DNA of 64,000 nt from Hymenobacter ginkgonis (GTDB lineage: Bacteria; Bacteroidota; Bacteroidia; Cytophagales; Hymenobacteraceae), in assembly GCF_009755225.1 (NCBI RefSeq), contig NZ_WQKZ01000003.1, positions 62,001 through 126,000 of the forward strand, in the 5' to 3' direction. The position numbers were made by a program, and so were the translations under genes. This document shows positions 1 to 64,000 of this stretch, one piece after another (position 1 is the stretch's first letter; each line of letters opens with the position of its first letter). Below the pieces are notes generated by a model that saw only the letters and a program-made list of their open reading frames with translations, ran no database searches and was not told the origin of the DNA.

Positions 1-1
1 T

Positions 2-589
2 ATGGCGTTCGACTACGGCTATTTGCGGCGGCTGCTCACCGGCATTGGCGAAACGGTAGGCGAAGACAAAGAACTAGACTTCCGCATCGCCCGCGACCAG
101 CAAAAAATCGCTTACCTCAGCGATATGTACGTCTACGACGAAAAGATTGAGAATGCGCAGGTTTTCACCCAGCAGCGCACGCGCTGGCTGGCTTCGCAAT
201 ACGAGTTTCTAAAGAAGTACGCCGCCGAAGGGGTAAGGCAATTAGTCCGCCACGGCAACATCGAGTTTTTTCATAAATCACTGCAGACTTTTTTGGTGCC
301 CCGCAGCCTACTTATGGGCATTTTGGGCGTGTTTTTTCTGCTGTCGTTGGTACTGCCCTTTGGGCCATCCGTGGCATTTTGGGCGGGGCTGCTAGTGCTG
401 CTAGCAGCAGCTCTGGGCATTGCGTTGCCCGCCCGGCTCTACAACCGCCAATTGCTGGCGGCATTGGTTCGATTGCCCTACGCCATCTGGTGTATGTGCT
501 TGGCTATGTTTCGGATAAACCAAACGAAGACTTCCTTTTTGGCTACCCCCCACCGGGCGCATCACCCCATTGTGCCAGTTAAAAACTAA
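2..589 (+). CDS. Glycosyltransferase family 2, C-terminal part (5' end outside window)
   Basis: This is the C-terminal part of a processive-type GT2 glycosyltransferase; the first codons lie before the window. The visible part begins in the catalytic domain: the DKELDFRIAR segment matches the ED acceptor-site region, and QRTRWLASQ near residue 58 is the Q-x-x-R-W signature of membrane GT2 enzymes. Three hydrophobic segments follow at about residues 103-121, 124-144 and 152-171, so the enzyme is an inner-membrane protein. It heads a co-directional exopolysaccharide gene set. By family it transfers sugars from nucleotide-sugar donors; its substrate cannot be read from the sequence. Confidence 0.85.
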   Translation: MAFDYGYLRRLLTGIGETVGEDKELDFRIARDQQKIAYLSDMYVYDEKIENAQVFTQQRTRWLASQYEFLKKYAAEGVRQLVRHGNIEFFHKSLQTFLVPRSLLMGILGVFFLLSLVLPFGPSVAFWAGLLVLLAAALGIALPARLYNRQLLAALVRLPYAIWCMCLAMFRINQTKTSFLATPHRAHHPIVPVKN

Positions 590-597
590 CGCCCGAT

Positions 598-687
598 ATG
601 CCTTTCGAAATAATTACGGTGCCCGTTGTGCTGTGCCTCGTACTTGGTATTTTAAGTGGCTTAAAAGCCCGCAAAAGTCGCATTTAA
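598..687 (+). CDS. Possible 29-residue membrane microprotein
   Basis: An ATG frame of 29 codons lies between two GT2 genes, starting 8 bases after the upstream stop and ending 13 bases before the next start. The product would have a hydrophobic stretch (VPVVLCLVLGILSGL) followed by a basic tail (KARKSRI), which is the layout of a single-span membrane microprotein. No homologue is recognised. The tight spacing and the good hydrophobic-then-basic pattern are the only support, and the frame could be chance. Confidence 0.3.
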   Translation: MPFEIITVPVVLCLVLGILSGLKARKSRI

Positions 688-700
688 TTCTTGCTTGCGT

Positions 701-1894
701 ATGAGTTATTTTATCTACTTATTTTGGTCGGCGGCGGCTATAGTTGGGTACACTTACCTAGGCTACGCGGTAGTGGTATGGCTGTGGGCCAAAATAGTGG
801 CTCGCACGCGCCGGCCGCTGGCGTTGCAACCCTTCGAACCTACCGTAACGCTGGTGGTACCGGCTTACAACGAAGCTTCCATCTTAGAAGCTAAAATTGC
901 GAATTGCACGGCCCTCGACTACCCAGCCGATAAGCTAAAGCTGCTTTTCATCACCGATGGCTCGACCGACCACTCGGGCCAGGTATTAGCGCGGCACCCG
1001 CGCATCGAGCACCTACACTCGCCCTTCCGAGGCGGCAAATCCATGGCCGAAAACCGGGCCATGGAGTTCGTTACAACGCCCTACGTCATCTTCACCGATT
1101 GCAACACCAACCTCAACCCGGCGGCGGTGCGCGAGATGGTGAAGCACTACCAAGACCCAAAAGTTGGCGCAGTTTCGGGCGAGAAAAAGATTGAGCGTAC
1201 TGCTTCCACCTCGGGCGCCGGCGAGGGAATTTACTGGAAGTACGAGTCCTTTCTCAAGCGCTGCGATTCGAATATTTACAGCTTGATGGGCGCTGCTGGC
1301 GAGTTAGTGTCCTTCCGCTCACATCTATTTCTACCGCTCGAATCCGACACCATTCTGGACGACTTTGTACAGTCGCTACGCATTGTCCACCAAGGTTATC
1401 GGGTAGTGTACGAGCCCAAGGCTTATGCCACTGAGCAGCCATCAGTGTCATTGCCCGACGAGCTAGAGCGCAAAATCCGCATCTGCGCGGGCGGCTGGCA
1501 AGCCATGAGCCGCCTCACGGCGCTACTCAACCCGCTGCGGCAGCCCGTGGTAACTTTTCTGTACGTGTCGCACCGCGTGCTACGCTGGAGCCTGGCCCCG
1601 TTGGCCTTGACAATGTTGCTGCTGCTGAGCCTAGTGCTGGCGGTGAGGGTAGGGGGCTTTTACTGGTTAGCCCTCGCAGCGCAGGTGGCCTTTTATTTGG
1701 CCGCCGGGCGCGAGTGGCAAGCGGCTAGCCAAGGCCGTAGCCAGCCGCTTTTTGTAGTGCCACTTTTCTTTACGCTGATGAACGTGGCAGTTTTTATGGG
1801 TTTTTGGCGCTTCCTGCGCAAAGCTCAGCCCGCAGCTTGGGCCAAAGCCAGCCGCTTACCAGAAGTGCTAAGCACCTTGTCCGAAACGGCCTGA
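701..1894 (+). CDS. Membrane-bound glycosyltransferase family 2
   Basis: A 397-residue GT2 enzyme of the poly-N-acetylglucosamine/cellulose-synthase-like type. An N-terminal membrane segment (about residues 3-28) precedes a GT-A domain with LVVPAYNEAS, the nucleotide-binding FITDGSTDHSG and a FTDCNTN segment at the DxD position. The region ILDDFV and the later KIRICAGGWQAM correspond to the acceptor and product-binding motifs of processive GT2 enzymes. At least two hydrophobic segments close the protein (about 295-345 and 350-370). ATG 701 is preferred over an in-frame TTG at 695. It probably builds part of the exopolysaccharide made by the neighbouring genes; linkage and sugar are unknown. 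Confidence 0.88.
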   Translation: MSYFIYLFWSAAAIVGYTYLGYAVVVWLWAKIVARTRRPLALQPFEPTVTLVVPAYNEASILEAKIANCTALDYPADKLKLLFITDGSTDHSGQVLARHPRIEHLHSPFRGGKSMAENRAMEFVTTPYVIFTDCNTNLNPAAVREMVKHYQDPKVGAVSGEKKIERTASTSGAGEGIYWKYESFLKRCDSNIYSLMGAAGELVSFRSHLFLPLESDTILDDFVQSLRIVHQGYRVVYEPKAYATEQPSVSLPDELERKIRICAGGWQAMSRLTALLNPLRQPVVTFLYVSHRVLRWSLAPLALTMLLLLSLVLAVRVGGFYWLALAAQVAFYLAAGREWQAASQGRSQPLFVVPLFFTLMNVAVFMGFWRFLRKAQPAAWAKASRLPEVLSTLSETA

Positions 1895-1952
1895 TGCTGT
1901 GGCAAGCAACCGCTCTGATGTTCGATTGAATGTAGCTAAGGAGTAGTTCATT

Positions 1953-2837
1953 ATGAGAGTAGCTCATCTAATTATGGTGCATAAAAATCCAGCGCAGGTG
2001 CACCGCTTGCTTACCGCATTGGCGCACGAAAGCTTCGATTTTTATGTGCACGTTGACAGTAGCGTGGACATCAGCGAGTATCACTCGCTGCTTCACTTGC
2101 CGCGCGTGCAGTTCACCAAGCGTCGGTTTGCCATGCGCTGGGCTTCGTACCGGTTCACGAGCGCCATTTTTGAATGCGTACGCGACATTTTGTTGAGTGG
2201 CATTAAATACGATTTTATTAACCTGCTAAGCGGGCAAGACTACCCCATTAAACCAGCCGAAACTATTTACCAGTTTTTGGCGAATCACCAGGGATATTCC
2301 TTCCTGTCGTTTGAGGGAGAGGATTCGGCTTGGTGGCAGCACGCGCGCACCCGCATCGAGCAGTATCACACTACTTACTTCAAATTCAGGGGCCAGTATA
2401 TCTTGCAAAACATCCTGAATAGCCTGCTGCCTAAGCGCCAGTTTCCGTTGCCCTATGATTTATACGGCGGCTCCGACGGCTCGTGGTGGACTATGACAGC
2501 TGAATGCGCAGCTTACCTCGTCGATTTTATAGATAGGCATTCTAAGCTGCGCATTTTTAGCTTGTTTACCTGGGGTTCTGACGAATTCTTAGTGGCCACT
2601 ATTCTGATGAACTCGCCCTTCAAAGCCAGCATTATTAATGAAAACTACCGTTATATCGACTGGTCGGAAGGGGCCGCAAACCCAAAAACGCTGACCGTGG
2701 ATGATTTCGGCAAACTTGCCCAAGCGCATAAGCTTTTTGCCCGAAAATTTGATGTTACGCGCGACGCTCATATCCTCAATTTGATTGACCAAGCTCTAAT
2801 AAGGCAGCAGCCCCGCCGCGTGGCCGCCCGCCGCTAG
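1953..2837 (+). CDS. Core-2/I-branching-type beta-N-acetylglucosaminyltransferase (GT14)
   Basis: A 294-residue protein of the Branch family (GT14). The opening MRVAHLIMVHKNPAQVHRLL, the FYVHVDSS segment and the NLLSGQDYPI segment near residue 90 are characteristic of bacterial members. Later conserved elements are GSDGSWW and the WGSDEF segment, which carries a likely catalytic acidic residue. There is no signal peptide, so it is probably cytosolic or peripheral at the inner membrane. In bacteria such enzymes add branch residues to capsule or exopolysaccharide repeat units. Codon use is somewhat more AT-rich than in the genes around it, as is common in polysaccharide clusters. Confidence 0.85.
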   Translation: MRVAHLIMVHKNPAQVHRLLTALAHESFDFYVHVDSSVDISEYHSLLHLPRVQFTKRRFAMRWASYRFTSAIFECVRDILLSGIKYDFINLLSGQDYPIKPAETIYQFLANHQGYSFLSFEGEDSAWWQHARTRIEQYHTTYFKFRGQYILQNILNSLLPKRQFPLPYDLYGGSDGSWWTMTAECAAYLVDFIDRHSKLRIFSLFTWGSDEFLVATILMNSPFKASIINENYRYIDWSEGAANPKTLTVDDFGKLAQAHKLFARKFDVTRDAHILNLIDQALIRQQPRRVAARR

Positions 2838-2912
2838 CCCTACCCCCTGCTCTAGGCCATAATAAGTCGTAAGGAAGCGCGGCTCCCTCATAATTAATTC
2901 ACTACACGTACT

Positions 2913-4199
2913 ATGGCATCTCTACTTTCAGGCCGCGACATTGTCGTGGTAGGTCAGCAGCCCTGGGATACTCAACTAGGCAGCAACTGCAAGGATATCG
3001 CCCTCGAATTCAGCCGCAACAATCGGGTACTTTACGTCAATTCGCCCCTCGACCGCAATACCCTGCTGCGGCACCGCCGCACTGCCGCGGTGCAAAGCCG
3101 CCTGCGCGTAATACGTGGTGAAACCGACGGCATCGAGCTGATAAGCAATAACCTGTGGGTAGTAAACCCAGGCGAGATAGTAGAGTCCATCAACTGGCTG
3201 CCTGCTTCTGGCCTCTACTCCATGCTCAATAAGCTCAATAACCGGCGGTTTGCTAAGTCCATCCAAAAGGCAATTGAAAAGCTGAATTTCACGAACGTCA
3301 TCTTATTTAACGACAACGATATTTTCCGCAGCTTTCATTTGAAAGAACTGCTGAGCCCTGACGTAAGTATTTATTACTCGCGCGATTTTATTTTGGCTGG
3401 CGGCTATTGGAAAAAGCACGGCGAGCAGCTCGAGCCACAACTCATTGCCAAAAGCGATGTGTGCGTAGCCAATTCGAGCTACCTCGCTACTTATTGCAAA
3501 CTCTACAACCCGCGTGGGTACGATGTAGGCCAAGGCTGCGACCTGACTTTGGCGCAGGAAGCGCAGGACGCCCCTTGCCCAACTGATTTGCAGCGAATCA
3601 CGGGCCCCCTTATTGGCTACGTGGGGGCGCTCGTTAGTTCGCGCCTCGACCTAGAAGTGCTGCGCTACCTCAGCGAACAGCGGCCCGATTGGAGCATTGT
3701 CTTGATTGGGCCTGAGGATGAAGAGTTCACGAACAGCCAGTTGCATAGCCTTCCCAACGTGCACTTCTTAGGCATGAAAGCGCCGGGCGAATTGCCGGCC
3801 TACGTACGGCACTTCGATGTGTGCCTGAACCCCCAACGCCTGAACTTACTTACCATCGGTAATTATCCCCGCAAAGTAGACGAATACCTGGCGCTAGGCA
3901 AGCCCGTGGTTGCCACCCGCACCGAGGCGATGAGCAGCTTCGAGGAATACGTGTATTTAGCCGATAACAAAGAAGATTATGTGCACTTGATTGCCTTGGC
4001 GCTGACGCAAACCGGCCCCAATTGGCAGCAGCAGCGCCGAGATTTTGCCGCTACGCACACCTGGGAAAATAGCGTGGCGAAGATTTACCAAGCGGTGTTA
4101 GATTTCTATGCGCAACGCCGGGCCGACCGGCAGCGCACAGCGCAGCGGCGGCAATCCGCCAGCCCCGAAAATGAAGCATCTTTAGTGGTTTCGATATGA
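2913..4199 (+). CDS. Glycosyltransferase, GT4-like (GT-B fold)
   Basis: A 428-residue GT-B glycosyltransferase. The N-terminal domain opens with DIVVVGQQPWDTQLGSNCKD, typical of TuaH/WcaK-like exopolysaccharide glycosyltransferases. The C-terminal donor-binding domain contains GPLIGYVGAL, the WSIVLIGPEDE strand and NVHFLGMK. The KVDEYLALGKPVVATRTEAM segment is the E-x7-E-like motif region of GT4 enzymes. The tail is basic and Gln/Arg-rich. Its last codons overlap the flippase start in an ATGA overlap at 4196-4199, so the two are probably translationally coupled. Donor sugar unknown. Confidence 0.87.
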   Translation: MASLLSGRDIVVVGQQPWDTQLGSNCKDIALEFSRNNRVLYVNSPLDRNTLLRHRRTAAVQSRLRVIRGETDGIELISNNLWVVNPGEIVESINWLPASGLYSMLNKLNNRRFAKSIQKAIEKLNFTNVILFNDNDIFRSFHLKELLSPDVSIYYSRDFILAGGYWKKHGEQLEPQLIAKSDVCVANSSYLATYCKLYNPRGYDVGQGCDLTLAQEAQDAPCPTDLQRITGPLIGYVGALVSSRLDLEVLRYLSEQRPDWSIVLIGPEDEEFTNSQLHSLPNVHFLGMKAPGELPAYVRHFDVCLNPQRLNLLTIGNYPRKVDEYLALGKPVVATRTEAMSSFEEYVYLADNKEDYVHLIALALTQTGPNWQQQRRDFAATHTWENSVAKIYQAVLDFYAQRRADRQRTAQRRQSASPENEASLVVSI

Positions 4200-5581
4200 G
4201 GGCGATTCTGCGAAACCGGCATTTCCTGTCCTTGACAGGCAATGGGGTTATGGCGGTATTTAGTGTGCTGACGTACAGTATACTATATCGTTTTATGTCG
4301 GAGGCGGATACGGGCAACTGGATATTTTTCCAATTCGCCTTTCTGCTGCTTGATACTTTTCGAACGGGCTTGCTGCAAACGGCCGTTATTAAATTTTATG
4401 CTGGGGCCGACGAGGCCCGCCGCCTAAGCGTAGCTGGCTCGGCCTGGTACATTGGCTTGGTTATAACGGGCCTATTTCTGGTGATTAACTTGGTGTGCTT
4501 GCTATTTGCCAGCTATTTCACCGACTCGGGGGTATTAATTCTGCTAAAGTGGTTTGGCCTAAGCCTGGCCGTGACGCTGCCCTTCAACGTGAGCATCTGG
4601 ATACTACAAGCTGAAGAGCGCTTCGACCGGATACTCTACATCCGGCTGCTCAATCAGGGGTCGTTTATCATCCTGGTATTTGCCCTATACCTGCTGCACG
4701 ACGTTACGCTGACGCATATCATCTGCGCCTTCATTGCTAGTTCGCTACTTACTAGCACCGTAGCAGTAGGTGCCGGCTGGGCTCGCTTGGCCGCTCTAAA
4801 AAACCGCACAAGCAGCGTAATCCGAGAGATTTTTCACTTCGGTAAATACAGCTTCGGCACTTTTTTATGTTCCAACCTGCTGCGTAGCTCCGACACCTTT
4901 ATTATCAAGTTTATGCTGGGGCCCGCGGCGCTGGCGGTGTATAATTTGCCGCAGCGATTGCTGGAAGTAATCGAGATTCCGCTGCGCAGCGGTTTAGCCA
5001 CGGCTATGCCCAGTATGTCGGCCGCTGTCAACCAGCAGCGCGACAATGAAGTGGTAGATATTCTGAAGAAGTATTCCGGGTTCCTAACGCTACTCTTCAT
5101 TCCTATCATGATAGGGGTGCTGGTGTTTGCTAATGTAATGGTGGGGCTAATTGGCGGGGGGAAATATGTGCACACCGAAGCCGCCAACATCTACCGCATC
5201 ATGATAGTGTGCTCGCTGCTTTTTCCACTGGAACGATTTCTGGGCGTTACCCTCGACATTATCGGTAAGCCGCAGCTGAACCTGCTGAAGGTGCTGCTAG
5301 CGCTGGGCACAAACGTAGTAGCCGACGTGGTCTGCATTCGGCTGACGCACAGCGTGTACGGTGCTGCCTGGGCTTCGACGTTTACGCTCGTAGTTAGCAC
5401 TATCTACGGCTATGTGGTGCTGCGTCGCTTCGTGCCCGTCAACTTACAGGGTGTATGGGGGCTGGCTACCGAAGAAGTGCGGGCCCAACTGAATGCCCGT
5501 TTCCGAAAAACCAAGCCGGTAGTGGCACAAAAAATAGTAGCAACGCAAGAAAGCACCGTGTCAGATGCTGTTCACGTCTAG
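4196..5581 (+). CDS. Polysaccharide flippase, Wzx type (MOP superfamily)
   Basis: A 461-residue integral membrane protein with about 12 hydrophobic segments and no signal peptide, matching oligosaccharide flippases of the MOP/MATE superfamily. Recognisable features are the FLSLTGNGVMAVFSVLTYSI start, the FHFGKYSFGTFLCSNLLRSSD segment before the central helices and the LPQRLLEVIEIPLRSGLA loop. Such proteins flip lipid-linked repeat units to the periplasmic side. It overlaps the upstream glycosyltransferase by 4 bases and ends the left polysaccharide operon, just before a strong terminator hairpin. Confidence 0.87.
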   Translation: MRAILRNRHFLSLTGNGVMAVFSVLTYSILYRFMSEADTGNWIFFQFAFLLLDTFRTGLLQTAVIKFYAGADEARRLSVAGSAWYIGLVITGLFLVINLVCLLFASYFTDSGVLILLKWFGLSLAVTLPFNVSIWILQAEERFDRILYIRLLNQGSFIILVFALYLLHDVTLTHIICAFIASSLLTSTVAVGAGWARLAALKNRTSSVIREIFHFGKYSFGTFLCSNLLRSSDTFIIKFMLGPAALAVYNLPQRLLEVIEIPLRSGLATAMPSMSAAVNQQRDNEVVDILKKYSGFLTLLFIPIMIGVLVFANVMVGLIGGGKYVHTEAANIYRIMIVCSLLFPLERFLGVTLDIIGKPQLNLLKVLLALGTNVVADVVCIRLTHSVYGAAWASTFTLVVSTIYGYVVLRRFVPVNLQGVWGLATEEVRAQLNARFRKTKPVVAQKIVATQESTVSDAVHV

Positions 5582-5720
5582 GCCGCTTTTATGCTGGATG
5601 TGCTGCTGCCTCGACGTATAGGTAACTAAAATCCTGCATTCTCTACTCCGGAACGAGGCCAGGCGTCGGCTGCGGGCCGTTGCTAGCACCGCCAGCGGGG
5701 GGTAGGGGGTTAGTAATTCC

Positions 5721-5779
5721 GCAAGCAAAAGGCGCTAGCCGCCGGGCAGTATGCCCGGTAGCTAGCGCCTTTTGCTTGC
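5721..5779. terminator. Bidirectional terminator hairpin
   Basis: The arms 5721-5739 and 5761-5779 are a perfect 19-bp inverted repeat, with a further CCGGGCA/TGCCCGG stem inside. An A-run on one arm and the matching T-run on the other let it end transcription from both sides. It sits between the convergent flippase and the secreted glycosidase. Confidence 0.85.
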
Positions 5780-5794
5780 CCGACTACTAGTTGG

Positions 5795-8700
5795 TTAGTC
5801 GATGCGCACGAGCTTCTGGGTAAATACTTTCCCCGGCGTTATTAGCCGTATCAGGTACATGCCAACGGGCAGGGTAGCACTTTTAATGGTGAAGTGCTGG
5901 CTGGTGCCGGCCTCTAGCGAGCCCGCATACAGCTGGCTGATGAGCCGGTTTTGCACATCGTAAATGCCCAGTGTAGCAGCGCCGGCCTTTGCCAAACTGA
6001 AGCTAACCGTCGTCTGGTCGGTGAATGGGTTGGGGTATACAGCCAGGCCGGGGGGGGTAGGGCCTGCGGGGGTGGCCTCATCGCTGGCGCTAAGGGTAGT
6101 GTGCAGGCTGCTGGTTTCTGAGTTTGTGAGGGAGGTGGCACTACTCAGCGGCACCAAGTGGCTGCCGGCAATGGGCGCCTCAATTTGCCCGTTGGGGAGC
6201 GTCCAGGCTACCGACACAAAGTCGTCGCCGCCTTGCTCTTTGTGCAACACTTCTACGTAGTAGCGATGCCCGGCCAGCAGCGCCACTGGGGCCGATTGCT
6301 GGCTGGCAAATTTATCCCACTGGCGAAAGCCCGTGTAGCCGTCGGCTTTGGCAATCTGTATTTTGTGCGTGGGGTTGTCGTCGGTGCTAAGCCACAGTTG
6401 GCACACATCATCGCCCGAAATCCGAAACGTGTAGTTGCCATCCTGCGGCGCACAGATGTAGCCCCGAATACGCGCCCCGTAGTTATCGCCTATGTTGCGG
6501 CTGCTCTCTAATTGAAGCAGCGTAGCCGTTTGGTCGGGCGCGCGTTGGGTCGGAATGTCGTTTACCGACAAGCCATAGCTATTCTGCCACTGCTCCCACT
6601 GGATGGAGCCCGTGCCAGGGCACGAAGTAGCGGGGGTAGTAACCGCCGCGCTCGGGCCGGTGAGCACGAAAGTCGGCGTCTCGGTCACTGTCAGCTGAAG
6701 TTGGCCGCCCTGGGTGCGCACGCGGGTCACCTTCATATTGATTTGGCCCGCCTGCGGCTGGTAAATGCGCGCCGAATCGGTACCCACGTTGAGGGTGTAG
6801 GTAGCAGTGCGGCCCTTCTCGTCAGGAATTACCAGCGAATAAGCCGTTTGGTTGCCAGCGGTGTAGCGGTCCACCAGCGGGTCGTTGTTGAGGGTGCCCT
6901 GGTAGGCAAAATTGCCCAGCAACTGCGTGGTTTGGCGCAAAAAGTCGGCGGCGGGCTTGGGCGAGCGGTCAGCATTCACCAGCCCCATCGAGCTAAACTG
7001 CACCGCGCTATTGGGGTTGTCGTCGGCGAGTTGGTAGAAAAACGTGCGCTCTACCCCCCAGCGGGCGTACAGCAGCGCCGTGCGCAGCAGCCAGTCGGCC
7101 TGGGTTTGCAGCACCGATTTGCCGCCGACGGCAATAGCCTTAAGCGGGCTACCCTGGTTGGTGTCGTAGCCGGTTTCGGTTATCCAAACCGGCATATCGC
7201 GGGCGTACTGGTGAGCCATTTGCACAAAGCGCTGAGCCACCTGCGCGGCCTCCGATACTTCGGGGGCTGCTCCGCGGGTTGGGTTGCCGCTCTGCGACGA
7301 CTTCTCGTCGTTCGAGTACAGGTGGTAGTTAATGATATCCCAGCATAGGTTCACGCTACCGTCGGCCTTCAAGCCCCGGTACTGGCGGCACCAGTCTATC
7401 ATGCCGCGCACGTAGTCGGGGTTGGGCGACGCGATGCCGCCCATCACTACCTGCACGCTTGGGTCGGCGTTTTTCACGCCCACGCCGGCGCCCATCGTGT
7501 TCAGGTGGCCGTCGTAGAAAGCCGACAGGTTGGCGGCGTATTCGCGGCCGGTTTGGTAGGCCTTGCGGCCTTTCCACCACTTGTCGCGCTCGTTGTCGCA
7601 CTCGATGTATTTGATGTAGCCCAGGCCAATTTTAACCTGGTTCACGCCGTCGCCCGCCCAGCGCAGGCTTTGGTCTACGCGCAGCAGGTTGGCTGGCACG
7701 CCGGTGTTGTAGCCGTAGCGGGCAATGTACTGAAAGCCTACTTTGGCCTGTTCGATATACGACTTGGGGTCGGCAAAGTCCTTGCCGTAGCGTACGGGCA
7801 CATTTTCGGCGTCGCGCTGGTCGCTGGGGTAGGTGGCCAGCATCCAGTCGGGTAGGGTTTTCAAGCAGGCCAGCACCTCAATGCCCTCCTTTTTGCAGCG
7901 CTCGTACAGCACATCGTAGTTCCAGCCGCCGCTGTGCACGGGGTTGAATGTGTAGCCGCCCTCCGTCGATTCCAGCTTCTGCCAGTCCATGTAGTGCCGG
8001 ATGCCCGTGAAGTTCTTCACGCCCTTCAGCCGGGTCTCGTCGATTTCGCCGGGTTTGTCGGGGTTCTCCAAATCCCACTCGAAGGCGTTAACGCCCATTT
8101 CCTGGCCCAGTTTCACCTGCTTTTGGCGAGCCAGGGCGGCGGGGTCGGCTACGGCCAGCGGGGTGCCGGCCACGTAGCTGCCATATAGCTCCAGCTCGTT
8201 GGGGTAGGCCCACGACGCCGTGAGCACCAAGTAGCGAATATTGCTAATCTGCGAACTGAGCTTCTGATTAGCAGGGTTTTTGGGGTCGGGGCCCTGCCAC
8301 TGGCCGCCGCGTGCCCCGGTGAACGTAGCCACCGTAATCCGCTCCCACTTATCGGTGATGACCGACAACGTCATCGGGTTAGTGGGGTTGCTGACGCCGG
8401 GGTCGTACATGCGCAGGCTTTCCAGGCTGATAGCCTCGTCGGGCAGCAGGGGGTAATAGGCCTCGTACGGGTCAATCACCCGGCCCCAGCCGGGCGTAAT
8501 GCCCGTCGAAGTCGAGCCATCAAACAGACCAGCGATGTTGTTGCTCACGTTGGTGAGGCTGTACCAGCGCGTCGGGTCAATCGGAATTTTGCCACTGACA
8601 GTGGGGCCCGTTGGGGTAGGAGTAGGTAGGGGAGTAGGGGTAGGAGTTGGGATGGGGGTGGGGGTAGGCGTAGCGGCCGCTTGTACCACCAGGGTTTGCG

Positions 8701-9454
8701 ATACGCTAGCCGCTGCCAAAAACGAACTGCTACCCACCTGCGCGGCCGTAATGGTGGCCGTGCCCGCACTCACCACAGTGGCTTGCCACTGCCCGGTGCT
8801 AGTGGCTGCCACCGCCACCACACCCGCGTTGGACGAGGAGTAGGTAATGGGTGTGGCCGCGTTGGTGCTGCTCGCCGCCAGGGTAAAGGGCGCATCGCCC
8901 ACCGTGCGGGTCGCCAGCGACCCAAACGTGAGCACGGCCGGCACCAGCGCCGGCGGCGTAGGCGTGCTAGTGCCCGTAGCCTGGCCAAATACCTTGATTT
9001 TAACCGGAATATTGTTGCAGTACTTGTGGACGATAATGGCCTCAGCTGCCACCGGCGTGCTAATCACCAAGTCCACGTACTTGTTGTAGTCCGAGCCATC
9101 GAAACTGCCCAGATACGTTTGCTTACCCCCACTTACGGCGTAAAACGTAGCCGGCTGCAGCGGGAAAACCCCTTCGTAATCAAAAAGCGATAGCCGGGTG
9201 AGGAGCGTAGGCTTGGCCAGTTGCAGCGTCACATCGACGTAGCGAAAATTGCCGGGAAACCAGCTGTTTTGCACCAAGTTTTTCAGGTTGTCGTCGAGCC
9301 AGGGCGAATAATCTTGCCCCGTATCTACGCTTGGGGTAGCAGCGGTAATCTTAATCTGCTCCTCCGCTGAAGCGCTTTGGCCCAGTGCCGTGAGCGCCGA
9401 AAAAACGCTCAGCAACACGGCCAATAGTGGTATTTTAGGTAAATGGGCTGGCAT
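5795..9454 (-). CDS. Secreted multidomain glycoside hydrolase (clan GH-A) with PA14 and T9SS sorting domain
   Basis: A 1219-residue exported enzyme. Order of parts: Sec signal peptide (about 1-30); a discoidin-like module (30-155); a bacterial Ig-like domain (about 170-255); a Thr-Pro linker (about 258-283); a second discoidin-like region (290-420); a TIM-barrel glycosidase (about 435-880) with probable acid/base Glu in YIECDNERD and nucleophile Glu in VWITETGYD; a PA14 domain (about 940-1090) with the typical GNYTFRISGDD; and a C-terminal type IX secretion sorting domain starting at LAVYPNPF. Glycan specificity is unknown. Its position beside an exopolysaccharide cluster suggests processing or turnover of that polymer, as for PslG; that is inference. 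Confidence 0.86.
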   Translation of the reverse strand: MPAHLPKIPLLAVLLSVFSALTALGQSASAEEQIKITAATPSVDTGQDYSPWLDDNLKNLVQNSWFPGNFRYVDVTLQLAKPTLLTRLSLFDYEGVFPLQPATFYAVSGGKQTYLGSFDGSDYNKYVDLVISTPVAAEAIIVHKYCNNIPVKIKVFGQATGTSTPTPPALVPAVLTFGSLATRTVGDAPFTLAASSTNAATPITYSSSNAGVVAVAATSTGQWQATVVSAGTATITAAQVGSSSFLAAASVSQTLVVQAAATPTPTPIPTPTPTPLPTPTPTGPTVSGKIPIDPTRWYSLTNVSNNIAGLFDGSTSTGITPGWGRVIDPYEAYYPLLPDEAISLESLRMYDPGVSNPTNPMTLSVITDKWERITVATFTGARGGQWQGPDPKNPANQKLSSQISNIRYLVLTASWAYPNELELYGSYVAGTPLAVADPAALARQKQVKLGQEMGVNAFEWDLENPDKPGEIDETRLKGVKNFTGIRHYMDWQKLESTEGGYTFNPVHSGGWNYDVLYERCKKEGIEVLACLKTLPDWMLATYPSDQRDAENVPVRYGKDFADPKSYIEQAKVGFQYIARYGYNTGVPANLLRVDQSLRWAGDGVNQVKIGLGYIKYIECDNERDKWWKGRKAYQTGREYAANLSAFYDGHLNTMGAGVGVKNADPSVQVVMGGIASPNPDYVRGMIDWCRQYRGLKADGSVNLCWDIINYHLYSNDEKSSQSGNPTRGAAPEVSEAAQVAQRFVQMAHQYARDMPVWITETGYDTNQGSPLKAIAVGGKSVLQTQADWLLRTALLYARWGVERTFFYQLADDNPNSAVQFSSMGLVNADRSPKPAADFLRQTTQLLGNFAYQGTLNNDPLVDRYTAGNQTAYSLVIPDEKGRTATYTLNVGTDSARIYQPQAGQINMKVTRVRTQGGQLQLTVTETPTFVLTGPSAAVTTPATSCPGTGSIQWEQWQNSYGLSVNDIPTQRAPDQTATLLQLESSRNIGDNYGARIRGYICAPQDGNYTFRISGDDVCQLWLSTDDNPTHKIQIAKADGYTGFRQWDKFASQQSAPVALLAGHRYYVEVLHKEQGGDDFVSVAWTLPNGQIEAPIAGSHLVPLSSATSLTNSETSSLHTTLSASDEATPAGPTPPGLAVYPNPFTDQTTVSFSLAKAGAATLGIYDVQNRLISQLYAGSLEAGTSQHFTIKSATLPVGMYLIRLITPGKVFTQKLVRID
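8611..8670. repeat. GGGGTAGG-type tandem repeat encoding a Thr-Pro linker
   Basis: About 60 bases made of degenerate G(3-5)TAGG units. Read on the minus strand they encode alternating Pro and Thr codons of the linker between the Ig-like domain and the second discoidin-like region of the glycosidase. Length variation by slippage is likely here. Confidence 0.75.
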
Positions 9455-9983
9455 ACAGTAACTAGTAGATTGCTAAAAATTGGACATAGTGATTCCGTAT
9501 CAGCTGCCTGATATTTTTTTTGCCCCCAAATGGGTAGGATAAGGGCACGCTCCGAGCAGAGCCCGGGCCACCTGGGTGCTGCTCGGCACCGCGCGGCGGC
9601 TTCTCAATAAGTCGCTGGCAGGTTAAAAACAACTTGCGCAGCGTTCGCTAATTCCTATTAAAAAACTAATTATGTAAAATAAACGGGTTAATCATTCACT
9701 GCGAAGTTACCACCATAAGGTCGGGTTTACTAAACTAAATTACAAAAAGACAAAAATTTGTACGTCAAGCAGTTGCTTAATTAATTACTACTTATTTCAC
9801 ACATATAATTACCCTAATTTTACAATTATTTGCTAGTATTAAACGTGGAGGTTAAAGTAGATAACTGCGTGTAAATCAAATTAGCCAATCAGCATAGTAT
9901 GGAGGTTATTGACGCTAACTGATTAGCGCGTTTTTGTGCCCTCCAACCTAGTTGGCAGCGGTAATAAGGGGGAGCTAAGGTGG
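9455..9983. other. AT-rich intergenic region, no gene recognised
   Basis: 529 bases between two glycosidase genes on the same strand. The part 9650-9900 is far richer in A and T than the coding DNA around it. A small inverted repeat (CGCTAA/TTAGCG, 9913-9928) is followed by a short T-run on the + strand. No convincing small coding frame is visible; it probably holds the promoter of the large glycosidase gene. Confidence 0.6.
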
Positions 9984-11690
9984 CTAGCGAAGACCGGCCA
10001 CGGGGGCGGGCCGGTCAAATACAAAAAACGCGGGCGTCCCCGTTAGGGCCAGGGGCTGGGAGGGGGGTAGGGCTTGGCCGGGCGTGCCGGGTGCCTGGTT
10101 CCAAGCGTGCTGCGTGAGGTGGCCCGGCCCTACTAGCGGCGGCAGCGTGTACGTAGCAGTGGCGTTCTCCTGCTGGTCGGTTAAAGTTTTGGCCCACAGC
10201 ACGTATACTAAGCGGCTGGCCCCACCAAAGGCAGCGCCCGCCACCGTCGGCGGCAGGTGTAGGGCAGCCGTGCCAGCGGCATTATAGGGCAGGCCGCGCA
10301 GCAAGCTACTGGTGGTACGCATAGCCTGGCCTAACTGCGTGAGGCGCTGCCGACCCGGCGCATCGCGGTTGAAGTCTTCATAGAGTCCCATTAGCTTGAA
10401 CTCTTCTTCGCTGCTGACGGCTGTGCCCGGCGGCGGCGCGGTAGCAGCTTCGGCCAAGCTATAAAAATGCAACTGCCGGATATCGTGCACCTGCGCCAGC
10501 ACCAGGGCTTTAATGCCAAAGTTGCGCTGCATCTCGTCCGAGCTAAACCGCCAGTCCGAAGGCCGCCGGGCGATGTTAGTTTCTGTCACGATGAAGTGCT
10601 TGCGCGGGTACGTGGTGCCATCGTAGCCGTAGCGGCGTAGCACGGCGGCCAGCGCTGCTTGGTGGCCAAGCACCTGGGCGGCCGCCCCGTCGGAGTGGCG
10701 CGTGTAGGCAAAGCGGCCTGCCCGCTGCCAGGCCCGGTGGCGCAGGTAGTACGACGGATATACGTGGTAATCAACCAGGTCAAAGTACGCGCCGCCCAGG
10801 GCCGGATAGTGGGGGGTAGGGCGGCCGTCGTGCGGGTTGTCGGTGTAGCGCAGCAGCGCATCCAAAAACTGTGCGTAGCCCAGGCCGCCGGGCGTCACGT
10901 AGGCGGCGGGCCGGTACTTCTTCACCACTTCCCACGTAATGCGCAGCGTGCGGATGTAGCGGTACACGGGTGCCTGCAAGTTGGGCAGCTCGGCCGGGGC
11001 GGGGGCACGGCCGGCCCACTTTTCATTTACCGTATTCGTTATAAAATCGGGCTCGTTCACCACTTCCCACACCCGAATGTTGTTGCCGTAGCGCTGAGTT
11101 AAGTCGTAGATATACTGCGCGTAATAGTTTTTGGGGTTCACGCGGCCATTGGCCTGCCAAATGGGCTCGTAGAGGTTGGCAAACAGCCGCGACTGCTCGT
11201 GACAGCCAGGGTAGGTGGCAGGGTCGCGGTGGGCGGGCGTCGGCTCGCCCACAAAGCAGACTAAGTCGCGCAGGCCCAGCGAATCGGCGTAGTAGCTAAA
11301 AGCTGCCCGGCGCGCATTGGGGCCCCACTTTACTAAGAATTCCTCGGGTAGCGTCACGCGGATGGTGGTGCTGCCCGCCGCTGCCGCCGCCGCCGCCAGG
11401 CGCTCGTCGGGCCAGGCCGCGCCGTAGTAGCCCAGGTTGGTGCCGTAGCCAAAAGCGGTGGGGTAGGGCCGCACCAGAACTTGGGCCGAGTTGGGGGCGG
11501 GGGGTAGCAAGGGCGGGGCGCCGCTGGTGCAGCCAGCTGAGGTAGCACCGAACCCAAAAACGGCGGCCAGGCCACCCCACTGCCGCCAGCGCCGGGAAGA
11601 AAAGCTCCTGCGCCAAATCCTATTATACAGCGTAAAAAACAGCCAGGTAAAAGTGGAATTCATATACCAGTGCACCAGAGGCGGCCCCAC
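9984..11690 (-). CDS. Exported glycoside hydrolase, clan GH-A (GH5/GH39-like), probable lipoprotein
   Basis: A 568-residue protein with a TIM-barrel glycosidase domain. The probable acid/base is Glu in VWEVVNEPDF and the nucleophile Glu in FIVTETNIARR; the spacing of NEP and TET fits retaining clan GH-A enzymes. A basic, then hydrophobic, N-terminal region ends at ATSAGC, which looks like a lipobox, so surface or periplasmic anchoring is likely. A second in-frame ATG at 11663 is an equally good start. There is no PA14 or T9SS domain, unlike the neighbouring glycosidase. Together the two suggest a local glycan-cutting function next to the polysaccharide genes. Substrate unknown. Confidence 0.8.
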   Translation of the reverse strand: MGPPLVHWYMNSTFTWLFFTLYNRIWRRSFSSRRWRQWGGLAAVFGFGATSAGCTSGAPPLLPPAPNSAQVLVRPYPTAFGYGTNLGYYGAAWPDERLAAAAAAAGSTTIRVTLPEEFLVKWGPNARRAAFSYYADSLGLRDLVCFVGEPTPAHRDPATYPGCHEQSRLFANLYEPIWQANGRVNPKNYYAQYIYDLTQRYGNNIRVWEVVNEPDFITNTVNEKWAGRAPAPAELPNLQAPVYRYIRTLRITWEVVKKYRPAAYVTPGGLGYAQFLDALLRYTDNPHDGRPTPHYPALGGAYFDLVDYHVYPSYYLRHRAWQRAGRFAYTRHSDGAAAQVLGHQAALAAVLRRYGYDGTTYPRKHFIVTETNIARRPSDWRFSSDEMQRNFGIKALVLAQVHDIRQLHFYSLAEAATAPPPGTAVSSEEEFKLMGLYEDFNRDAPGRQRLTQLGQAMRTTSSLLRGLPYNAAGTAALHLPPTVAGAAFGGASRLVYVLWAKTLTDQQENATATYTLPPLVGPGHLTQHAWNQAPGTPGQALPPSQPLALTGTPAFFVFDRPAPVAGLR

Positions 11691-12132
11691 TGCCCATCGC
11701 TAGCTTATAGCAATAGAGCAAGGTGGAATTGAAGCGCGGTTTTGCGCAAAAATCAGCTACGTATTGCGCGCAAAAAGACCTCCGTATTTATTCTAAATCG
11801 TACGTAATTAAGGTAGGTTTTTGTGTAAGATAAGCTGCTGATAGATAAGCCGCTATTAGCTGAATAAGGTTAAGTGTTTTTGGTACTAAATAGGTATTTC
11901 CTATTTGGTAAAAGTGGTCATATCATTGTGTTGCTGCTGAGTATATTATCCTGAGTCAATAGCTTAGGTTATTTCAATGAATGTGTAATCTAATAAGTCG
12001 CAAAAAAATGTTTTTCCAAGAAAAAATTGTTTTTATCGTTGATAGTATTATTATTTGTATCCCTTAACGGTCATACTGGCGCAACGTTAAGTTGGCTTTT
12101 AAAATCAGCCATTTTATGTAACTTTTATACCT
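11691..12132. other. AT-rich divergent intergenic region
   Basis: 442 bases between divergently transcribed genes. The DNA is AT-rich throughout, with A- and T-runs near 12001-12057. It must carry promoters for the minus-strand glycosidase and the plus-strand DUF937-OmpA gene. No small gene is supported. Confidence 0.6.
12027..12057 (+). promoter_or_regulatory. Possible Bacteroidota promoter of the DUF937-OmpA gene
   Basis: A TTG at 12027-12029 is followed after 19 bases by TATTATTTG (12049-12057). This is the TAnnTTTG -7 element with one extra base, about 76 bases before the ATG. The match is imperfect. Confidence 0.3.
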
Positions 12133-13431
12133 ATGAAAAACAACTTGGTAGAAGCGGTAAAATTTAATTTTACCGCCGAAGTCATTGACCAATTGGCCAA
12201 CGTAATTGGCGAAGACCCCGCCAACGTAAAAAAGGGCCTGAGCCAAGCCGTGCCGCTCGTGCTGGCCACGCTAGTGCACCAAGCCGAGCAGGAAGGCAGC
12301 CCCGCCGCTCTGCTGCATATGGCCCGCGAAACCGACGCCACCAGCATGCTTTCGTCGCAGGGCGATGTGCGCAACGCTGCGTGCTACGAGCAAGGCGGTG
12401 CCATCTTGGTTGAGCTACTCGGTAGCGACTACGGCACCGCCGTAAGCCGCCTGGCCATGGAGGCCGACATGCGGCCTGGCGCCACCGAAATGCTGCTGCA
12501 AGTAGTGGCCGCGGCGGTACTAGGCGTGCTAGGCCGCTACGCTGCCGAAAACGGCCTTACCCCCAGCGCCTTTGTGCAGTGGCTGCAAGCGCAGCAGCAC
12601 GATGTGGCCGCCGCCATGCTGCCCACCTTGCAGCCCGGCCGGGGTATGGCCCTGCCTACCGGGCCGCGGGCTACCGCGGCCGTGGTGCCCCCACGCCAGC
12701 TCTCGGCGGCTGTGCGCCGCATGCCTCAGCCTATGCCGGGTGCCGGGTACGGGCCCAGCTCCGAGCCGCGTAGCTCGGGAGGGCTGCGCTGGCAATGGGG
12801 CCTGTTGCTGCTGGTGGCCGTGAGCTTGGGTTATTTCTTCGGGCGCGGCCCGGCTACGGAGAGTGCTGCGCCTGCGGCCCCAACTGCCGTGCCAGCAGCC
12901 AAGCCCGCCGTGGCCGCGGGCCGCTACGACCAAGGCAGCGACACCTACATCTACGATACGGGCCAGCCCATCCGCCTGAGGCTGTCTGACGGCACTACCC
13001 AGCAGGTAGGGGCCAACTCCACCGAAAACCGCCTCTACACTTTCTTGGCTACGCCTTCAGTGCAAGTCGATTCGGTAAACCGCACCAAAGGCTGGATTAA
13101 CTTCGACCGCGTGTACTTCGACCCCGGCAAGGCTACGCTCACGGCCGAGTCGAACCAGCAGCTGCGCAACGTGGCCAGCATCCTGAAGACCTTTCCGCAC
13201 GCCATTGTTAAAATCGGGGGCTACACCGACAGCTCGGGGGTAGCACTGCACAACTTCCAGCTGAGCGAGGAGCGCGCCAAAGCTGCTATGCTCGCGCTGG
13301 CTAGCATGGGGGTACCCGTCGACAACCTGCAAGCCAAGGGCTACGGCTCCAAGTACTACGTCACGTCCAACAATACCCCGTCGGGCCGGGCGCTCAACCG
13401 CCGCATCAGCGTGCGGGTGGTGCAGAAATAA
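12133..13431 (+). CDS. DUF937 domain / OmpA-family C-terminal domain protein
   Basis: 432 residues. The first ~150 residues form a DUF937-type helical region (EAVKFNFTAEVIDQLANVIG, then alternating short helices). A Pro-rich stretch leads to one membrane segment at about 220-237 (WGLLLLVAVSLGYFFG). After an Ala/Pro linker, the C-terminal ~110 residues are an OmpA-like peptidoglycan-binding domain with INFDRVYFDPGKATLT, GYTDSSG and NRRISVRV. The predicted layout is a cytoplasmic DUF937 part tethered through the inner membrane to a periplasmic domain that grips peptidoglycan. The fused role is not known. A hairpin terminator follows the gene. Confidence 0.85.
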   Translation: MKNNLVEAVKFNFTAEVIDQLANVIGEDPANVKKGLSQAVPLVLATLVHQAEQEGSPAALLHMARETDATSMLSSQGDVRNAACYEQGGAILVELLGSDYGTAVSRLAMEADMRPGATEMLLQVVAAAVLGVLGRYAAENGLTPSAFVQWLQAQQHDVAAAMLPTLQPGRGMALPTGPRATAAVVPPRQLSAAVRRMPQPMPGAGYGPSSEPRSSGGLRWQWGLLLLVAVSLGYFFGRGPATESAAPAAPTAVPAAKPAVAAGRYDQGSDTYIYDTGQPIRLRLSDGTTQQVGANSTENRLYTFLATPSVQVDSVNRTKGWINFDRVYFDPGKATLTAESNQQLRNVASILKTFPHAIVKIGGYTDSSGVALHNFQLSEERAKAAMLALASMGVPVDNLQAKGYGSKYYVTSNNTPSGRALNRRISVRVVQK

Positions 13432-13493
13432 CCTGCGCCCCATCGCTCGCCGCGCACTCAGCTACCGTCTCCGCTTCCTTGCCTATGCCTACC

Positions 13494-13524
13494 AAAAAGC
13501 CCGGAATAACATTCCGGGCTTTTT
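13494..13524. terminator. Rho-independent terminator hairpin
   Basis: AAAAAGCCCGGAAT and its complement (13494-13507 and 13511-13524) form a 14-bp stem with a 3-base loop. The stem ends in a T-run on both strands, so it serves both the DUF937-OmpA gene and the convergent STAS gene. Confidence 0.85.
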
Positions 13525-13569
13525 AGGTTTTGGGCTATTTGGGGGAAGGCGGGGCTAGTCGGCCGGCAG

Positions 13570-13920
13570 CTACGCGGCTTGGGCCAGCACGCAGCTCGGG
13601 CCCCGGAAGCCAGTGGCCGGCAGCAGTTCGAGGCCGGCATTGGCTAGCTGGGCATGCAAATGGGGGGGTAGCCCGCACCAGTAGCACACGCTGCCCGCGG
13701 CCCGGGCCTGGCGGTCGGCCTGCAGCAAAGCCTGCTGGCCCAGGCCCGAAAGGTCGAGCAGCTGCTGGCAGTCTACCCACAGCTGCGGGGTGCGGGTAGT
13801 GAGCAGCTGGCTAGCCGCGCGGGCAAGCTGGGCCGCATCGGCAGGGGTAGTGCAGCTGCCGCGGAGGCTAAGGCCCAGGCAGCCCCGGTGGCCACCAACG
13901 TGAGTAACAAGTTTGTGCAT
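13570..13920 (-). CDS. STAS-domain protein (anti-sigma-factor-antagonist-like)
   Basis: About 116 residues with the layout of a single STAS domain. A short strand region is followed by a long helix and then LWVDCQQLLDLSGLGQQAL, in which DLSGLG matches the conserved loop where SpoIIAA-type proteins carry their phosphorylated Ser. The chain ends in GLELLPATGF. The ATG at 13920 is chosen because an upstream TTG at 13968 falls inside a -7 promoter box. It lies downstream of a sensor kinase and response regulator on the same strand. A SpoIIE-type phosphatase lies 6 kb away. A partner-switching role is plausible but not shown. Confidence 0.65.
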   Translation of the reverse strand: MHKLVTHVGGHRGCLGLSLRGSCTTPADAAQLARAASQLLTTRTPQLWVDCQQLLDLSGLGQQALLQADRQARAAGSVCYWCGLPPHLHAQLANAGLELLPATGFRGPSCVLAQAA

Positions 13921-13965
13921 ACGCGAAGAAGGAGAAAGAGTAAGTAAGAGGTGAAAGGATGCTTG

Positions 13966-13973
13966 CAAAGCTA
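13966..13973 (-). promoter_or_regulatory. -7 promoter box of the STAS gene
   Basis: CAAAGCTA on the + strand reads TAGCTTTG on the minus strand, a full match to the Bacteroidota TAnnTTTG element, about 45 bases before the ATG at 13920. No clear -33 TTG is visible. Confidence 0.45.
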
Positions 13974-14067
13974 GAAGGTGGCCAGGCCCTTGAAAGCTAG
14001 CGAAATACGTATTTGTATTCCGTAAATACCCTGATTAATACCGGCTGCGTCGTTTTCTGCGGGCGGG

Positions 14068-14715
14068 CTACTTCACCAGGCCCTGCGTCACGGCGAGTTT
14101 GATAAGGGCGGCGGTGTTTTTGGTTTGGGTTTTTTCCAGCATATTCTGGCGGTGGGTTTCGATGGTGCGCTTGCTGGTAAAGAGCTTTTCGGCCATCTCG
14201 CTGGTAGTTAGCCCTTCCGATAGCAGGTGCAGTACTTCCATCTCGCGGCGGGTTAGCTGGTTAGGTTTTTTCAGCTCGGGCTCGTTGGGCTCTTCCCGGC
14301 TCAGCACTTTGCGCAGCATTGTTAGGCCTAGCTCGCTGCACAAGAAGTTTTTGCCCGCGGCCACCGCCTGCACGGCCGTAATAATTTCGCTACGGTCGGC
14401 ATTTTTGAGCACGTAGCCCAAGGCACCGGCATCCAAAATCTGCCCCACATAGCGCTCGTGCGTGAGCATGGACAGCACCAGCACCCGCACGTGCGGAAAC
14501 TCGGCCTGCAAGCGCAGGGTAGTAGCCAGGCCATCAAGCACGGGCATGTTGATGTCGAGCAGCACCACGTCGGCGGGGGTAGCGGGCAGGTGGTCGAGCA
14601 GTTCTTGGCCATTGCTGGCTTCGCCAACCACGATGATACTAGGCTCAGTGGCCAACAGCGAGCGAATGCCGTCGCGCACTATCGTATGGTCGTCGACTAA
14701 AAAAATGCGAGTCAT
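14068..14715 (-). CDS. Response regulator, NarL/LuxR family
   Basis: 215 residues. The receiver domain (1-120) has the acidic pair in FLVDDH, the phospho-acceptor Asp54 in VVLLDINMP, the conserved Ser/Thr region VLVLSM and the Lys in GYVLKNADRSEI. A LuxR-type helix-turn-helix fills about 148-210 (LTRREMEVLHLLSEGLTTSE). It follows the multi-PAS histidine kinase by 66 bases on the same strand, so the two are very probably a cognate pair. Target genes are not evident; the STAS gene just downstream could belong to the same regulon. Confidence 0.92.
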   Translation of the reverse strand: MTRIFLVDDHTIVRDGIRSLLATEPSIIVVGEASNGQELLDHLPATPADVVLLDINMPVLDGLATTLRLQAEFPHVRVLVLSMLTHERYVGQILDAGALGYVLKNADRSEIITAVQAVAAGKNFLCSELGLTMLRKVLSREEPNEPELKKPNQLTRREMEVLHLLSEGLTTSEMAEKLFTSKRTIETHRQNMLEKTQTKNTAALIKLAVTQGLVK

Positions 14716-14781
14716 GGGGAGGGAGGGAAAGGAAAGCTACTGCGCAGAGAGTTTGCCGGGTGGTTTCGGGCAGGTAGCTGG

Positions 14782-17700
14782 TCATGAACTGGTTAAATAA
14801 ACAGGAGTTGTAGAAGTGGCCGCAGCAGTAGGCACCGCCCAGGGCAGGCGAATGATTACCTGCGTGCCCTGGGCGGGGGTAGGGAGCAAGTGCAGGGTGC
14901 CGCGCAGCAGGCGCACCCGGTCGTGCAGGGCTTGCAGGCCAATGCCGGGCCGCCCCACTTGGGGCAGGTTTGGCACAAAGCCCACACCATTGTCATCGGC
15001 GCGCAGCTCGATGGTGCCGTCGGCCTGGCCCAGCAGCTGCAGGCTGGCGCGGGTGGCTTGCGAGTGCTTCACAATGTTATTGGCCAGCTCCTGGGCCATG
15101 CGGTAGAGCGCCAGCGCTAGGTGCGGCGATAAGCGCGGAGGCACATCATCGACGCGGCTGCGCATGCGCAGCACGCCCATGCTGCACGTGGTGCAAATAT
15201 CCTGAATGGCTACTTCCAGCCCAAAATCGGCCAAAATTTGCGGCATCAGCTCGTGCGAGAGCGTGCGGGTTTGGCCAATGGCGGTGCTCAGCAGCTCGCT
15301 GGTTTTGTGCAGGGTAGCCGCAAAGGCAATGGGCTGCGCGGGGTCTAGCTGGGCTAGGCTCAGCTTGGTGGCGTACAGCAGCTGGCCCAAGCCATTGTGC
15401 AGGCTTTCGGCAATGCGACGCTTCTCATTTTCTTCGGCCTCGAGCACCGCCTGGGCCAACTGCTGCTGCTGGGTAAGCTGCAGGCGCAGGGTTTCGGCTT
15501 GCTGGCGCTTGCGCGCCGTAATGTCTTGCCAAGTCACGAGCAGGCCATCGCCCAGCTGCACGGCCACGCTGTGAAACCAGCCGCGCAGCTCCTCGCCCTG
15601 GTAGTGCCACTCTAGCTCGGCCACCTCGCCGTGGTCGGCCACGCGGCGGTGCCGCCCAAACACGCCAAGCTCCGCCATGCCCGGCAGCTCGGCGAGCCAG
15701 CGCTTGCCCACCAAGTCGGTGCGCCCGAGCAGCCGCTGGCTGACTTGGTTGTGGAGCACCCATTCAAAATCAATGAGCTCGCCCTGGGCGTTGCGCACAC
15801 TCTTGAATACCTCAATGCCGTCGGTCGTACTGTCGAACACGGCCTGCAGCAGTTCTTGGCCGTGGCGGCGCTCCAGGTCGGCCAGCTTGCGCGCGGTGAT
15901 GTCTTCCAGGGTCAGGAAATTGCCGTCGCCGAGGCGGGCGGCGGTCCAGCGCAGCCACTGCGCCGGGCCCGCGGCGGCATACGGCGCTTCTTCCTCCACC
16001 AATTGGCCTGTATGAAGGCTGGCCACCAGCTTGTCGAATATGCCGGTGGTCAGAAACCGGGGCGCCACATCGGCCAGCAGGCGCAGGCCCGTTAGGTCGT
16101 GGCCGTGCAGCAGGGCGCGGCACTTTTCATTGGTCCACAAAAAACTAAAGTCGACAATGTCGCCGGTTGCGTTGCGCACGCTCTTGGTAAGGGCAAAAGC
16201 CTGGGGTGAGGTGTGGAAGACAGCCTCCAGCAGGTGCTTGTTTTCTTGCAGCTCGGTTTCGGTTTGCTTGCGGTCGTCGATGTCGGTAGCCGAGCCCACC
16301 CAGTACAGCAGCTCGCCGGCCTCGTGGTAGAGCGGCACTACCTGGCACAGGTGCCAGCGGTAGCGGCCATCGTGCCGCTGCACCCGCACCTCCACCGTGC
16401 GGCTGGTCCCGTCGAGGTTAGCCTTGCTGCGGCCGGCCAGCAGCCGGGGTAGGTCGTCGGGGTGTAGGGCTGCCTGCCAGCCATCGGCTTGGCTTTGGGC
16501 CACGCTCAGGCCCGTGTAGGCATACCAGCGGGCATTAAACGTGCCCAGTTGGCCGTTGGGCAGGCGCGTCCACACTATTTGGGGCAGCGCATCGAGCGTT
16601 TGCTGCAACTGCTGGCGGCTGGCGCGCATGGTAGCTTCCTCGGTTTTGCGGGCCGTAATGTCTTCGTGAGCCAGCACCAAGCCATCGCCAAACGGCACCA
16701 GTAGCACCCGCAGCCAGGTGCAGCTGCTGGGCAGGGGGTAGGGCATTTCGTGCTCGGCCGGCTGGCCGGTGGCCACCACTTGCTGCTGCTGGGCCCAGGT
16801 AGCCAGCGGGGGGGTAGGAGCCAAGGTGGCGGCCTGCTGGCGGCCCACCAGCGGGCCCTGGCCAAGGAGCGCCTCGGCAGCCCGCGTGGCGTATACCCAC
16901 TCAAAATCGACGAGTTCGCCCGCCGCGTCGCGCACGCTTTGCAGCACCTGAATGCCGGTGAGCGCCGCCCCGTACACCGCCTCCAAAATGCTGTTTTTGT
17001 GCTGAAGCTCCAGTTCGGCCTGCTTGCGGGCGCTGATGTCGAGCGAGCTGAGAATGAGGCCATCACCCAGCGGGGTAATGGACACATCGAGCCAGGCCGA
17101 AAGCTGGGCGTGCTGGTAGTGGGTTTCGAGCCGCATGGGCTGGCCGGTGGCCAGCGCCTCCGTAAACTTGCCCCACAGCTCGTGCTGCCGCAGGTGGGGT
17201 AGGGCTTCCGACAGCAGTTCGCCCTGCCCCAGCCCCGACTGGTGGTCGGCCACTAGGCTGGCCGAATTCAGGGTTTGCAGCCGAAAATCGAGCAGCTGCC
17301 CCTGCTCGTCGCGCACGGCCTGCTGGTAGCTAAGCCCCACCTGGGCGCTGGCAAATACGCCGAGCAGCAGCTCGTGGTGCTGGTGCAGCCGGTCGGTGGC
17401 TTCGCGCTCGGCCTGCACATCCTGCGCAATGCCAATGCTGTGGCTCACGCGCCCATCGGCCCCGCGCCGAAAGGCCCGGTCGCGCAGCCGAAACCAGTGG
17501 TAGCGGCCATCGCCCAGGCGCAGGCGCACGTCCTGGGTCAGCAATTGCTCGTCGGGGAGGAGGACGCAGGCTTGTAGGTGGGCCAGGCGCAGGGCCTGGT
17601 CGTCGGGGTGCAGGATGTGCCCAAAGGCTGCCGGGCCCTGCGCATACAGTTGCGCGGGCGAGTAGCCCAGCAGCGCCTGCACGTGGCCACTCGCATAACT

Positions 17701-18162
17701 CACACTATGCGTCTGCAGGTCAGTGATATAAATGAGGTCGGGCGTGGCATTCGAAATGCTGGCCAGCAGGTGGGCCTGCTCGTGGGCCTCGGCTTCGGTG
17801 CGCCGCAGCGCCGTGATGTCGTGCCCGTACAGGGCCAGCCCCTGGGGCAGCTGCGCCGTTGAGAGGGCCAGCCACTGCGCGCAGTGGGGCAGGTAGCATT
17901 CGCCGTGCGCCGGGGCCGGGGCGGCCAGCAGCGCATGCAGGGCCGGGTAGGTAGCGGCAGGCAGCAGCTCGCCTAGTTGGCTGCCTTGCAGCACGGCCGG
18001 CGCCAAGCCCCACACGGCAGCAACGGCCGCATTGGCCAAGCGCACAATGCCCGCGGCATCGAGCAGCAGCACGGCCCAGGGCATCGTTTGCAGCAGGCTG
18101 GGCAGGTCGAGCGACAGCCCCTCCGCAGGAGTATCCGTAAAATAAGTAATCGCTTTAGCCAT
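14782..18162 (-). CDS. Soluble multi-PAS sensor histidine kinase (HisKA_3 family)
   Basis: 1126 residues with no signal peptide or membrane segment. About seven PAS-type units run in series over residues 15-890; the clearest are LLQTMPWAVLLLDAAGIVRL (first), SISNATPDLIYITDLQTHSV (second) and LDALPQIVWTRLPNGQL (fifth). Several end in a D-I-T/S-A-R-K-type exit motif. The kinase core follows: a HisKA_3 dimerisation helix with phospho-acceptor His in IAESLHNGLGQLL, then an HATPase domain with ELANNIVKHS, DDNGVGF and GIGLQAL. It should sense cytosolic signals and phosphorylate the NarL-type regulator 66 bases downstream. Ligands are unknown. Confidence 0.9.
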   Translation of the reverse strand: MAKAITYFTDTPAEGLSLDLPSLLQTMPWAVLLLDAAGIVRLANAAVAAVWGLAPAVLQGSQLGELLPAATYPALHALLAAPAPAHGECYLPHCAQWLALSTAQLPQGLALYGHDITALRRTEAEAHEQAHLLASISNATPDLIYITDLQTHSVSYASGHVQALLGYSPAQLYAQGPAAFGHILHPDDQALRLAHLQACVLLPDEQLLTQDVRLRLGDGRYHWFRLRDRAFRRGADGRVSHSIGIAQDVQAEREATDRLHQHHELLLGVFASAQVGLSYQQAVRDEQGQLLDFRLQTLNSASLVADHQSGLGQGELLSEALPHLRQHELWGKFTEALATGQPMRLETHYQHAQLSAWLDVSITPLGDGLILSSLDISARKQAELELQHKNSILEAVYGAALTGIQVLQSVRDAAGELVDFEWVYATRAAEALLGQGPLVGRQQAATLAPTPPLATWAQQQQVVATGQPAEHEMPYPLPSSCTWLRVLLVPFGDGLVLAHEDITARKTEEATMRASRQQLQQTLDALPQIVWTRLPNGQLGTFNARWYAYTGLSVAQSQADGWQAALHPDDLPRLLAGRSKANLDGTSRTVEVRVQRHDGRYRWHLCQVVPLYHEAGELLYWVGSATDIDDRKQTETELQENKHLLEAVFHTSPQAFALTKSVRNATGDIVDFSFLWTNEKCRALLHGHDLTGLRLLADVAPRFLTTGIFDKLVASLHTGQLVEEEAPYAAAGPAQWLRWTAARLGDGNFLTLEDITARKLADLERRHGQELLQAVFDSTTDGIEVFKSVRNAQGELIDFEWVLHNQVSQRLLGRTDLVGKRWLAELPGMAELGVFGRHRRVADHGEVAELEWHYQGEELRGWFHSVAVQLGDGLLVTWQDITARKRQQAETLRLQLTQQQQLAQAVLEAEENEKRRIAESLHNGLGQLLYATKLSLAQLDPAQPIAFAATLHKTSELLSTAIGQTRTLSHELMPQILADFGLEVAIQDICTTCSMGVLRMRSRVDDVPPRLSPHLALALYRMAQELANNIVKHSQATRASLQLLGQADGTIELRADDNGVGFVPNLPQVGRPGIGLQALHDRVRLLRGTLHLLPTPAQGTQVIIRLPWAVPTAAATSTTPVYLTSS

Positions 18163-18712
18163 AGATTAAGAGGCAGCTAGTGGCATTCGGATTACTGTTG
18201 AGAAGGTGTTGCCAATAATGGCGCCCGCTCTTGCACCGAGCCAAGCCACCGTAGTGGCCCGGGGACGAGCCCCTAAGATAGGGTTACTGTTCCCAAAATT
18301 GTATATTTAAACGCAATAAAAAATACGTGTTTTTCGCCAGGCATTGCTTGGATACCAAGCTGTTATCCTAAGCCTGTGGCTATTAGGTAGCTAACCTGGT
18401 AGCAGCAGTAAGGGTTAGATACCTTGGCGGATAGCTGTGTAACTATTATAACTATTCAAATTGTTTCATGGCTTATTTAGGGTCTTTGACATTAGTTTTA
18501 AGATTATTTATAGGGCTTTCGCAATAGAAAACACAGCTTATACATCCATTATGCACCGCTTTTTAATTGCCCAAGCCGTTCCGAAACGCCGTTGAAAAAC
18601 ACGTAGAAATAAATCCGTGTTTTGCTTAAGTTCGCCGTCGCCGGTGTTAGCGAAATACGGATGCTCGCCACTCCTTGCTTAGCTGATGAGTAGCTACCGC
18701 GCTCTGGCTCCG

Positions 18713-18747
18713 CCCCGCCAAGCGGGGCTACCCCCCACTTGGCGGGG
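18713..18747. repeat. Inverted repeat upstream of the permease operon
   Basis: CCCCGCCAAG (18713-18722) and CTTGGCGGGG (18738-18747) form a 10-bp stem around a 15-base loop that itself contains CGGGG and CCCCC. It lies immediately upstream of the -7 box and could be an operator or mRNA structure. Confidence 0.5.
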
Positions 18748-18764
18748 TAGTAGTTATTTGCCCC

Positions 18765-18772
18765 TATTTTTG
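18765..18772 (+). promoter_or_regulatory. -7 promoter box, near-leaderless
   Basis: TATTTTTG matches TAnnTTTG and ends six bases before the ATG at 18779. If used, the transcript would have almost no leader. Confidence 0.4.
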
Positions 18773-18778
18773 TGGGCC

Positions 18779-19036
18779 ATGACCGACGCTGAATTTGACC
18801 TGCTCGACGAGCTGTACTTCGTTACGCCTTTCCGGGTATTGCTCGAAAAAACTGCCTTGCCCGCCCCCGAGCTGCTGGCCCTGTTGGGCCGCCTGCTTGA
18901 GCAAGGCTTAGTGCGCTACTACTGGCCCGACCCCGATACCGAGTTGGCTTACGAGCCTACCTCGTTCGGCGCCCTGGGCCAGGATGCCAGCTACCTCGCC
19001 TCTAAGGAGGGGCTGCTGCAACACAATACCCGCTAG
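18779..19036 (+). CDS. Small hypothetical protein upstream of the OppC-type permease
   Basis: 85 residues, acidic and helical (TDAEFDLLDELYFVTPF...), with no signal peptide. The middle (LPAPELLALLGRLLEQGLVRYYWPD) resembles a small winged-helix-like fold, but no family is recognised. The stop codon is two bases before the GTG of the ABC permease gene, so the two are almost certainly co-transcribed. ATG 18779 is chosen because the region upstream contains a hairpin and a -7 box. Confidence 0.65.
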   Translation: MTDAEFDLLDELYFVTPFRVLLEKTALPAPELLALLGRLLEQGLVRYYWPDPDTELAYEPTSFGALGQDASYLASKEGLLQHNTR

Positions 19037-19038
19037 CT

Positions 19039-20097
19039 GTGGCTGCCCCCACCGCTCAGCCCGCCGCCCCCGATACGGCCGTGGTGGTGCCCGCGCCGGC
19101 CCGCACGCCGGGCTACTACGTGCGCCAGCGCCTGTGGGCCAACCGCCCCGCCGTGGCGGGGTTAGGCTTCATTCTCCTGTGCGCGCTGGTGGCGCTGCTC
19201 GGCTACTGGGTGCTGCCCGACAACTCGCCCAACGCCAACAACGGCCTGGTGCAGCTGCAAAAGCAGCCGCCGGGCTTTACGGCTACGCTGCGGCAAGCGC
19301 CCGATGCGGCCGCCGCGCCCCCTGCCAGCCTGTGGCAGGTGTGGCTGCACGGCCAGCCGCCACAGCTGCGCGACGAGGTAGTGTCCGCTACGGCCCCGCA
19401 CACGCTTACCCGCACCTACTGGCTGGGCACCGACAAAGCCGGCCGCGACGAGCTGAGCCGCCTGCTGCTGGGCACGCGTATTTCGCTGGGTATCGGGCTG
19501 GTGGCGGTGCTTATTTCGTTGGCGCTGGGGGTGGGGGTAGGGGCCGTAGCCGGCTACTTTGGCGGCTGGGTAGATAGCCTGCTGCTGGGGCTAATGACCG
19601 TGGTGTGGAGCATTCCGGGCATTATGCTGGTGATTGGCATTTCGCTGGCCTTGGATAGCAAAGGCGTGTGGGTCAGCTTCGTAGCCGTGGGCCTTACCAT
19701 GTGGGTCGATGTGGCCCGGGTAGTGCGCGGCCAGGTATTGGGCCTGCGCTCGGCCACGTTTATCGAGGCCGGGCGGGTGCTGGGGCTACCTACTTGGCGG
19801 CTCATTTTTGTGCACCTGCTGCCCAACCTGCGCGGGCCGCTCATTGTGCTGGCAACCAGCAATTTTGCCGCCGCCATCTTGCTCGAAGCTGGCCTAAGCT
19901 TTCTGGGGCTGGGCGTGCAGCCGCCAGCCCCCAGCTGGGGCCTGATGGTGAAAGAGGGTTACGACCTGCTGGGCACCCAGGCCGGCCTGTGGCTAACGCT
20001 GCTGCCGGGCTTGGCCATCAGCTTGTTGGTGTTGAGTTTCAACCTGCTGGGCAATGGCCTGCGCGATGCCTTCGACCCCAAAACGCTGCTTACCTAG
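19039..20097 (+). CDS. ABC transporter permease, OppC/DppC type
   Basis: 352 residues starting at GTG. A first membrane segment lies at about 40-60. The next ~85 residues form a periplasmic insert, longer than usual. Then comes the family signature WLGTDKAGRDELSRLLLGTR, followed by five membrane segments of the BPD_transp_1 domain. The EAA loop that docks to the ATPase is around EAGRVLGLPTWRLIFVHLLPN. The C-terminus DAFDPKTLL is typical. Such subunits form the channel of peptide or nickel importers with an OppB partner, two ATPases and a binding protein, none of which is encoded nearby. The substrate is unknown. Confidence 0.88.
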   Translation: MAAPTAQPAAPDTAVVVPAPARTPGYYVRQRLWANRPAVAGLGFILLCALVALLGYWVLPDNSPNANNGLVQLQKQPPGFTATLRQAPDAAAAPPASLWQVWLHGQPPQLRDEVVSATAPHTLTRTYWLGTDKAGRDELSRLLLGTRISLGIGLVAVLISLALGVGVGAVAGYFGGWVDSLLLGLMTVVWSIPGIMLVIGISLALDSKGVWVSFVAVGLTMWVDVARVVRGQVLGLRSATFIEAGRVLGLPTWRLIFVHLLPNLRGPLIVLATSNFAAAILLEAGLSFLGLGVQPPAPSWGLMVKEGYDLLGTQAGLWLTLLPGLAISLLVLSFNLLGNGLRDAFDPKTLLT

Positions 20098-20128
20098 GCC
20101 TCGCCCGGTGGCCGGGGGGTAGGCGTCG

Positions 20129-20136
20129 TAGCTTTG
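20129..20136 (+). promoter_or_regulatory. -7 promoter box of the SpoIIE-type phosphatase gene
   Basis: TAGCTTTG fits TAnnTTTG and would give a leader of about 65 bases before ATG 20207. No clear -33 TTG is seen. Confidence 0.4.
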
Positions 20137-20206
20137 TTGGGAAGTAGGCGGGTGTGGGTTACTTTCGACTTTATATTTTATTGGTGCCGATTCCTACTTC
20201 CGCTTT

Positions 20207-21457
20207 ATGCCCCAAACCGACGCGCTAGTTGGCCTCGAAAAACGCCTCTTCCTGAAAGAGCGGGAGCTGGGGGCTCTGCTCGAAATTACGCAGGCCATTA
20301 CCCACGACTCGACCGAGGCTGACTTATACAAGATTTACCAATTTACCCTGATTGGGCAGCTTGGCGTGCGCAAGCTGGCGCTGTACGTGCTAGAAGAAGG
20401 TATTTTTCAGCTGAAGGTAAACTTCGGCACGGCCCTCCGTACCAACTCGCATTTTGCGCCAGCTGAGGCCAGCCGGTGGTGCCTCCGTGGCCCGTGTGAG
20501 GTAAAAAGCTTGGGTTTGGGCCCCGACTGGCAGCCCTTTGAGCTGCTGGTGCCGGTGCGCCAGCAAGAGGCCGTGCAGGCCCTCGTGTTTGTGGGCACTA
20601 CCCAGGGCGACTACGCCAGCAGCGAGGCTTTGGCCTTTCTGGAAACGCTGAGCAATATTCTGCTCGGGGCGGTGTCTAACCGCCGCTTGGCCCGCCAGCG
20701 CGAAACCTCTTTGATGGCCGAGGCCGCTGTGCGCCGCGAAATCGAGATTGCCCAGCAAGTGCAGCAGTTGCTTTTTCCGCAGAAAATGCCCAACAATGCG
20801 CACGTGGCGCTGCACGCTACCTACCAGCCGCACACCGAAATTGGGGGCGACTACTACGACGTGGTGGAGATTGACGCCGACCGCCTGCTGCTGTGCGTGG
20901 CCGACGTGAGCGGCAAAGGCATGCCGGCCTCGCTGCTGATGTCCAACTTTCAGGCGGGCCTGCGCACGCTGCTGCGCACCGACGCCGACCTGATAACCAT
21001 TGTGCAGGAGCTCAATCACTTAATTTTTCGCAACGCGGGCGGCGAGAAGTTTATTACCGTCTTCCTGGGCCTTTACCACCGCCGCACCCAAGTGCTGGAA
21101 TACGTGAACGCTGGCCACAACGACCCCCTACTGCTGCCCGATACTGGCCCGCCCCAACTGCTGCACGACGGCACCGTGATGCTGGGCATCATGCCCGAGC
21201 TGCCACCCTTTAAAGTGGGGCTGGCGCGCATGGAGCCGCACTCATTGCTGTTTACTTACACCGACGGCCTCACCGAAGTATTTAACGAGCAGCAGGAAGA
21301 ATTTGGGGAAGAAGGCGTGCTGGACGTGCTGCGCCGCACCCGCTACCTGCCGCTGCCCAAGCTGCACCAAGAGCTGCTGAGCTGCATTCGCCAGTTCAAC
21401 GCCAGCGGCGACCAATTTGCCGACGACGTAACGCTGCTCAGCCTGCGGGTGAAATAG
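20207..21457 (+). CDS. GAF-PP2C (SpoIIE/RsbU-type) serine phosphatase
   Basis: 416 residues, cytosolic. Residues about 20-170 form a GAF-like sensory region. A connecting helix (REIEIAQQVQQLLFPQKMP), typical of RsbU-type regulators, follows. The phosphatase domain shows metal-binding Asp residues in IGGDYYDVVEID, CVADVSGKGMPASLLM and YTDGLTEVFN, plus NAGHNDPLLL. Such enzymes dephosphorylate STAS-domain antagonists to free sigma factors or other effectors. A STAS protein is encoded at 13.6-13.9 kb, which makes it a candidate partner, although no anti-sigma kinase is seen here. The next gene starts 11 bases after the stop. Confidence 0.9.
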   Translation: MPQTDALVGLEKRLFLKERELGALLEITQAITHDSTEADLYKIYQFTLIGQLGVRKLALYVLEEGIFQLKVNFGTALRTNSHFAPAEASRWCLRGPCEVKSLGLGPDWQPFELLVPVRQQEAVQALVFVGTTQGDYASSEALAFLETLSNILLGAVSNRRLARQRETSLMAEAAVRREIEIAQQVQQLLFPQKMPNNAHVALHATYQPHTEIGGDYYDVVEIDADRLLLCVADVSGKGMPASLLMSNFQAGLRTLLRTDADLITIVQELNHLIFRNAGGEKFITVFLGLYHRRTQVLEYVNAGHNDPLLLPDTGPPQLLHDGTVMLGIMPELPPFKVGLARMEPHSLLFTYTDGLTEVFNEQQEEFGEEGVLDVLRRTRYLPLPKLHQELLSCIRQFNASGDQFADDVTLLSLRVK

Positions 21458-21468
21458 GGGGGTAGGGC

Positions 21469-22023
21469 ATGAATGGATTGCTCAGCTTCTGGCTTCTGGC
21501 CGCGGGCCTGCTGCAAGCCCCGCCCGCCGCCACTCGGCTAGATGTGGAAGGTGGGGTAGGGGGCGTGCGGTTTGGCGAGCCCGCCACGCAAATAGTCGGG
21601 TTTGCGCGGCGCTTTACGGGCGTGGGCCGGCGCTGGCGCACCACGCGGCTCTACAGCCGCCCTGCTGATACCACGCAGTGGCACGGGGTAGGCCCGCCCA
21701 CCGCCTACTGGTTTCGCCAAAACCGGTTTATTGGCGTCGATATAGCGCTAACCTCAGCGGCGGCGGTGCAGCAAACCTTGCAGCAACTCAGCGCGCTCTA
21801 CGGCCCTGCCCGGCCCGATACCCTCCCCAACCACTGGTACTGGCTAGGGCAGCGCAGCTACCTCCTGCTAGAGCTGAATGGCAAAAAGAACGGAGTGCTG
21901 TTTGTGGCCAGTTTGGCGATGCTCAACGAGCAGGTATACGAAACGGCGGTGCGGGCCCGCGCCCGGCGGCAAGGCTGGCAGCCCGATTCGCTGGGGCTAC
22001 CCCGGCAGTTTCTCGTGCGCTAG
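21469..22023 (+). CDS. Hypothetical exported protein
   Basis: 184 residues with an N-terminal hydrophobic segment ending near LLQAPPAATR, likely a signal peptide. The body contains GVGGVRFGEPATQIVGF and is basic, with many Arg and Trp/Tyr residues; a GxRFG motif after the signal peptide is seen in several small Bacteroidota envelope proteins. No named family is recognised. It starts 11 bases after the phosphatase gene, suggesting one transcript. Its stop overlaps the stop of the convergent O-antigen ligase gene by four bases (CTAG). Confidence 0.6.
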   Translation: MNGLLSFWLLAAGLLQAPPAATRLDVEGGVGGVRFGEPATQIVGFARRFTGVGRRWRTTRLYSRPADTTQWHGVGPPTAYWFRQNRFIGVDIALTSAAAVQQTLQQLSALYGPARPDTLPNHWYWLGQRSYLLLELNGKKNGVLFVASLAMLNEQVYETAVRARARRQGWQPDSLGLPRQFLVR

Positions 22024-23480
22024 CCCAGCGTGGGCGGCGCCTCGCGCAGCCAGGTTTCGCAGCGAACCAGCATAGCTAGGCTCACAAAGAAGATGGAGCC
22101 GATTTTATCGACTTCCACCAGCTCATTCAAGAACAGGTGAAACACAATAATGACCAGCGACAGCGTGACGGCCACCACAATACGCCGCACCTCGGGCCGC
22201 GCTGCGCTGGCGTGGTACAGGCGCTCGGCCCGGAGCAGCGCCACCGCCAGCAGCGTGCAAAACAACACAAAGCCCGGCACCCCTTGCTCGGCTAGTTGCA
22301 GCAGAAAATAGTTGTGCGTGGTCGAGCGCTCGGGGTTAGCGCTCACGTAGGTGCGGAAGCTCGTGATGGTATAGCGCTTGTACTGCGGGTAAAACGTGGC
22401 GGGCCCGGTGCCGGTGAACGGCTTGTCGGCCACCATGCGGGCAGCGGCCACCCAGCGGTAAATGCGCTCCATACCCGACACATCCTGGAGCTTATACGTC
22501 GATTCGAGGTGAGCCTCGAAGTTGCTGCCGTGCCACACCGTTTTGTCGAAATCGGGCGCGTAGCGCATGAAATTATCATTGCTCACGAAGTAAGCCGCTG
22601 CCCCGGCCATGCCCAGGGCCGTGGCCAGCAGCACCACCCGCGTCAGGCGCAGGCGCAGCGCCCCGTACAGCAGTCCCGCCACGGGCAGCGCCAGCCACGA
22701 GGCCCGCGTATAAGACGTCATCAACCCAAAAAACAGCAGCCCGGCGGCCCACAGCCACAGCCGGCGGCGCCCCTTGGTAGCGGCCTGCGCGGCCAGGCCT
22801 ATAGCCAGCGGCAGCAGCAAAGCCAGCGCCGTGGCATAAATAACGTGGTTCAGGTAGAAAGGCTGAATGGCCCAGCCTACCTTGCCAAAGCTGAAGTCCC
22901 GGCTGGCGTGGCGAGGCAATATCCAGGCCAGGGCCAGTACGGTGGCGCCCACATAGCAAGCGGCCAGGCGCCAAAAATCGGCAGGCCGGCGCAGCAGCAG
23001 CAGGCTACCCCCCAAAAAAGGCGCCAGGTACCAACACTTGGCCAGCACGTATTTAGCAGATTTTAACGTGCTGGTAGAAAAGTAGATGTCCAGCGCCGCC
23101 CAGGCCAGCATCAGCAGGGGTAGTACTACCAAGGGGTGCCGCCACTCGTGGCGCGGCACTTGGCCGGGCCGCAGCGCCAGGGTCAATACCACGCACGCCA
23201 GCAGCACCAGCAACAGCGGCTCGGAAGGCACGTCCATGCTCAGCCCGCCCGGCAGGCTGATTTCGTGCGAAAAAGGGAGCGTCAGAAATAATAAGTAATA
23301 ACACCAGTGCCAGCGCGTGAACACCAGCACCAGGCCCAGCACCGCCAGCGCCGGCACTAGCAGCGCCGGCTGCTGCCACAGCCCTGCCAGCATGCCACTG
23401 CCCACCAGCAGCCCCACAAAACTTAAAAACAACCACTGGCTGATATCGGCGGGCCGCAGGCGCAGCAACAGTTGGCGCAT
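22020..23480 (-). CDS. O-antigen ligase/polymerase family protein (Wzy_C)
   Basis: 486 residues with about 11-12 hydrophobic segments. A large loop between late helices contains the family's conserved region, with GTGPATFYPQY and the His-containing RSTTHNYFLLQLAEQG. The latter is the signature of WaaL/Wzy_C-type enzymes that polymerise repeat units or attach polymer to an acceptor at the periplasmic face. With the Wzz-type gene 150 bases upstream on the same strand it forms a polymer length-and-assembly pair. Whether it acts as ligase or polymerase cannot be decided from sequence. Confidence 0.85.
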   Translation of the reverse strand: MRQLLLRLRPADISQWLFLSFVGLLVGSGMLAGLWQQPALLVPALAVLGLVLVFTRWHWCYYLLFLTLPFSHEISLPGGLSMDVPSEPLLLVLLACVVLTLALRPGQVPRHEWRHPLVVLPLLMLAWAALDIYFSTSTLKSAKYVLAKCWYLAPFLGGSLLLLRRPADFWRLAACYVGATVLALAWILPRHASRDFSFGKVGWAIQPFYLNHVIYATALALLLPLAIGLAAQAATKGRRRLWLWAAGLLFFGLMTSYTRASWLALPVAGLLYGALRLRLTRVVLLATALGMAGAAAYFVSNDNFMRYAPDFDKTVWHGSNFEAHLESTYKLQDVSGMERIYRWVAAARMVADKPFTGTGPATFYPQYKRYTITSFRTYVSANPERSTTHNYFLLQLAEQGVPGFVLFCTLLAVALLRAERLYHASAARPEVRRIVVAVTLSLVIIVFHLFLNELVEVDKIGSIFFVSLAMLVRCETWLREAPPTLG

Positions 23481-23631
23481 AGTGCAGAATAAAAAGAATG
23501 AAGCTGCTTGGGAAGGCTGAAAAAATCACCAGTGCATCTCATGCTTCGGCAGGCGCAGCATGACGCTCCTTTTTACCTCCAACTATTTGAATGGCTTTAA
23601 CAGCAGAAAGTTATGGTGTTTTAGTTGCGGC

Positions 23632-24714
23632 CTACCCCCGCAGGCCCGCCCGAGCCGGCCGGCGGTAAAGCTCCAGCAGCATTATCAAGAACAGGCACAG
23701 CGCCACGGTCAGCAGCACCGAGCCCAGCACGATAACCGTGCGCAGCGGCTTGCTCTTGCGGGTAGCGGGGTAGGCTTTTTGGATGAGGTAGAGCGACGAT
23801 ACCCGGCTGCGCAAAGACGTTTCGGCCTGCTCGTATACGCCCTGGGCACTGATGTAGCGGGTTTGCAAATCGATGAGGCGGCCGCTCATTAGGTTCACCG
23901 AGTCGGCGCCCAGCGTCCAGCCTTCGAGGTTGATGAGGTTGCCGCCATCGGCGCGGGTGAGGCCGCGCAATGCCCGGCGCAGGCCCGGCACGCTACCCGG
24001 CCCGCCGCCCTCGGCCACTTGCAGCTCCTTCTCGGTTTCGATAACGGCCTTGCTCAAGTAGCGGCCCTGCTGCTCGAGGCCAAACACGCCGTAGCGGCGG
24101 CGCATGACTTCGAGGCGCTGGCGGGTGGTGGCGTAGCGGCGGCCCAGGTCGGCGGCCCGGTTGCGGTATAAGGCCAGCACGGTGCGCCGGTTGTCGAGAG
24201 TCAGTTGCTGGTTCACCGAGTCGATGGCCGCCACCATGGCGTTGGCTATGTTGGCGGCCAGCTGCTTGTTGCGGTCCTGAAACGTGAGCTCGATGGCATC
24301 GCGCTCGTTGTGCACAATGTTAAAATTGCTGTTGAACTCGCCTAGCACGTGGTTTTCGACTGCATCGGTGCCCGGCTGGCCCGCGTCGTAGTGCTTGTAG
24401 AGGTTGAACTTCCGAATCATGAGCTCGGCTACCGGCAGCGACTGCCCAATGGTCAGAATCCGGTCTAAATCCTCGGCCCGCACGCCCAGCTCCAGCTTAT
24501 TACCGCCGCCTTCTACCAGGCGGTCAGGGTCGGCGCTTTGGGGGGAGGTAGGCAGAAAAACGGCCGTCGAGCTGTAGATATTGGGCAGGGCCAGCACCAC
24601 GATAATGCTGCCGACAGCCGCCAGCCCGGCGGCCAGCCCCAGTAAGTATTTCCAGCGATGAAAAATGGCCCGCAGGCCGGCGAGGGAGAATGGGGATACT
24701 GAATCTGGCAACAT
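23632..24714 (-). CDS. Chain-length determinant protein, Wzz family
   Basis: 360 residues with a membrane segment near each end (about 22-44 and 325-350) around a long periplasmic helical region. The first segment is followed by VLALPNIYSSTAVFLPTSPQ, typical of Wzz proteins, and the last is preceded by a Pro-containing QKAYPATRKSKPLR. Such proteins set the length of surface polysaccharides made by a Wzy pathway. There is no tyrosine-kinase domain. It precedes the O-antigen ligase/polymerase gene in the same direction and is divergent from a second flippase gene, with a palindromic promoter region between. Confidence 0.85.
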   Translation of the reverse strand: MLPDSVSPFSLAGLRAIFHRWKYLLGLAAGLAAVGSIIVVLALPNIYSSTAVFLPTSPQSADPDRLVEGGGNKLELGVRAEDLDRILTIGQSLPVAELMIRKFNLYKHYDAGQPGTDAVENHVLGEFNSNFNIVHNERDAIELTFQDRNKQLAANIANAMVAAIDSVNQQLTLDNRRTVLALYRNRAADLGRRYATTRQRLEVMRRRYGVFGLEQQGRYLSKAVIETEKELQVAEGGGPGSVPGLRRALRGLTRADGGNLINLEGWTLGADSVNLMSGRLIDLQTRYISAQGVYEQAETSLRSRVSSLYLIQKAYPATRKSKPLRTVIVLGSVLLTVALCLFLIMLLELYRRPARAGLRG

Positions 24715-24780
24715 AGAGGCGGGTAAAGTACTGCCGAGGCAGGCCGGCTAGAACGCCGAAGCGGCCCGAAGGGTAGTCGG

Positions 24781-24822
24781 CAAAGATAATCCGCTGCCAG
24801 CCCTAGCAGCGGATTATCTTTG
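24781..24822. promoter_or_regulatory. Palindrome carrying two outward-facing -7 boxes
   Basis: A perfect 17-bp inverted repeat (24781-24797 and 24806-24822) with an 8-base centre lies between divergent wzz-type and flippase genes. Each arm ends in TATCTTTG pointing outward, a full match to TAnnTTTG. The element could be a divergent promoter with a built-in operator. A plain terminator is less likely because both genes start here. Confidence 0.55.
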
Positions 24823-26286
24823 CGCGTTCACCGGCCCAGGCCATTATCGCTGCTCGCAATTAAACGCTTTCTCGGCAATATCAGCCTCGCCATCGTGCTC
24901 AACCTGCTGGTAAAGCCCGGTTGGGTAATCCTGGAGAACGTGGTGCAGGACCGGCTGGGGCACGCCACCTACGGGCTGATTGCCGCCTGCTCGGCCCTCA
25001 CCGTCGTCATCGCCTCCTTCACCGACCTCGGCCTCACCCAGTTTACGGTGCAGCGCCTGGCCGGCGAGCCCGAGTTTGCGCATCGGCATTTTCCTACCCT
25101 GCTGCCCCTGCGCGGGCTGCTTACGGTGGCGGCCATGGGCGCGCTGCTGGGTGTGGGCTGGCTGCTGGGCTACCGCGGCGCGCAGCTGCAACTGCTGGCG
25201 GCGGTGGGCGCGGGGCTGCTGCTCACGCAGTACGGGCAGTTTTTGCGGGCGCCGGTGCAAGCCCGCCAGCACTTCAACACCGATGCTGTGCTCTCGGTGT
25301 TTGAGAAGCTGGTAGCGCTGGCATTGGTGGCGGCGCTGCTAGTGGGGGGTAGCCTGGGGCTGGCTACCTACGTGGGTAGCCGGCTGGTGGCCTCGACGTT
25401 TACGGCGGTGCTGTTTTTTGGGCTCTTGCGGCGGCTGTTTGGGGCGCTGCCGCACCGCTGGCCGCGCTGGCCCGCCGTGCAGCCGCTGCTGCGCAGCAGT
25501 CTGCCGTTTGCCTTCATCGCCCTGCTCTACGGCATCAACGAGCGGGTCGATATGGTGCTGCTCGAACGGCTGTCGTCGGCCCGCGAGGCGGGCTACTACG
25601 CCGGTGCCTACCGCTGGCTCGACGCCGCCATGATGTATGCCTGGACGGTCTTGCCGCTGTTTTTTGCCCGCTTTGCCCACGCCGCGGCCCGCCCGCGCGA
25701 GCTGCGCCAGCTGCTGTGGGTGGGGCAGCGGGTAGCGGCGGTGCCGCTGCTGCTCGTGGTGGCCTTCGTGCTGTTTCGGGGCGAAGTCTTGTTCTGGCAG
25801 TTTGGCCACAGCACCGGCCCCGAGGTAGCGCACATGGTGGTGTGCCTCAAAATATTGTTTCTCAACGTGCTGGTACAGGCGTTTTTCGCCATTTACAGCA
25901 CGTTGCTCACCAGTACCCAGCACCAAAAAGCCGTCAGCTGGCTCGTGGCCCTGAGCATTGCCCTCAACCTCGGCCTCAACTTGCTTACGCTGCCCAAGTA
26001 CGGCGCGGTGGCGGCTTCCCTCAACACGCTGCTTAGTGCTTTGCTGGTGTCGGGCGGCTACGTGTGGCTGGTGCGGCGGCGCATGCCGGTGGCGGTGCCG
26101 TGGCACATTTTGGCCCGGCTGGCGCTGGCGTTTGGGCTGCTGTGCGGCGGCTGGTACCTGGCGCGCACTTACCTAGGCCTCAGCTGGTGGCTCGAAACCG
26201 GCTTGATGACGGTCGTATTCGCTGGGCTGCTGCTGGCTACCGGACTAGTGCAACGCCGCGAGCTGCAACAGCTGCGGCCGAAGTAG
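24820..26286 (+). CDS. Polysaccharide flippase, Wzx type (MOP superfamily)
   Basis: About 488 residues with 12-14 hydrophobic segments. Family marks are ERVDMVLLERLSSAREAGYYAGAYRW (residues about 245-270; only the pattern is noted) and an N-terminal KRFLGNIS preceding the first helix. It should translocate lipid-linked repeat units for the second polysaccharide block. The start is uncertain. The only canonical start before the conserved region is TTG 24820, which lies inside the divergent promoter palindrome; if that promoter is used, translation must begin further in, near LLAIKRFLG, where no ATG, GTG or TTG is present. Confidence 0.82.
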   Translation: MRVHRPRPLSLLAIKRFLGNISLAIVLNLLVKPGWVILENVVQDRLGHATYGLIAACSALTVVIASFTDLGLTQFTVQRLAGEPEFAHRHFPTLLPLRGLLTVAAMGALLGVGWLLGYRGAQLQLLAAVGAGLLLTQYGQFLRAPVQARQHFNTDAVLSVFEKLVALALVAALLVGGSLGLATYVGSRLVASTFTAVLFFGLLRRLFGALPHRWPRWPAVQPLLRSSLPFAFIALLYGINERVDMVLLERLSSAREAGYYAGAYRWLDAAMMYAWTVLPLFFARFAHAAARPRELRQLLWVGQRVAAVPLLLVVAFVLFRGEVLFWQFGHSTGPEVAHMVVCLKILFLNVLVQAFFAIYSTLLTSTQHQKAVSWLVALSIALNLGLNLLTLPKYGAVAASLNTLLSALLVSGGYVWLVRRRMPVAVPWHILARLALAFGLLCGGWYLARTYLGLSWWLETGLMTVVFAGLLLATGLVQRRELQQLRPK

Positions 26287-26543
26287 GCCAGTAGTTTCGT
26301 CGTTTCTTGGGGCGGCTAGTCTCACGTGGAGGGTAGATAAATTGCTTCTAACTCCCGGTTAGGTAGCCCAAGGCTGACCTACAGCGGGCATTTTATAGAT
26401 TTCCCCTGCCTTATTTAAGGCGTATTTGATGTTAATTAAGAATTCAAAGCAGGCTCTAATTAGCAGCTATGGGTGAGCCCGTTCATTAAGTAGAGCACCT
26501 GCCGTACCCCGCAAAACGACCTGCCACGAACCCCGAAACCCGC

Positions 26544-27698
26544 ATGCACATTGCCGTTACCGCTCGTTTCCTGCTGCCCGGCGGCCACCTCGAAGGGCTG
26601 GGCCGCTTCACGTTTGAAACGCTGCGCTGCTTGGTACAGCAGCACCCCAACTGCACGTTTCACCTGCTCTTCGACCGGCCTTACGATGCGCGTTACTTGT
26701 TGGGCTCCAACGTGGTGCCGCACGTGCTGCTACCCCCCGCCCGCCACCCCTTGCTGATGCTGGCCTGGTACGAAGGTGCCGTGGCACTGTGGCTGCGGCT
26801 GCACCGCCCCGCGGCGCTGCTCTCGCCCGAGGGCATGACCACGCTCGGCACCCGCGTGCCCCGCGTACTGGTAGTGCACGACCTGGCGTACCTGCACCGC
26901 CCCCAAGATGTGGGTAGCGTTGTGCGGCGCTACTACGCCTATTTTATGCCGCGCTTTGCCCGGGCCGCCGAGCGCCTGGTGGCCGTGTCCGACGCTACCC
27001 GCCTCGACATTGCGCAGCAGTACGGCTTGCCCGCCAACCGCATTTTGGTGGCGTACAATGCGCCAGCCCAGCATTTTGGCCCCCAAAGCCCGGCGCAGCA
27101 AGCTGCCACCCGCCAGCAGTTTAGCCAGGGCAAGCCCTACTTTTTATTCGTAGGGGCGTTGCAGCCCCGCAAGAATTTGCAGCATTTGCTCCAGGCGTTT
27201 GCGCTGTTTAAGCAAGCTGGGGGGGTAGAAACCACCGAGGTGCAGCTGCTATTAGTAGGCCGCGATGCCTGGCAAACGGGCCCGCTTTTCACCACCTACC
27301 AGAGCCTGCCAACCGCAGTAAAAGCGGCCGTCCGGTTTACGGGCCGCGTGAGCGAGGCCGAGCTAGCTAGCCTCTATGCGGCGGCCCTGGCCACGGCATA
27401 CGTGCCTTTCTTTGAAGGCTTTGGCTTGCCAGTGGTAGAGGCGCAGGCCAGCGGTTGCCCGGTGCTCACGTCCAGCGTATCGTCGCTGCCCGAGGTGGCC
27501 GGTGGCCCCGAAGGCGCCGTGCTCTGCGACCCGCACAGCCCCCCCACCATTGCCGACGGCCTACGCCGCCTGGCGCTCGATACCGACCTGCGCCAGCGCC
27601 TGCGCACCGCCGGGCTGCACAATGTGCAGCGCTTTGCCTGGGCGCGCAGCGCCGACGTATTATGGCAGGCCTTGCAGGCAGTAAGCCAAGCGCAATGA
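26544..27698 (+). CDS. Glycosyltransferase, GT4 family
   Basis: 384 residues, GT-B fold. The N-terminal acceptor domain includes MHIAVTARFLLPGGHLEGLG. The donor-binding domain is clear from YFLFVGALQPRKNLQHLLQA, VQLLLVGRDAW and PFFEGFGLPVVEAQASGCPV, the last carrying the E-x7-E motif of GT4 enzymes. SSVSSLPEVAG follows. It is cytosolic, probably peripheral to the membrane, and adds a sugar to a lipid-linked intermediate. It follows the second flippase by about 257 bases and closes the right polysaccharide block. Confidence 0.9.
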   Translation: MHIAVTARFLLPGGHLEGLGRFTFETLRCLVQQHPNCTFHLLFDRPYDARYLLGSNVVPHVLLPPARHPLLMLAWYEGAVALWLRLHRPAALLSPEGMTTLGTRVPRVLVVHDLAYLHRPQDVGSVVRRYYAYFMPRFARAAERLVAVSDATRLDIAQQYGLPANRILVAYNAPAQHFGPQSPAQQAATRQQFSQGKPYFLFVGALQPRKNLQHLLQAFALFKQAGGVETTEVQLLLVGRDAWQTGPLFTTYQSLPTAVKAAVRFTGRVSEAELASLYAAALATAYVPFFEGFGLPVVEAQASGCPVLTSSVSSLPEVAGGPEGAVLCDPHSPPTIADGLRRLALDTDLRQRLRTAGLHNVQRFAWARSADVLWQALQAVSQAQ

Positions 27699-27732
27699 GA
27701 ATTTACCCGCCAGTTGGTAAGCTCCGCCAGCG

Positions 27733-27761
27733 TTTTGCCCTGGCGACGGGTTTTACCTTTG
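27733..27761 (+). promoter_or_regulatory. Bacteroidota-type promoter (-33 and -7)
   Basis: TTTTG (27733-27737) and TACCTTTG (27754-27761) with a 16-base spacer give both elements of a Bacteroidota housekeeping promoter, about 75 bases before the ATG at 27838. Confidence 0.5.
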
Positions 27762-27837
27762 CGGCTGCCCGGCACTCGCTGCCCACTTGCCCTTTGCTCA
27801 CTACTCTTTGTTAACAGCTCGCTGCTAACTACTTCTG

Positions 27838-28428
27838 ATGGCCCGCCCGCACCCTTACCATTTTGCCTATACCATGCTGCCCCAGCTGGTGTGGCGGCGC
27901 CCGGCCGCCGTGCGCCGCGAGCTGAACGACCCCCTACTAGCCCGCGAATTGCTGCTCTACATCTGGGATAAGGCCGCCGAAAGCCTACCCCCCCGCGAGC
28001 GGGTAGCCCCGCGGGGCCTGCACCTGAGCTGGCACACGGTGGCCGGGCGAGCCACAGCGCTTTTGCAGCTACCCGCGCCCCAAGCCACCGGCGAGGCGCA
28101 CTTAGCCGCCATTGTGTACGAGCACGCCGATGACCCCGACGACCAATCGCGCATTCCCGACGACGACGAGCCCGATGAGGACGACCCGGTGCTAGCCGAC
28201 GAAGCCCTACCCCGCTATTTTTTACTGGAGGCAACCCTGGGCCGCAGCCCCGACGAGGCCGGCACCCCCACCATGCTGGGCGAGCTGCGCGGTGAGCACC
28301 ACCGCCACCACGCGCCCGGCCCTCCGGCGGGCCGGCCCGATACCACCGGCCGGTTTTTGCAGGCCCTCGCCGATTTGCTGGGCCCCCTGCCCACCGAGGT
28401 GCCCTACATGCGCATTGTGCGGGGGTAG
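27838..28428 (+). CDS. Hypothetical protein with acidic insert
   Basis: 196 residues, no signal peptide. The first ~95 residues are Arg/Leu-rich with aromatic residues (HPYHFAYTMLPQLVWRR). A strongly acidic run follows at about 98-118, with 14 Asp or Glu in 21 residues (DDPDDQSRIPDDDEPDEDDP). A second globular part contains ALPRYFLLEATLG, and the C-terminus reads EVPYMRIVRG. No domain family is recognised. A good promoter lies upstream, and the gene stands alone between the GT4 and a convergent small exported protein. Confidence 0.6.
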   Translation: MARPHPYHFAYTMLPQLVWRRPAAVRRELNDPLLARELLLYIWDKAAESLPPRERVAPRGLHLSWHTVAGRATALLQLPAPQATGEAHLAAIVYEHADDPDDQSRIPDDDEPDEDDPVLADEALPRYFLLEATLGRSPDEAGTPTMLGELRGEHHRHHAPGPPAGRPDTTGRFLQALADLLGPLPTEVPYMRIVRG

Positions 28429-28452
28429 CGCGCTAGCCCTACCCCCAGCTGG

Positions 28453-28902
28453 CTAGCGCTGCCCAATCACGTTGATGTCGTTGGCCGTTTCGGGGAACGT
28501 AAACCGGCCGCCCACAGCCTTTTTGCCGTTCACGCGGCACTCCCAGGTGTAGCGGCCCGGTGTGGGCTGCGCCGACGTCCCCTTCATGTTCTTAAAATAC
28601 TCGGGTTCGCTGGGCTCGCTCGGAAATAATACGTCTACACCGCTCTCGCCTTTAGGTATCTGCTTGGTTAACATATACTGGGCTTGAGTTTTTTCGTCGG
28701 TCACAAAGAAAGTGGCCTCGTAGCCGCCGAGCGAATTGAATTTATCTAATATCCCAAGCTTAATGTAGGCCGTAGTAGATACCATCCAGGTCTGGGCATG
28801 GGCAGGCTGAGCAAATGCGCTGAAAGTCAGCAGCAAAGCGCTGAAAAGCAACTGCTGCAAGCGTTTCGTAGTGGAGGTAGGAGGAGTAGAAATTGGGTTC
28901 AT
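28453..28902 (-). CDS. Hypothetical exported protein
   Basis: 149 residues with a typical signal peptide: a polar start, LLFSALLLTFSAFAQPAHAQ as hydrophobic core and cleavage site near AHAQ. The mature part contains YEATFFVTDEKTQAQYML and a RYTWECRVNGKKAVGGRFTFP segment that looks like beta-strands of a small Ig-like or lipocalin-like fold. No family is recognised. It probably sits in the periplasm or outside the cell. It is transcribed convergently with the acidic-insert protein. Confidence 0.65.
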   Translation of the reverse strand: MNPISTPPTSTTKRLQQLLFSALLLTFSAFAQPAHAQTWMVSTTAYIKLGILDKFNSLGGYEATFFVTDEKTQAQYMLTKQIPKGESGVDVLFPSEPSEPEYFKNMKGTSAQPTPGRYTWECRVNGKKAVGGRFTFPETANDINVIGQR

Positions 28903-29078
28903 TCGAGAAAAAATAAAAATTGTTTAAGAAGGAAGATGAAGAAACAAAAACTAATTGTTTGGGGAGTTGGCAATCGGTGGTCAAGGTAAGTAAACGGAAC
29001 GATACGACGCAACTCACAAGCGCCACTTACTGTTACTATTGGCTTAATGCCGGTCCGTTATCGGCGCCCGTTTTGTCT

Positions 29079-29414
29079 ATGTTGCGTCGCCAGCAAATGC
29101 GGCAAGCCGCCGCCGAAGCCACCGCCCGCGCCCAGCGCGCCACTGCCACCACGTGCAGCCTTTGCGAGCGCGAAGTGCAGCACACCAGCCGCCACCACCT
29201 AGTGCCCCGCGAGGAAGGTGGCCGCTACGGCGACACCGTAGACCTGTGCCAGCCTTGCCACAGCAGTGTGCACCGTTTCTTAACCAACAAGGAGTTGGCT
29301 CAGCACTATCAGACCGTAGAGGCCTTGCGCACGGCCGAAGAATTGCAGGACTACTTGCGCTGGATTCGGAAAAACAAGGTAGAAAAAATCCGCAACCGAC
29401 GGGGAAGTAATTAA
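29079..29414 (+). CDS. HNH endonuclease family protein
   Basis: 111 residues. A helical, Arg-rich N-terminus precedes the HNH core: CSLCEREV supplies the first Cys pair, SRHHLVPR the catalytic His region, and DLCQPCHSSVHRF the second Cys pair and the terminal His. This is the McrA-like layout of a zinc-structured HNH nuclease. The tail is basic (RWIRKNKVEKIRNRR), suiting DNA binding. ATG 29079 is chosen because the upstream extension has no homology-like pattern. No restriction, phage or toxin gene is adjacent, so its role (repair, defence or remnant) is open. Confidence 0.75.
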   Translation: MLRRQQMRQAAAEATARAQRATATTCSLCEREVQHTSRHHLVPREEGGRYGDTVDLCQPCHSSVHRFLTNKELAQHYQTVEALRTAEELQDYLRWIRKNKVEKIRNRRGSN

Positions 29415-29457
29415 GCATAGCACCCGTCCTGCTGGCCCGCCGAAACAAGCTTAGAAT

Positions 29458-30513
29458 ATGCGAAAATTTGTGCCGTTTGGCGAACTGCGGCGGCAGCCGA
29501 CGATAGTAGTAGACAGCACCGGGCTGGGCGCGGCCCTCACGCTGGCGCACTGGCGCGGGGCCGCTACCCCCCTCCACCTGCGCGACGATACCAGTGCGGG
29601 TTCGTGCCTGCGGGCGCTGCACCAGCCCGCTACCCCCGGCCTAGCGGCCGAGGCGGTAACGGCTAATCACTTTGATATTGACGGCTTTATTGGGGTATGG
29701 GCGCTGCTCAACCCCGAGCTGGCGCTGGCCCACGAAGCACTGCTACGGCTGGTGGCAGCGCTAGGCGATTTTCGGGAAATAGACTGGCAAAACCCCTTGG
29801 CCAACCAAGCCTTGCAGCTGGTGTGCTGGCTGAATGCCGAGGAAAAAGCGCGTTTCTACGAGCCATTTGGCGCGCCTGCCCGCCGCCGGCGCGAAGACGA
29901 GGCTTCGGCCGAAAAATTTGCCTGGTTTCTGCCGCGCTTCGCCGAAGTTTTGCGCCATTCCGAGGCCGGCCGCACCGCTTGGCAGCCCGAATATGCGCGC
30001 GTGCAGCAGGCTGTAGCGGTATTGCAAGGGCCACTTACCCAGCGTGCTAACTACCCAGAGATTGGCCTAGTAGTGGTGCGCACGCCCGCGCCGGTGCCCT
30101 ACTATGCCTTGTTTGGCCCCACCGCGGGCTTCGACTATGTACTGAGTCTATACGACGGCCAGCGCTACGAACTGGAGTGTAAATACACGACCTGGATTGA
30201 CCTCGAAAGCCGGCCTACGCTGCCGCGCCTACCCCTGGCTGCGCTGGCTACTCGCCTCAACGAGCTGGAAAAGAGCAATTACCGCTGGGCAGCCGATGGC
30301 CTCACCGATACCGGGCCGCTGCTGCGGCTGGCCGGCCGGCCGCTCACCAAAGCCGAGCGCTACGCTGACCCCGACGGGCGGCCCATCTACGCCTCTAGTC
30401 TGGCTGCCAGCGCAGTAGAGGCCGAAGTAGTGGCCTACTTACGCCAAGGTTATCTTGGCGTGCAGCCCAAAAAATATTGGACCTGGGCCGAAGTGCGAGG
30501 GGTAGGGCAATGA
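29458..30513 (+). CDS. Conserved hypothetical protein with NHFDIDGF motif (possibly DUF6687)
   Basis: 351 residues, cytosolic. The N-terminal part reads TIVVDSTGLGAALTLAHWRG, and the motif NHFDIDGFIGVWALLNPE lies near residue 66. The His-Asp pattern recalls metal-dependent phosphoesterases, but no catalytic set can be completed. The C-terminal part has FDYVLSLYDGQRYELECKYTTWIDL. From memory this resembles an uncharacterised Bacteroidota family (DUF6687); that assignment is tentative. It begins 43 bases after the HNH gene on the same strand. Confidence 0.6.
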   Translation: MRKFVPFGELRRQPTIVVDSTGLGAALTLAHWRGAATPLHLRDDTSAGSCLRALHQPATPGLAAEAVTANHFDIDGFIGVWALLNPELALAHEALLRLVAALGDFREIDWQNPLANQALQLVCWLNAEEKARFYEPFGAPARRRREDEASAEKFAWFLPRFAEVLRHSEAGRTAWQPEYARVQQAVAVLQGPLTQRANYPEIGLVVVRTPAPVPYYALFGPTAGFDYVLSLYDGQRYELECKYTTWIDLESRPTLPRLPLAALATRLNELEKSNYRWAADGLTDTGPLLRLAGRPLTKAERYADPDGRPIYASSLAASAVEAEVVAYLRQGYLGVQPKKYWTWAEVRGVGQ

Positions 30514-30550
30514 GTAAGTAATAACGTCACCCTTAGTAGGCGGTGTTTTA

Positions 30551-33500
30551 TCACACGGCGCAACTCGTTTCGGTGCCTACCACATCCACAACGCGCACGG
30601 TACTGTTGCCGCCGGCGCCGGGCTGCACCCGAATCTGGGTGCCGATGCGGTCTTTGAGGTCGGCCACGTGCGAAATCACGCCAATCATTTTGCCCGAATG
30701 CTGAAGGCGCTCCAACGCGTCGAGGGCCGTGTTGAGGGCGTCGGGGTCGAGTGTGCCAAAACCTTCGTCGATAAATAGCGACTCGATGCGCGCCTTGTAA
30801 CCCGCCAACTCACTCAGGCCTAAAGCTAAAGCCAGGCTCACCAAAAAGCTTTCGCCCCCCGACAGCGAGGCCATGGGGCGCACGGTGTCGGCCTGGTCGT
30901 GGTCGATAATTTGCAGCTCCAGGTTGCGGTTGGGCGTTTTAAGAATGGTATAGCGCCCCGTAAGTTGCTTGAGGCGCAAGTTGGCCAGCCGCGCTAGGTG
31001 GCTGAGCGTCAGGCCTTGCGCAAACTGGCTGAACTTGTCGCCCCGCGCCGAGCCAATTTGTTCGGCCAGGTCTTTCCAGCGTTCTTCTTCGCGTTGGCGA
31101 TTTAGCAATTCGCGCAGGCCTTCGGCCTGCTGCTGGCGGGCGGCATCGTCCTGGGCCAGTTGGCTGCTGAGCGCGCCGAGCTTCTGCTGCAAAATATCAT
31201 CGGCCGCCGACAGCGCATTCAACTGGGCCGTGAGCTCAGCGGTACTGAGGGGGGTAAGGCCCGCTTCAGCGTGGTGGTGCTGCTCGGTGGTAAGGTCGGC
31301 CAGGCGCCGGGCCGCCGCGGCGCTAGCCGTGAGGTGGTCTTGGCGGCGCTGGTGCAGGCGCTCGGCCTCGGCGGGGGGTAGCAACAAGGCTTGGGCCTCG
31401 GCGGCGCTGGCAAACCCAGCATCCGCCAGCGCCGCTGCTAGTTCGGCGTGGCGCTCGGTGTGAGCCGCGCGGTGCGCTTCCAGCTGAGCTTGGAGCGAAT
31501 CGAGGGTGTTTTGCTTGATAGCTAACTCTTGCTGCTGCCGGGCGTGCTGGCGCTCGGCCAGCTGCACGGCGCTGGCCAGCTGCTCGGTTTGCTGGCGTAG
31601 CTGCTCGGTTTTGGCGGCTGGGTCGGCGCCGGCGTAGTGTGCCAGGCGGGTTGCCTGCTGTTGCTCCAAAGCCTGCTGCTCGGCCGCGATGGTAGCGGTT
31701 GCAGCGGCCAGCTGCACTTGCTGGCGGGCCAGTTCTTCGCCCTGCGTTTTGTGCTGAGTGTTGCGTTCTAGCAATATTTCGCGCCCGGTGGCTAGGGCAG
31801 TGCGCTGGGCTTCGTAGTACGTAGCGCGGTCTTCTAGCGTAGCCAGCACGCCATCGTAGGGCGGCCGGGCAGGCAGCGCCAATTGGTGAGGCCCTAGCAA
31901 ATCCTGCACCGTGCTTTGGTAAATCTCGGCCTGCTCGCGCCAGTGCTCCAGCTCGGCAGCGAGCTTGCTTATTTCCAGATTTGTAACGTCTTGACGTTGC
32001 AAAACGAGCCGGATTTCAGCCTGCGCTGCGGTGGCTGTGGTGCCGGCCGCCAGGTATTTTTCGCGCAGAACAGCCAGCTTTTCATCCAGCGTGGCGAGCT
32101 GGCGGCGGTTGGCCACCGCGGCGGCTTGTTCGGCAGCAGTGGTAGCTAGCAGCGCCCGCACGGCGGCAGGGTCGGCGGGTTGGGGTAGGGTAGGGGTGGC
32201 ACCCGGCAAGGTTAACGCGGCCGCCAACTCGTGTGCCTGGCGGCGCGCGGCTTCGGCCGCGTCGGTGGCTTCTTGGCGCTGTTGCTGGCGCTGGCGCTGC
32301 TCGGTTTGGCGGCGGGTAAGGTCTTGGGCCAAAGTGCGCAGCTCTTCATCAAGGGCCGTGAGCGATTGCTGCTGGGCAGCTACTTGTAGCTCCTGGGCGT
32401 TGGCATCGGCGGCAAAGTCGGCGGCGAACGCGTGTTCCACGGCGCCGCACAGCGGGCAGGGCTGCCCGGCTTGCAGCTGGTGGCGGTGGGTATTGAGGTC
32501 AGCCAGCGCCTGTTGCATGCGCAGCTCGCGCCGGAGGCTGTCGAGCAGCCGCTGCCCGTCGGCGCGCCGGGTTTCGAGGTGGCCAACGCTGGTTTCGGTC
32601 GTTGCTAAAGTCGGCGCGGCCTGCTCTATTTGGGCAGCCAACGCGGTAGCGCGGGCCTGGTGCTCGTGGGCTGCCGTAGCCTGCGGCAATACTTGTTGCA
32701 GGCCCTGCAAGTAGGCCGTGAGGTCGTCGGCGCGCTGGGCTAGCTCGGTGGGGGTAGTGTCGCGCAGCAGCGCATCGCGCTCGGTGCGGCAGGGCTGGCC
32801 TTCGTCCTTAATGGCTTGCTGCTGCGCCAAAGCCTCGGCTTCGAAGCGGCGCTGGCGGCTGAGGTCAGCCACAATGGCCTGCTGGTTTTTAAGCAGCTCG
32901 TGGCGGCGCGCTTCGCGGGTAGCCACTTCCTTCTGCGCCGCTTGCAGGTCGATGATTTCGCGGTTCAGCGCATTAAGCTGGCTCTTCAAATCCACCTCGT
33001 GGCTGTGGGCGATAAGCCAGTTGTCGAGCGTGGTTTGCTGCGCGGCCAAGCCTTGCAGCTCCTTCGCCTGCTGGTGCCAGGCGGCTTGCGCTTGCACGTG
33101 CGCCGCCTGGTTTTGCGTGTGAGTAGCTTGGTTTTTAATTAGTTGCTGCCGCGTGCTGGCAATGGCGGCATCCTGCGTGCGGGCTTCCTCTAATAAAGGC
33201 CGCAGGCGGTTTTCGGTGGCTTGCGCCGCCAGGTGAGCCGTAGTAGCTGCAGCCAAAGTGTTTTCGGCGGTGGCGGTGGCCGCGGCGAGGTGGGGTAGGG
33301 CTTGCTGAAGCTGCGCCAGTTGCTCGGTGCCACTTTCCAAAGCTTGCCGGGCTACCTCCGCTAGCGCGAGGGGGGTAGCCAGCTCCTTGGCATTGGCGCG
33401 CTGGTGGCCGGCCAGCCGGGCAAACTCGGGTTGCAAGGTTTCGTCGGCTTGGCGCAGGGCTGCTACTTCGCGGGCGGTGTCGCGCAGCTGCTTATCGAGC

Positions 33501-34285
33501 TGGTCCAGAATGGTGCGCCAAGTCAGGCACACGTTTAGCTCCTGCTCTTCTTCGTGGTGTTGCTCGGTTTCTTCGTTAAGGGTATCAAGCTGGGCTGCCA
33601 GGTGGTGGCGCTCCTCCTCGGTTAGCAGGCGGGTAGCGTTTAGCCGCTCTTGCAAGAGCTTGGTCTTTAACTCTTCCTCCTTGGCTTTTTCAAATGCCGC
33701 CACCGACAGCCGCGAGTAGATGCCCACGTTGGTCATCTTCTCGAGCAGGGCGCTGCGCTCCTTTTCGGGGGCATGCAAGAAGCGCGCAAATTTGCCCTGG
33801 CTCAGGAGCACAGCTTGCTCAAACTGCCCAAAATCTAGCCCCGATAGCTCGCCCACTTTCGCCGGCACGGCCTCTTTGCCGCTCACGACGGCCTCCCACA
33901 AGGGGCTACGAACCAGCGACATGGCGTCCTGGCCGAGGCCGCCTTTGTCGTCGCCGCGGGTTTTGCGCTTCACTTCCCAGCGCGAGCGGTAGCGCACGCG
34001 GTCGGTGGTGCCGGTGTCGGCGTTGGTTTCGTGCACCTCAAATTCGACCTCCGAAAACGCGTAGGGCGCGTGGCGGCTTACCATTTCGCCCACCTGCCGG
34101 TCGTGGCGCGGCACCCGCCCGTAGAGGCCCACCGCGATGGCGTCGAGCAGCGTGCTTTTGCCCGCGCCCGTAGGCCCCGTGATGGCAAACAACCCCGTGT
34201 CGGCCAGCGGCGACGTGTCGAAACGGATGAGGTAGGGGCCAGGCAGCGAGTTGAGGTTGGCGAAGCGAATGCTAATAATTTTCAT
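30551..34285 (-). CDS. sbcC: Exonuclease SbcCD, subunit C
   Basis: 1244 residues, an SMC/Rad50-type ATPase. The N-terminus has MKIISIRFANLNSL and the Walker A motif in GPTGAGKSTLLDA. Two long Gln/Ala/Leu-rich coiled coils flank a zinc hook, GQPCPLCGAVEH, at about residue 630. The C-terminus has the ABC signature LSGGESFLVSLALALGL and Walker B SLFIDEGFGTLD. With SbcD it cleaves DNA hairpins and double-strand ends. The ATG at 34285 is chosen since MKIISIRF is the conserved start. Unusually, sbcD does not overlap it but lies 2 kb upstream beyond two other genes. Confidence 0.95.
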   Translation of the reverse strand: MKIISIRFANLNSLPGPYLIRFDTSPLADTGLFAITGPTGAGKSTLLDAIAVGLYGRVPRHDRQVGEMVSRHAPYAFSEVEFEVHETNADTGTTDRVRYRSRWEVKRKTRGDDKGGLGQDAMSLVRSPLWEAVVSGKEAVPAKVGELSGLDFGQFEQAVLLSQGKFARFLHAPEKERSALLEKMTNVGIYSRLSVAAFEKAKEEELKTKLLQERLNATRLLTEEERHHLAAQLDTLNEETEQHHEEEQELNVCLTWRTILDQLDKQLRDTAREVAALRQADETLQPEFARLAGHQRANAKELATPLALAEVARQALESGTEQLAQLQQALPHLAAATATAENTLAAATTAHLAAQATENRLRPLLEEARTQDAAIASTRQQLIKNQATHTQNQAAHVQAQAAWHQQAKELQGLAAQQTTLDNWLIAHSHEVDLKSQLNALNREIIDLQAAQKEVATREARRHELLKNQQAIVADLSRQRRFEAEALAQQQAIKDEGQPCRTERDALLRDTTPTELAQRADDLTAYLQGLQQVLPQATAAHEHQARATALAAQIEQAAPTLATTETSVGHLETRRADGQRLLDSLRRELRMQQALADLNTHRHQLQAGQPCPLCGAVEHAFAADFAADANAQELQVAAQQQSLTALDEELRTLAQDLTRRQTEQRQRQQQRQEATDAAEAARRQAHELAAALTLPGATPTLPQPADPAAVRALLATTAAEQAAAVANRRQLATLDEKLAVLREKYLAAGTTATAAQAEIRLVLQRQDVTNLEISKLAAELEHWREQAEIYQSTVQDLLGPHQLALPARPPYDGVLATLEDRATYYEAQRTALATGREILLERNTQHKTQGEELARQQVQLAAATATIAAEQQALEQQQATRLAHYAGADPAAKTEQLRQQTEQLASAVQLAERQHARQQQELAIKQNTLDSLQAQLEAHRAAHTERHAELAAALADAGFASAAEAQALLLPPAEAERLHQRRQDHLTASAAAARRLADLTTEQHHHAEAGLTPLSTAELTAQLNALSAADDILQQKLGALSSQLAQDDAARQQQAEGLRELLNRQREEERWKDLAEQIGSARGDKFSQFAQGLTLSHLARLANLRLKQLTGRYTILKTPNRNLELQIIDHDQADTVRPMASLSGGESFLVSLALALGLSELAGYKARIESLFIDEGFGTLDPDALNTALDALERLQHSGKMIGVISHVADLKDRIGTQIRVQPGAGGNSTVRVVDVVGTETSCAV

Positions 34286-34536
34286 GCGACCGAATTTCCT
34301 GCAATACACCCCGAAGTTACGCCTGCGGTGGGACGAGTAGCACCCTAAAAAAGCAAAGACGAGCCGCTAGGTTCCCCACTGTTGCCTGCCCCGCGGCCAT
34401 GCCCGCCGGCTGCCGCTACAACCTGGCCGTGGCCTGCGCCGTTGAGCAGCCGCGTGCTCGCCCAATGCCCAACCAGCTGGGCTGGCGCGGCAGTGGCTGG
34501 CAGGTAGCCGGTTACCCTCCCTTTTTTAAGAAATAT

Positions 34537-35463
34537 ATGGACATGCACTACATCCGGCGCGGGGCCGGTCAGCCACTATTATTGCTGCACGGAATTGGCA
34601 GCAATTGGCGCTCGTGGCAACTGATTTTGGATGACCTCGCCATTGAGCGCGACGTTATCGCCGTCGATTTGCCTGGTTTTGGCGACACGCCCCCGTTGGC
34701 GGGTCCCGTCAGCATTAGTACGTTGGCCGATGCCGTAACGGCCTTTTTGACCAAGCACGACCTGTTGGGTATCGACGTAGTGGGCAGCTCGATGGGCGCG
34801 CGGCTGGTGCTAGAGCTGGCCCGGCGCGGGGGGGTAGTGGGCACGGTGGTGTCGCTCAACCCCGGTGGATTTTGGCAGGGCCTGGAAATCCCGGTGTTCT
34901 ACCACAGCGTGTCGCTGTCGGTAAAATTGGTGCGCGCCATTCAGCCGGTGCTGCCTGCGCTTGTCGGCAATGTGGTGTCGCGCACGGTATTGATGGCGCA
35001 GTTCTCGGCTCACCCGTGGAAAATACCAGCCCATGTGGTGCTCGACGAGCTGCGTAGCTACAACCACGCACCCTCGTTTGAGGAATTGCTGCGCAGCTTA
35101 GCCTACGGCGAGGTGCAGCAGGGGGCACCGCGAGGCAGTCTTACTGCGCCGCTGGTTATTGGGTGGGGCCGGCAAGACCGGGTGTGCCTACCCCACCAAT
35201 CGAAGTTGGCGCTCGAAAAATTTCCCGATGCCCGCCTCTACTGGTTCGACGATTGCGGCCACCTGCCGCAGTGGGACCAGCCCGCCGAGACTATCCGCCT
35301 GATTTTGGCTGCTACCAGCGGCCAGCCCTTCCGCGATGCGGACATTGCCAAAGCAGCCCCTACCCCCGCCAAAAAGCCCGTGCCCCACCTAGCGGTGGTG
35401 GCTGGCTTGGCAGCCGTAGTAGCGGGTGGCATTTGGCTATTGCGGAATACCAAACGTAAGTGA
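34537..35463 (+). CDS. Alpha/beta hydrolase with C-terminal membrane anchor
   Basis: 308 residues from ATG 34537. The fold shows LLLLHGIGSNWRSW (oxyanion loop), nucleophile Ser in VGSSMGARLVLELA, an acid in WGRQDRVCLP and the catalytic His in FDDCGHLPQWDQP. The last 30 residues form a membrane helix followed by RNTKRK, so the enzyme is probably tail-anchored in the inner membrane with the catalytic part in the cytoplasm. The reading frame stays open 46 codons further upstream, but that part has no family resemblance. The substrate is unknown. It is inserted between sbcC and sbcD on the opposite strand. Confidence 0.82.
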   Translation: MDMHYIRRGAGQPLLLLHGIGSNWRSWQLILDDLAIERDVIAVDLPGFGDTPPLAGPVSISTLADAVTAFLTKHDLLGIDVVGSSMGARLVLELARRGGVVGTVVSLNPGGFWQGLEIPVFYHSVSLSVKLVRAIQPVLPALVGNVVSRTVLMAQFSAHPWKIPAHVVLDELRSYNHAPSFEELLRSLAYGEVQQGAPRGSLTAPLVIGWGRQDRVCLPHQSKLALEKFPDARLYWFDDCGHLPQWDQPAETIRLILAATSGQPFRDADIAKAAPTPAKKPVPHLAVVAGLAAVVAGGIWLLRNTKRK

Positions 35464-35524
35464 TACCCACCGGGAAAGCGCTCTTTCGTAGTTAATTAAC
35501 ACACAAAAAGGTGCCGCTGACTTA

Positions 35525-35582
35525 CCGCCAAAAATCAGGCCCGCTCCCACGCAATGACGGGGGCGGGCCTGATTTTTGGCGG
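35525..35582. terminator. Bidirectional terminator hairpin
   Basis: A perfect 20-bp inverted repeat (35525-35544 and 35563-35582) with AAAAA/TTTTT in the arms lies between the convergent alpha/beta hydrolase and a minus-strand hypothetical gene. Confidence 0.85.
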
Positions 35583-35592
35583 TGGGCTACTG

Positions 35593-36147
35593 CTAATTAG
35601 CTGATGTAGCAGGCGTGGCTGGTGCTGTTGGCGCGGCCGGTGCAGCGGGCTGCTGGCGGCGGGCGTCTTCGGCTAGGTAGAAGGCCATTTCCTGCTGGTA
35701 GGGTTGCAGGTTCCAGCCGGGCCTGGCGCGGGCAACATTCACAGCTGCTTCCTGAATAGCAGTGCGCTGCTCGGGCGAGCAGACCGAGCCGGTAGGGCTG
35801 GCCAGCATGGCGGCGTGGCAGCGCTCCAGCTGGGTTTCGAGGCTGGTAATTTGCTCGGCAGCTTGCTTGGGCAGCTTGTCGGCCGGCGTGCGGTGCATCA
35901 CCAGTTCATTGGGCCCTGCGGGGGCTGCGGCGGCCAGCACGGCGGCTTGCTGGTCGGCGGCAGTCTTGGCGTTGGCAGCTTTAGCGGCTTCTATCTGCGC
36001 GGGCGTGGCTTTGTGCTTGAGGGCCGCGCTCGTGCCAACTCGCACGCCTAACCCAATAAGATTAACTAACGCACCTGCTTGAGCTTTGGCCTCTTGAGCG
36101 GCGCTTATACTGAGTAGAAATCCTAAAGAAAGTACTAATTTTTTCAT
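35593..36147 (-). CDS. Hypothetical exported Ala-rich protein
   Basis: 184 residues with a signal peptide (MKKLVLSLGFLLSISAAQEAKAQ). The mature protein is Ala-rich and helical: a short hydrophobic LVNLIGLGVRVG, then a coiled-coil-like AEQITSLETQLERCHAAML, and one Cys pair that could form a disulfide. The tail is low complexity (Ala, Pro, Thr). No family is recognised. It ends at the hairpin shared with the alpha/beta hydrolase gene. Confidence 0.65.
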   Translation of the reverse strand: MKKLVLSLGFLLSISAAQEAKAQAGALVNLIGLGVRVGTSAALKHKATPAQIEAAKAANAKTAADQQAAVLAAAAPAGPNELVMHRTPADKLPKQAAEQITSLETQLERCHAAMLASPTGSVCSPEQRTAIQEAAVNVARARPGWNLQPYQQEMAFYLAEDARRQQPAAPAAPTAPATPATSAN

Positions 36148-36327
36148 ACTGCGTACTGAATTTTGCGTCTGATTGAGTGTTACATGAAACGTAGCAGCAA
36201 GATATAGGAAAAGAACTGCACCGCTCGCACTCGCATAACCGCGCCCGCCCGTAGCTGATACCCGCCACCCTGGTTGGCGAAGGCTGCGCGCGGGCTTTTT
36301 ATCAAACGCAAAAACGCATGTGCCTAC

Positions 36328-37569
36328 CTACGCTGTGCCGCCCCAGGCAAGCGGGTCGGCTTCGGCCAGCAGCTGGCGCAGCTCGCCAAACGTGGCCGTG
36401 AGGACGGCCGCGCGCTCGGGGGGTAGGCCCGCTACGCGGCGGCGAAATACCTCATCTACTGTAAGTTCGTGCAATAGCTCTAGCGGGCTGGTCGCCGCGG
36501 TGGCCGCATCGGGTGCTTCGGTAAGGCGCTGGTGGCGAGCACCGCGCGGGGCCAATACGTGGCTGCGCCGCTCTTTGAGCACCGCCTGCACGCGGCGCTG
36601 CACCTCGGCCGGCGATTCGTCGGAGCGCACCAGTACGTCGGCCCAGGCTACTAGGCGAAAAGCTTCGTTGTCGTAGGCCAGGATGGCGGCTTCCACCTCG
36701 TCGAGTTCGCCATGAAAGCGCTGCAAGCGCCGCATAACTGGCACCGGAATGGCCGTGATTTGCGGAACGCCTACCCCCTCAAAATTCAATAAGAGTACCT
36801 GTTGGCGGTCGTCGGCCTCGGTGAAGGAAAGCGGCACCGGCGAGCCCGAATAGCGAATATGTGCCCGGCCGCCCACCACCTGCGGGCGGTGCAAGTGGCC
36901 CAGCGCCACGTAGTCGAAAGCCGCCGGAAAGTGCTCGGCGCCCACCAGGCCGAGCCCGCCGATGTGCACGTCGCGCTCGGCGCCTTCGCGCGCTTCACCA
37001 CCGGCCGCGTAGAGGTGGCCGGTAGCCAGTACGGGGACATCCTGCTCGCGCAGGCGGCGCACGGCATCGTGCTCACTAATAGCTAAGTAGTGGCTAGCAA
37101 TGCTGTCGCGAACGCGGAACTGGCGCTCGTCGGGCGTTTCGCCAGCCACGGCTAGCCGGATGTCGCGGTCGCGCAGGAAGGGCACGGCGCATACCACCAG
37201 CCCCGGCAGCGCCAGCACTTGCTCGGCCGGGTCGGCGGGTACGCCGCCCACCACATGAATGCGCAACTGCCGCAGCAATTGCCGCGACGCGTTGAGCATG
37301 GTGGGCGAGTCGTGGTTGCCGCCAACCACCACAATATCGCGGCAGCCGGTGGCCTGCATCTTCACCAAAAAGGTGTAGTAAAGCTCCTGCGCCGCGTACG
37401 AAGGCGTTTGGTTATCAAAGATATCGCCGGCTATTACCAGCGTATCGACGCCTTCAGCCCGCACGGTTTGCAGCAGCCAGTCCAGAAAAAGCTGCTGCTC
37501 GGTAATACGCTCCTGGCCCGTAAGAAAGTGCTGGCCCAGGTGCCAGTCGGCGGTGTGTAGTACGCGCAT
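36328..37569 (-). CDS. sbcD: Exonuclease SbcCD, subunit D
   Basis: 413 residues, the Mre11-type nuclease subunit. The calcineurin-like phosphoesterase motifs are present in order: DWHLGQHF, AGDIFDNQTP, VGGNHDSPTM, ATGHLYAAGG and ALGHLHRPQ, which bind two metal ions. A C-terminal capping region follows. It works with SbcC on hairpins and DNA ends. A TATCTTTG box sits about 20 bases upstream of the ATG, so it has its own promoter. The partner gene lies downstream on the same strand but is separated by two unrelated genes. Confidence 0.93.
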   Translation of the reverse strand: MRVLHTADWHLGQHFLTGQERITEQQLFLDWLLQTVRAEGVDTLVIAGDIFDNQTPSYAAQELYYTFLVKMQATGCRDIVVVGGNHDSPTMLNASRQLLRQLRIHVVGGVPADPAEQVLALPGLVVCAVPFLRDRDIRLAVAGETPDERQFRVRDSIASHYLAISEHDAVRRLREQDVPVLATGHLYAAGGEAREGAERDVHIGGLGLVGAEHFPAAFDYVALGHLHRPQVVGGRAHIRYSGSPVPLSFTEADDRQQVLLLNFEGVGVPQITAIPVPVMRRLQRFHGELDEVEAAILAYDNEAFRLVAWADVLVRSDESPAEVQRRVQAVLKERRSHVLAPRGARHQRLTEAPDAATAATSPLELLHELTVDEVFRRRVAGLPPERAAVLTATFGELRQLLAEADPLAWGGTA

Positions 37570-37587
37570 AAATACTTAGCAATACTT

Positions 37588-37595
37588 CAAAGATA
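37588..37595 (-). promoter_or_regulatory. -7 promoter box of sbcD
   Basis: CAAAGATA on the + strand is TATCTTTG on the coding strand, an exact TAnnTTTG match 18 bases before the ATG. The nearest TTG upstream has a short spacer (13 bases). Confidence 0.45.
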
Positions 37596-37774
37596 CCAAC
37601 CGCCTTGGCAACCAGTAAGCCGGGCTAGTGGCAGCCAGCCCCAGGTTTTGCGCCGGCAGAAGGAAGCATTTGATGGTCAGCCAGCCAAATAATTCGTAAG
37701 CAAACTACTGGCTGCGGCCCGTCGGCAGCGGCACCGTTGCCTTGCCTTACTCCCTCATTTCACAGCTTAGCTTT

Positions 37775-38134
37775 ATGAATACGCGCACTCTTCTTGGCGT
37801 CGCTTGCCTGGCATTGGCCAGCACTTTCTCGGCCCAGGCACAAACACCTACGGCCGGCACCCCGCGGGTGGCTGCGCCGGGCGCCACGCCCGTATCCGCG
37901 GCTGGCACGGGCACCAGCTTGCCCAGCGCCATTCCGCCCGGTATGGTGCCCGCCAGCGCCACTACCCCCACAAGCACCAGTACTACCGGGCCGCTGTACC
38001 CCGATGGGGTGCCTACCCGAAACGTGGAGGGCGGCACCCAGCGCGCCGACCAGCCCCGAAGCGGAAACCCCGCCGTCACGGGTGCACAGCCAACCAAGCG
38101 CCTGAACAAGCGCCGCACCACTGACCGCCCTTAA
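37775..38134 (+). CDS. Small secreted Thr/Pro-rich protein
   Basis: 119 residues. A signal peptide (MNTRTLLGVACLALASTFSAQAQ) is followed by a low-complexity body rich in Ala, Thr, Pro and Gly, and the end reads KRLNKRRTTDRP, a short basic tail. No fold or family is recognised. The next gene on the strand encodes a similar protein: both have a signal peptide, a Gly/Thr/Pro body and an RR-T...RP tail, so they are likely paralogues. A hairpin follows the stop codon. Confidence 0.6.
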   Translation: MNTRTLLGVACLALASTFSAQAQTPTAGTPRVAAPGATPVSAAGTGTSLPSAIPPGMVPASATTPTSTSTTGPLYPDGVPTRNVEGGTQRADQPRSGNPAVTGAQPTKRLNKRRTTDRP

Positions 38135-38141
38135 CAACGGG

Positions 38142-38182
38142 GCCAAACACGCGGCTCGTACTGCCCAAGCCGCGTGTTTGGC
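38142..38182 (+). terminator. Hairpin after the Thr/Pro-rich gene
   Basis: GCCAAACACGCGG (38142-38154) pairs with CCGCGTGTTTGGC (38170-38182), a 13-bp perfect stem eight bases after the stop. It lacks a long T-run, so termination strength is uncertain. Confidence 0.6.
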
Positions 38183-38471
38183 TTGCTAGGCAGCCGGGCC
38201 CTGCAACCACGCCAGGCAGCCGCCCACGCGAGGGGCAGGGCAGTAAATGGAGCGATTTAATCACTAGTTTTTCATGCAAAACTGTAGCGTCAATAAACTG
38301 CTGATTAGCAACGTGATGCGTATTAAGGAGGGTAGGCTGTCTTTAGCCTGTCGCAATTTTTTTTGTCTAGTAAAGCCAGACTAGCCGCCGAGTTGTGCGT
38401 AAACCAGCCTCGACCGGCAGGCTTTTTAGGTCTGTTGCCTTTTACTCGAACTCCACTTAATACAGCTAGTT
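38183..38471. other. Intergenic region before the second Thr-rich gene
   Basis: With the hairpin on its left, this is a gap of 337 bases. It contains short A/T runs near 38345-38370 and no recognised gene or clear TAnnTTTG box. Confidence 0.5.
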
Positions 38472-38882
38472 ATGAAAACTATCAGCATCCTTGGTGCCGC
38501 CCTGCTTGGGCTCGCCAGCACGTCAGCTTTTGCGCAAGTAGTAGTTGCTCCAGGTTCGGCTACTACCCCCATCAACGGCGCTGGCACGGTAGCACCCGGC
38601 CAACCCAACACGGTGGGCACTAACCCCGCCGGCACCATGTCGACGGGTGTGGGAGTGCCAATTGGCACTTCGCCCAGCACGATAAATACGCCAACCGGCA
38701 TTCCTGGCGGCGCAGGTACCAACACGGGTACCATTGGCACCGGCACCCTAAATAACGGGACTATCAGCAACGGTACGCTCGACAACGGCACCCTGCGTTC
38801 GACCCAGCCAGCGGGCGTAACTACCCCCACTGGTGGCACGCGCCGCGCCACGAATACCCGCACTACTACCACGCGCCCCTAA
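38472..38882 (+). CDS. Small secreted Thr/Gly/Asn-rich protein
   Basis: 136 residues. The signal peptide is MKTISILGAALLGLASTSAFAQ. The mature chain is built of Thr, Gly, Asn and Pro with short imperfect repeats, for example NGTISNGTLDNGTL at about residues 94-107. The tail is basic (RRATNTRTTTTRP). It resembles the protein encoded 340 bases upstream in plan and tail. The composition suggests an extended or flexible surface protein; no function is known. A strong terminator hairpin follows. Confidence 0.6.
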   Translation: MKTISILGAALLGLASTSAFAQVVVAPGSATTPINGAGTVAPGQPNTVGTNPAGTMSTGVGVPIGTSPSTINTPTGIPGGAGTNTGTIGTGTLNNGTISNGTLDNGTLRSTQPAGVTTPTGGTRRATNTRTTTTRP

Positions 38883-38907
38883 GTACGGGCTGGCGTAGTG
38901 GCCTACT

Positions 38908-38955
38908 AAAAAGCGATGGCTACCCCTGCACTGCAAGGGTAGCCATCGCTTTTTG
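38908..38955. terminator. Bidirectional terminator hairpin
   Basis: AAAAAGCGATGGCTACCC (38908-38925) and its exact complement (38938-38955) make an 18-bp stem with T-runs on both strands, between convergent genes. Confidence 0.85.
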
Positions 38956-38973
38956 GTGTTTACGGCCTAGCAG

Positions 38974-40848
38974 TTAGCCGATTTGCTTCCCGCTCATGGC
39001 CTGTTTGATAGAGATGTTCATCACGCGCTCGGCAAAGGGCCGGGTGAGCTCATCGAGTTCGTCCATGCGCTTGAGAATCAGGTCGCGGTCGTTGCCGGTG
39101 AGTGCTTGGCGAAGCAGGTCGGTTTGAGCCCTGGTGCTGGTTACCTCAGTGGCTTCCAAATGCTCGGCGTTCTTCTTCAGGAAGCGCTCGACCTGATAAA
39201 GCAGCTGCTCGGCGGCGGTGCGCGCCTCGATGAGCAAGCGAGCAGCCACGTCCTGCTTGGCATTGGTGAGCGAGTCCATCAGCATTTGCTCCACCTGCTC
39301 GTCGGTGAGGCCGTACTGGGGTTTGATATCGACCTGCTGGCGGGTGCCCGAACGCAGTTCGATGGCCTCGACGCGCAAAATGCCGTCGGCATTAAGGAAG
39401 AAATTGACGTCGATTTTAGGCAAGCCCGCCGGCATGGCCGGAATGCCGCTCAGGATGAATTCGCCCAGCTTGCGGTTTTCCTGTACCAAGTCGCGCTCAC
39501 CCTGGTACACGCCGATTTTGAGATTTACTTGCCCATCAACGCTCGTGGTGTACTGGCGGCCGGCCTTGGTCGGAATCTTTGAGTTGCGCGGAATAATCGC
39601 GTCCATCAGCCCGCCCAGCGTCTCAATACCCAGCGTCAGGGGCGTTACGTCGAGCAGCAGCACGTCGCGGCGGTTGCCAGCCAAAATATCTGCCTGAATG
39701 GCCGCGCCCAGCGCCACCACTTCGTCGGGGTTGAGCGAATTGTTGGCGGGCTGCCCAAAGAACGTGCTCACACTTTCGAACACCAGCGGCACGCGGGTTG
39801 AGCCACCCACGAGCAGCACGGCGTTGATGTCGACGGGCGTCAGCTTGGCATCGCCCAGCGCCTGGCGGCACGAGGCCAGCGTGCGCTGCACCAGCGGCTG
39901 AATAAGGCCCTCAAACTCGGCGCGCGTGAGCGTAACGACGTGCACCGCCTCGTGCTCATCCAGCAGTTGCGTCGTGAAATCGTCGTGCTGGCTGAGGTAG
40001 CGCTTGGCCATTTCGGCGGCCAAGCGCAGCTGCTGTTGCAGCGCCGGGATGGCCTGGAAGGAGGGGGGTAGGGCAAACTTCGTTTGCCAGTGCTCGCCCA
40101 CGGCACGGTCCATGTCGTCGCCGCCCAGCCATGTGTCGCCGTGGGTGCTCAGCACTTCAAAAATGCCCTGGTGCAGGCGCAAGATGCTAATATCGAAGGT
40201 GCCACCGCCGAGGTCGTACACGGCCACGGTTTTTTCTTCGCTGGGGTCGAGGCCGATGCCGTAGGCCAGGGCCGCCGCCGTGGGCTCATTTACAATGCGC
40301 AAAACTTCGAGGCCCGCGAGGCGGCCCGCGTCGCGAGTGGCTTGGCGTTGCGAGTCGTTGAAATACGCCGGCACCGTAATAACGGCGCGGCGCACCGGCG
40401 TTTTGAGGGCGTGCTCGGCGCGGTGGCGCAGCTCGCTCAGGATGTCGGCCGACAGTTCGATGGGCGAGTAAAACCGCTCGCCCACGCGCACTTTCACAAG
40501 GCCCTCCGAGTCGTCGTCAATCACTTTATAGCCGAGCTGGCCGGCGTGCGCGCCCAGGTCGCGGTAGCTTTTGCCCAGCAGGCGCTTCACCGAATAAATG
40601 GTGTTGGCGGGGTCGAGGGTCAAAAACTCTTTGGCCTCATTGCCCACAAGGGGGGTAGCCCCATCGGCCGGAAAGTGCACCACCGAGGGCACAATGGTGC
40701 CGCGCCCCAAATCGTTGATGGCCGCCGGCTGGCGAGTTTCGGGGTGCACGTAGGCCACCAGGCTGTTGGTGGTGCCCAAGTCAATGCCCACAATAAGCTC
40801 TTCCTGCTGCACCGCGCCGGTGGCGAGGTTGATGGCGATTTTAGCCAT
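38974..40848 (-). CDS. hscA: Hsp70-family chaperone, HscA type
   Basis: 624 residues. After a 20-residue leader ([18 protein letters not shown]) comes the ATPase domain with [59 protein letters not shown] and [13 protein letters not shown]. The substrate-binding domain contains [17 protein letters not shown] and KIGVYQGER. The length and leader fit HscA, which helps transfer iron-sulfur clusters from the IscU scaffold. However, no hscB, iscU or fdx gene is adjacent, so general DnaK-like activity cannot be excluded. A hairpin terminator follows the stop. Confidence 0.85.
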
Positions 40849-41162
40849 AATATATACTGAGTAGCTGCGCGGGCGCCGCCAAATAAAACCGGGTAAAAGG
40901 AGCCGCGGCCCCGGTCCGCAAAAGTAGGCCTACCCGCTCATTTAGGCCGGGGCAGCGCGCACACCAGGGGTAAGCCAGCGGCCCGGTAAAAAGTTACCTG
41001 GTATAATATTCGGGCATATTCAGAAAATGGTAAACCGCCACCGGGCCGGCCGCGTAAGTGAGCTAAAATTGAGCAGGTAACTGCTTTATTATCAATAAGA
41101 ATACTTTAAGGTAGTTTTCTTATTTTAGCTTGCATTTTCCCACCATACCCCCTTTTCATTTC
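40849..41162. other. Divergent intergenic region, hscA / DUF4331 gene
   Basis: 314 bases. A TACTTTTG box for hscA lies at 40919-40926. The right part (41070-41135) is AT-rich and includes TAGTTTTC near 41112, a one-mismatch -7 box for the DUF4331 gene. No extra gene is supported. Confidence 0.5.
40919..40926 (-). promoter_or_regulatory. -7 promoter box of hscA
   Basis: CAAAAGTA on the + strand reads TACTTTTG on the coding strand, matching TAnnTTTG, about 71 bases before the ATG. No -33 TTG is evident. Confidence 0.4.
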
Positions 41163-43292
41163 ATGAAAAAAATGTTTACGCGTCCCGCCCTTCAAGTAGC
41201 GCTAGCTGCCGCCGCCGTGGGCGGCCTGCTAACGTGGAGCGGGCATACCAGCCACCTGGAGGCTTCCTCGCACCGCGAGGCCCCGCTCATTGCCGACGAC
41301 CCCCTGGCCGATAACACGGATGTATATGCCTTCCGTGACCCCACCAACTCGGAAATGATTAATATCATTGCCAACTACATCCCGTTTCAGCTGCCGCAGG
41401 GCGGACCTAATTACTACCACTTCGGGGAGAATATTCGCTACGAAATTCATATTAAGAACGACGCCACCACGACCGGCGACGACATCACGTACCGCTTTAC
41501 CTTTACGCGGACCAACGAAGACCCAACCACGCACTTTAATATTCGGCTGGGTAAGGAAAACCTAAAAACGACTTATAAGCTGGAGCAAAGCATCCGCGGG
41601 GCCGCCTTCACCACGCTAGTGGCAGCCGGGGTAGTGCCTGCTTATAACGTTGGGCCTCGGGCCATCAGCGGCGCGGCTGGCTTGGGCGCGGCCAGCTACG
41701 ATGCCCTCATAACGAGTGCCATCACGCCGGCTGGCGGGGGTAGGGTGTTTTGCGGCCCCGTCGACGACCCTTTCTTCGTTGATATTGGCGCTATCGAAGA
41801 CTTGGGCGGCGTGCGCCCCCTGAACTCCCGCGATGGTTTGGCGCGTAAAAACGTCAATACTATTGCGTTGCAAATTCCGATTTCGGTGCTGCAGAAAGCT
41901 GGCAAAACCGGCGCGCAGGCCGCCAATATTCTGGACCCGGACTACGTAATCGGGGTGTGGGCTTCGGCTAGCCGCCCCTCGCTGCGGACGCTGGTTGAGC
42001 CCGGCACCAACGGCGCTACTACGGGCGCCCAAACCGTTTCGGGCAACTACGTGCAGGTATCGCGCCTGGGTATGCCGCTCACCAATGAAGTGGTAAACCC
42101 AGTTGGCAATAAAGACGAATTCAACGCGCGCACGCCTTACACCGAAAATGCAGCGTTCCAAGCCAACTTCGTAAACCCTGAGCTGGCGCTGTACATGGCG
42201 GATAATACGCCGAAGAACGGGGCGTCTCCCAAGCCCGCTGGCCAGACGTACTACGGCGAAGCTGTTCCTGGTTTTACCAACTTGCGCATTCAGTCAAAAT
42301 CGCTGGCGGGCCGTACCGGGCTGCCAACCAATGGCTTCGACTTCCGCAACGGCGCCGATGGCCTGTCGGTGCTATCAACTGCCCAGCGTGCGGGTACCGT
42401 GTTTGCTGATGCTACCTTCGGCCCTATTCTGCTGCAAGCCGGCAAGCCCCGCTCCGTCGACCTGCTGCCTATTTTCATGACCGGGGTGCCCAACGCCATT
42501 CCGTATCAGTTGGCAACTGGCAAAGCGGGCAACCCGCTGGCCGCCGGCAAGCCCTTCATCAACAACTTTTTGCCCGTAATCGGCGATATGCTGCGCCTGA
42601 ATATGGCCGTGCCGACTACCCCCCGCAACTCGCCCGACTTCAGTTCGGAAGGCTTGCTGGCCGCCGCCAAGCTGGGCCTGACGGACACCCGCTATAACAC
42701 CAGCGCGGCCCTGCAATTTATCCCGAACATGGATGGCTTCCCGAATGGCCGCCGCCTGGAGGATGATACACCGCGCATTGAGCTGCAAGCAGTTAGTGGC
42801 GTGGTGCTGGCCGCGATAGGGCTGTGGTACGATGATTTTAGCGCCACGGCTACCGACCCGGTTACGCCGCAGCTGGGAGGTGTATTGAGCTTCACAACGG
42901 GGGTAGAGAAGAATGACACCACGCTCAAAGCAGCCTTCCCTTATGTGCAGGCGCCCTGGAGCGGCACCAAAGCCCAGTTGGTAGCCTTGGCGCAATTCGC
43001 TCCTAGCCCTACCCTAGGCCTACTGCCGGTGCTGAGCACCGCAAGCGCCTATCCCAACCCCTCAACCGGCAACACGACGCTGCACGTTGAACTGCGCGCT
43101 GCTACCAATTTGAACGTGCAAATCCGCGATGTGATGGGCCGCCAAGTGGCAACTATTGCCGCCAAGGATTACCCCGCGGGCGTAACCGAAATTCAGTGGC
43201 AGCCCAACGCTTCGCTAGTGCCTGGCCAGTACATTGCCTCGCTCTACGCTGGCAAAACGCTCATTCAATCGCTACGCATTGAGCGCCAATAA
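41163..43292 (+). CDS. Secreted DUF4331 protein with T9SS sorting domain
   Basis: 709 residues from ATG 41163. A signal peptide (about 1-30) is followed by ASSHREAPLIADDPLADNTD, the hallmark start of DUF4331, and the family continues to about residue 615. Acidic and aromatic pieces include YAFRDPTNSEMINIIANYIP, LDPDYVIGVWA and NFLPVIGDMLRLNMA. The last ~80 residues form a type IX sorting domain (AYPNPSTGNTTLHVE ... RIERQ), so the protein is sent to the cell surface or medium. DUF4331 has no assigned biochemical role. A hairpin after the gene separates it from the co-oriented TPR, HupE-like, His/Cys-rich and TonB-receptor genes. Confidence 0.88.
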   Translation: MKKMFTRPALQVALAAAAVGGLLTWSGHTSHLEASSHREAPLIADDPLADNTDVYAFRDPTNSEMINIIANYIPFQLPQGGPNYYHFGENIRYEIHIKNDATTTGDDITYRFTFTRTNEDPTTHFNIRLGKENLKTTYKLEQSIRGAAFTTLVAAGVVPAYNVGPRAISGAAGLGAASYDALITSAITPAGGGRVFCGPVDDPFFVDIGAIEDLGGVRPLNSRDGLARKNVNTIALQIPISVLQKAGKTGAQAANILDPDYVIGVWASASRPSLRTLVEPGTNGATTGAQTVSGNYVQVSRLGMPLTNEVVNPVGNKDEFNARTPYTENAAFQANFVNPELALYMADNTPKNGASPKPAGQTYYGEAVPGFTNLRIQSKSLAGRTGLPTNGFDFRNGADGLSVLSTAQRAGTVFADATFGPILLQAGKPRSVDLLPIFMTGVPNAIPYQLATGKAGNPLAAGKPFINNFLPVIGDMLRLNMAVPTTPRNSPDFSSEGLLAAAKLGLTDTRYNTSAALQFIPNMDGFPNGRRLEDDTPRIELQAVSGVVLAAIGLWYDDFSATATDPVTPQLGGVLSFTTGVEKNDTTLKAAFPYVQAPWSGTKAQLVALAQFAPSPTLGLLPVLSTASAYPNPSTGNTTLHVELRAATNLNVQIRDVMGRQVATIAAKDYPAGVTEIQWQPNASLVPGQYIASLYAGKTLIQSLRIERQ

Positions 43293-43337
43293 AAGGCTCA
43301 TACCCACGTAGCTGAATGCCAGCGCCTGGTGAAAAAC

Positions 43338-43382
43338 AAGCGAGCCGCTGCTTAGCTATCCAAGCTAGCGGCGGCTCGTTTG
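43338..43382 (+). terminator. Imperfect hairpin after the DUF4331 gene
   Basis: Arms around 43338-43357 and 43363-43382 (CAAGCGAGCCGCTGC against GCGGCGGCTCGTTTG) pair with a few mismatches. A short T-run follows. It may terminate or attenuate transcription into the TPR gene. Confidence 0.5.
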
Positions 43383-43453
43383 CTTTAGCTTCGCAAGCCG
43401 GTGAGTGTTTCGGGAAATCACTTTCCCTACCCTAGATTCAGGTACCTCATAAC

Positions 43454-44794
43454 TTGCTTTCCGTGCAAAAAAAACTATACCCCGCGTTGCTACTGGCTTT
43501 TGGCTTGGCGGTAGCGGCCATTCTTTTCTTCAAAAAACCAGGTGCGCCTACCCTGCCCGAACCCAAAGACCGGGTGGGCCGCCTGGCGCTGGGCGGCGAA
43601 TGGGTAAACACCAAAGCCGCCATGCAAGGCCTACTGGCTAAACTGCGCACTGACCCCAACGACCAAAAAAGCCGCCTGCTGCTGGCCGAAGCCTATATGC
43701 AGGAGGGCCGCGTGACCGGCAACCACCCTTACTACGACGCCGCAGCTATGCAACTGCTGCAGGAGGTAATAAAAACCGACCCCGAGAACTTCGAGGCGCT
43801 GTGCTGCCAAGCCTCGCTGAGCCTTACGCAGCACCATTTTTCGCAGGGCTTGGCTCTGGCGCAGCAAGCCCAGGAAATCAACCCGCAGAGTGGCTATGTA
43901 TATGGTTTGCTGACGGATGCCAACGTGGAGCTGGGCCGCTACGATGAGGCCGTGAAGATGGCCGACAAAATGAACCAGGTGCGCCCCGACTTAGCCGCTT
44001 ATGCCCGGGTAAGCTACTTACGCGAAATATTTGGCGATGTACCCAGTGCTATTCAGGCCATGGATATGGCCGTGAAAGCCGGCTACCCCGGCCTAGAGCA
44101 AACCGAGTGGAGCCGCGTGGCGCTGGGCCACCTCTACGAGGTAAGCGGCCACCTGGCCGAAGCCGAGGGCTACTACCAGCAGGCGCTGGCTATGCGCCCT
44201 AACTACGCCTATGCCTTGGCTGGGCTGGCCCGCGTAGCCGCCGCCCGGCAAGACTACCCCACGGCCATCAAGGACCTGAACCTGGCCCGCGCTACGGTGA
44301 AGGACTATGCTTTCACCGACGAATTAGTAGATGTGTACCGGCTCAACCACCAGCCTGCGGAAGCCACGAAAATGGCCCGCGAATCGGTGGCGATGCTCGC
44401 CGAAGCCGCCCAGCAAGCCAACGACAACGAACAGCTGGGCCACTACACCGACCGCGAATTGGCCTACGCCTACCTCAAAACCGATGAGTTGGACAAGGCC
44501 CTGGAACACGCCAAAATTGAGTACGCCCGCCGCCCCGACAACATCGACGTGAATGAAACCCTGGCTTGGGTGCACTACAAGCGCGGCGACTACCCCGAGG
44601 CCCAGAAATACATGCAGGTGGCCCGCCGCACCAACTCGCAAAACCCCGTGCTGCTCTGCCGCGCCGGCCTCATTCTCACCAAAACCGGCAAAGTAACCGA
44701 AGGCCAAGCCCTGATTATGAAAGCCTTGAGCACCGCGCCCTACCTCAACCCCGAGGTAGAAGCCGAGGGTAAGAAAATGCTAGCGGCCCGTTAA
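43454..44794 (+). CDS. Membrane-anchored TPR-repeat protein
   Basis: 446 residues, starting at TTG 43454 (GTG 43463 is an alternative). One membrane segment at about 9-26 (ALLLAFGLAVAAILFF) anchors a soluble domain in the periplasm. From about residue 70 to the end there are about 8-9 tetratricopeptide repeats, for example LLEVIKTDP-like and AEAEGYYQQALAMRPNYAYA units with the alternating A-L-Y pattern. TPR arrays bind partner proteins. Only 2 bases separate its stop from the ATG of the HupE/UreJ-like gene, so the two products likely act together, perhaps as scaffold and transporter. Confidence 0.85.
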   Translation: MLSVQKKLYPALLLAFGLAVAAILFFKKPGAPTLPEPKDRVGRLALGGEWVNTKAAMQGLLAKLRTDPNDQKSRLLLAEAYMQEGRVTGNHPYYDAAAMQLLQEVIKTDPENFEALCCQASLSLTQHHFSQGLALAQQAQEINPQSGYVYGLLTDANVELGRYDEAVKMADKMNQVRPDLAAYARVSYLREIFGDVPSAIQAMDMAVKAGYPGLEQTEWSRVALGHLYEVSGHLAEAEGYYQQALAMRPNYAYALAGLARVAAARQDYPTAIKDLNLARATVKDYAFTDELVDVYRLNHQPAEATKMARESVAMLAEAAQQANDNEQLGHYTDRELAYAYLKTDELDKALEHAKIEYARRPDNIDVNETLAWVHYKRGDYPEAQKYMQVARRTNSQNPVLLCRAGLILTKTGKVTEGQALIMKALSTAPYLNPEVEAEGKKMLAAR

Positions 44795-44796
44795 GC

Positions 44797-45483
44797 ATGG
44801 CGTTCGTTTATAAGCAGTTAAAAAAAATACGCGTAGGGCGCGTTGCTTGGGCACTAACTGCCCTGCTACTAGCCCTACCCGCCGCGGCCCACGTCATCGA
44901 CGCTGACTTGAGCAAGCTGTCGCGCACCGAAATTTTTGGGACGTATATCCGGCTGGGATTTACCCACATCATTCCGCTGGGCTTCGACCATATCCTCTTC
45001 ATTATCAGCCTCTACATTCTGGAGCCGCGGCTCAAGCCAGTGCTGTGGCAGGCCACGGCGTTCACGGTGGCACACTCCATCACGCTGGGGCTGGCCATGT
45101 ACGGCATCATCAAGCCGCCGGGCAGCGTGGTCGAGCCCATTATTGCGCTGTCTATCCTGTTTGTGGCGCTCGAAAATATTATCACTACCAAGCTGAGCCC
45201 GTGGCGGTTGGCCATCGTGTTTGGGTTTGGATTGATTCATGGCATGGGCTTCGCCAGCGCGCTTACCGGGCTGGGGCTGCCTAAACAAGACTATTTTGGC
45301 TCGCTCATTTCCTTTAATGTGGGGGTCGAGCTGGGGCAGATTACCATCATTCTGCTTTGTTGGGTACTCATTGGCCGCTGGGCCGCCGACCGGCCCTGGT
45401 ACCGGGCGCGGGTGGTGGTGCCGGTGTCGGTGGTTATTGGCCTGGTGGCTGCCTACTGGACCCTCGACCGGCTACTGGCCTGA
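44797..45483 (+). CDS. HupE/UreJ-family membrane protein
   Basis: 228 residues with a signal-like N-terminal segment ending at AAAHVIDADL and about six further membrane helices. The family marks are YIRLGFTHIIPLGFDHILFI, the EPIIALSILFVALEN stretch and FGLIHGMGFASAL, all with His in or near helices, followed by FNVGVELGQITI. This pattern fits the HupE_UreJ_2 branch. HupE and UreJ proteins are linked to nickel or cobalt uptake, but this branch is uncharacterised and no urease or hydrogenase gene is nearby. The conserved His/Asp/Glu in membrane helices make metal transport plausible. Confidence 0.85.
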   Translation: MAFVYKQLKKIRVGRVAWALTALLLALPAAAHVIDADLSKLSRTEIFGTYIRLGFTHIIPLGFDHILFIISLYILEPRLKPVLWQATAFTVAHSITLGLAMYGIIKPPGSVVEPIIALSILFVALENIITTKLSPWRLAIVFGFGLIHGMGFASALTGLGLPKQDYFGSLISFNVGVELGQITIILLCWVLIGRWAADRPWYRARVVVPVSVVIGLVAAYWTLDRLLA

Positions 45484-45597
45484 GCTAGCCGGCCGCCGCG
45501 GGGCACTAAGCTATTACTCTCCGCCACTGGCCGATTGAGGAGGGGCTGCCGCTCCGGCCACCGTAGTTTGGCTGCAATTAGTTGGCGCTTACTTTTT

Positions 45598-45990
45598 ATG
45601 CTTCGTCCGTTTCTCACGCTGCTGCTACTGCTCAACTACCTGCTGGTAGTGGGGGTAGGGCTGCTCGTGAGCCGCCCCCCGGAGCCCCGCTACACCGCCG
45701 CGCACCCCTACGTGCATAGCCCCCAGTGCCAGCAGCAGCACTACCTGCGCCTCGATTGCTTCGAGCACTGCAACGGCGACCAGCACGAAATCAGGCACCG
45801 GCCCACCGGCACCGGCCTGCACTACTTGGCTCAGCTTAAGGGGCTAGACGTGCATTTTCCTACCCCCCCGGTAGCGGCCCTGCTAGCTACCTGTGCCTGG
45901 CAGCCAGCTCCCCGGCACCCGGCGCCCACCCACCTGGCCCTGCCCCTGGGGCAAGGTGGGCGCGATTATCCCCCGCCCCAACGCGGCTGA
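45598..45990 (+). CDS. Small His/Cys-rich membrane-anchored protein
   Basis: 130 residues from ATG 45598. A single hydrophobic segment (LTLLLLLNYLLVVGVGLLV) at about 6-24 is followed by a periplasmic-looking part unusually rich in His (about ten) and Cys (four). The core is HPYVHSPQCQQQHYLRLDC at about 36-54, then FEHCNGDQHEIRH. The Cys/His spacing would suit metal or heme binding. No named family is recognised. It lies between the HupE/UreJ-like gene and the TonB receptor gene on the same strand, and a weak TAGTTTG sequence upstream might be a promoter. Confidence 0.65.
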   Translation: MLRPFLTLLLLLNYLLVVGVGLLVSRPPEPRYTAAHPYVHSPQCQQQHYLRLDCFEHCNGDQHEIRHRPTGTGLHYLAQLKGLDVHFPTPPVAALLATCAWQPAPRHPAPTHLALPLGQGGRDYPPPQRG

Positions 45991-46129
45991 AACTGCCCAT
46001 CCTCCCCGGCCGCCCGGCCGGGGCCACCCCCGCGCGGCTGCTGAAGCAGGCACGGCGGGCCGTTTTAGATTTTATAGGAAGCTCGTGCCGGCCTCTAAAA
46101 GAGGCGGCAGGCTTCGCAATAGCGTTGGG

Positions 46130-48454
46130 ATGCACGTAACTTATTCACTACGATTTTTAGAAAGGCGCTGGCGAGCGTTAGTGCTGCTGGTCAGCACGTT
46201 ATTTACGCTGCAAACGGCGGCGGCCCAGCGCCCGGCCGGGTTGCGGGGCACCGTGGCCGACTCGCTTTCGGGCCGGCCACTGGCGGGCGTAAGCGTAGGC
46301 CTGGTGGGCCAGCCTGGCGGCACGGACACCGATGCGCTGGGGCAGTTTCGCCTGGCTGGGCTGGCCCCTGGCACCTACCAGCTGCGGCTGGGCGCGCTGG
46401 GGTATAGGTTGAAAACTAGGGGGGTAGTGGTAGTAGCCGGCGAAACACGCGGCTTGGCTATCACTTTGGCCACCACTAGTCTTAACCTAGCCGAAGTAAC
46501 CGTGAGCCAGCCCCGCGACCCTAACCAGACGCTGGCGGCCATCTCGCACATCGACCAGACGCTGCGGCCCCTCAATTCGGCCCAGGACTTGCTGCGGCTG
46601 GTGCCTGGCCTCTTCATTGCGCAGCACGCGGGCGGTGGCAAGGCCGAGCAGATATTCGTGCGCGGCTTCGATGCCGACCACGGCACCGACTTTTCGGTGA
46701 CTATCGACGGGCTGCCGGTGAACATGGTGAGCCACGCCCACGGCCAGGGCTACGCCGATTTTCACTTCGTGATTCCCGAAACGGTGGAGCAGCTGAAGGT
46801 GTACAAGGGGCCATATACGGCGCGCTTCGGCGACTTTGCCACGGCCGGTGCGGGCGAGTTTTCGACCAAAACCAGCCTCGACCGCAGCCAGGTGAAGCTG
46901 GAAGTGGGGCGCTTCGACACCCGCCGGGCGCTGGTGCTGCTCGACTTGCTGGGTTCGCACCACCTGTTGTCGAAGAAAGCGGAGAGCGCCTATGCAGCTG
47001 CCGAATACAACTTTACCAATTCGTACTTCGATAACCCGCAGCACTTCAAGCGCTTCAACGGGATGCTGAAATACACCGGCCAGCTCACCGACAATACCTC
47101 GCTGACGCTGCTCGGCTCGCACTTCAACTCGCGCTGGGACGCCAGTGGCCAGGTGCCCGAGCGGGCAGTAGCCGAAGGCATTATTTCGCGCTTTGGCAGC
47201 CTCGACCCCAGCGAGGGGGGTAGCACCAACCGCACCAATGCCTACGCTGTCCTCGCCACGGCCCTACCCCACGACGCGGTGCTGAGGCAGCAGGTGTACT
47301 ACTCGCGTTACAATTTTAACTTGTATTCCAACTTCACTTTTTTCAAGAACGACCCCGTCAACGGCGACGAAATAGACCAGACCGACCACCGCAACCTCTA
47401 CGGCTACACCGGTACCTACGACCGCGATAACCGCTTGGGCAGCCGCAACTTGCACTCAACTTTCGGGCTAGGTACGCGCATCGATGATTCGGCGCTAGGC
47501 CTGCGCCACGCCGTGCAGCGCCAGGTGCTGGACACCGTGAGTACGGGCCGTCTTTACGAGCAGAATAGTAACGCCTACCTCGACGAAACCCTGGAGCTAA
47601 CCGACCGCCTGACGGTAAACGCCGCCGTGCGGGCCGACTTGTTCGTGTTTCAGTTTCGGGGGCAGCGGGCCGATTCGGCGGGCGGGTTCCTCCCCCTGAG
47701 CGGGCGCGTGACGCGGGGCCGGGTGTCGCCGAAGCTCAACTTCTATTACCAGCTTTCGCCGGCGGTGCAGCTGTTTGCGCGCTCGGGGCTGGGCTTCCAC
47801 TCCAACGATGCGCGGGCCGTGGTGCAGGGCAGCGGCGCGTTCAACGCCTTGCCGCGAGCCCTTGGCTACGAGGGGGGTAGCACCTTCAAGCCCGTGCCGA
47901 GCCTGGTGGTGAACGCGGCGTTTTGGGCGCTGCACCTGCAAGATGAGCTGGTGTACTCGGGCGACGAGGGCACGACCGAAAGTGTGGGCCCTACCCAACG
48001 CTTTGGCTTCGACGTGTCGGGGCGCTACCAGCTCACGGGCCGCGTATTCTTCGATGCCGACTTCAACTTCAGCCACGGCCGCCTGGTAGATGCGCCGGCG
48101 GGTGAGAACTACATTCCGCTGGCGCCAACCTTCACCAGTATTGGCGGCATTACGCTGAAGAATCCGAATGGTTTGAGCGCCAGCCTCCGCTACCGCTACA
48201 TCGACAGCCGCCCGGCGCAGGAAGACAACGCCATTCGGGCGCGCGGCTACTTTCTGGTCGATGCGGTGGCTAGCTACACGCAGCCGCGCTTCCAGCTGGG
48301 CGCCACCGTCGAAAACCTGCTGAATGTGAAGTGGAACGAGGCCCAATTTGCCACCGACAGCCAGCTGCGCGGCGAAACTACTTCGGTGAATGAGCTGAAT
48401 TTTACGCCCGGCACGCCGTTTTATTTAAAGCTGAATGCCAGCGTGTTCTTTTAG
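46130..48454 (+). CDS. TonB-dependent outer-membrane receptor
   Basis: 774 residues from ATG 46130. The signal peptide ends near TAAAQ. Residues about 32-115 are a carboxypeptidase-regulatory-like beta-sandwich (RGTVADSLSGRPLAGVSVGL). The plug domain (about 125-240) has FVRGFDADHGTDFSVTIDG and the unusual NMVSHAHGQGYADFHFVIPE, then YKGPYTARFGDF. The 22-strand barrel follows and ends in Phe (LKLNASVFF), as outer-membrane barrels require. Receptors of this kind import scarce ligands with TonB-ExbBD energy. The His-rich plug loop and the genes upstream suggest a metal or metal-complex ligand; this is inference. Confidence 0.9.
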   Translation: MHVTYSLRFLERRWRALVLLVSTLFTLQTAAAQRPAGLRGTVADSLSGRPLAGVSVGLVGQPGGTDTDALGQFRLAGLAPGTYQLRLGALGYRLKTRGVVVVAGETRGLAITLATTSLNLAEVTVSQPRDPNQTLAAISHIDQTLRPLNSAQDLLRLVPGLFIAQHAGGGKAEQIFVRGFDADHGTDFSVTIDGLPVNMVSHAHGQGYADFHFVIPETVEQLKVYKGPYTARFGDFATAGAGEFSTKTSLDRSQVKLEVGRFDTRRALVLLDLLGSHHLLSKKAESAYAAAEYNFTNSYFDNPQHFKRFNGMLKYTGQLTDNTSLTLLGSHFNSRWDASGQVPERAVAEGIISRFGSLDPSEGGSTNRTNAYAVLATALPHDAVLRQQVYYSRYNFNLYSNFTFFKNDPVNGDEIDQTDHRNLYGYTGTYDRDNRLGSRNLHSTFGLGTRIDDSALGLRHAVQRQVLDTVSTGRLYEQNSNAYLDETLELTDRLTVNAAVRADLFVFQFRGQRADSAGGFLPLSGRVTRGRVSPKLNFYYQLSPAVQLFARSGLGFHSNDARAVVQGSGAFNALPRALGYEGGSTFKPVPSLVVNAAFWALHLQDELVYSGDEGTTESVGPTQRFGFDVSGRYQLTGRVFFDADFNFSHGRLVDAPAGENYIPLAPTFTSIGGITLKNPNGLSASLRYRYIDSRPAQEDNAIRARGYFLVDAVASYTQPRFQLGATVENLLNVKWNEAQFATDSQLRGETTSVNELNFTPGTPFYLKLNASVFF

Positions 48455-48624
48455 AACCTGCGCGGGTTAGGTTATATGTTTGAGAAAACAAGACTTACGC
48501 AGCTGGGCGGTGTGGTATTACGAATTACCCGCAGGGCTTCGCAATGCCACACCCTTGAGGGATGTAAGCCCTAAAAACAGCAATTTCTTATTGCTACCAG
48601 CTGGCGCCGGCACTAGCTGGCCAG

Positions 48625-48632
48625 TAATTTTG
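48625..48632 (+). promoter_or_regulatory. -7 promoter box close to the start codon
   Basis: TAATTTTG matches TAnnTTTG and ends five bases before ATG 48638, which would give a leaderless or nearly leaderless mRNA. No -33 TTG is visible. Confidence 0.4.
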
Positions 48633-48637
48633 GAAGG

Positions 48638-49456
48638 ATGAGAAACCGGATAGTTCGTTGGGGAGGGGTAGGCGTGGCGTTGTTGGGGCTGCTGCCAGGG
48701 CTGAGCGGCTGCCAGAGCACGGGGGCCTCGGCGGGCCCGTTGGCCAGCCAGCGGCAGCCTACCCCCCCGCTGCCCGACTCGCTGCGCCTGACGCCCGTGC
48801 CGGAAGTAGCTGGCGTGCCCGACACGCTGCACCAAGCCATTGCGCAGCTGTACCAGGCCTTAGGGCCAGCCGCCGCCGAGCTGCGCCCCGCCGTGCTGGA
48901 GCAAGCCTGCGTGGGCTACCTCACGCTGCACCCCACCGGGCGCATTGAGCGGGGCGGCGTGCTGGCCGTGGCCGACATGGACCTGCCCAACACGACCGAA
49001 CGCCTGTGGGTGATTGATTTGAAAGAAGCTAAGGTGTTGCATCGCAGTTTAGTAGCCCACGGCCAGGGCTCGGGCCATTTGCGTGCCCAGCGCTTTTCCA
49101 ACGCCGAAAGCTCGGCCTGTACCTCGCTAGGGTTTTACCGCACCTCGGGCACGTATAGCGGCATTCATGGCTACTCGCGGCGGCTGCTGGGCTTGGACAA
49201 GGGCCAGAACAGCAACGTGTTTGACCGCTACATTGTGCTGCACGCTGCCGACTACGCCAGCCCAGCCTACGTGCAGGCCACCGGCCACCTGGGCTACAGC
49301 CGCGGCTGCCCAGCCCTGCCGCCCGCGCAGTACAAGGCCATCATCAGCACGGTGCGGGCGGGTAGTATGCTGCTCGTGAGCGGGCCGGGGCTGACGTCGC
49401 GCTGGCTCGATGGGCCAGCGGCGGGGCGGCGGTTTGCGCAGCGCGGCTGGCGGTAG
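48638..49456 (+). CDS. Murein L,D-transpeptidase-like lipoprotein (YkuD_2 family)
   Basis: 272 residues. The N-terminal hydrophobic stretch ends in LPGLSGC, a lipobox, so the protein is probably lipid-anchored. The catalytic region contains VLAVADMDLPNTTERLWVID, SLGFYRTSGTYSGIHGYSRR, YIVLHAADY and GYSRGCPALP with the presumed nucleophile Cys. YkuD_2 members usually read HGADY where this one has HAADY. It probably acts on peptidoglycan cross-links or on lipoprotein attachment in the periplasm. A second, similar gene follows 130 bases downstream. Confidence 0.85.
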   Translation: MRNRIVRWGGVGVALLGLLPGLSGCQSTGASAGPLASQRQPTPPLPDSLRLTPVPEVAGVPDTLHQAIAQLYQALGPAAAELRPAVLEQACVGYLTLHPTGRIERGGVLAVADMDLPNTTERLWVIDLKEAKVLHRSLVAHGQGSGHLRAQRFSNAESSACTSLGFYRTSGTYSGIHGYSRRLLGLDKGQNSNVFDRYIVLHAADYASPAYVQATGHLGYSRGCPALPPAQYKAIISTVRAGSMLLVSGPGLTSRWLDGPAAGRRFAQRGWR

Positions 49457-49587
49457 CGGCGGAATTTTTTTAGTAAGAGCCTCGTTTGGGCTGACCCTGG
49501 CGTTCGCTTCTGTCGTATATTGTTCAACCAACAATTGGCCGCCGCAGTAGCCCGACCTTTTAGAGTATTTCTTTGCCTCGAAAAGTT

Positions 49588-50448
49588 ATGAAAACGCATC
49601 AGCCTCATCACCATACCAGTGTAGTGCAGCGCCAACGCGATGTACGCCGCTCGCGCCGCATGATGCGGCGGGTGCTCCCTTTTGTGGCTTCGCTCTTTCT
49701 GGCTACTCCGTTGGCCGGGCCGCTGCTGAAATCCACGGCTCACCCGCGGGCGGGTGCTGCCACCACAACCAAGGCTGCGGCTACCCCCCTGGCGCGCTTC
49801 GACGCTACCATGCGCGAAACTTTCGACCGCACGGGTGCTGAGCAGCAGGGCTTGCGGTTTGAGGTCTTTCAAAAGGCCATGACGGGCTACCTCAACCTGC
49901 GCCAGGCCGGCCGCCTCGCCAACGACCAGCACCACCTCACGGTGATTGACTTCGACCTGCCCTCGACTGAGAAGCGCTTGTGGGTAATTGATTTGAACAG
50001 TGATAAAGTGGTGTTTCACACCTTGGTAGCTCACGGCCACAACTCGGGCGAGAACGAGGCCACCAGCTTCTCCAACACCGACCAGAGTAACATGAGCAGC
50101 CTCGGCTTCTACGTGACGGGCACGGAGTATGTGGGCAAGCACGGCCAGTCGCTGCGCTTGCAGGGGGTAGATGAAGGCTTTAACACCAATGCCGCTGCCC
50201 GCTCAGTGGTGATGCACGGCGCCGACTACGTGAGCGAGGAATTCATCAAGCAGAATGGTCGCCTGGGCCGTAGCTTGGGTTGCCCGGCGCTACCCCTCGA
50301 CCAGTATGCGCAGATTATCAGCACGGTACACGGCGGTAGCTGCTTGTTCTTGAACAAGTCGAACGCGGGTTACACCTCTAAATACTTGAACCCAGAAATC
50401 GCGATTGCGGCCCTGACAGCGGGCAAGCAAAACGCTTCGAAAAGCTAA
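49588..50448 (+). CDS. Murein L,D-transpeptidase-like protein (YkuD_2 family), second copy
   Basis: About 286 residues from ATG 49588. A His-rich, basic N-terminus (KTHQPHHHTSVVQRQR) precedes a hydrophobic export segment (VLPFVASLFLATPLAGPLL). The catalytic domain has LTVIDFDLPSTEKRLWVIDL, VAHGHNSGENEATSFSN, SVVMHGADYVS and GRSLGCPALPLD, the canonical HGADY and Cys motifs. It is a paralogue of the gene just upstream but without the lipobox, so it is probably anchored by an uncleaved helix or released into the periplasm. A terminator hairpin follows. Confidence 0.87.
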   Translation: MKTHQPHHHTSVVQRQRDVRRSRRMMRRVLPFVASLFLATPLAGPLLKSTAHPRAGAATTTKAAATPLARFDATMRETFDRTGAEQQGLRFEVFQKAMTGYLNLRQAGRLANDQHHLTVIDFDLPSTEKRLWVIDLNSDKVVFHTLVAHGHNSGENEATSFSNTDQSNMSSLGFYVTGTEYVGKHGQSLRLQGVDEGFNTNAAARSVVMHGADYVSEEFIKQNGRLGRSLGCPALPLDQYAQIISTVHGGSCLFLNKSNAGYTSKYLNPEIAIAALTAGKQNASKS

Positions 50449-50470
50449 ACCCGCTGCCCATTTAGCGCGT

Positions 50471-50525
50471 AGCCAGGCTGCCGGCTGCCCATCATACGGG
50501 GCAGCCGACAGCCTGGCTTTTTGTT
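50471..50525 (+). terminator. Rho-independent terminator
   Basis: AGCCAGGCTG (50471-50480) pairs with CAGCCTGGCT (50509-50518), with a nested CGGCTGCCC/GGGCAGCCG stem inside and TTTTTG after it. Confidence 0.85.
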
Positions 50526-50559
50526 GGGGGGTAGGGCCCGGCCCTGCGGTTAGACTCTC

Positions 50560-51213
50560 GTGTTTGTGGCTGATAGTACGACTGATTATCCTGCGCCTAC
50601 CCCGCCTACGGTCGGGCTCTCGCTGGGCGTGGTGACGCTAGCCGGCCTCGTTGATGCCGTTAGCTACTTGGAATACAACCGAGTATACGTTTCCATCATG
50701 AGCGGCAATACCACGGCGCTGGGCGTGGCTGTGGCCAATGGGCAGCATGCGCAGGCCGGGCGTTTGGGGCTGGTAGTGGGGTTGTTTGTGGGAGGCGTGG
50801 TGCTGGGCACTGGGCTGCACCGCGTGGCCCGTCGGCAGCCCGCGTCGGTGGTGCTGGGCGTGGTGGCGGCCTTGCTACTGCTGGCTTATGCCTGGCCGGC
50901 GCTGGCCATCGAGTGCCTTGCCTTGGGCATGGGCATCATCAACGCGTCGGTGCACCAGTTGGGTGGCGTCAACGTCAGCCTCACCTACGTAACCGGCGCG
51001 CTGGTGAAGGCGGGCACCGGCTTAGCCGATTTGCTCAGTGGCCGCCCTGCCTCGCGCGACTGGGCTTGGCAGGCGCTGGGCTGGGTCTGCTTCTTGGCCG
51101 GGAGCTTTGGCGGCGCCCTCATCTGGGCATATTGGGGCCTCGAAACCCTGGTGGCCGCATCTGGCTGCTGCTTGTTGCTGGCGCTGTGGGCCCGGCGGGT
51201 GCCGGTCGCTTAG
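50560..51213 (+). CDS. DUF1275 (YoaK-type) membrane protein
   Basis: 217 residues starting at GTG. About six membrane helices. The family pattern is GLVDAVSYLEYNRVYVSIMSGNTTALG near the start, with GLVDAVSYL and the MSGNT motif, and GIINASVHQLGGVNVSLTYVTG in the middle. DUF1275 proteins are inner-membrane proteins whose function is not firmly known. The gene stands alone between two terminator-like regions. Confidence 0.85.
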   Translation: MFVADSTTDYPAPTPPTVGLSLGVVTLAGLVDAVSYLEYNRVYVSIMSGNTTALGVAVANGQHAQAGRLGLVVGLFVGGVVLGTGLHRVARRQPASVVLGVVAALLLLAYAWPALAIECLALGMGIINASVHQLGGVNVSLTYVTGALVKAGTGLADLLSGRPASRDWAWQALGWVCFLAGSFGGALIWAYWGLETLVAASGCCLLLALWARRVPVA

Positions 51214-51490
51214 CGTCGCTGAGGGGGGTAGGCAACTAGCTAGTGCGGCATAAAAAGGGAATTGCTAAGCGCAAGCGAGAAAGGTGGCAAACCATGGTGC
51301 TTGGCCATGCCTAGAGTTGCTTGCTAGCTGGCCGCGCCGCTTTTTCTCCGCCCACGAAACAGCTGCTTTCCTGCGTGGCCCGGCCTTTTTTGCCCGGCCA
51401 GCCGTTGTAGTTCCGACCTTTGTTCTTCGTGCCGGTATACCTACTGCCCAAGGGCTTACCGGGCCGGGCAGTGCATTTATATAGTTACTT

Positions 51491-52591
51491 ATGTCAACAC
51501 TAAGCACATTTGGGGCTCCGCCAGCGGCGGCATCGTCGCCGTATGCCGCGGTTTTTATCGACTTTGAGAACGTCTATTATTTTCTCAAAAACCACTACCT
51601 CGACCCCCAAGACCCCCACGATTATGCCCTCGACCTCGTGCGTTCGCTGCGCGATACGCTGAAGCGCGAGTTGGGCCTCGACTCGCTGGTGCTCTACGCC
51701 TACGCCGATTTTGACCGCCTGCCCAGTGGGCCGCAGGGCCCGCTCTATTTGATGGGGGTAGACACGCGCAACGTGCTGGGCACCGACCACAAAAACGCCG
51801 CCGATATGCAGCTCTGCATCGACGCGCTGGAGGTGCTTTATACCCGGCCCGACATTGGCACGTTTGTGCTGGTGGCCGGCGACCGCGACTACATTCCGGT
51901 GCTGCAACACCTGCGCCGCCAAGCCCGCCAAGTGAAAGTAGTGGGCTTCCGCGAAAGCGTATCCGGCGACTTGCTGCTGATGCTCGGCCAAGAGCACTTT
52001 CTCGATGCGCGGGCGCTGCTGCCCGCCGAGCGCCTCCAGGCCCTCGAAGAGCACCGCGCCGGCCGCCTGCAACTGGCCGAAGACAAGCGCCGCTTGCGCG
52101 AGCAGGGCACCGCGGGGGTGCAGTCGGCTGCCGCGCGGCAGGCCACGCAAGATATGGCTAGCAGCCCTACCCCCCTGGCTACCTTCGAGGCTGCCGCCCC
52201 AGACAAGGAGGCTCCTACGGCAGCTGGCGCATCTTTTTTGCTGGCTCGCCCGGCCGACCAGCTACCCGACGCTACTCCCACCTTTGCACCCACCCGGCGC
52301 GTAACGCGCCCCGACGAGCGCCGCTGCCTAGAGTTTTTGCTGGAGCAGGTGCAGCGCTACAGCAGCAATATTGCCGTGCCCGAAATCTGGGTAAGCCCGT
52401 TTTTGCGGCGCCTCACCGATGTGCTGCCCGAATTGCCCGACTGGGAGCGCCGCCAGCTGCTGAGCCACCTGCGCGATGCCGGCGCCGTGCGCATCGAAAA
52501 GCGCGAGGGCGAGCCGCACCCGTTCTCCGTTATCATCATCAACTACCAGCACCCCGACGTGCGCGAATTGAATCCCGGCGAGGAGAAGTAG
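51491..52591 (+). CDS. NYN-domain (PIN-like) RNase family protein, LabA-like
   Basis: 366 residues. The NYN domain fills about 15-180: AAVFIDFENVYYFLKNHY gives the first acidic cluster, KNAADMQLCIDALEVLY the second, and FVLVAGDRDYIPVLQHLRRQ the third; these Asp residues form the metal site of PIN-like nucleases. A charged Ala-rich linker follows, with a C-terminal region from about 275 (RRCLEFLLEQVQRYSSNIAVPEIW) that resembles a winged-helix, OST-HTH/LOTUS-like domain. Members are thought to cut or process RNA. No partner gene is adjacent. Confidence 0.85.
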   Translation: MSTLSTFGAPPAAASSPYAAVFIDFENVYYFLKNHYLDPQDPHDYALDLVRSLRDTLKRELGLDSLVLYAYADFDRLPSGPQGPLYLMGVDTRNVLGTDHKNAADMQLCIDALEVLYTRPDIGTFVLVAGDRDYIPVLQHLRRQARQVKVVGFRESVSGDLLLMLGQEHFLDARALLPAERLQALEEHRAGRLQLAEDKRRLREQGTAGVQSAAARQATQDMASSPTPLATFEAAAPDKEAPTAAGASFLLARPADQLPDATPTFAPTRRVTRPDERRCLEFLLEQVQRYSSNIAVPEIWVSPFLRRLTDVLPELPDWERRQLLSHLRDAGAVRIEKREGEPHPFSVIIINYQHPDVRELNPGEEK

Positions 52592-52630
52592 GGTAGTAAA
52601 AATATGATAGTTACTGAGTCAATAAAATTA

Positions 52631-52673
52631 AACAGAACGTCCTGCTGAGCTTGTCGAAGCAGGACGTTCTGTT
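52631..52673. repeat. Palindromic repeat, family member with GAGCTTGTCGAAGCA core
   Basis: The 16-bp arms 52631-52646 and 52658-52673 flank the core GAGCTTGTCGA. The element lies between convergent genes. It shares the pattern GTCMTGCTGA...GAAGCA with three longer palindromes further right, and may also terminate transcription. Confidence 0.75.
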
Positions 52674-52710
52674 TGGAATGATGCTCACCTAAGCAAGTTC
52701 TTTCACAAGC

Positions 52711-52872
52711 TTATTTAGTGCCGCCGGTACTCGTGGTAGGGGTAGGCGTGAGGCAGATGGTAGGCTTAGGTTTGGGGTCGCATTTTTTGTCGTGGTCGAA
52801 GCACGAGGTGAGTGCGCAGCTCGTGACCACGGCCAGCAGCGGCAACCGGAGGGAAGTAAAAAACTTGGGCAT
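52711..52872 (-). CDS. Small lipoprotein (53 residues)
   Basis: A 53-codon frame with ATG at 52872. The N-terminus MPKFFTSLRLPLLAVVTSCA is a lipoprotein-type signal with two possible lipoboxes, VTSC and LTSC. The mature part is short and rich in Lys, Pro and Thr with two further Cys (CFDHDKKCDPKPKPTICLTP). The signal layout is convincing despite the small size. It is transcribed convergently with the NYN gene. Function unknown. Confidence 0.6.
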   Translation of the reverse strand: MPKFFTSLRLPLLAVVTSCALTSCFDHDKKCDPKPKPTICLTPTPTTSTGGTK

Positions 52873-52995
52873 ATGCAGGGAAAATAAGGGTGGATGTAAA
52901 GGGCAGAGCCTTGCTGGCTAGCGAGGGTTGCACCGGGCCCAAAAGATACACCTTTCCTGCGTAAGCACAAAGCCCTCAAGGATTTTGCCTGGGTG

Positions 52996-53604
52996 TTACT
53001 TTACCTCAAATAGCGGCAGGGGCTGCAAGCCGGCATATGCGCCGCCCATTTTGGTGAGCTCGTCGCCGTGCACTTGCAAGTAGTTGTTGTAGGCCTTGGC
53101 GGCGCGGTCGTAGTGGCCCCGGAAGCGCACCACGCTGGCGTCGGCCTGCTGAATGGCCTCTACGTAATCGCGAATTTGGGCCGTGGGGGCGTTGCCTTCG
53201 GGTGCGGCGAGGGGGTAGAGCACCTTCAGCACCGAGTCTTGCACGGTGTCGTAGCGGTCGATGCGCGGCGAGGAGGCCATGCTTTGGCGGTCGTAGCGCT
53301 GGGGCCGGATACGTAGGGTAGCCTGGCGCAGCGGGTCGAGGGCGGCAACGTTCACGCTGGGTTGCTTGCCCAGGTCGGTCAGCAGGGTGCGCATATCGGC
53401 CAGTTTTTTGTCGTCGCTGGCCATCATGCGCTGCCAGCTCACATCGGCCGAATCGCGCAGGATGTCGAATTGAGCGCGCACTTCGGCCGGCGAGGCGGGG
53501 TTATTGGCCGCCGCATCGGTAGCGGTTTTGGCGGTGTCGGGCTTGCAGGCAGGTAGGCCGAAGGCGGTAGCGGCCAGCAGGGCCACCCAAATACTCTTTC
53601 TCAT
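52996..53604 (-). CDS. Hypothetical lipoprotein
   Basis: 202 residues from ATG 53604. The signal MRKSIWVALLAATAFGLPAC ends in a lipobox (LPAC). The mature protein is helical and charged, with FDILRDSADVSWQRMMASDDKKLADMRTLL as a long amphipathic stretch (about 45-74), and ends in QPLPLFEVK. It may be a four-helix-bundle lipoprotein. No named family is recognised. The gene is divergent from thiL; the palindrome between the two genes carries a TAnnTTTG box facing this gene. Confidence 0.72.
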   Translation of the reverse strand: MRKSIWVALLAATAFGLPACKPDTAKTATDAAANNPASPAEVRAQFDILRDSADVSWQRMMASDDKKLADMRTLLTDLGKQPSVNVAALDPLRQATLRIRPQRYDRQSMASSPRIDRYDTVQDSVLKVLYPLAAPEGNAPTAQIRDYVEAIQQADASVVRFRGHYDRAAKAYNNYLQVHGDELTKMGGAYAGLQPLPLFEVK

Positions 53605-53669
53605 GAGGTAAAAAATAGCGGACAAATAGATAACGCCGCGGGTTACTAGCTTATTCCCTAATACTCCTC

Positions 53670-53711
53670 CAAAATTACGCCGCTCGGCCCCGACTGAACG
53701 GCGTAATTTTG
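53670..53711. promoter_or_regulatory. Palindrome with two outward-facing -7 boxes
   Basis: CAAAATTACGCCG (53670-53682) and CGGCGTAATTTTG (53699-53711) form a 13-bp inverted repeat around a 16-base centre. Each arm reads TAATTTTG outward, matching TAnnTTTG, one facing the lipoprotein gene and one facing thiL. This is the same design as at 24781-24822. Confidence 0.5.
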
Positions 53712-53757
53712 AGGCCTTTCTACTAGTTCTGCCGGCAACGGCATTTTCCACTTTTCC

Positions 53758-54786
53758 ATGTCTGACCTCACCCCGCTGGCCGACCTCGGCGAGTTTGGCC
53801 TCATCCGCCGCTTGCAGCACGCTATCACCCTCACGCAGCCTTCTACCATCCTGGGCATCGGCGACGATGCCGCCATTCTGGCCCCACCCGCCGGGCAGGA
53901 AGTAGTGGTCACGACCGACTTGCTGGTCGAGGGCGTGCATTTCGACCTCTCTTTTTCGCCTCTCAAGCATTTAGGCTTCAAGTCGATAGCCGTCAACGTG
54001 TCCGACGTGGCGGCCATGTTTGCTACTCCCACCCAGGTAGTGGTGGGCCTGAGCCTACCCCCCCGCTTCACGGTCGAGGCCGTGGAAGAATTGTACGCCG
54101 GTATGCGCGCCGCCTGCGAGGCCTACGGCGTCGATTTAGTGGGCGGCGATACCACCAGCAGCCGTACGGGGCTGGTTATCAGCGTTACGGCGCTGGGGCA
54201 GGTGGCGGCTGGCCAGGCCGTACGCCGCAGCGGGGGCAAGCCCACCGACATTCTCTGCGTATCGGGCGACCTTGGCGGCGCTTACCTAGGCCTGCAAGTG
54301 CTAGAACGCGAAAAACAAGCCTTCCTGGCCGACCCCGACACTCAGCCCGAACTCGAAAACTACGACTACGTGGTGCAGCGCCAGCTTAAGCCCGAGGCGC
54401 GCCTCGACATTGTGCACGAGCTGCGCGAACTGGGCGTGCACCCCACCACCATGATTGATATTTCGGATGGCTTGGCCTCCGAGGTGCTGCACCTGTGCGC
54501 CGCCAGCGGCACCGGCGCCCGCGTGTTCAGCGAGTACCTGCCCATGGCCAACCCTACCCTCGAAGCGGCGGCCGAGTTCAACCTCGACCCCATTACGGCG
54601 GCCCTCAACGGCGGCGAAGACTACGAGCTGCTCTTCACCATCCCGGTGGCCGACCACGCCAAGATTAAAAACCACCCCGACATCACCGTCATCGGCCACC
54701 TCACCGAGCAAAACGACGCGGTGAACCTCATCACGAAGTCGGGCCAGGCCGTACCGCTACGGGCGCAGGGCTTCAACCACTTTTAA
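53758..54786 (+). CDS. thiL: Thiamine-monophosphate kinase
   Basis: 342 residues, of the PurM-like kinase superfamily. Signature elements are FGLIRRL at the start, ILGIGDDAAILAPP, TTDLLVEGVHFDL, KSIAVNVSDVAAM, DLVGGDTTSS, CVSGDLGGAYLGLQ, MIDISDGLASEVLH and NGGEDYELLFT. The enzyme phosphorylates thiamine monophosphate to thiamine diphosphate with ATP and Mg2+. It is cytosolic. No other thiamine gene is adjacent. A promoter palindrome lies about 50 bases upstream and a long palindromic repeat just downstream. Confidence 0.95.
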   Translation: MSDLTPLADLGEFGLIRRLQHAITLTQPSTILGIGDDAAILAPPAGQEVVVTTDLLVEGVHFDLSFSPLKHLGFKSIAVNVSDVAAMFATPTQVVVGLSLPPRFTVEAVEELYAGMRAACEAYGVDLVGGDTTSSRTGLVISVTALGQVAAGQAVRRSGGKPTDILCVSGDLGGAYLGLQVLEREKQAFLADPDTQPELENYDYVVQRQLKPEARLDIVHELRELGVHPTTMIDISDGLASEVLHLCAASGTGARVFSEYLPMANPTLEAAAEFNLDPITAALNGGEDYELLFTIPVADHAKIKNHPDITVIGHLTEQNDAVNLITKSGQAVPLRAQGFNHF

Positions 54787-54810
54787 GCCTTCTTGCAGAA
54801 CAAAACGGCT

Positions 54811-54898
54811 GTCATGCTGAACGCAGGGAAGCAGCTCTACCGCACCGTTTGACTCGTTCAACGATGCGGTAGAGCTGCTTCCCTGCGTTCAGCATGAC
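54811..54898. repeat. Long palindromic repeat, 34-bp arms
   Basis: Arms 54811-54844 and 54865-54898 are perfect complements over 34 bases with a 20-base loop. The outer ends read GTCATGCTGA. The element fills the space between convergent thiL and a hypothetical gene, so it could also end both transcripts. Confidence 0.85.
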
Positions 54899-54916
54899 CG
54901 TTCTTGTAGCGTTTCG

Positions 54917-55291
54917 CTAATCCTCGGGGTAGGGGATATACACGAAATTCGTGAACTCCTCATCCACCACGAAGAGGCAACAGAATTCGTCGGGGTCTTT
55001 CCAGGTTTCCTTGAAATCCTCGATTTTATCGGGGTCCACGATGCCTTGCTGGGTCAGGATTTCGAGGTAGGAGGCGAAGACGTGCCATTGCAGGTCCAGC
55101 TCGTCGCCGTTGATGAGCAGGCTGCCGAGCTGCACCGTTTGGCGGGCAAACACAAACACCGGGTACTGCGAAATCTCGCGCTTGCGGATTTGGTAAGAAG
55201 CTTCCTTAATCGTATCGGAGGCGGTAGCAAAATCCTTGGTAATCGTGCCCAGGTATTTACCGTTTAGCTCGGGGTCGTTGAAGTAGTCCAT
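54917..55291 (-). CDS. Conserved hypothetical protein
   Basis: 124 residues, acidic, cytosolic. Segments include LGTITKDFATASDTIKEASY, YPVFVFARQTVQLGSLLI and CCLFVVDEEFTNFVYIPYPED. The size, acidity and aromatic-rich strands resemble small immunity-type proteins of Bacteroidota, but no family can be named. It is enclosed by two palindromic repeats of the same family. Confidence 0.65.
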   Translation of the reverse strand: MDYFNDPELNGKYLGTITKDFATASDTIKEASYQIRKREISQYPVFVFARQTVQLGSLLINGDELDLQWHVFASYLEILTQQGIVDPDKIEDFKETWKDPDEFCCLFVVDEEFTNFVYIPYPED

Positions 55292-55310
55292 GGTTTATAT
55301 GTTGTGCGTT

Positions 55311-55395
55311 TGTCATGCTGACGAAGGAAGCATTTTACCAGAGGGGAACAGCCATCGTGTAAATCTGATGAGATGCTTCCTTCGTCAGCATGACA
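55311..55395. repeat. Palindromic repeat, 23-bp arms
   Basis: Arms 55311-55333 and 55373-55395 are perfect complements over 23 bases with a 39-base loop. The outer ends read TGTCATGCTGA, as in the repeat at 54811. Confidence 0.85.
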
Positions 55396-55405
55396 GAACT
55401 AATTA

Positions 55406-55729
55406 TTATACCTCAATAAATTCATCTGAACCCTCTACACGTATAAGGTCAGTCCCTGTTGGATAGTGCAGATACTGAATAATTGCCGGGTCATAATTTG
55501 CAATAGTATTGACATCGTAAATGGCTGAATTACTCGAATCATCAATGTATTCTTGTGATTCGGTGCCGGAGAAAAACTGCCAGCCACTATCAACGTCATT
55601 ACTGGGCTCGGCGCGATACATAAAGCGAACCGGCAATCCTTCTACCGTTATCGTATCTGGTGCTATACAACCACCCATCGGTTCGATAAGCTGTTTGAAA
55701 TCACTAGCTTTTATCTTGTAGTTTTTCAC
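55406..55729 (-). CDS. DUF2185 (immunity-like) protein
   Basis: 107 residues. The pattern GGCIAPDTITVEGLPVRFMY, EPSNDVDSGWQFFSGTESQE and IYDVNTIANYDPAI is that of DUF2185, a family often found as orphan or toxin-immunity-type proteins. Base composition is clearly more AT-rich than in neighbouring genes. No toxin gene is visible nearby. It ends just after a palindromic repeat and precedes rlmD's stop by 17 bases on the same strand. Confidence 0.78.
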   Translation of the reverse strand: MKNYKIKASDFKQLIEPMGGCIAPDTITVEGLPVRFMYRAEPSNDVDSGWQFFSGTESQEYIDDSSNSAIYDVNTIANYDPAIIQYLHYPTGTDLIRVEGSDEFIEV

Positions 55730-55746
55730 GTAAGAAGCATTAAGAT

Positions 55747-57174
55747 TTACCGCAACTCTAGCAGCACCACATTCTCCACGTGGTGGGTGTGCGGGAACAT
55801 ATCCACCGGCTGCACGCGGGTCACTTTATACACCTCGTCCAGCAACTCTAGGTCCCGCGCCTGGGTAGCGGGGTTGCAGCTGATGTAGACGACGCGGGGC
55901 GTGCGCAATTCCACGAGGCGCTTCACTACGTCTTCGTGCATGCCGGCGCGGGGCGGGTCGGTGATGATGACGTCGGGGTGGCCGTGGTGGCTGGTGAAGG
56001 CCTCGGTGAGCATATCCTTCATGTCGCCGGCGAAGAACTCGGTGTTCCCTACCCCATTGATTTCGGAGTTTACGCGGGCATCGAGTACGGCCTGCTCCAC
56101 GTACTCGACGCCCACCACGCGCTTGGCCTGGCGGGCCACGAAGTTGGCGATGGTGCCAGCGCCGGTGTAAAGGTCATACACGAGGTCGGTAGGCTTGATT
56201 TCGGCAAACTCGCGGGCCACCTTATAGAGGTTGTAGGCGCCGGCCGAGTTGGTTTGGTAAAACGACTTCGGGCCGATGCGGAAGCGTAAGCCTTCCATCT
56301 CCTCCTCGATGTAGGGTTTGCCCTTGTAGCACACTACTTCGAGGTCGTGGAAGGTTTCGTTGCCCTTGTCGTTGAGCACGTAGTTGAGCGAGGTGATGTG
56401 CGGAAACTTGGCGTACACCGCATCGAGCAGCGGCTCAATGGCCTGGTGCTCGCGGTAGCACTGCAAAATCACCATCGTTTCGCCAGTGCTCTCGGCGGTG
56501 CGCACGATGAGGTTGCGCAGCAGCCCGGTTTGCTTGATGATGTTGCCAAAGCGCAGGTTCAGCTCGCGGGCGTAGTCGCGAATAAAGAGGCGGATTTCGT
56601 TGCTCGGCTCGGGCTGCAAGTGGCAGTGCTCCACGTCGATAATCTTATCAAAGCGGCCGGGCGTGTGGAAGCCCAGCACGCGGCGGTCGTAGGCCGCGGT
56701 TTCGTCTTTAATCTGCTCCTCCGTCAGCCAGCCCATGAAGCTGAACGTGTATTCGAGCTTGTTGCGGTAGTATTTGCGCTCGGGCGAAGGCATGATTTGG
56801 CGTACCTCGGGTATCGCCACTTTGCCGATGCGCAGCAGGGTGTCTTCCACCTGCTGGTGCTTGTAGCGCAGCTGCGCGTCGTAGCTGATGTGCTGCCACT
56901 TGCAGCCGCCGCAGGTGCCGAAGTGCTGGCAGAAGGGGGTAGCCCGCAGCTCGGAGTACTTGTGAAAGTGGGTCGGCATTGCCTCCATAAAGCGCTTGTG
57001 GGCCTTGCTGATGCGCAAATCCACCACGTCGCCGGGGGCTACTTGATTGACGAAAACTACGAGGTTGTTGATGCGAACCAGGCATTTGCCTTCGGCCACC
57101 ATGTCTTGAATTTCGACGTGCTGAAGGGCTTCGGGCGGGATGGAATTGGCGAGCTTGGTGGCTTTGCTAGGCAT
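55747..57174 (-). CDS. rlmD: 23S rRNA (uracil-C5)-methyltransferase, RlmD/TrmA family
   Basis: 475 residues from ATG 57174. A TRAM domain covers the first ~65 residues. The iron-sulfur cluster is marked by FCQHFGTCGGCKWQH and a later VEHCHLQP. The methyltransferase domain has the AdoMet site DLYTGAGTIANFVA, VGVEYVEQAV, the DPPRAGM motif and the catalytic Cys in VVYISCNPATQARDL. It methylates a uracil in 23S rRNA (U1939 for RlmD); RlmCD-like specificity cannot be excluded. A -7 box lies 22 bases upstream. Confidence 0.9.
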   Translation of the reverse strand: MPSKATKLANSIPPEALQHVEIQDMVAEGKCLVRINNLVVFVNQVAPGDVVDLRISKAHKRFMEAMPTHFHKYSELRATPFCQHFGTCGGCKWQHISYDAQLRYKHQQVEDTLLRIGKVAIPEVRQIMPSPERKYYRNKLEYTFSFMGWLTEEQIKDETAAYDRRVLGFHTPGRFDKIIDVEHCHLQPEPSNEIRLFIRDYARELNLRFGNIIKQTGLLRNLIVRTAESTGETMVILQCYREHQAIEPLLDAVYAKFPHITSLNYVLNDKGNETFHDLEVVCYKGKPYIEEEMEGLRFRIGPKSFYQTNSAGAYNLYKVAREFAEIKPTDLVYDLYTGAGTIANFVARQAKRVVGVEYVEQAVLDARVNSEINGVGNTEFFAGDMKDMLTEAFTSHHGHPDVIITDPPRAGMHEDVVKRLVELRTPRVVYISCNPATQARDLELLDEVYKVTRVQPVDMFPHTHHVENVVLLELR

Positions 57175-57195
57175 AACTTGTGGCGGTGAGGGCCG

Positions 57196-57203
57196 CAAAG
57201 TTA
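57196..57203 (-). promoter_or_regulatory. -7 promoter box of rlmD
   Basis: CAAAGTTA on the + strand reads TAACTTTG on the coding strand, a TAnnTTTG match 22 bases before the ATG at 57174. Confidence 0.45.
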
Positions 57204-57275
57204 CGTTGCCGCCCTAGCGTGGGGCCCTACCCCCCAGCTTCAAAAGAGGCTTGTGAGGGTACTCGCTAAGGTGGC

Positions 57276-58262
57276 TTACTTCAACGGCTGCGCCGCCACG
57301 CCGGTCGTCGTCAGCTTCACGGGCTCAATGAGGCCTTTCGCATCGAAGTGCATTTCCTCGATGCACACCACGCGGTGGTTGCCATCCTGGTCGCCGAGTG
57401 GGTGGCGATGGTACACGATGTACCACTTATCAGTGCCAGGCACCTGAATGACGGAGTGGTGCCCCGCGCCGGTGCCCACTTTGGGGTCTTGGGCCAAAAT
57501 CTTGCCCATGCGCTTAAAAGGGCCGAAGGGCGAGTCGCTCACGGCGTAGGCCACCGAGTAGTCGGGGCCGGTCCAGCCACCCTCGCTCCACATGAAGTAG
57601 TACTTGCCCTGGCGGCGAAACAGCAACGGGCCTTCGACATAGCCCTGGGGGGTGATGGACTTGAACACTGTGCCATCGGCCATGGGCACGAAGCCCGTAA
57701 AATCGTCCTTGAGGCGCGCAATGTTGCAGTGCTGCCAGCCGCCGTAAATCAAGTAATATTTCCCATCGCCGTCCTTAAACACAAACTGGTCGATGGGCTG
57801 GGCACCGTTTTCGATGGTGCCCACCAGCGGCTTGCCGAGGTAGTCTTTGAAGGGGCCAGCCGGGTTGTCGGCCACCGCCACGCCGATGCCACCGGCTGGC
57901 TCGTTGGGCTTTTCGGGGTGGTAGTCGTTGGCCCCGAAAAACAAGTAGTACTTGCCGCCTTTCGCCACAATGGCGGGGGCCCACATCGCGCGGTGCGCCC
58001 ATTTCACGCGGGCCGTGTCGAGGATGTGCGGGTGCTTGGTCCAAGTGATAAGGTCGGGCGAGGAAAAGGCATCGAGGTACACCTGCTGGTCGAAAGGAGC
58101 CGAGTAGGTGGGATAAATCCAGTACTGCTTGCTAAAAATAGCCGCCTCTGGGTCGGCGTACCAGCCCGGAAACAAGGGGTTGCCGCTGGTGCGAGGGGGT
58201 AGGGTCTGGGCCGAGGCGGGAAGGGTAGCGGCCAGGAGCAGCGTGAGGAGGAGAGTTTTCAT
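57276..58262 (-). CDS. Glycoside hydrolase family 43
   Basis: 328 residues with a Sec signal peptide (MKTLLLTLLLAATLPASAQ). The five-bladed beta-propeller of GH43 shows its three acidic positions: the base Asp in GWYADPEAAIF, the middle Asp in PIDQFVFKD and the acid Glu in GYVEGPLLFRR. WAHRAMWAPAIVAKGGKYYL and TGAGHHSVIQVP are also typical. Members hydrolyse arabinan, xylan or related side chains. It is secreted to the periplasm and has no T9SS domain. No SusC/D pair or other polysaccharide-use gene is adjacent. Confidence 0.9.
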   Translation of the reverse strand: MKTLLLTLLLAATLPASAQTLPPRTSGNPLFPGWYADPEAAIFSKQYWIYPTYSAPFDQQVYLDAFSSPDLITWTKHPHILDTARVKWAHRAMWAPAIVAKGGKYYLFFGANDYHPEKPNEPAGGIGVAVADNPAGPFKDYLGKPLVGTIENGAQPIDQFVFKDGDGKYYLIYGGWQHCNIARLKDDFTGFVPMADGTVFKSITPQGYVEGPLLFRRQGKYYFMWSEGGWTGPDYSVAYAVSDSPFGPFKRMGKILAQDPKVGTGAGHHSVIQVPGTDKWYIVYHRHPLGDQDGNHRVVCIEEMHFDAKGLIEPVKLTTTGVAAQPLK

Positions 58263-58339
58263 AAGACGAGCGGCTGGTAGGGGGCACCGCCTCGCGCCAG
58301 TAAATCTAAAACGGGAAGCGACTAAACACCCAAGCCAAA

Positions 58340-58702
58340 TTAGGCAGCTACATAGCCGGGCACATCCTCCAAGCGGTAGTACACGGGTAGGCCCCGCGCC
58401 AGTGCCAGCCGAACGTCCTCGTCGGCACCCGATGAAGCCCCTTCCAGCCGCAGCACTGCCTCGCAGCGGGCCAGCAGGCGGTGCGCGGCGGGGTACAGAA
58501 TCTCCTCATAGGGCGCATCGCCGGGCCGAACGGAGCCGGCCAGCCGAAGCAGGGGTAGGGCCAGCCACTCGCCGATAACAGGTAGGTGGCCCGCCCGAAA
58601 CAAAGGCAGGGCGGCCGCTTCGAGGCGGTGTAGGTTGGCCGCCATGCGGGTGGGGTCGTCGTGGGTGCCACTGCGATAGGGGCCAGCAATGAGAATCAGC
58701 AT
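58340..58702 (-). CDS. DUF4406/nucleoside 2-deoxyribosyltransferase-like protein
   Basis: 120 residues. The start MLILIAGPYRSGTHDDP and the motif HLPVIGEWLALP match the nucleotide-sugar-binding shape of the deoxyribosyltransferase-like/DUF4406 group. The late EAVLRLEGASSGADEDVRLA is the usual D-S-x-G-A region. It lies 12 bases downstream of the NUDIX gene, so both are likely in one transcript concerned with nucleotides. Enzyme activity is not shown. Confidence 0.7.
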   Translation of the reverse strand: MLILIAGPYRSGTHDDPTRMAANLHRLEAAALPLFRAGHLPVIGEWLALPLLRLAGSVRPGDAPYEEILYPAAHRLLARCEAVLRLEGASSGADEDVRLALARGLPVYYRLEDVPGYVAA

Positions 58703-58714
58703 GTTAAAAAGATT

Positions 58715-59308
58715 TTAAGTTAGTAAGTTGGCTTGGGTAGTTAGCTGCCGAAGGCGCAGGTACTGCACGAGCATAATGGTTTTGCCATCCTGAATTTCGC
58801 CCGTTGCTATCATGGCCACCGCCTGCGCCAGCGGCAGTTCCAGCACCTCAATCTCTTCTTCCTCGATGCCGCCCCCGGCCAGCCGCTCCGTGGCCGCCGA
58901 GTATTCGGCCAGGTAGAAAAAAAGTCGCTCCGTAACCGAGCCAGGGCTCATGTAGGCCTCCATTACCTTCTCCACGGCCAGGAGGCGGTAGCCAGTTTCC
59001 TCCTCAGTCTCGCGCACAATGGCTACCTCGGGCTGTTCATCGTCCAGGAGCCCGGCGCAGGCTTCGATGAGCATGCCTGAAGCATTGCCATTGAGGAAGG
59101 TTGGCAGCCGAAACTGTCGGGTTAGGATAACGGTGTCGGCCTGCGGGTTGTGCAGCAGAATGGTGGCCCCGTTGCCCCGGTCGTAGGCCTCCCGCGCCTG
59201 CGTTTCCCAGCTGCCGTTTTTACGCTGGTAATCAAAAGTTATTTTACGTAGGGTGTACCAGTCATCGGACAACACTGTCTGTTCGCGGAGGCAAATACGT
59301 TCGTTCAT
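58715..59308 (-). CDS. NUDIX hydrolase, NudK-like
   Basis: 197 residues. The Nudix box runs from ACAGLLDDEQ through VRETEEETGYRL with the REx2EExG core that binds metal and attacks a pyrophosphate. The N-terminal region (RGNGATILLHNPQADTVILT) and a dimer-type C-terminal part resemble NudK, a GDP-mannose hydrolase, or the ADP-ribose pyrophosphatase group. Substrate is not certain. It heads a small operon with the DUF4406-like gene and is divergent from a DeoR-type regulator 71 bases away, which may control it. Confidence 0.85.
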   Translation of the reverse strand: MNERICLREQTVLSDDWYTLRKITFDYQRKNGSWETQAREAYDRGNGATILLHNPQADTVILTRQFRLPTFLNGNASGMLIEACAGLLDDEQPEVAIVRETEEETGYRLLAVEKVMEAYMSPGSVTERLFFYLAEYSAATERLAGGGIEEEEIEVLELPLAQAVAMIATGEIQDGKTIMLVQYLRLRQLTTQANLLT

Positions 59309-59379
59309 GCGCTAAAAAATGTTTGTTTGAGTTCGAATGTGTTTCTTTGTGATTGCTACGGGCAAACTACTACAGCCGC

Positions 59380-60132
59380 ATGAATTTTCAACTCCGCAAG
59401 CATTACATTCTCACCACGTTGGAGCAGCAGCGCAGCCTCACGGTGGCCGAGGCGGCGCAGCACCTGGGTACTACCCACATCACTATTCGGCGCGACTTGG
59501 CCGAGCTAGCCACGCAGGGGCTGCTGGTGCGCACGCACGGCGGGGCGGTGTTGCCCAGCGTAGCCAAGCATCCGGTGGCCTTTGCCCGCAAAGCAGCCGC
59601 TAACCTGGCCCAGAAAGAATATATCTGCCAACTAGCCGCCGGACACGTGGCCGAAGGCGACACGCTTTTTCTGGACTGCGGCAGCACAAGCGTGTTGCTG
59701 TGCCCCCTCATCCGGCATTTGCGCCTGCGGGTAGTCACCAACTCCTTACCTGTCTTGTTTGAGCTGGTGGGCTCTGCAGTGCAGGTTGTGCTAATTGGGG
59801 GCGAAGTAGATGCGGCCCGGCAGGCGGTGCACGGCGCGCTAGCGGTGGAACAGCTGCGCCGCTACGCGGTTGACAAAGCATTTCTGGGTGTGGATGGGCT
59901 ATCGCTGCAACGTGGCCTGAGCGCCAACGGCGAGCCGGAGGCCAGCATCAGCCAGGCCGTGCTGGCTGGCGCGGGCCACGTATACTTATTGTGCGACTCT
60001 AGCAAGCTAGAGCAGGATAAGTACCTGCAATTTGCTCCGCTTTCGGCCATCGGAACGTTGGTGACGGACCAGCAAGCCCCGCCCGAGCTAGTGGCTCGAT
60101 ACCGAGCAGCCGGGGTACGGGTAGTTTGCTAG
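59380..60132 (+). CDS. DeoR/GlpR-family transcriptional regulator
   Basis: 250 residues from ATG 59380. The N-terminal winged helix has SLTVAEAAQHLGTTHITIRR and LATQGLLVRTHGGAV, the DeoR signature. The sensor domain includes LFLDCGSTSVLLCPLIRHL, VVTNSLPVLFELV and VLIGGEVDAARQAVHG, typical of sugar-phosphate-responsive regulators. It is divergent from the NUDIX-DUF4406 pair, and the short shared gap suggests it regulates that pair as well as itself. Effector unknown. Confidence 0.9.
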   Translation: MNFQLRKHYILTTLEQQRSLTVAEAAQHLGTTHITIRRDLAELATQGLLVRTHGGAVLPSVAKHPVAFARKAAANLAQKEYICQLAAGHVAEGDTLFLDCGSTSVLLCPLIRHLRLRVVTNSLPVLFELVGSAVQVVLIGGEVDAARQAVHGALAVEQLRRYAVDKAFLGVDGLSLQRGLSANGEPEASISQAVLAGAGHVYLLCDSSKLEQDKYLQFAPLSAIGTLVTDQQAPPELVARYRAAGVRVVC

Positions 60133-60197
60133 CCCAAAGGCAACCCCAGCAGCCCATAGCCGGCCTGGTCGTGCTTAGCAGCTGGGAAATAGCCAGC

Positions 60198-61688
60198 TTA
60201 AAACTGAAAGTAGATAAACGGCTGAATCTCGGCTGATTTCACTTGAATAACTAGCCAGATAATGGCCGTGATAAGCACGGCCTGCGTCACCACCGAGCGG
60301 CGCCCCATCGCGCCTTCGAGCCGGAACGTAAACCCGTCGGGCAGGAAGTGCAGCACGTAGCCCAGCGCCACCAGTGCAAACACCGGCCGGAACGACCCGA
60401 CCACTTGCGGCAGCAAATCGGGCCGTAGGGCGTGGGTAATTTGGTGGATGACCTGGGTAGCCACCTCAAAGGTGCCGGCCCGGAAGAATATCCAGCAGAA
60501 GCACACAAAATGGAAGGTGATAACCCAGCCCAGCAGCTTGACCAACCAGTTATCGCCCGGCTTGATGACCTTCTGAAAGAGCTTATCCACGGCCAGCGCC
60601 GCGCCGTGCATAGCGCCCCACAGCACAAACGTGAGCGACGCGCCGTGCCACAGTCCGCCGAGCAACATGGTCAGAAACAGGTTGATATACTGCCGCACTA
60701 CGCCCTTGCGGTTGCCGCCCAGCGGAATGTAGAGGTAGTCGCGCAGCCAGGAGGACAGCGAAATGTGCCAGCGCCGCCAAAATTCGGTGATGCTCGTGCT
60801 TTGGTAGGGCGACAGAAAATTGACGGGTAGGCGGTAGCCCAGCAGCAGCGCAATGCCAATGGCAATGTCGGAATAGCCCGAAAAATCGCAGTAAATCTGG
60901 AGGGCGTAGCCGTACACGCCGAGCAGGTTTTCGATGCCGCTGTACAGGCCGGGGTTGTCGAAAATGCGCTCGACGTAGTTCAGGCTGATGTAGTCGGAAA
61001 TAACGGCTTTCTTAAACAAGCCCGCCGCGATGAGCAGCACCGCCCTACCCATGTCTTCGCGCGAGAGGAAAGGCTTTTTAGGAATTTGCGGAATGAAATC
61101 GGACGCCCGCACAATGGGCCCGGCTACCAACTGCGGAAAAAAGGAAACGAAAAAAGCAAAGTCCCAGATGCTGCGCAGCGGCTTAATCTGGCCGCGGTAC
61201 ACGTCGATGGTGTAGCTCAGGGTTTGGAAGGTGTAGAACGAGATGCCCACCGGCAGCAGCACGTGCAGCACCGGCACCGGCTGGCCCGTGAGCGCCTGGA
61301 AGCCGCTGAGAAAGAAGTTGGTATACTTGAAATAAAACAGCATGCCCAGGTTGACGAGCAGACTGAGCGTGAGCAGCAGCTTGCGGCGGCCCTGGGTAGG
61401 CGAGTCGGCAATCCAACGGGCGAAGTTGTACTCCACTATCGTGGAGAAAACCAGCAGCAGAAAGTACCAGCCGCTCGACTTGTAGTAGAAGAAAAGGGAA
61501 AACGCCGTGACGTACAGCAGCCGCGCCCGGTGGTGGTGGCGCAGTAGCTGGTAGATGCCCAGAAAGACCAGAAAGAGCAGCAAAAAGAACCCCGTATTGA
61601 AAATCAGCGGGCTCTTGGGGTGGTAGGCAAACTGGCTGAGCAGCCGGTCGAGGTCAATCTTATTAATAAGGGCGCGAAGCAAATCCAT
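60198..61688 (-). CDS. MBOAT-family O-acyltransferase (AlgI/PatA-like)
   Basis: 496 residues from ATG 61688, which overlaps the stop of the upstream SGNH gene by 26 bases. Ten or more membrane helices. Family marks are YSDIAIGIALLLGYRLPVNF, STSITEFWRRWHISLSSWLR and the catalytic His in GGLWHGASLTFVLWG with HGAAL. MBOAT enzymes of this type carry acyl groups across the inner membrane for O-acetylation of alginate, peptidoglycan or exopolysaccharide, and pair with periplasmic SGNH proteins, as here. The overlap suggests translational coupling. The polymer target is unknown. Confidence 0.92.
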   Translation of the reverse strand: MDLLRALINKIDLDRLLSQFAYHPKSPLIFNTGFFLLLFLVFLGIYQLLRHHHRARLLYVTAFSLFFYYKSSGWYFLLLVFSTIVEYNFARWIADSPTQGRRKLLLTLSLLVNLGMLFYFKYTNFFLSGFQALTGQPVPVLHVLLPVGISFYTFQTLSYTIDVYRGQIKPLRSIWDFAFFVSFFPQLVAGPIVRASDFIPQIPKKPFLSREDMGRAVLLIAAGLFKKAVISDYISLNYVERIFDNPGLYSGIENLLGVYGYALQIYCDFSGYSDIAIGIALLLGYRLPVNFLSPYQSTSITEFWRRWHISLSSWLRDYLYIPLGGNRKGVVRQYINLFLTMLLGGLWHGASLTFVLWGAMHGAALAVDKLFQKVIKPGDNWLVKLLGWVITFHFVCFCWIFFRAGTFEVATQVIHQITHALRPDLLPQVVGSFRPVFALVALGYVLHFLPDGFTFRLEGAMGRRSVVTQAVLITAIIWLVIQVKSAEIQPFIYFQF

Positions 61689-62919
61689 TCTGAAGCGCGA
61701 GGTAAAGCAAAAGGCCTTGCAAGTCGTAGCCTTTGGTGGTAAAATGCACGAGGTCGGCCTGGGCCAGGCCCGCCGCCCGCCACGCCCGAATGGCGCCGGC
61801 GCCGCCCTGCACAGCGGCAAAATCCCAGTAGGCGAGGTCGTGCTGCTGGGCGTAGGCGCGCAGCACGGCGCCGAGGCGGGCCAGGTCGGGGTTGGGGTAG
61901 CGGCGGGCGCGGTACGAGTCGGCGGGGGCGGCCAGCAGCACGTCGGCCGAGGGGCAGCGCCGGCGCAGGCGGCTGACGAGCGTATCGAGCTGGCGTTCGA
62001 ACACGGCCGGGTCGAAGCCCACGGCGTAAGCATCGTTAGTGCCGAGCGAAATGATAACCAAATCGGGCTGCAATACCGGTAATTGCTCAAAAAACAGCGG
62101 CGCCCGGTTATAGTGGCTCACGGCCGCGCCATTCACACCAATGGCGTGGTAGAAAATGCCGGGCTGGCCGTTTTCCAGCAGCAGGCCGTAAAGCAGCGCG
62201 CCGGTTTGGCGCGCGCTAGTGCGGGCCGCGCGCAGCTCCACAAAGCTGCGGAGCGAATCGAGGGGTAGGGCGGCGGCCACGCTGCTGCCCTGGCCCGGCA
62301 GCTGGCCCAGCAGGCGGCCGTGGCTTTCGCGCACCTGCCAGTCGAAGGCCGCGGGGCTGGGCTGGCGCAGCAGCGTAAGTTTGGTGAAGCGGTAGTCGGG
62401 CCGCGGCAGCAGCGGAATGCGCAGCGTGAACGCCGCGCCCGTATCGGTGGTAGCCAACGAAATGCCGCTTAGGCCAACTGGCAAGGTGCTATCGGGCGCG
62501 GCTAGCACGCGCTTGGTGCGCCAGGTGCCGCCGGTGGCCGCCGTGCGGAAAGTGGGCGAGCCATTGGTGCCCGCCACCCGAAACGGGAACGCCAGCCCGC
62601 GCCCCGCGTTGCCGTACGTGCGTTGCAACTCGCGCCGCACCCGGCCCGAAAACTCATCGGCTTGCAGGTGCGAATCACCGAGGTGCACCACGCTCACGCG
62701 GCCCCCCGGTAGCCCGGCCGGGTGCAGCGGCAGCTGCGCCAGCCGTTGGTAAAAGTGCTGCAAGCCCAGCGGCGCATTCTCGATGCGGTTGGCTGCCGTG
62801 CGTAGAAAGGGGTAGGCGGTTTGCAGGCTGTCGAGCGGGTCGCGGGCCTGCGCCCGCGCCGGGCGGCTGAGGCTCAGCAGCAAGCAGCACGCAAGTAGGC
62901 ACCGGAAAAGCATCGGCAT
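61663..62919 (-). CDS. Periplasmic SGNH/GDSL hydrolase, acetyltransferase partner
   Basis: 418 residues with a signal peptide ending near ARAQ. The catalytic pieces of the SGNH fold are VVHLGDSHLQADEF (Ser), a Gly in the IGVNGAAVSHYN region, LVIISLGTNDAYAVG (Asn) and ADLVHFTTKGYDLQG (Asp and His). Proteins of this size next to an MBOAT gene resemble AlgJ/AlgX or PatB and transfer acetyl groups to surface polysaccharide. It is translationally coupled to the MBOAT gene. A second SGNH gene lies upstream on the same strand. Confidence 0.88.
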   Translation of the reverse strand: MPMLFRCLLACCLLLSLSRPARAQARDPLDSLQTAYPFLRTAANRIENAPLGLQHFYQRLAQLPLHPAGLPGGRVSVVHLGDSHLQADEFSGRVRRELQRTYGNAGRGLAFPFRVAGTNGSPTFRTAATGGTWRTKRVLAAPDSTLPVGLSGISLATTDTGAAFTLRIPLLPRPDYRFTKLTLLRQPSPAAFDWQVRESHGRLLGQLPGQGSSVAAALPLDSLRSFVELRAARTSARQTGALLYGLLLENGQPGIFYHAIGVNGAAVSHYNRAPLFFEQLPVLQPDLVIISLGTNDAYAVGFDPAVFERQLDTLVSRLRRRCPSADVLLAAPADSYRARRYPNPDLARLGAVLRAYAQQHDLAYWDFAAVQGGAGAIRAWRAAGLAQADLVHFTTKGYDLQGLLLYLALQNGFASRPY

Positions 62920-62970
62920 GAAGCGAAGTGAGTAGGTGTTTTGAAACAGGTTGAAGCAAAAGAGACAGTC

Positions 62971-63044
62971 ATGCCGAGCGCAGCGCAGCAGCAGTAATCT
63001 AATTATTCAACGAGGCACGCGAGATGCTGCGCCGCGCTCGGCAT
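62971..63044. repeat. Palindromic repeat, 20-bp arms
   Basis: Arms 62971-62990 and 63025-63044 pair with one mismatch and a 34-base loop. The left end reads GTCATGCCGAGCGCAGCG, related to the repeats at 54811 and 55311. It lies between two SGNH genes. Confidence 0.75.
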
Positions 63045-63110
63045 AACCGCCTTTTTTATTTACTGACCACAGACGCTACTTAATGGATGGTTGACAACCG
63101 AGATTATACT

Positions 63111-64000
63111 TTACCGCAGCGCTGCCGTGGGCCCCGCCGAACTATCGGGGTGGGCGCGTGGCGAGGGGGTAGGGGCAGCTGGCACGGCGGCCGGGGCGCC
63201 CACTGGCCGGTTATACTCCTCCATCAAGTAGGTATAGAGCAAGCCTGCTACCCGGTAGGCGCCGCGGCTATTGAGGTGGGTATAGTCTTTGTTGGCCAGC
63301 GGAGGCGACTGCTCTACCCAGCTCGTCATAGTGTTTTCGCCGCCCATCGCCTCAAACAAATTCCAGAAGGCGGCGTGGGTGCGGCGGGCCAGGCGCTGCT
63401 GGGCGGCCAACAGCCGCGGCACGCTGGGGTCGGTCACGAACTCGCCGTCGAGGCGCGTGCTCTTGTCGCTCATGCCCACGATGAGGATGCTGGCATTCGG
63501 AAAAGCGCGCTGCATGCGGTCGACCACGCGGGTCATGGCCCGCTCATAAAAGGTATAGTCCTGCACGCTGGCGTTGGCCACGTTTACGCCGTAGTGTAGG
63601 ATGATGAGCCGGTAATCGAGGGCCTGGCCAAAGGCGGCGAGCTGCTTAAATGGGATGCGCGTGAGCGACATGCCGCTGTTGCCCCGAAACGAAAAATTGT
63701 CCAGCGTAATGCCCTGCGGGCTCTCGAAGCTGACGCCGTACACCGGGCGCGGGCCGTGGGTAGCAAACGCCAGCCGCATCCGCCGGGCGGGGGTGCCGGG
63801 CTTCAGTATCAGCTCGTTGAGTGGGCCGGTGGGCGCCAGGGCGTGCGGCACGCGGTGGCCGTCGGTGGTAACCAGTACCTCGTCGTGGCCCGAGCCGGAG
63901 CCGTAGAACAGCCGCGCCTCGGCAAAGCGCCGGGTGCCGGCAAAGCGCTGCCCAGCTTGGTACTGCACCCAGCTGGTATCGGCGCGCCCGCTGGCACTAT
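63111..64000 (-). CDS. SGNH/GDSL hydrolase-like protein, 3' part (5' end outside window)
   Basis: At least 295 codons; the frame stays open to the window edge, so the start is missing. The visible part has the block LIILHYGVNVANASV (Gly and Asn), SILIVGMSDKS and NKDYTHLNSRGAYRVAGLL (Asp and His). The region FESPQGITLDNFSFRGNSGM precedes it. The tail is Pro/Ala-rich. It is a second SGNH protein upstream of the SGNH-MBOAT pair, as in alginate-type acetylation systems that use two or more SGNH proteins. A palindromic repeat separates it from the pair. Confidence 0.82.
   Translation of the reverse strand, partial: SASGRADTSWVQYQAGQRFAGTRRFAEARLFYGSGSGHDEVLVTTDGHRVPHALAPTGPLNELILKPGTPARRMRLAFATHGPRPVYGVSFESPQGITLDNFSFRGNSGMSLTRIPFKQLAAFGQALDYRLIILHYGVNVANASVQDYTFYERAMTRVVDRMQRAFPNASILIVGMSDKSTRLDGEFVTDPSVPRLLAAQQRLARRTHAAFWNLFEAMGGENTMTSWVEQSPPLANKDYTHLNSRGAYRVAGLLYTYLMEEYNRPVGAPAAVPAAPTPSPRAHPDSSAGPTAALR

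Follow-up and report, generated by a model that had tools for sequence, protein, structure and literature searches.

A conserved gene neighbourhood around DUF4331 in Hymenobacter ginkgonis with a possible role in transition-metal acquisition

Five genes lie in a row on the + strand of Hymenobacter ginkgonis (genome size 5.67 Mb), in the order DUF4331, TPR, HupE_UreJ_2, His/Cys protein and TonB receptor, at positions 41163-48454 of the window, by which we mean the whole 64,000-nucleotide stretch of DNA that was analysed. The locus raises the question of whether these genes belong together and, if so, whether they handle a metal. No mention of DUF4331, PF14224 or IPR025566 (the last of which we take to be the DUF4331 entry) was found in open-licence papers, and the same literature held no paper on the set (DUF4331 with HupE; UreJ with tetratricopeptide and TonB). 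The features of the locus are as follows:

41163-43292, + strand: DUF4331 protein with signal peptide and type IX secretion tail, 709 aa (PF14224, E 1.6e-120; TIGR04183, E 6.5e-07)
41265-41273, + strand: predicted mature N-terminus of the DUF4331 protein, Ser-Ser-His (X-X-His), by the (-3,-1) rule; H37 is invariant
43337-43382, + strand: terminator-like hairpin in the gap between the DUF4331 and TPR genes (106-nt RNA fold, -47.3 kcal/mol, z -4.7)
43454-44794, + strand: membrane-anchored TPR protein (TPR_19, E 9.9e-22), which accompanies DUF4331 in relatives
44797-45483, + strand: HupE/UreJ_2 permease, 228 aa (PF13795, E 5.6e-48)
44890-44892, + strand: predicted N-terminal His of mature HupE (LPAAA/HVID, the slash marking the cut; [AG]/H in 66 of 69 orthologues)
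45598-45990, + strand: small membrane-anchored His/Cys protein, 130 aa with 10 His and 4 Cys
46130-48454, + strand: TonB-dependent receptor (PF00593, PF07715 and PF13620, CarboxypepD_reg)
46664-46768, + strand: His-rich plug stretch of the TonB receptor, GFDADHGTD...SHAHGQGYADFHF, a motif found also in TonB genes of related loci

The original prediction of five co-oriented genes of these families stands, as all are present on the + strand. Its finer points were borne out as well, namely a DUF4331 protein with a type IX tail, a TPR gene that ends at 44794, 2 bases from the HupE start at 44797, about ten His and four Cys in the small protein, and a His-rich loop in the receptor plug. The TPR gene has two candidate start codons, TTG at 43454 or GTG at 43463, and the ATG of the receptor is at 46130 (searches were run from 46133). 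Based on the strong hairpin ahead of the TPR gene, DUF4331 may be a transcription unit of its own. An Rfam search of 36000-52000 gave no match, so that no known metal riboswitch is present there, and a promoter scan found one promoter against 2.4 expected. An upstream word, CAAAAGTA, occurred in 21 of 45 chosen loci of the five-gene type but no site could be assigned to a metal regulator, and as the sequences are related and the control was a plain shuffle of them, the word was dropped.

These families do occur together in other genomes. A genome scan with the DUF4331 profile gave 578 relatives, the best 80 of which were taken and correspond to 78 loci; 70 are titled Hymenobacter, they are not independent, and some are clipped by contig ends. 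Among these 78 loci (best 80 of 578 relatives) all five genes are present in 50; taken singly, the counts are 62 for the TPR gene, 60 for HupE, 56 for the TonB receptor and 51 for the small protein, and DUF4331 stands alone in 15. For at least seven of the loci with DUF4331 alone (L110, L111, L113, L157, L158, L162 and L167) another locus with the same strain title has DUF4331 together with at least TPR and HupE. The order DUF4331-TPR-HupE-TonB is kept in five MAG loci of distant Bacteroidota (L155, L163, L166, L168 and L174), and on these two observations co-occurrence of the families is not rare.

In a sample of 296 Bacteroidota genomes, DUF4331 was found in 38, PF13795 in 87 and the TonB subfamily (at E 1e-60) in at least 45; since three candidates per genome were scored at E 1e-60, all counts for the receptor are lower bounds. 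The surroundings of DUF4331, up to 19 kb, were read in 37 other genomes and in the window. In 36 of these 38 loci there was a TPR gene, all of them from a single BLAST cluster; L039 has one as well, found when the shorter locus L010 was searched by tblastn, and in the stretch around DUF4331 of L042 no TPR gene was seen and the next ORF encodes an RsgA GTPase. DUF4331 and the receptor were both found in 25 genomes (a lower bound) and lay within 10 kb of one another in 19 of them, against about 0.1 such pairs expected by chance from arithmetic on single copies in 4 Mb; the exceptions were G033, G126, G130, G158, G178 and G254. In two further genomes, G222 and G203, this receptor adjoins HupE without DUF4331. 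DUF4331 and PF13795 were likewise both found in 25 genomes, and lay within 10 kb in nine (G000, G033, G072, G126, G140, G150, G166, G200 and G280); in 13 of the 38 sampled genomes carrying DUF4331 there was no PF13795 match. The view of all five genes as one unit is not supported: HupE is near in these nine out of 25, and the small His/Cys protein is a Hymenobacter type.

At E 0.001 neither Pfam nor NCBIfam had a family matching the 130-residue His/Cys protein, and in five distant Bacteroidota loci its slot is occupied by another small His protein, with the pattern HxxTVHxExGxxHxHxE and, in four of the five, PPP near the end. A second copy of the His/Cys protein lies ahead of another TonB match in one locus (L106:17523-18394), and a further locus has two copies (L133:19493 and 21590), neither with a match to this TonB receptor. 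Based on these extra copies, the small protein and the receptor may be a pair of their own.

For the comparison across phyla we relied on plasmid records, a non-random sample that includes some megabase replicons; DUF4331 was present in 31 records, and 20 places were inspected, four unannotated ones via their ORFs. When tblastn was conducted with TPR and permease queries taken from the window and from plasmid loci, a TPR gene was found in 16 of the 20 places and a permease in 14. A core of DUF4331, TPR and permease was thus present in 14 places, from Gamma-, Beta- and Alphaproteobacteria, with HupE/UreJ_2, and from Actinomycetota, with NicO. Seven places have the HupE/UreJ permease (Marinobacter, two Pseudoalteromonas, Comamonadaceae, Variovorax and two Lichenicola) and seven a NicO-type permease (five Streptomyces or Streptomycetaceae, Embleya and Nonomuraea). 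By Pfam, the TPR proteins of L176, L178, L179 and L181 were above the cut-off and those of L183 and L184 below it, and NicO was above the cut-off in L179 and below it in L189. Usually the TPR gene is directly 3' of DUF4331 or is set apart from it by a single small gene or by a sortase gene; for L190, the core set goes with a second, neighbouring DUF4331 gene. The Adhaeribacter and Miltoncostaea stretches have a TPR gene and gave no permease match by tblastn, and in that of Adhaeribacter a TonB gene lies upstream. Neither TPR nor permease was matched by tblastn in the four Rhodobacterales places (Sulfitobacter, Paracoccus, Jannaschia and Marinovum). The recurrence of the DUF4331-TPR-permease core in three phyla holds irrespective of any account of metal acquisition.

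The DUF4331 protein is a clear member of its family (403.6 bits against a cut-off of 27, covering 1-421 of 421), and its best segment has 83% identity to a Hymenobacter polaris protein. The type IX sorting tail was recognised by TIGR04183 (29.2 bits, cut-off 23), and the Pfam model for such tails, PF18962, scored 22.8 bits, below its cut-off of 27. In other lineages DUF4331 is found with different export machinery: all four Rhodobacterales genes (L177, L182, L191 and L196) lie among type II secretion genes, and in two streptomycete places a class F sortase gene is beside DUF4331. These three lineage-specific surface routes indicate that DUF4331 is likely extracellular, and each lineage seems to bring it to the surface by a route of its own. 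In Jannaschia the cluster of DUF4331 and type II secretion genes is whole on a 32.5-kb plasmid, which had no TPR or permease match, and a possible role of the Rhodobacterales DUF4331 is that of a dedicated type II secretion cargo.

The predicted mature N-terminus of DUF4331 is a candidate metal site. Signal peptidase cleavage follows the (-3,-1) rule, and a free NH2-X-X-His terminus (ATCUN) chelates Cu(II) and Ni(II). We scanned DUF4331 leaders with a motif in which H-x-[DE]-[AGST]-P and a later D..D.[YF].F were required and the preceding residues were free; the scan omitted, as duplicates, the short loci L001-L030 and L196, and other kinds of N-terminus would escape it. A cut two residues before the conserved His fitted the rule in 141 of 142 distinct stretches, whereas cuts shifted by one residue to either side fitted in 8/142 and 26/142. 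A cut two residues later, which would leave an N-terminal His, also fitted the rule in 123/142 (the ADH forms excepted). Three positions ahead of the His stands Ala in 136, Ser in four and Gly in two, and the predicted cut leaves SSH, ADH or ASH. Similar proportions came from an earlier run in which stretches were separated on fewer residues (138 of 139) and from a set thinned to 51 leaders, which differ from one another at over half of 20 positions and of which 50 fitted. This His, His37 in the window, is the sole invariant His among 26 long-form DUF4331 proteins (kept in 26/26), which were drawn from Bacteroidota, Pseudomonadota and Actinomycetota; Glu39, Asp50, Asp53, Asp213, Glu309, Asp433, Asp534 and Asp535 are also invariant in these proteins. 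We infer from the rule that the N-terminal X-X-His is a putative ATCUN-type site for Cu or Ni.

The fold of DUF4331 gave little guidance to function. For a first model (709 aa; pLDDT 68.6, pTM 0.63) Foldseek gave, at E 0.001, three matches: two were to an ABC transporter (rmsd 18.6 and 19.1 A) and the third, covering 100 columns, was to an Ig-like protein, with further short Ig-like matches after it. A second model, of the core and based on 73 sequences, was better (pLDDT 79.4, pTM 0.86), and a fold search with it returned nothing at E 0.001; its best Z, 5.9, was to Ig domains of antibodies (rmsd 3.1, 113 of 576 aligned). The first eight residues are of low confidence. As the Ig-like resemblance is within the range of common arrangements, we draw no function from it and claim no new fold. 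A profile search against solved structures gave a GH167 tail match (E 0.039) and an alpha-dioxygenase (E 0.96), both of which we take as chance. In 19 loci (families f5, f7 and f23) DUF4331 comes as two pieces, of which the N-terminal part is exported and the C-terminal part has the look of a lipoprotein. Tandem DUF4331 genes, one of about 600 and one of about 1260-1280 residues, are present in Hymenobacter (L143, L147, L156-L159, L161, L162, L164, L167 and L169), and in L143 the longer protein has about 590 residues without a Pfam match ahead of its type IX tail.

HupE and UreJ are the nickel permeases found in hydrogenase and urease clusters, and have an H...DH motif. The window protein belongs to the same permease family and has the same motif. 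It differs in that it fits PF13795 (163 bits, cut-off 24.5) better than PF04955 (35 bits). Unlike those permeases, which lie beside urease or hydrogenase genes, it is away from the sole urease alpha match of the genome, which is on another contig (C1), and no NiFe-hydrogenase match was found anywhere in the genome. Its predicted leader is followed directly by His in 66 of 69 orthologues (the leader ending in Ala in 65 and in Gly in one), a figure read by the sequence rule from a set with many close relatives and at least one genome present twice (L044 is the L108 contig). The three exceptions to [AG]/H are a second copy in L133, in which A/H precedes a longer domain, and the leaderless proteins of L047 and L048. 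Directly upstream of the leaderless HupE of L048 is a DUF6702-cluster gene, as there is just upstream of the HupE of L038, a locus outside the 69 and the cluster member that was scanned by Pfam. In the plasmid places A/H was found at 7/7 HupE starts and at all six NicO-type starts read, those other than Nonomuraea. The window HupE is a candidate transporter of Ni, Co or Cu.

Relatives of this permease with N-terminal metal chemistry have been described as anglerases. In these, N-terminal-His domains fused to HupE/UreJ_2 bind Cu with a Kd of 74 nM and Ni with 220 nM (Ang-1) or Cu with 62 nM (Ang-2), DUF6702 has a particular affinity for Ni, and the N-terminal domains are proposed to capture metal for the permease (PMC12537917, 2025). 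The neighbours given in section 8 of that paper are DUF4198, indigoidine A-like, PfkB, metallophosphatase and DUF916, and DUF4331 is not among them (PMC12537917). Another study describes a HupE/UreJ-like gene whose level goes up with nickel (PMC5557971). The window HupE is like Ang-1 and Ang-2 (PMC12537917) in its predicted mature His start; however, it is 228 residues long with the permease from residue 50, so that it has a short stretch and no N-terminal metal-binding domain between the His and the permease. The proteobacterial HupE of DUF4331 loci, which are 366-406 aa long, have a two-part build similar to that of the anglerases (PMC12537917); in the three that were scanned the permease spans about residues 178-346, with room for an N-terminal domain ahead of it.

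In the TonB receptor both the plug (PF07715) and the barrel (PF00593) were above cut-off, and the plug motif GFDxDHGTD...(S/T)HxHGxGY, with a cluster of the SH(A/G)HGQGY type, is kept across matching loci, with variants in L112 and L129 (SQAHGQGY) and in L046 (THGHGQGYLDLN). Known TonB-dependent receptors for copper and zinc are OprC and ZnuD, to which the window receptor has a likeness in the metal-type residues of its plug. Its similarity to OprC (6fom) reaches E 3e-04 only, and its closest solved structures are themselves weak matches (best E 4.1e-10), so that the ligand cannot be read from them. The equivalog model for copper receptors, TIGR01778, scored 18.4 bits against a cut-off of 472.45.

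We consider that this gene set, which is conserved though uncharacterised, probably captures a metal, for example copper or nickel, on the outside and hands it on into the cell. The notion of a metal-handling unit thus survives in part: the X-X-His of DUF4331, the N-terminal His of HupE and its published Cu- and Ni-binding relatives (PMC12537917) argue for metal handling, whereas the five-gene unit is not supported, nor are import and sensing as established functions. That the set is an envelope-spanning module for transition-metal acquisition is, in our estimation, a little short of an even call, and metal binding by DUF4331, the identity of the metal, the direction and the order of transfer are all putative, as read from sequence. 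In such a module DUF4331 at the surface (by the type IX route here) would catch Cu(II) or Ni(II) via its free N-terminal X-X-His, the receptor with its plug His cluster would carry the metal or a metal complex into the periplasm, the anchored small His/Cys protein would shuttle the metal, the TPR protein would dock the partners, and HupE, its mature chain starting with His, would move the metal across the inner membrane. In the plasmid places one slot is shared by two permease families linked to metal transport (HupE in seven, NicO-type in seven). Weak points of metal acquisition are that the permease is missing in many Bacteroidota and in the Rhodobacterales places, that the NicO loop is reminiscent of an exporter, which bears on the direction, that the leader cut giving an N-terminal His fits nearly as many DUF4331 proteins, and that the DUF4331 fold is without a clear relative. 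A more specific form, in which the X-X-His of surface DUF4331 is a metal catcher feeding a TPR-docked, His-first permease, as a relay of N-terminal chelators used by Bacteroidota, Pseudomonadota and Actinomycetota with their own secretion routes, we regard as possible and rather doubtful. If metal acquisition is correct, DUF4331, a family of unknown function, would be connected with permeases for which metal chemistry at the N-terminus was described in 2025, and would gain a first testable function; the link would give the HupE/UreJ_2 permeases an extracellular partner, and suggests that three bacterial phyla may share an unnamed means of extracellular metal capture.

Metal might instead flow outwards, with the permease exporting metal and, with TPR docking, loading DUF4331 as a secreted metalloprotein, while the TonB receptor takes another substrate or recycles; we consider this unlikely. 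The NicO protein of Streptomyces bears a long His-rich loop, as does the exporter RcnA, and the window TPR protein is just over the cut-off for the cytochrome c maturation domain TPR_CcmH_CycH (43.3 bits against 42), although TPR models frequently match one another's proteins. DUF4331 is also the constant part of the set, found beside type II secretion genes and with no permease match in Rhodobacterales. Outward flow is opposed by the TonB importer that is part of the Bacteroidota set and by the HupE family, which is known for uptake, as well as by the HupE relatives described in connection with permease and accumulation (PMC12537917; PMC5557971).

Less likely still is a module for envelope stress under ECF sigma control, in which DUF4331 would be a surface enzyme or adhesin without a dedicated metal role, and the permease and TonB receptor would be passengers or serve another solute. 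Clusters of ECF sigma and RskA-type anti-sigma factors occur together in 13 of the 38 Bacteroidota DUF4331 loci and immediately ahead of DUF4331 in the two Pseudoalteromonas places, and some loci have SodC or globin genes and, by eye, a glutathione peroxidase-like gene. Against this reading, the two metal-linked permease families in one slot, both kinds His-first, argue for metal. Matches to ECF sigma and an RskA-like anti-sigma were also seen near DUF4331 in L175, L166, L178 and L192. Mycobacterium tuberculosis has a SigK-RskA set with fasciclin proteins, to which there is a likeness in the RskA-type anti-sigma near many DUF4331 loci and in the fasciclin gene near three (L175, L179 and L190); to our knowledge the SigK-RskA locus has no DUF4331, TPR or HupE. 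Fasciclin was rejected as a standing partner of DUF4331, being present in three of 137 stretches, a number that includes the stretch of the query itself. That the five are chance neighbours without common function is very improbable and we count it as refuted, for although the hairpin divides DUF4331 from the TPR gene and parts are lost in some lineages, the genes are co-linear in 50/78 loci (best 80 of 578) and in three phyla, and the receptor lies far more often within 10 kb of DUF4331 (19/25 genomes) than the approximately 0.1 expected.

Several further genes were observed around the set and elsewhere in the genome. Upstream are two short exported-looking ORFs (37742-38134 and 38472-38882) rich in Thr, Pro, Gly and either Ala or Asn. 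The window's genome (G000) has three more PF13795 matches (C22:650557, C34:134600 and C35:123116), two of which are in frames of more than 420 residues. Downstream of the five genes, at 48638-50448, are two YkuD_2 L,D-transpeptidase-like genes, the first of which was matched in 41 and the second in 35 of the 78 loci (best 80 of 578 relatives).
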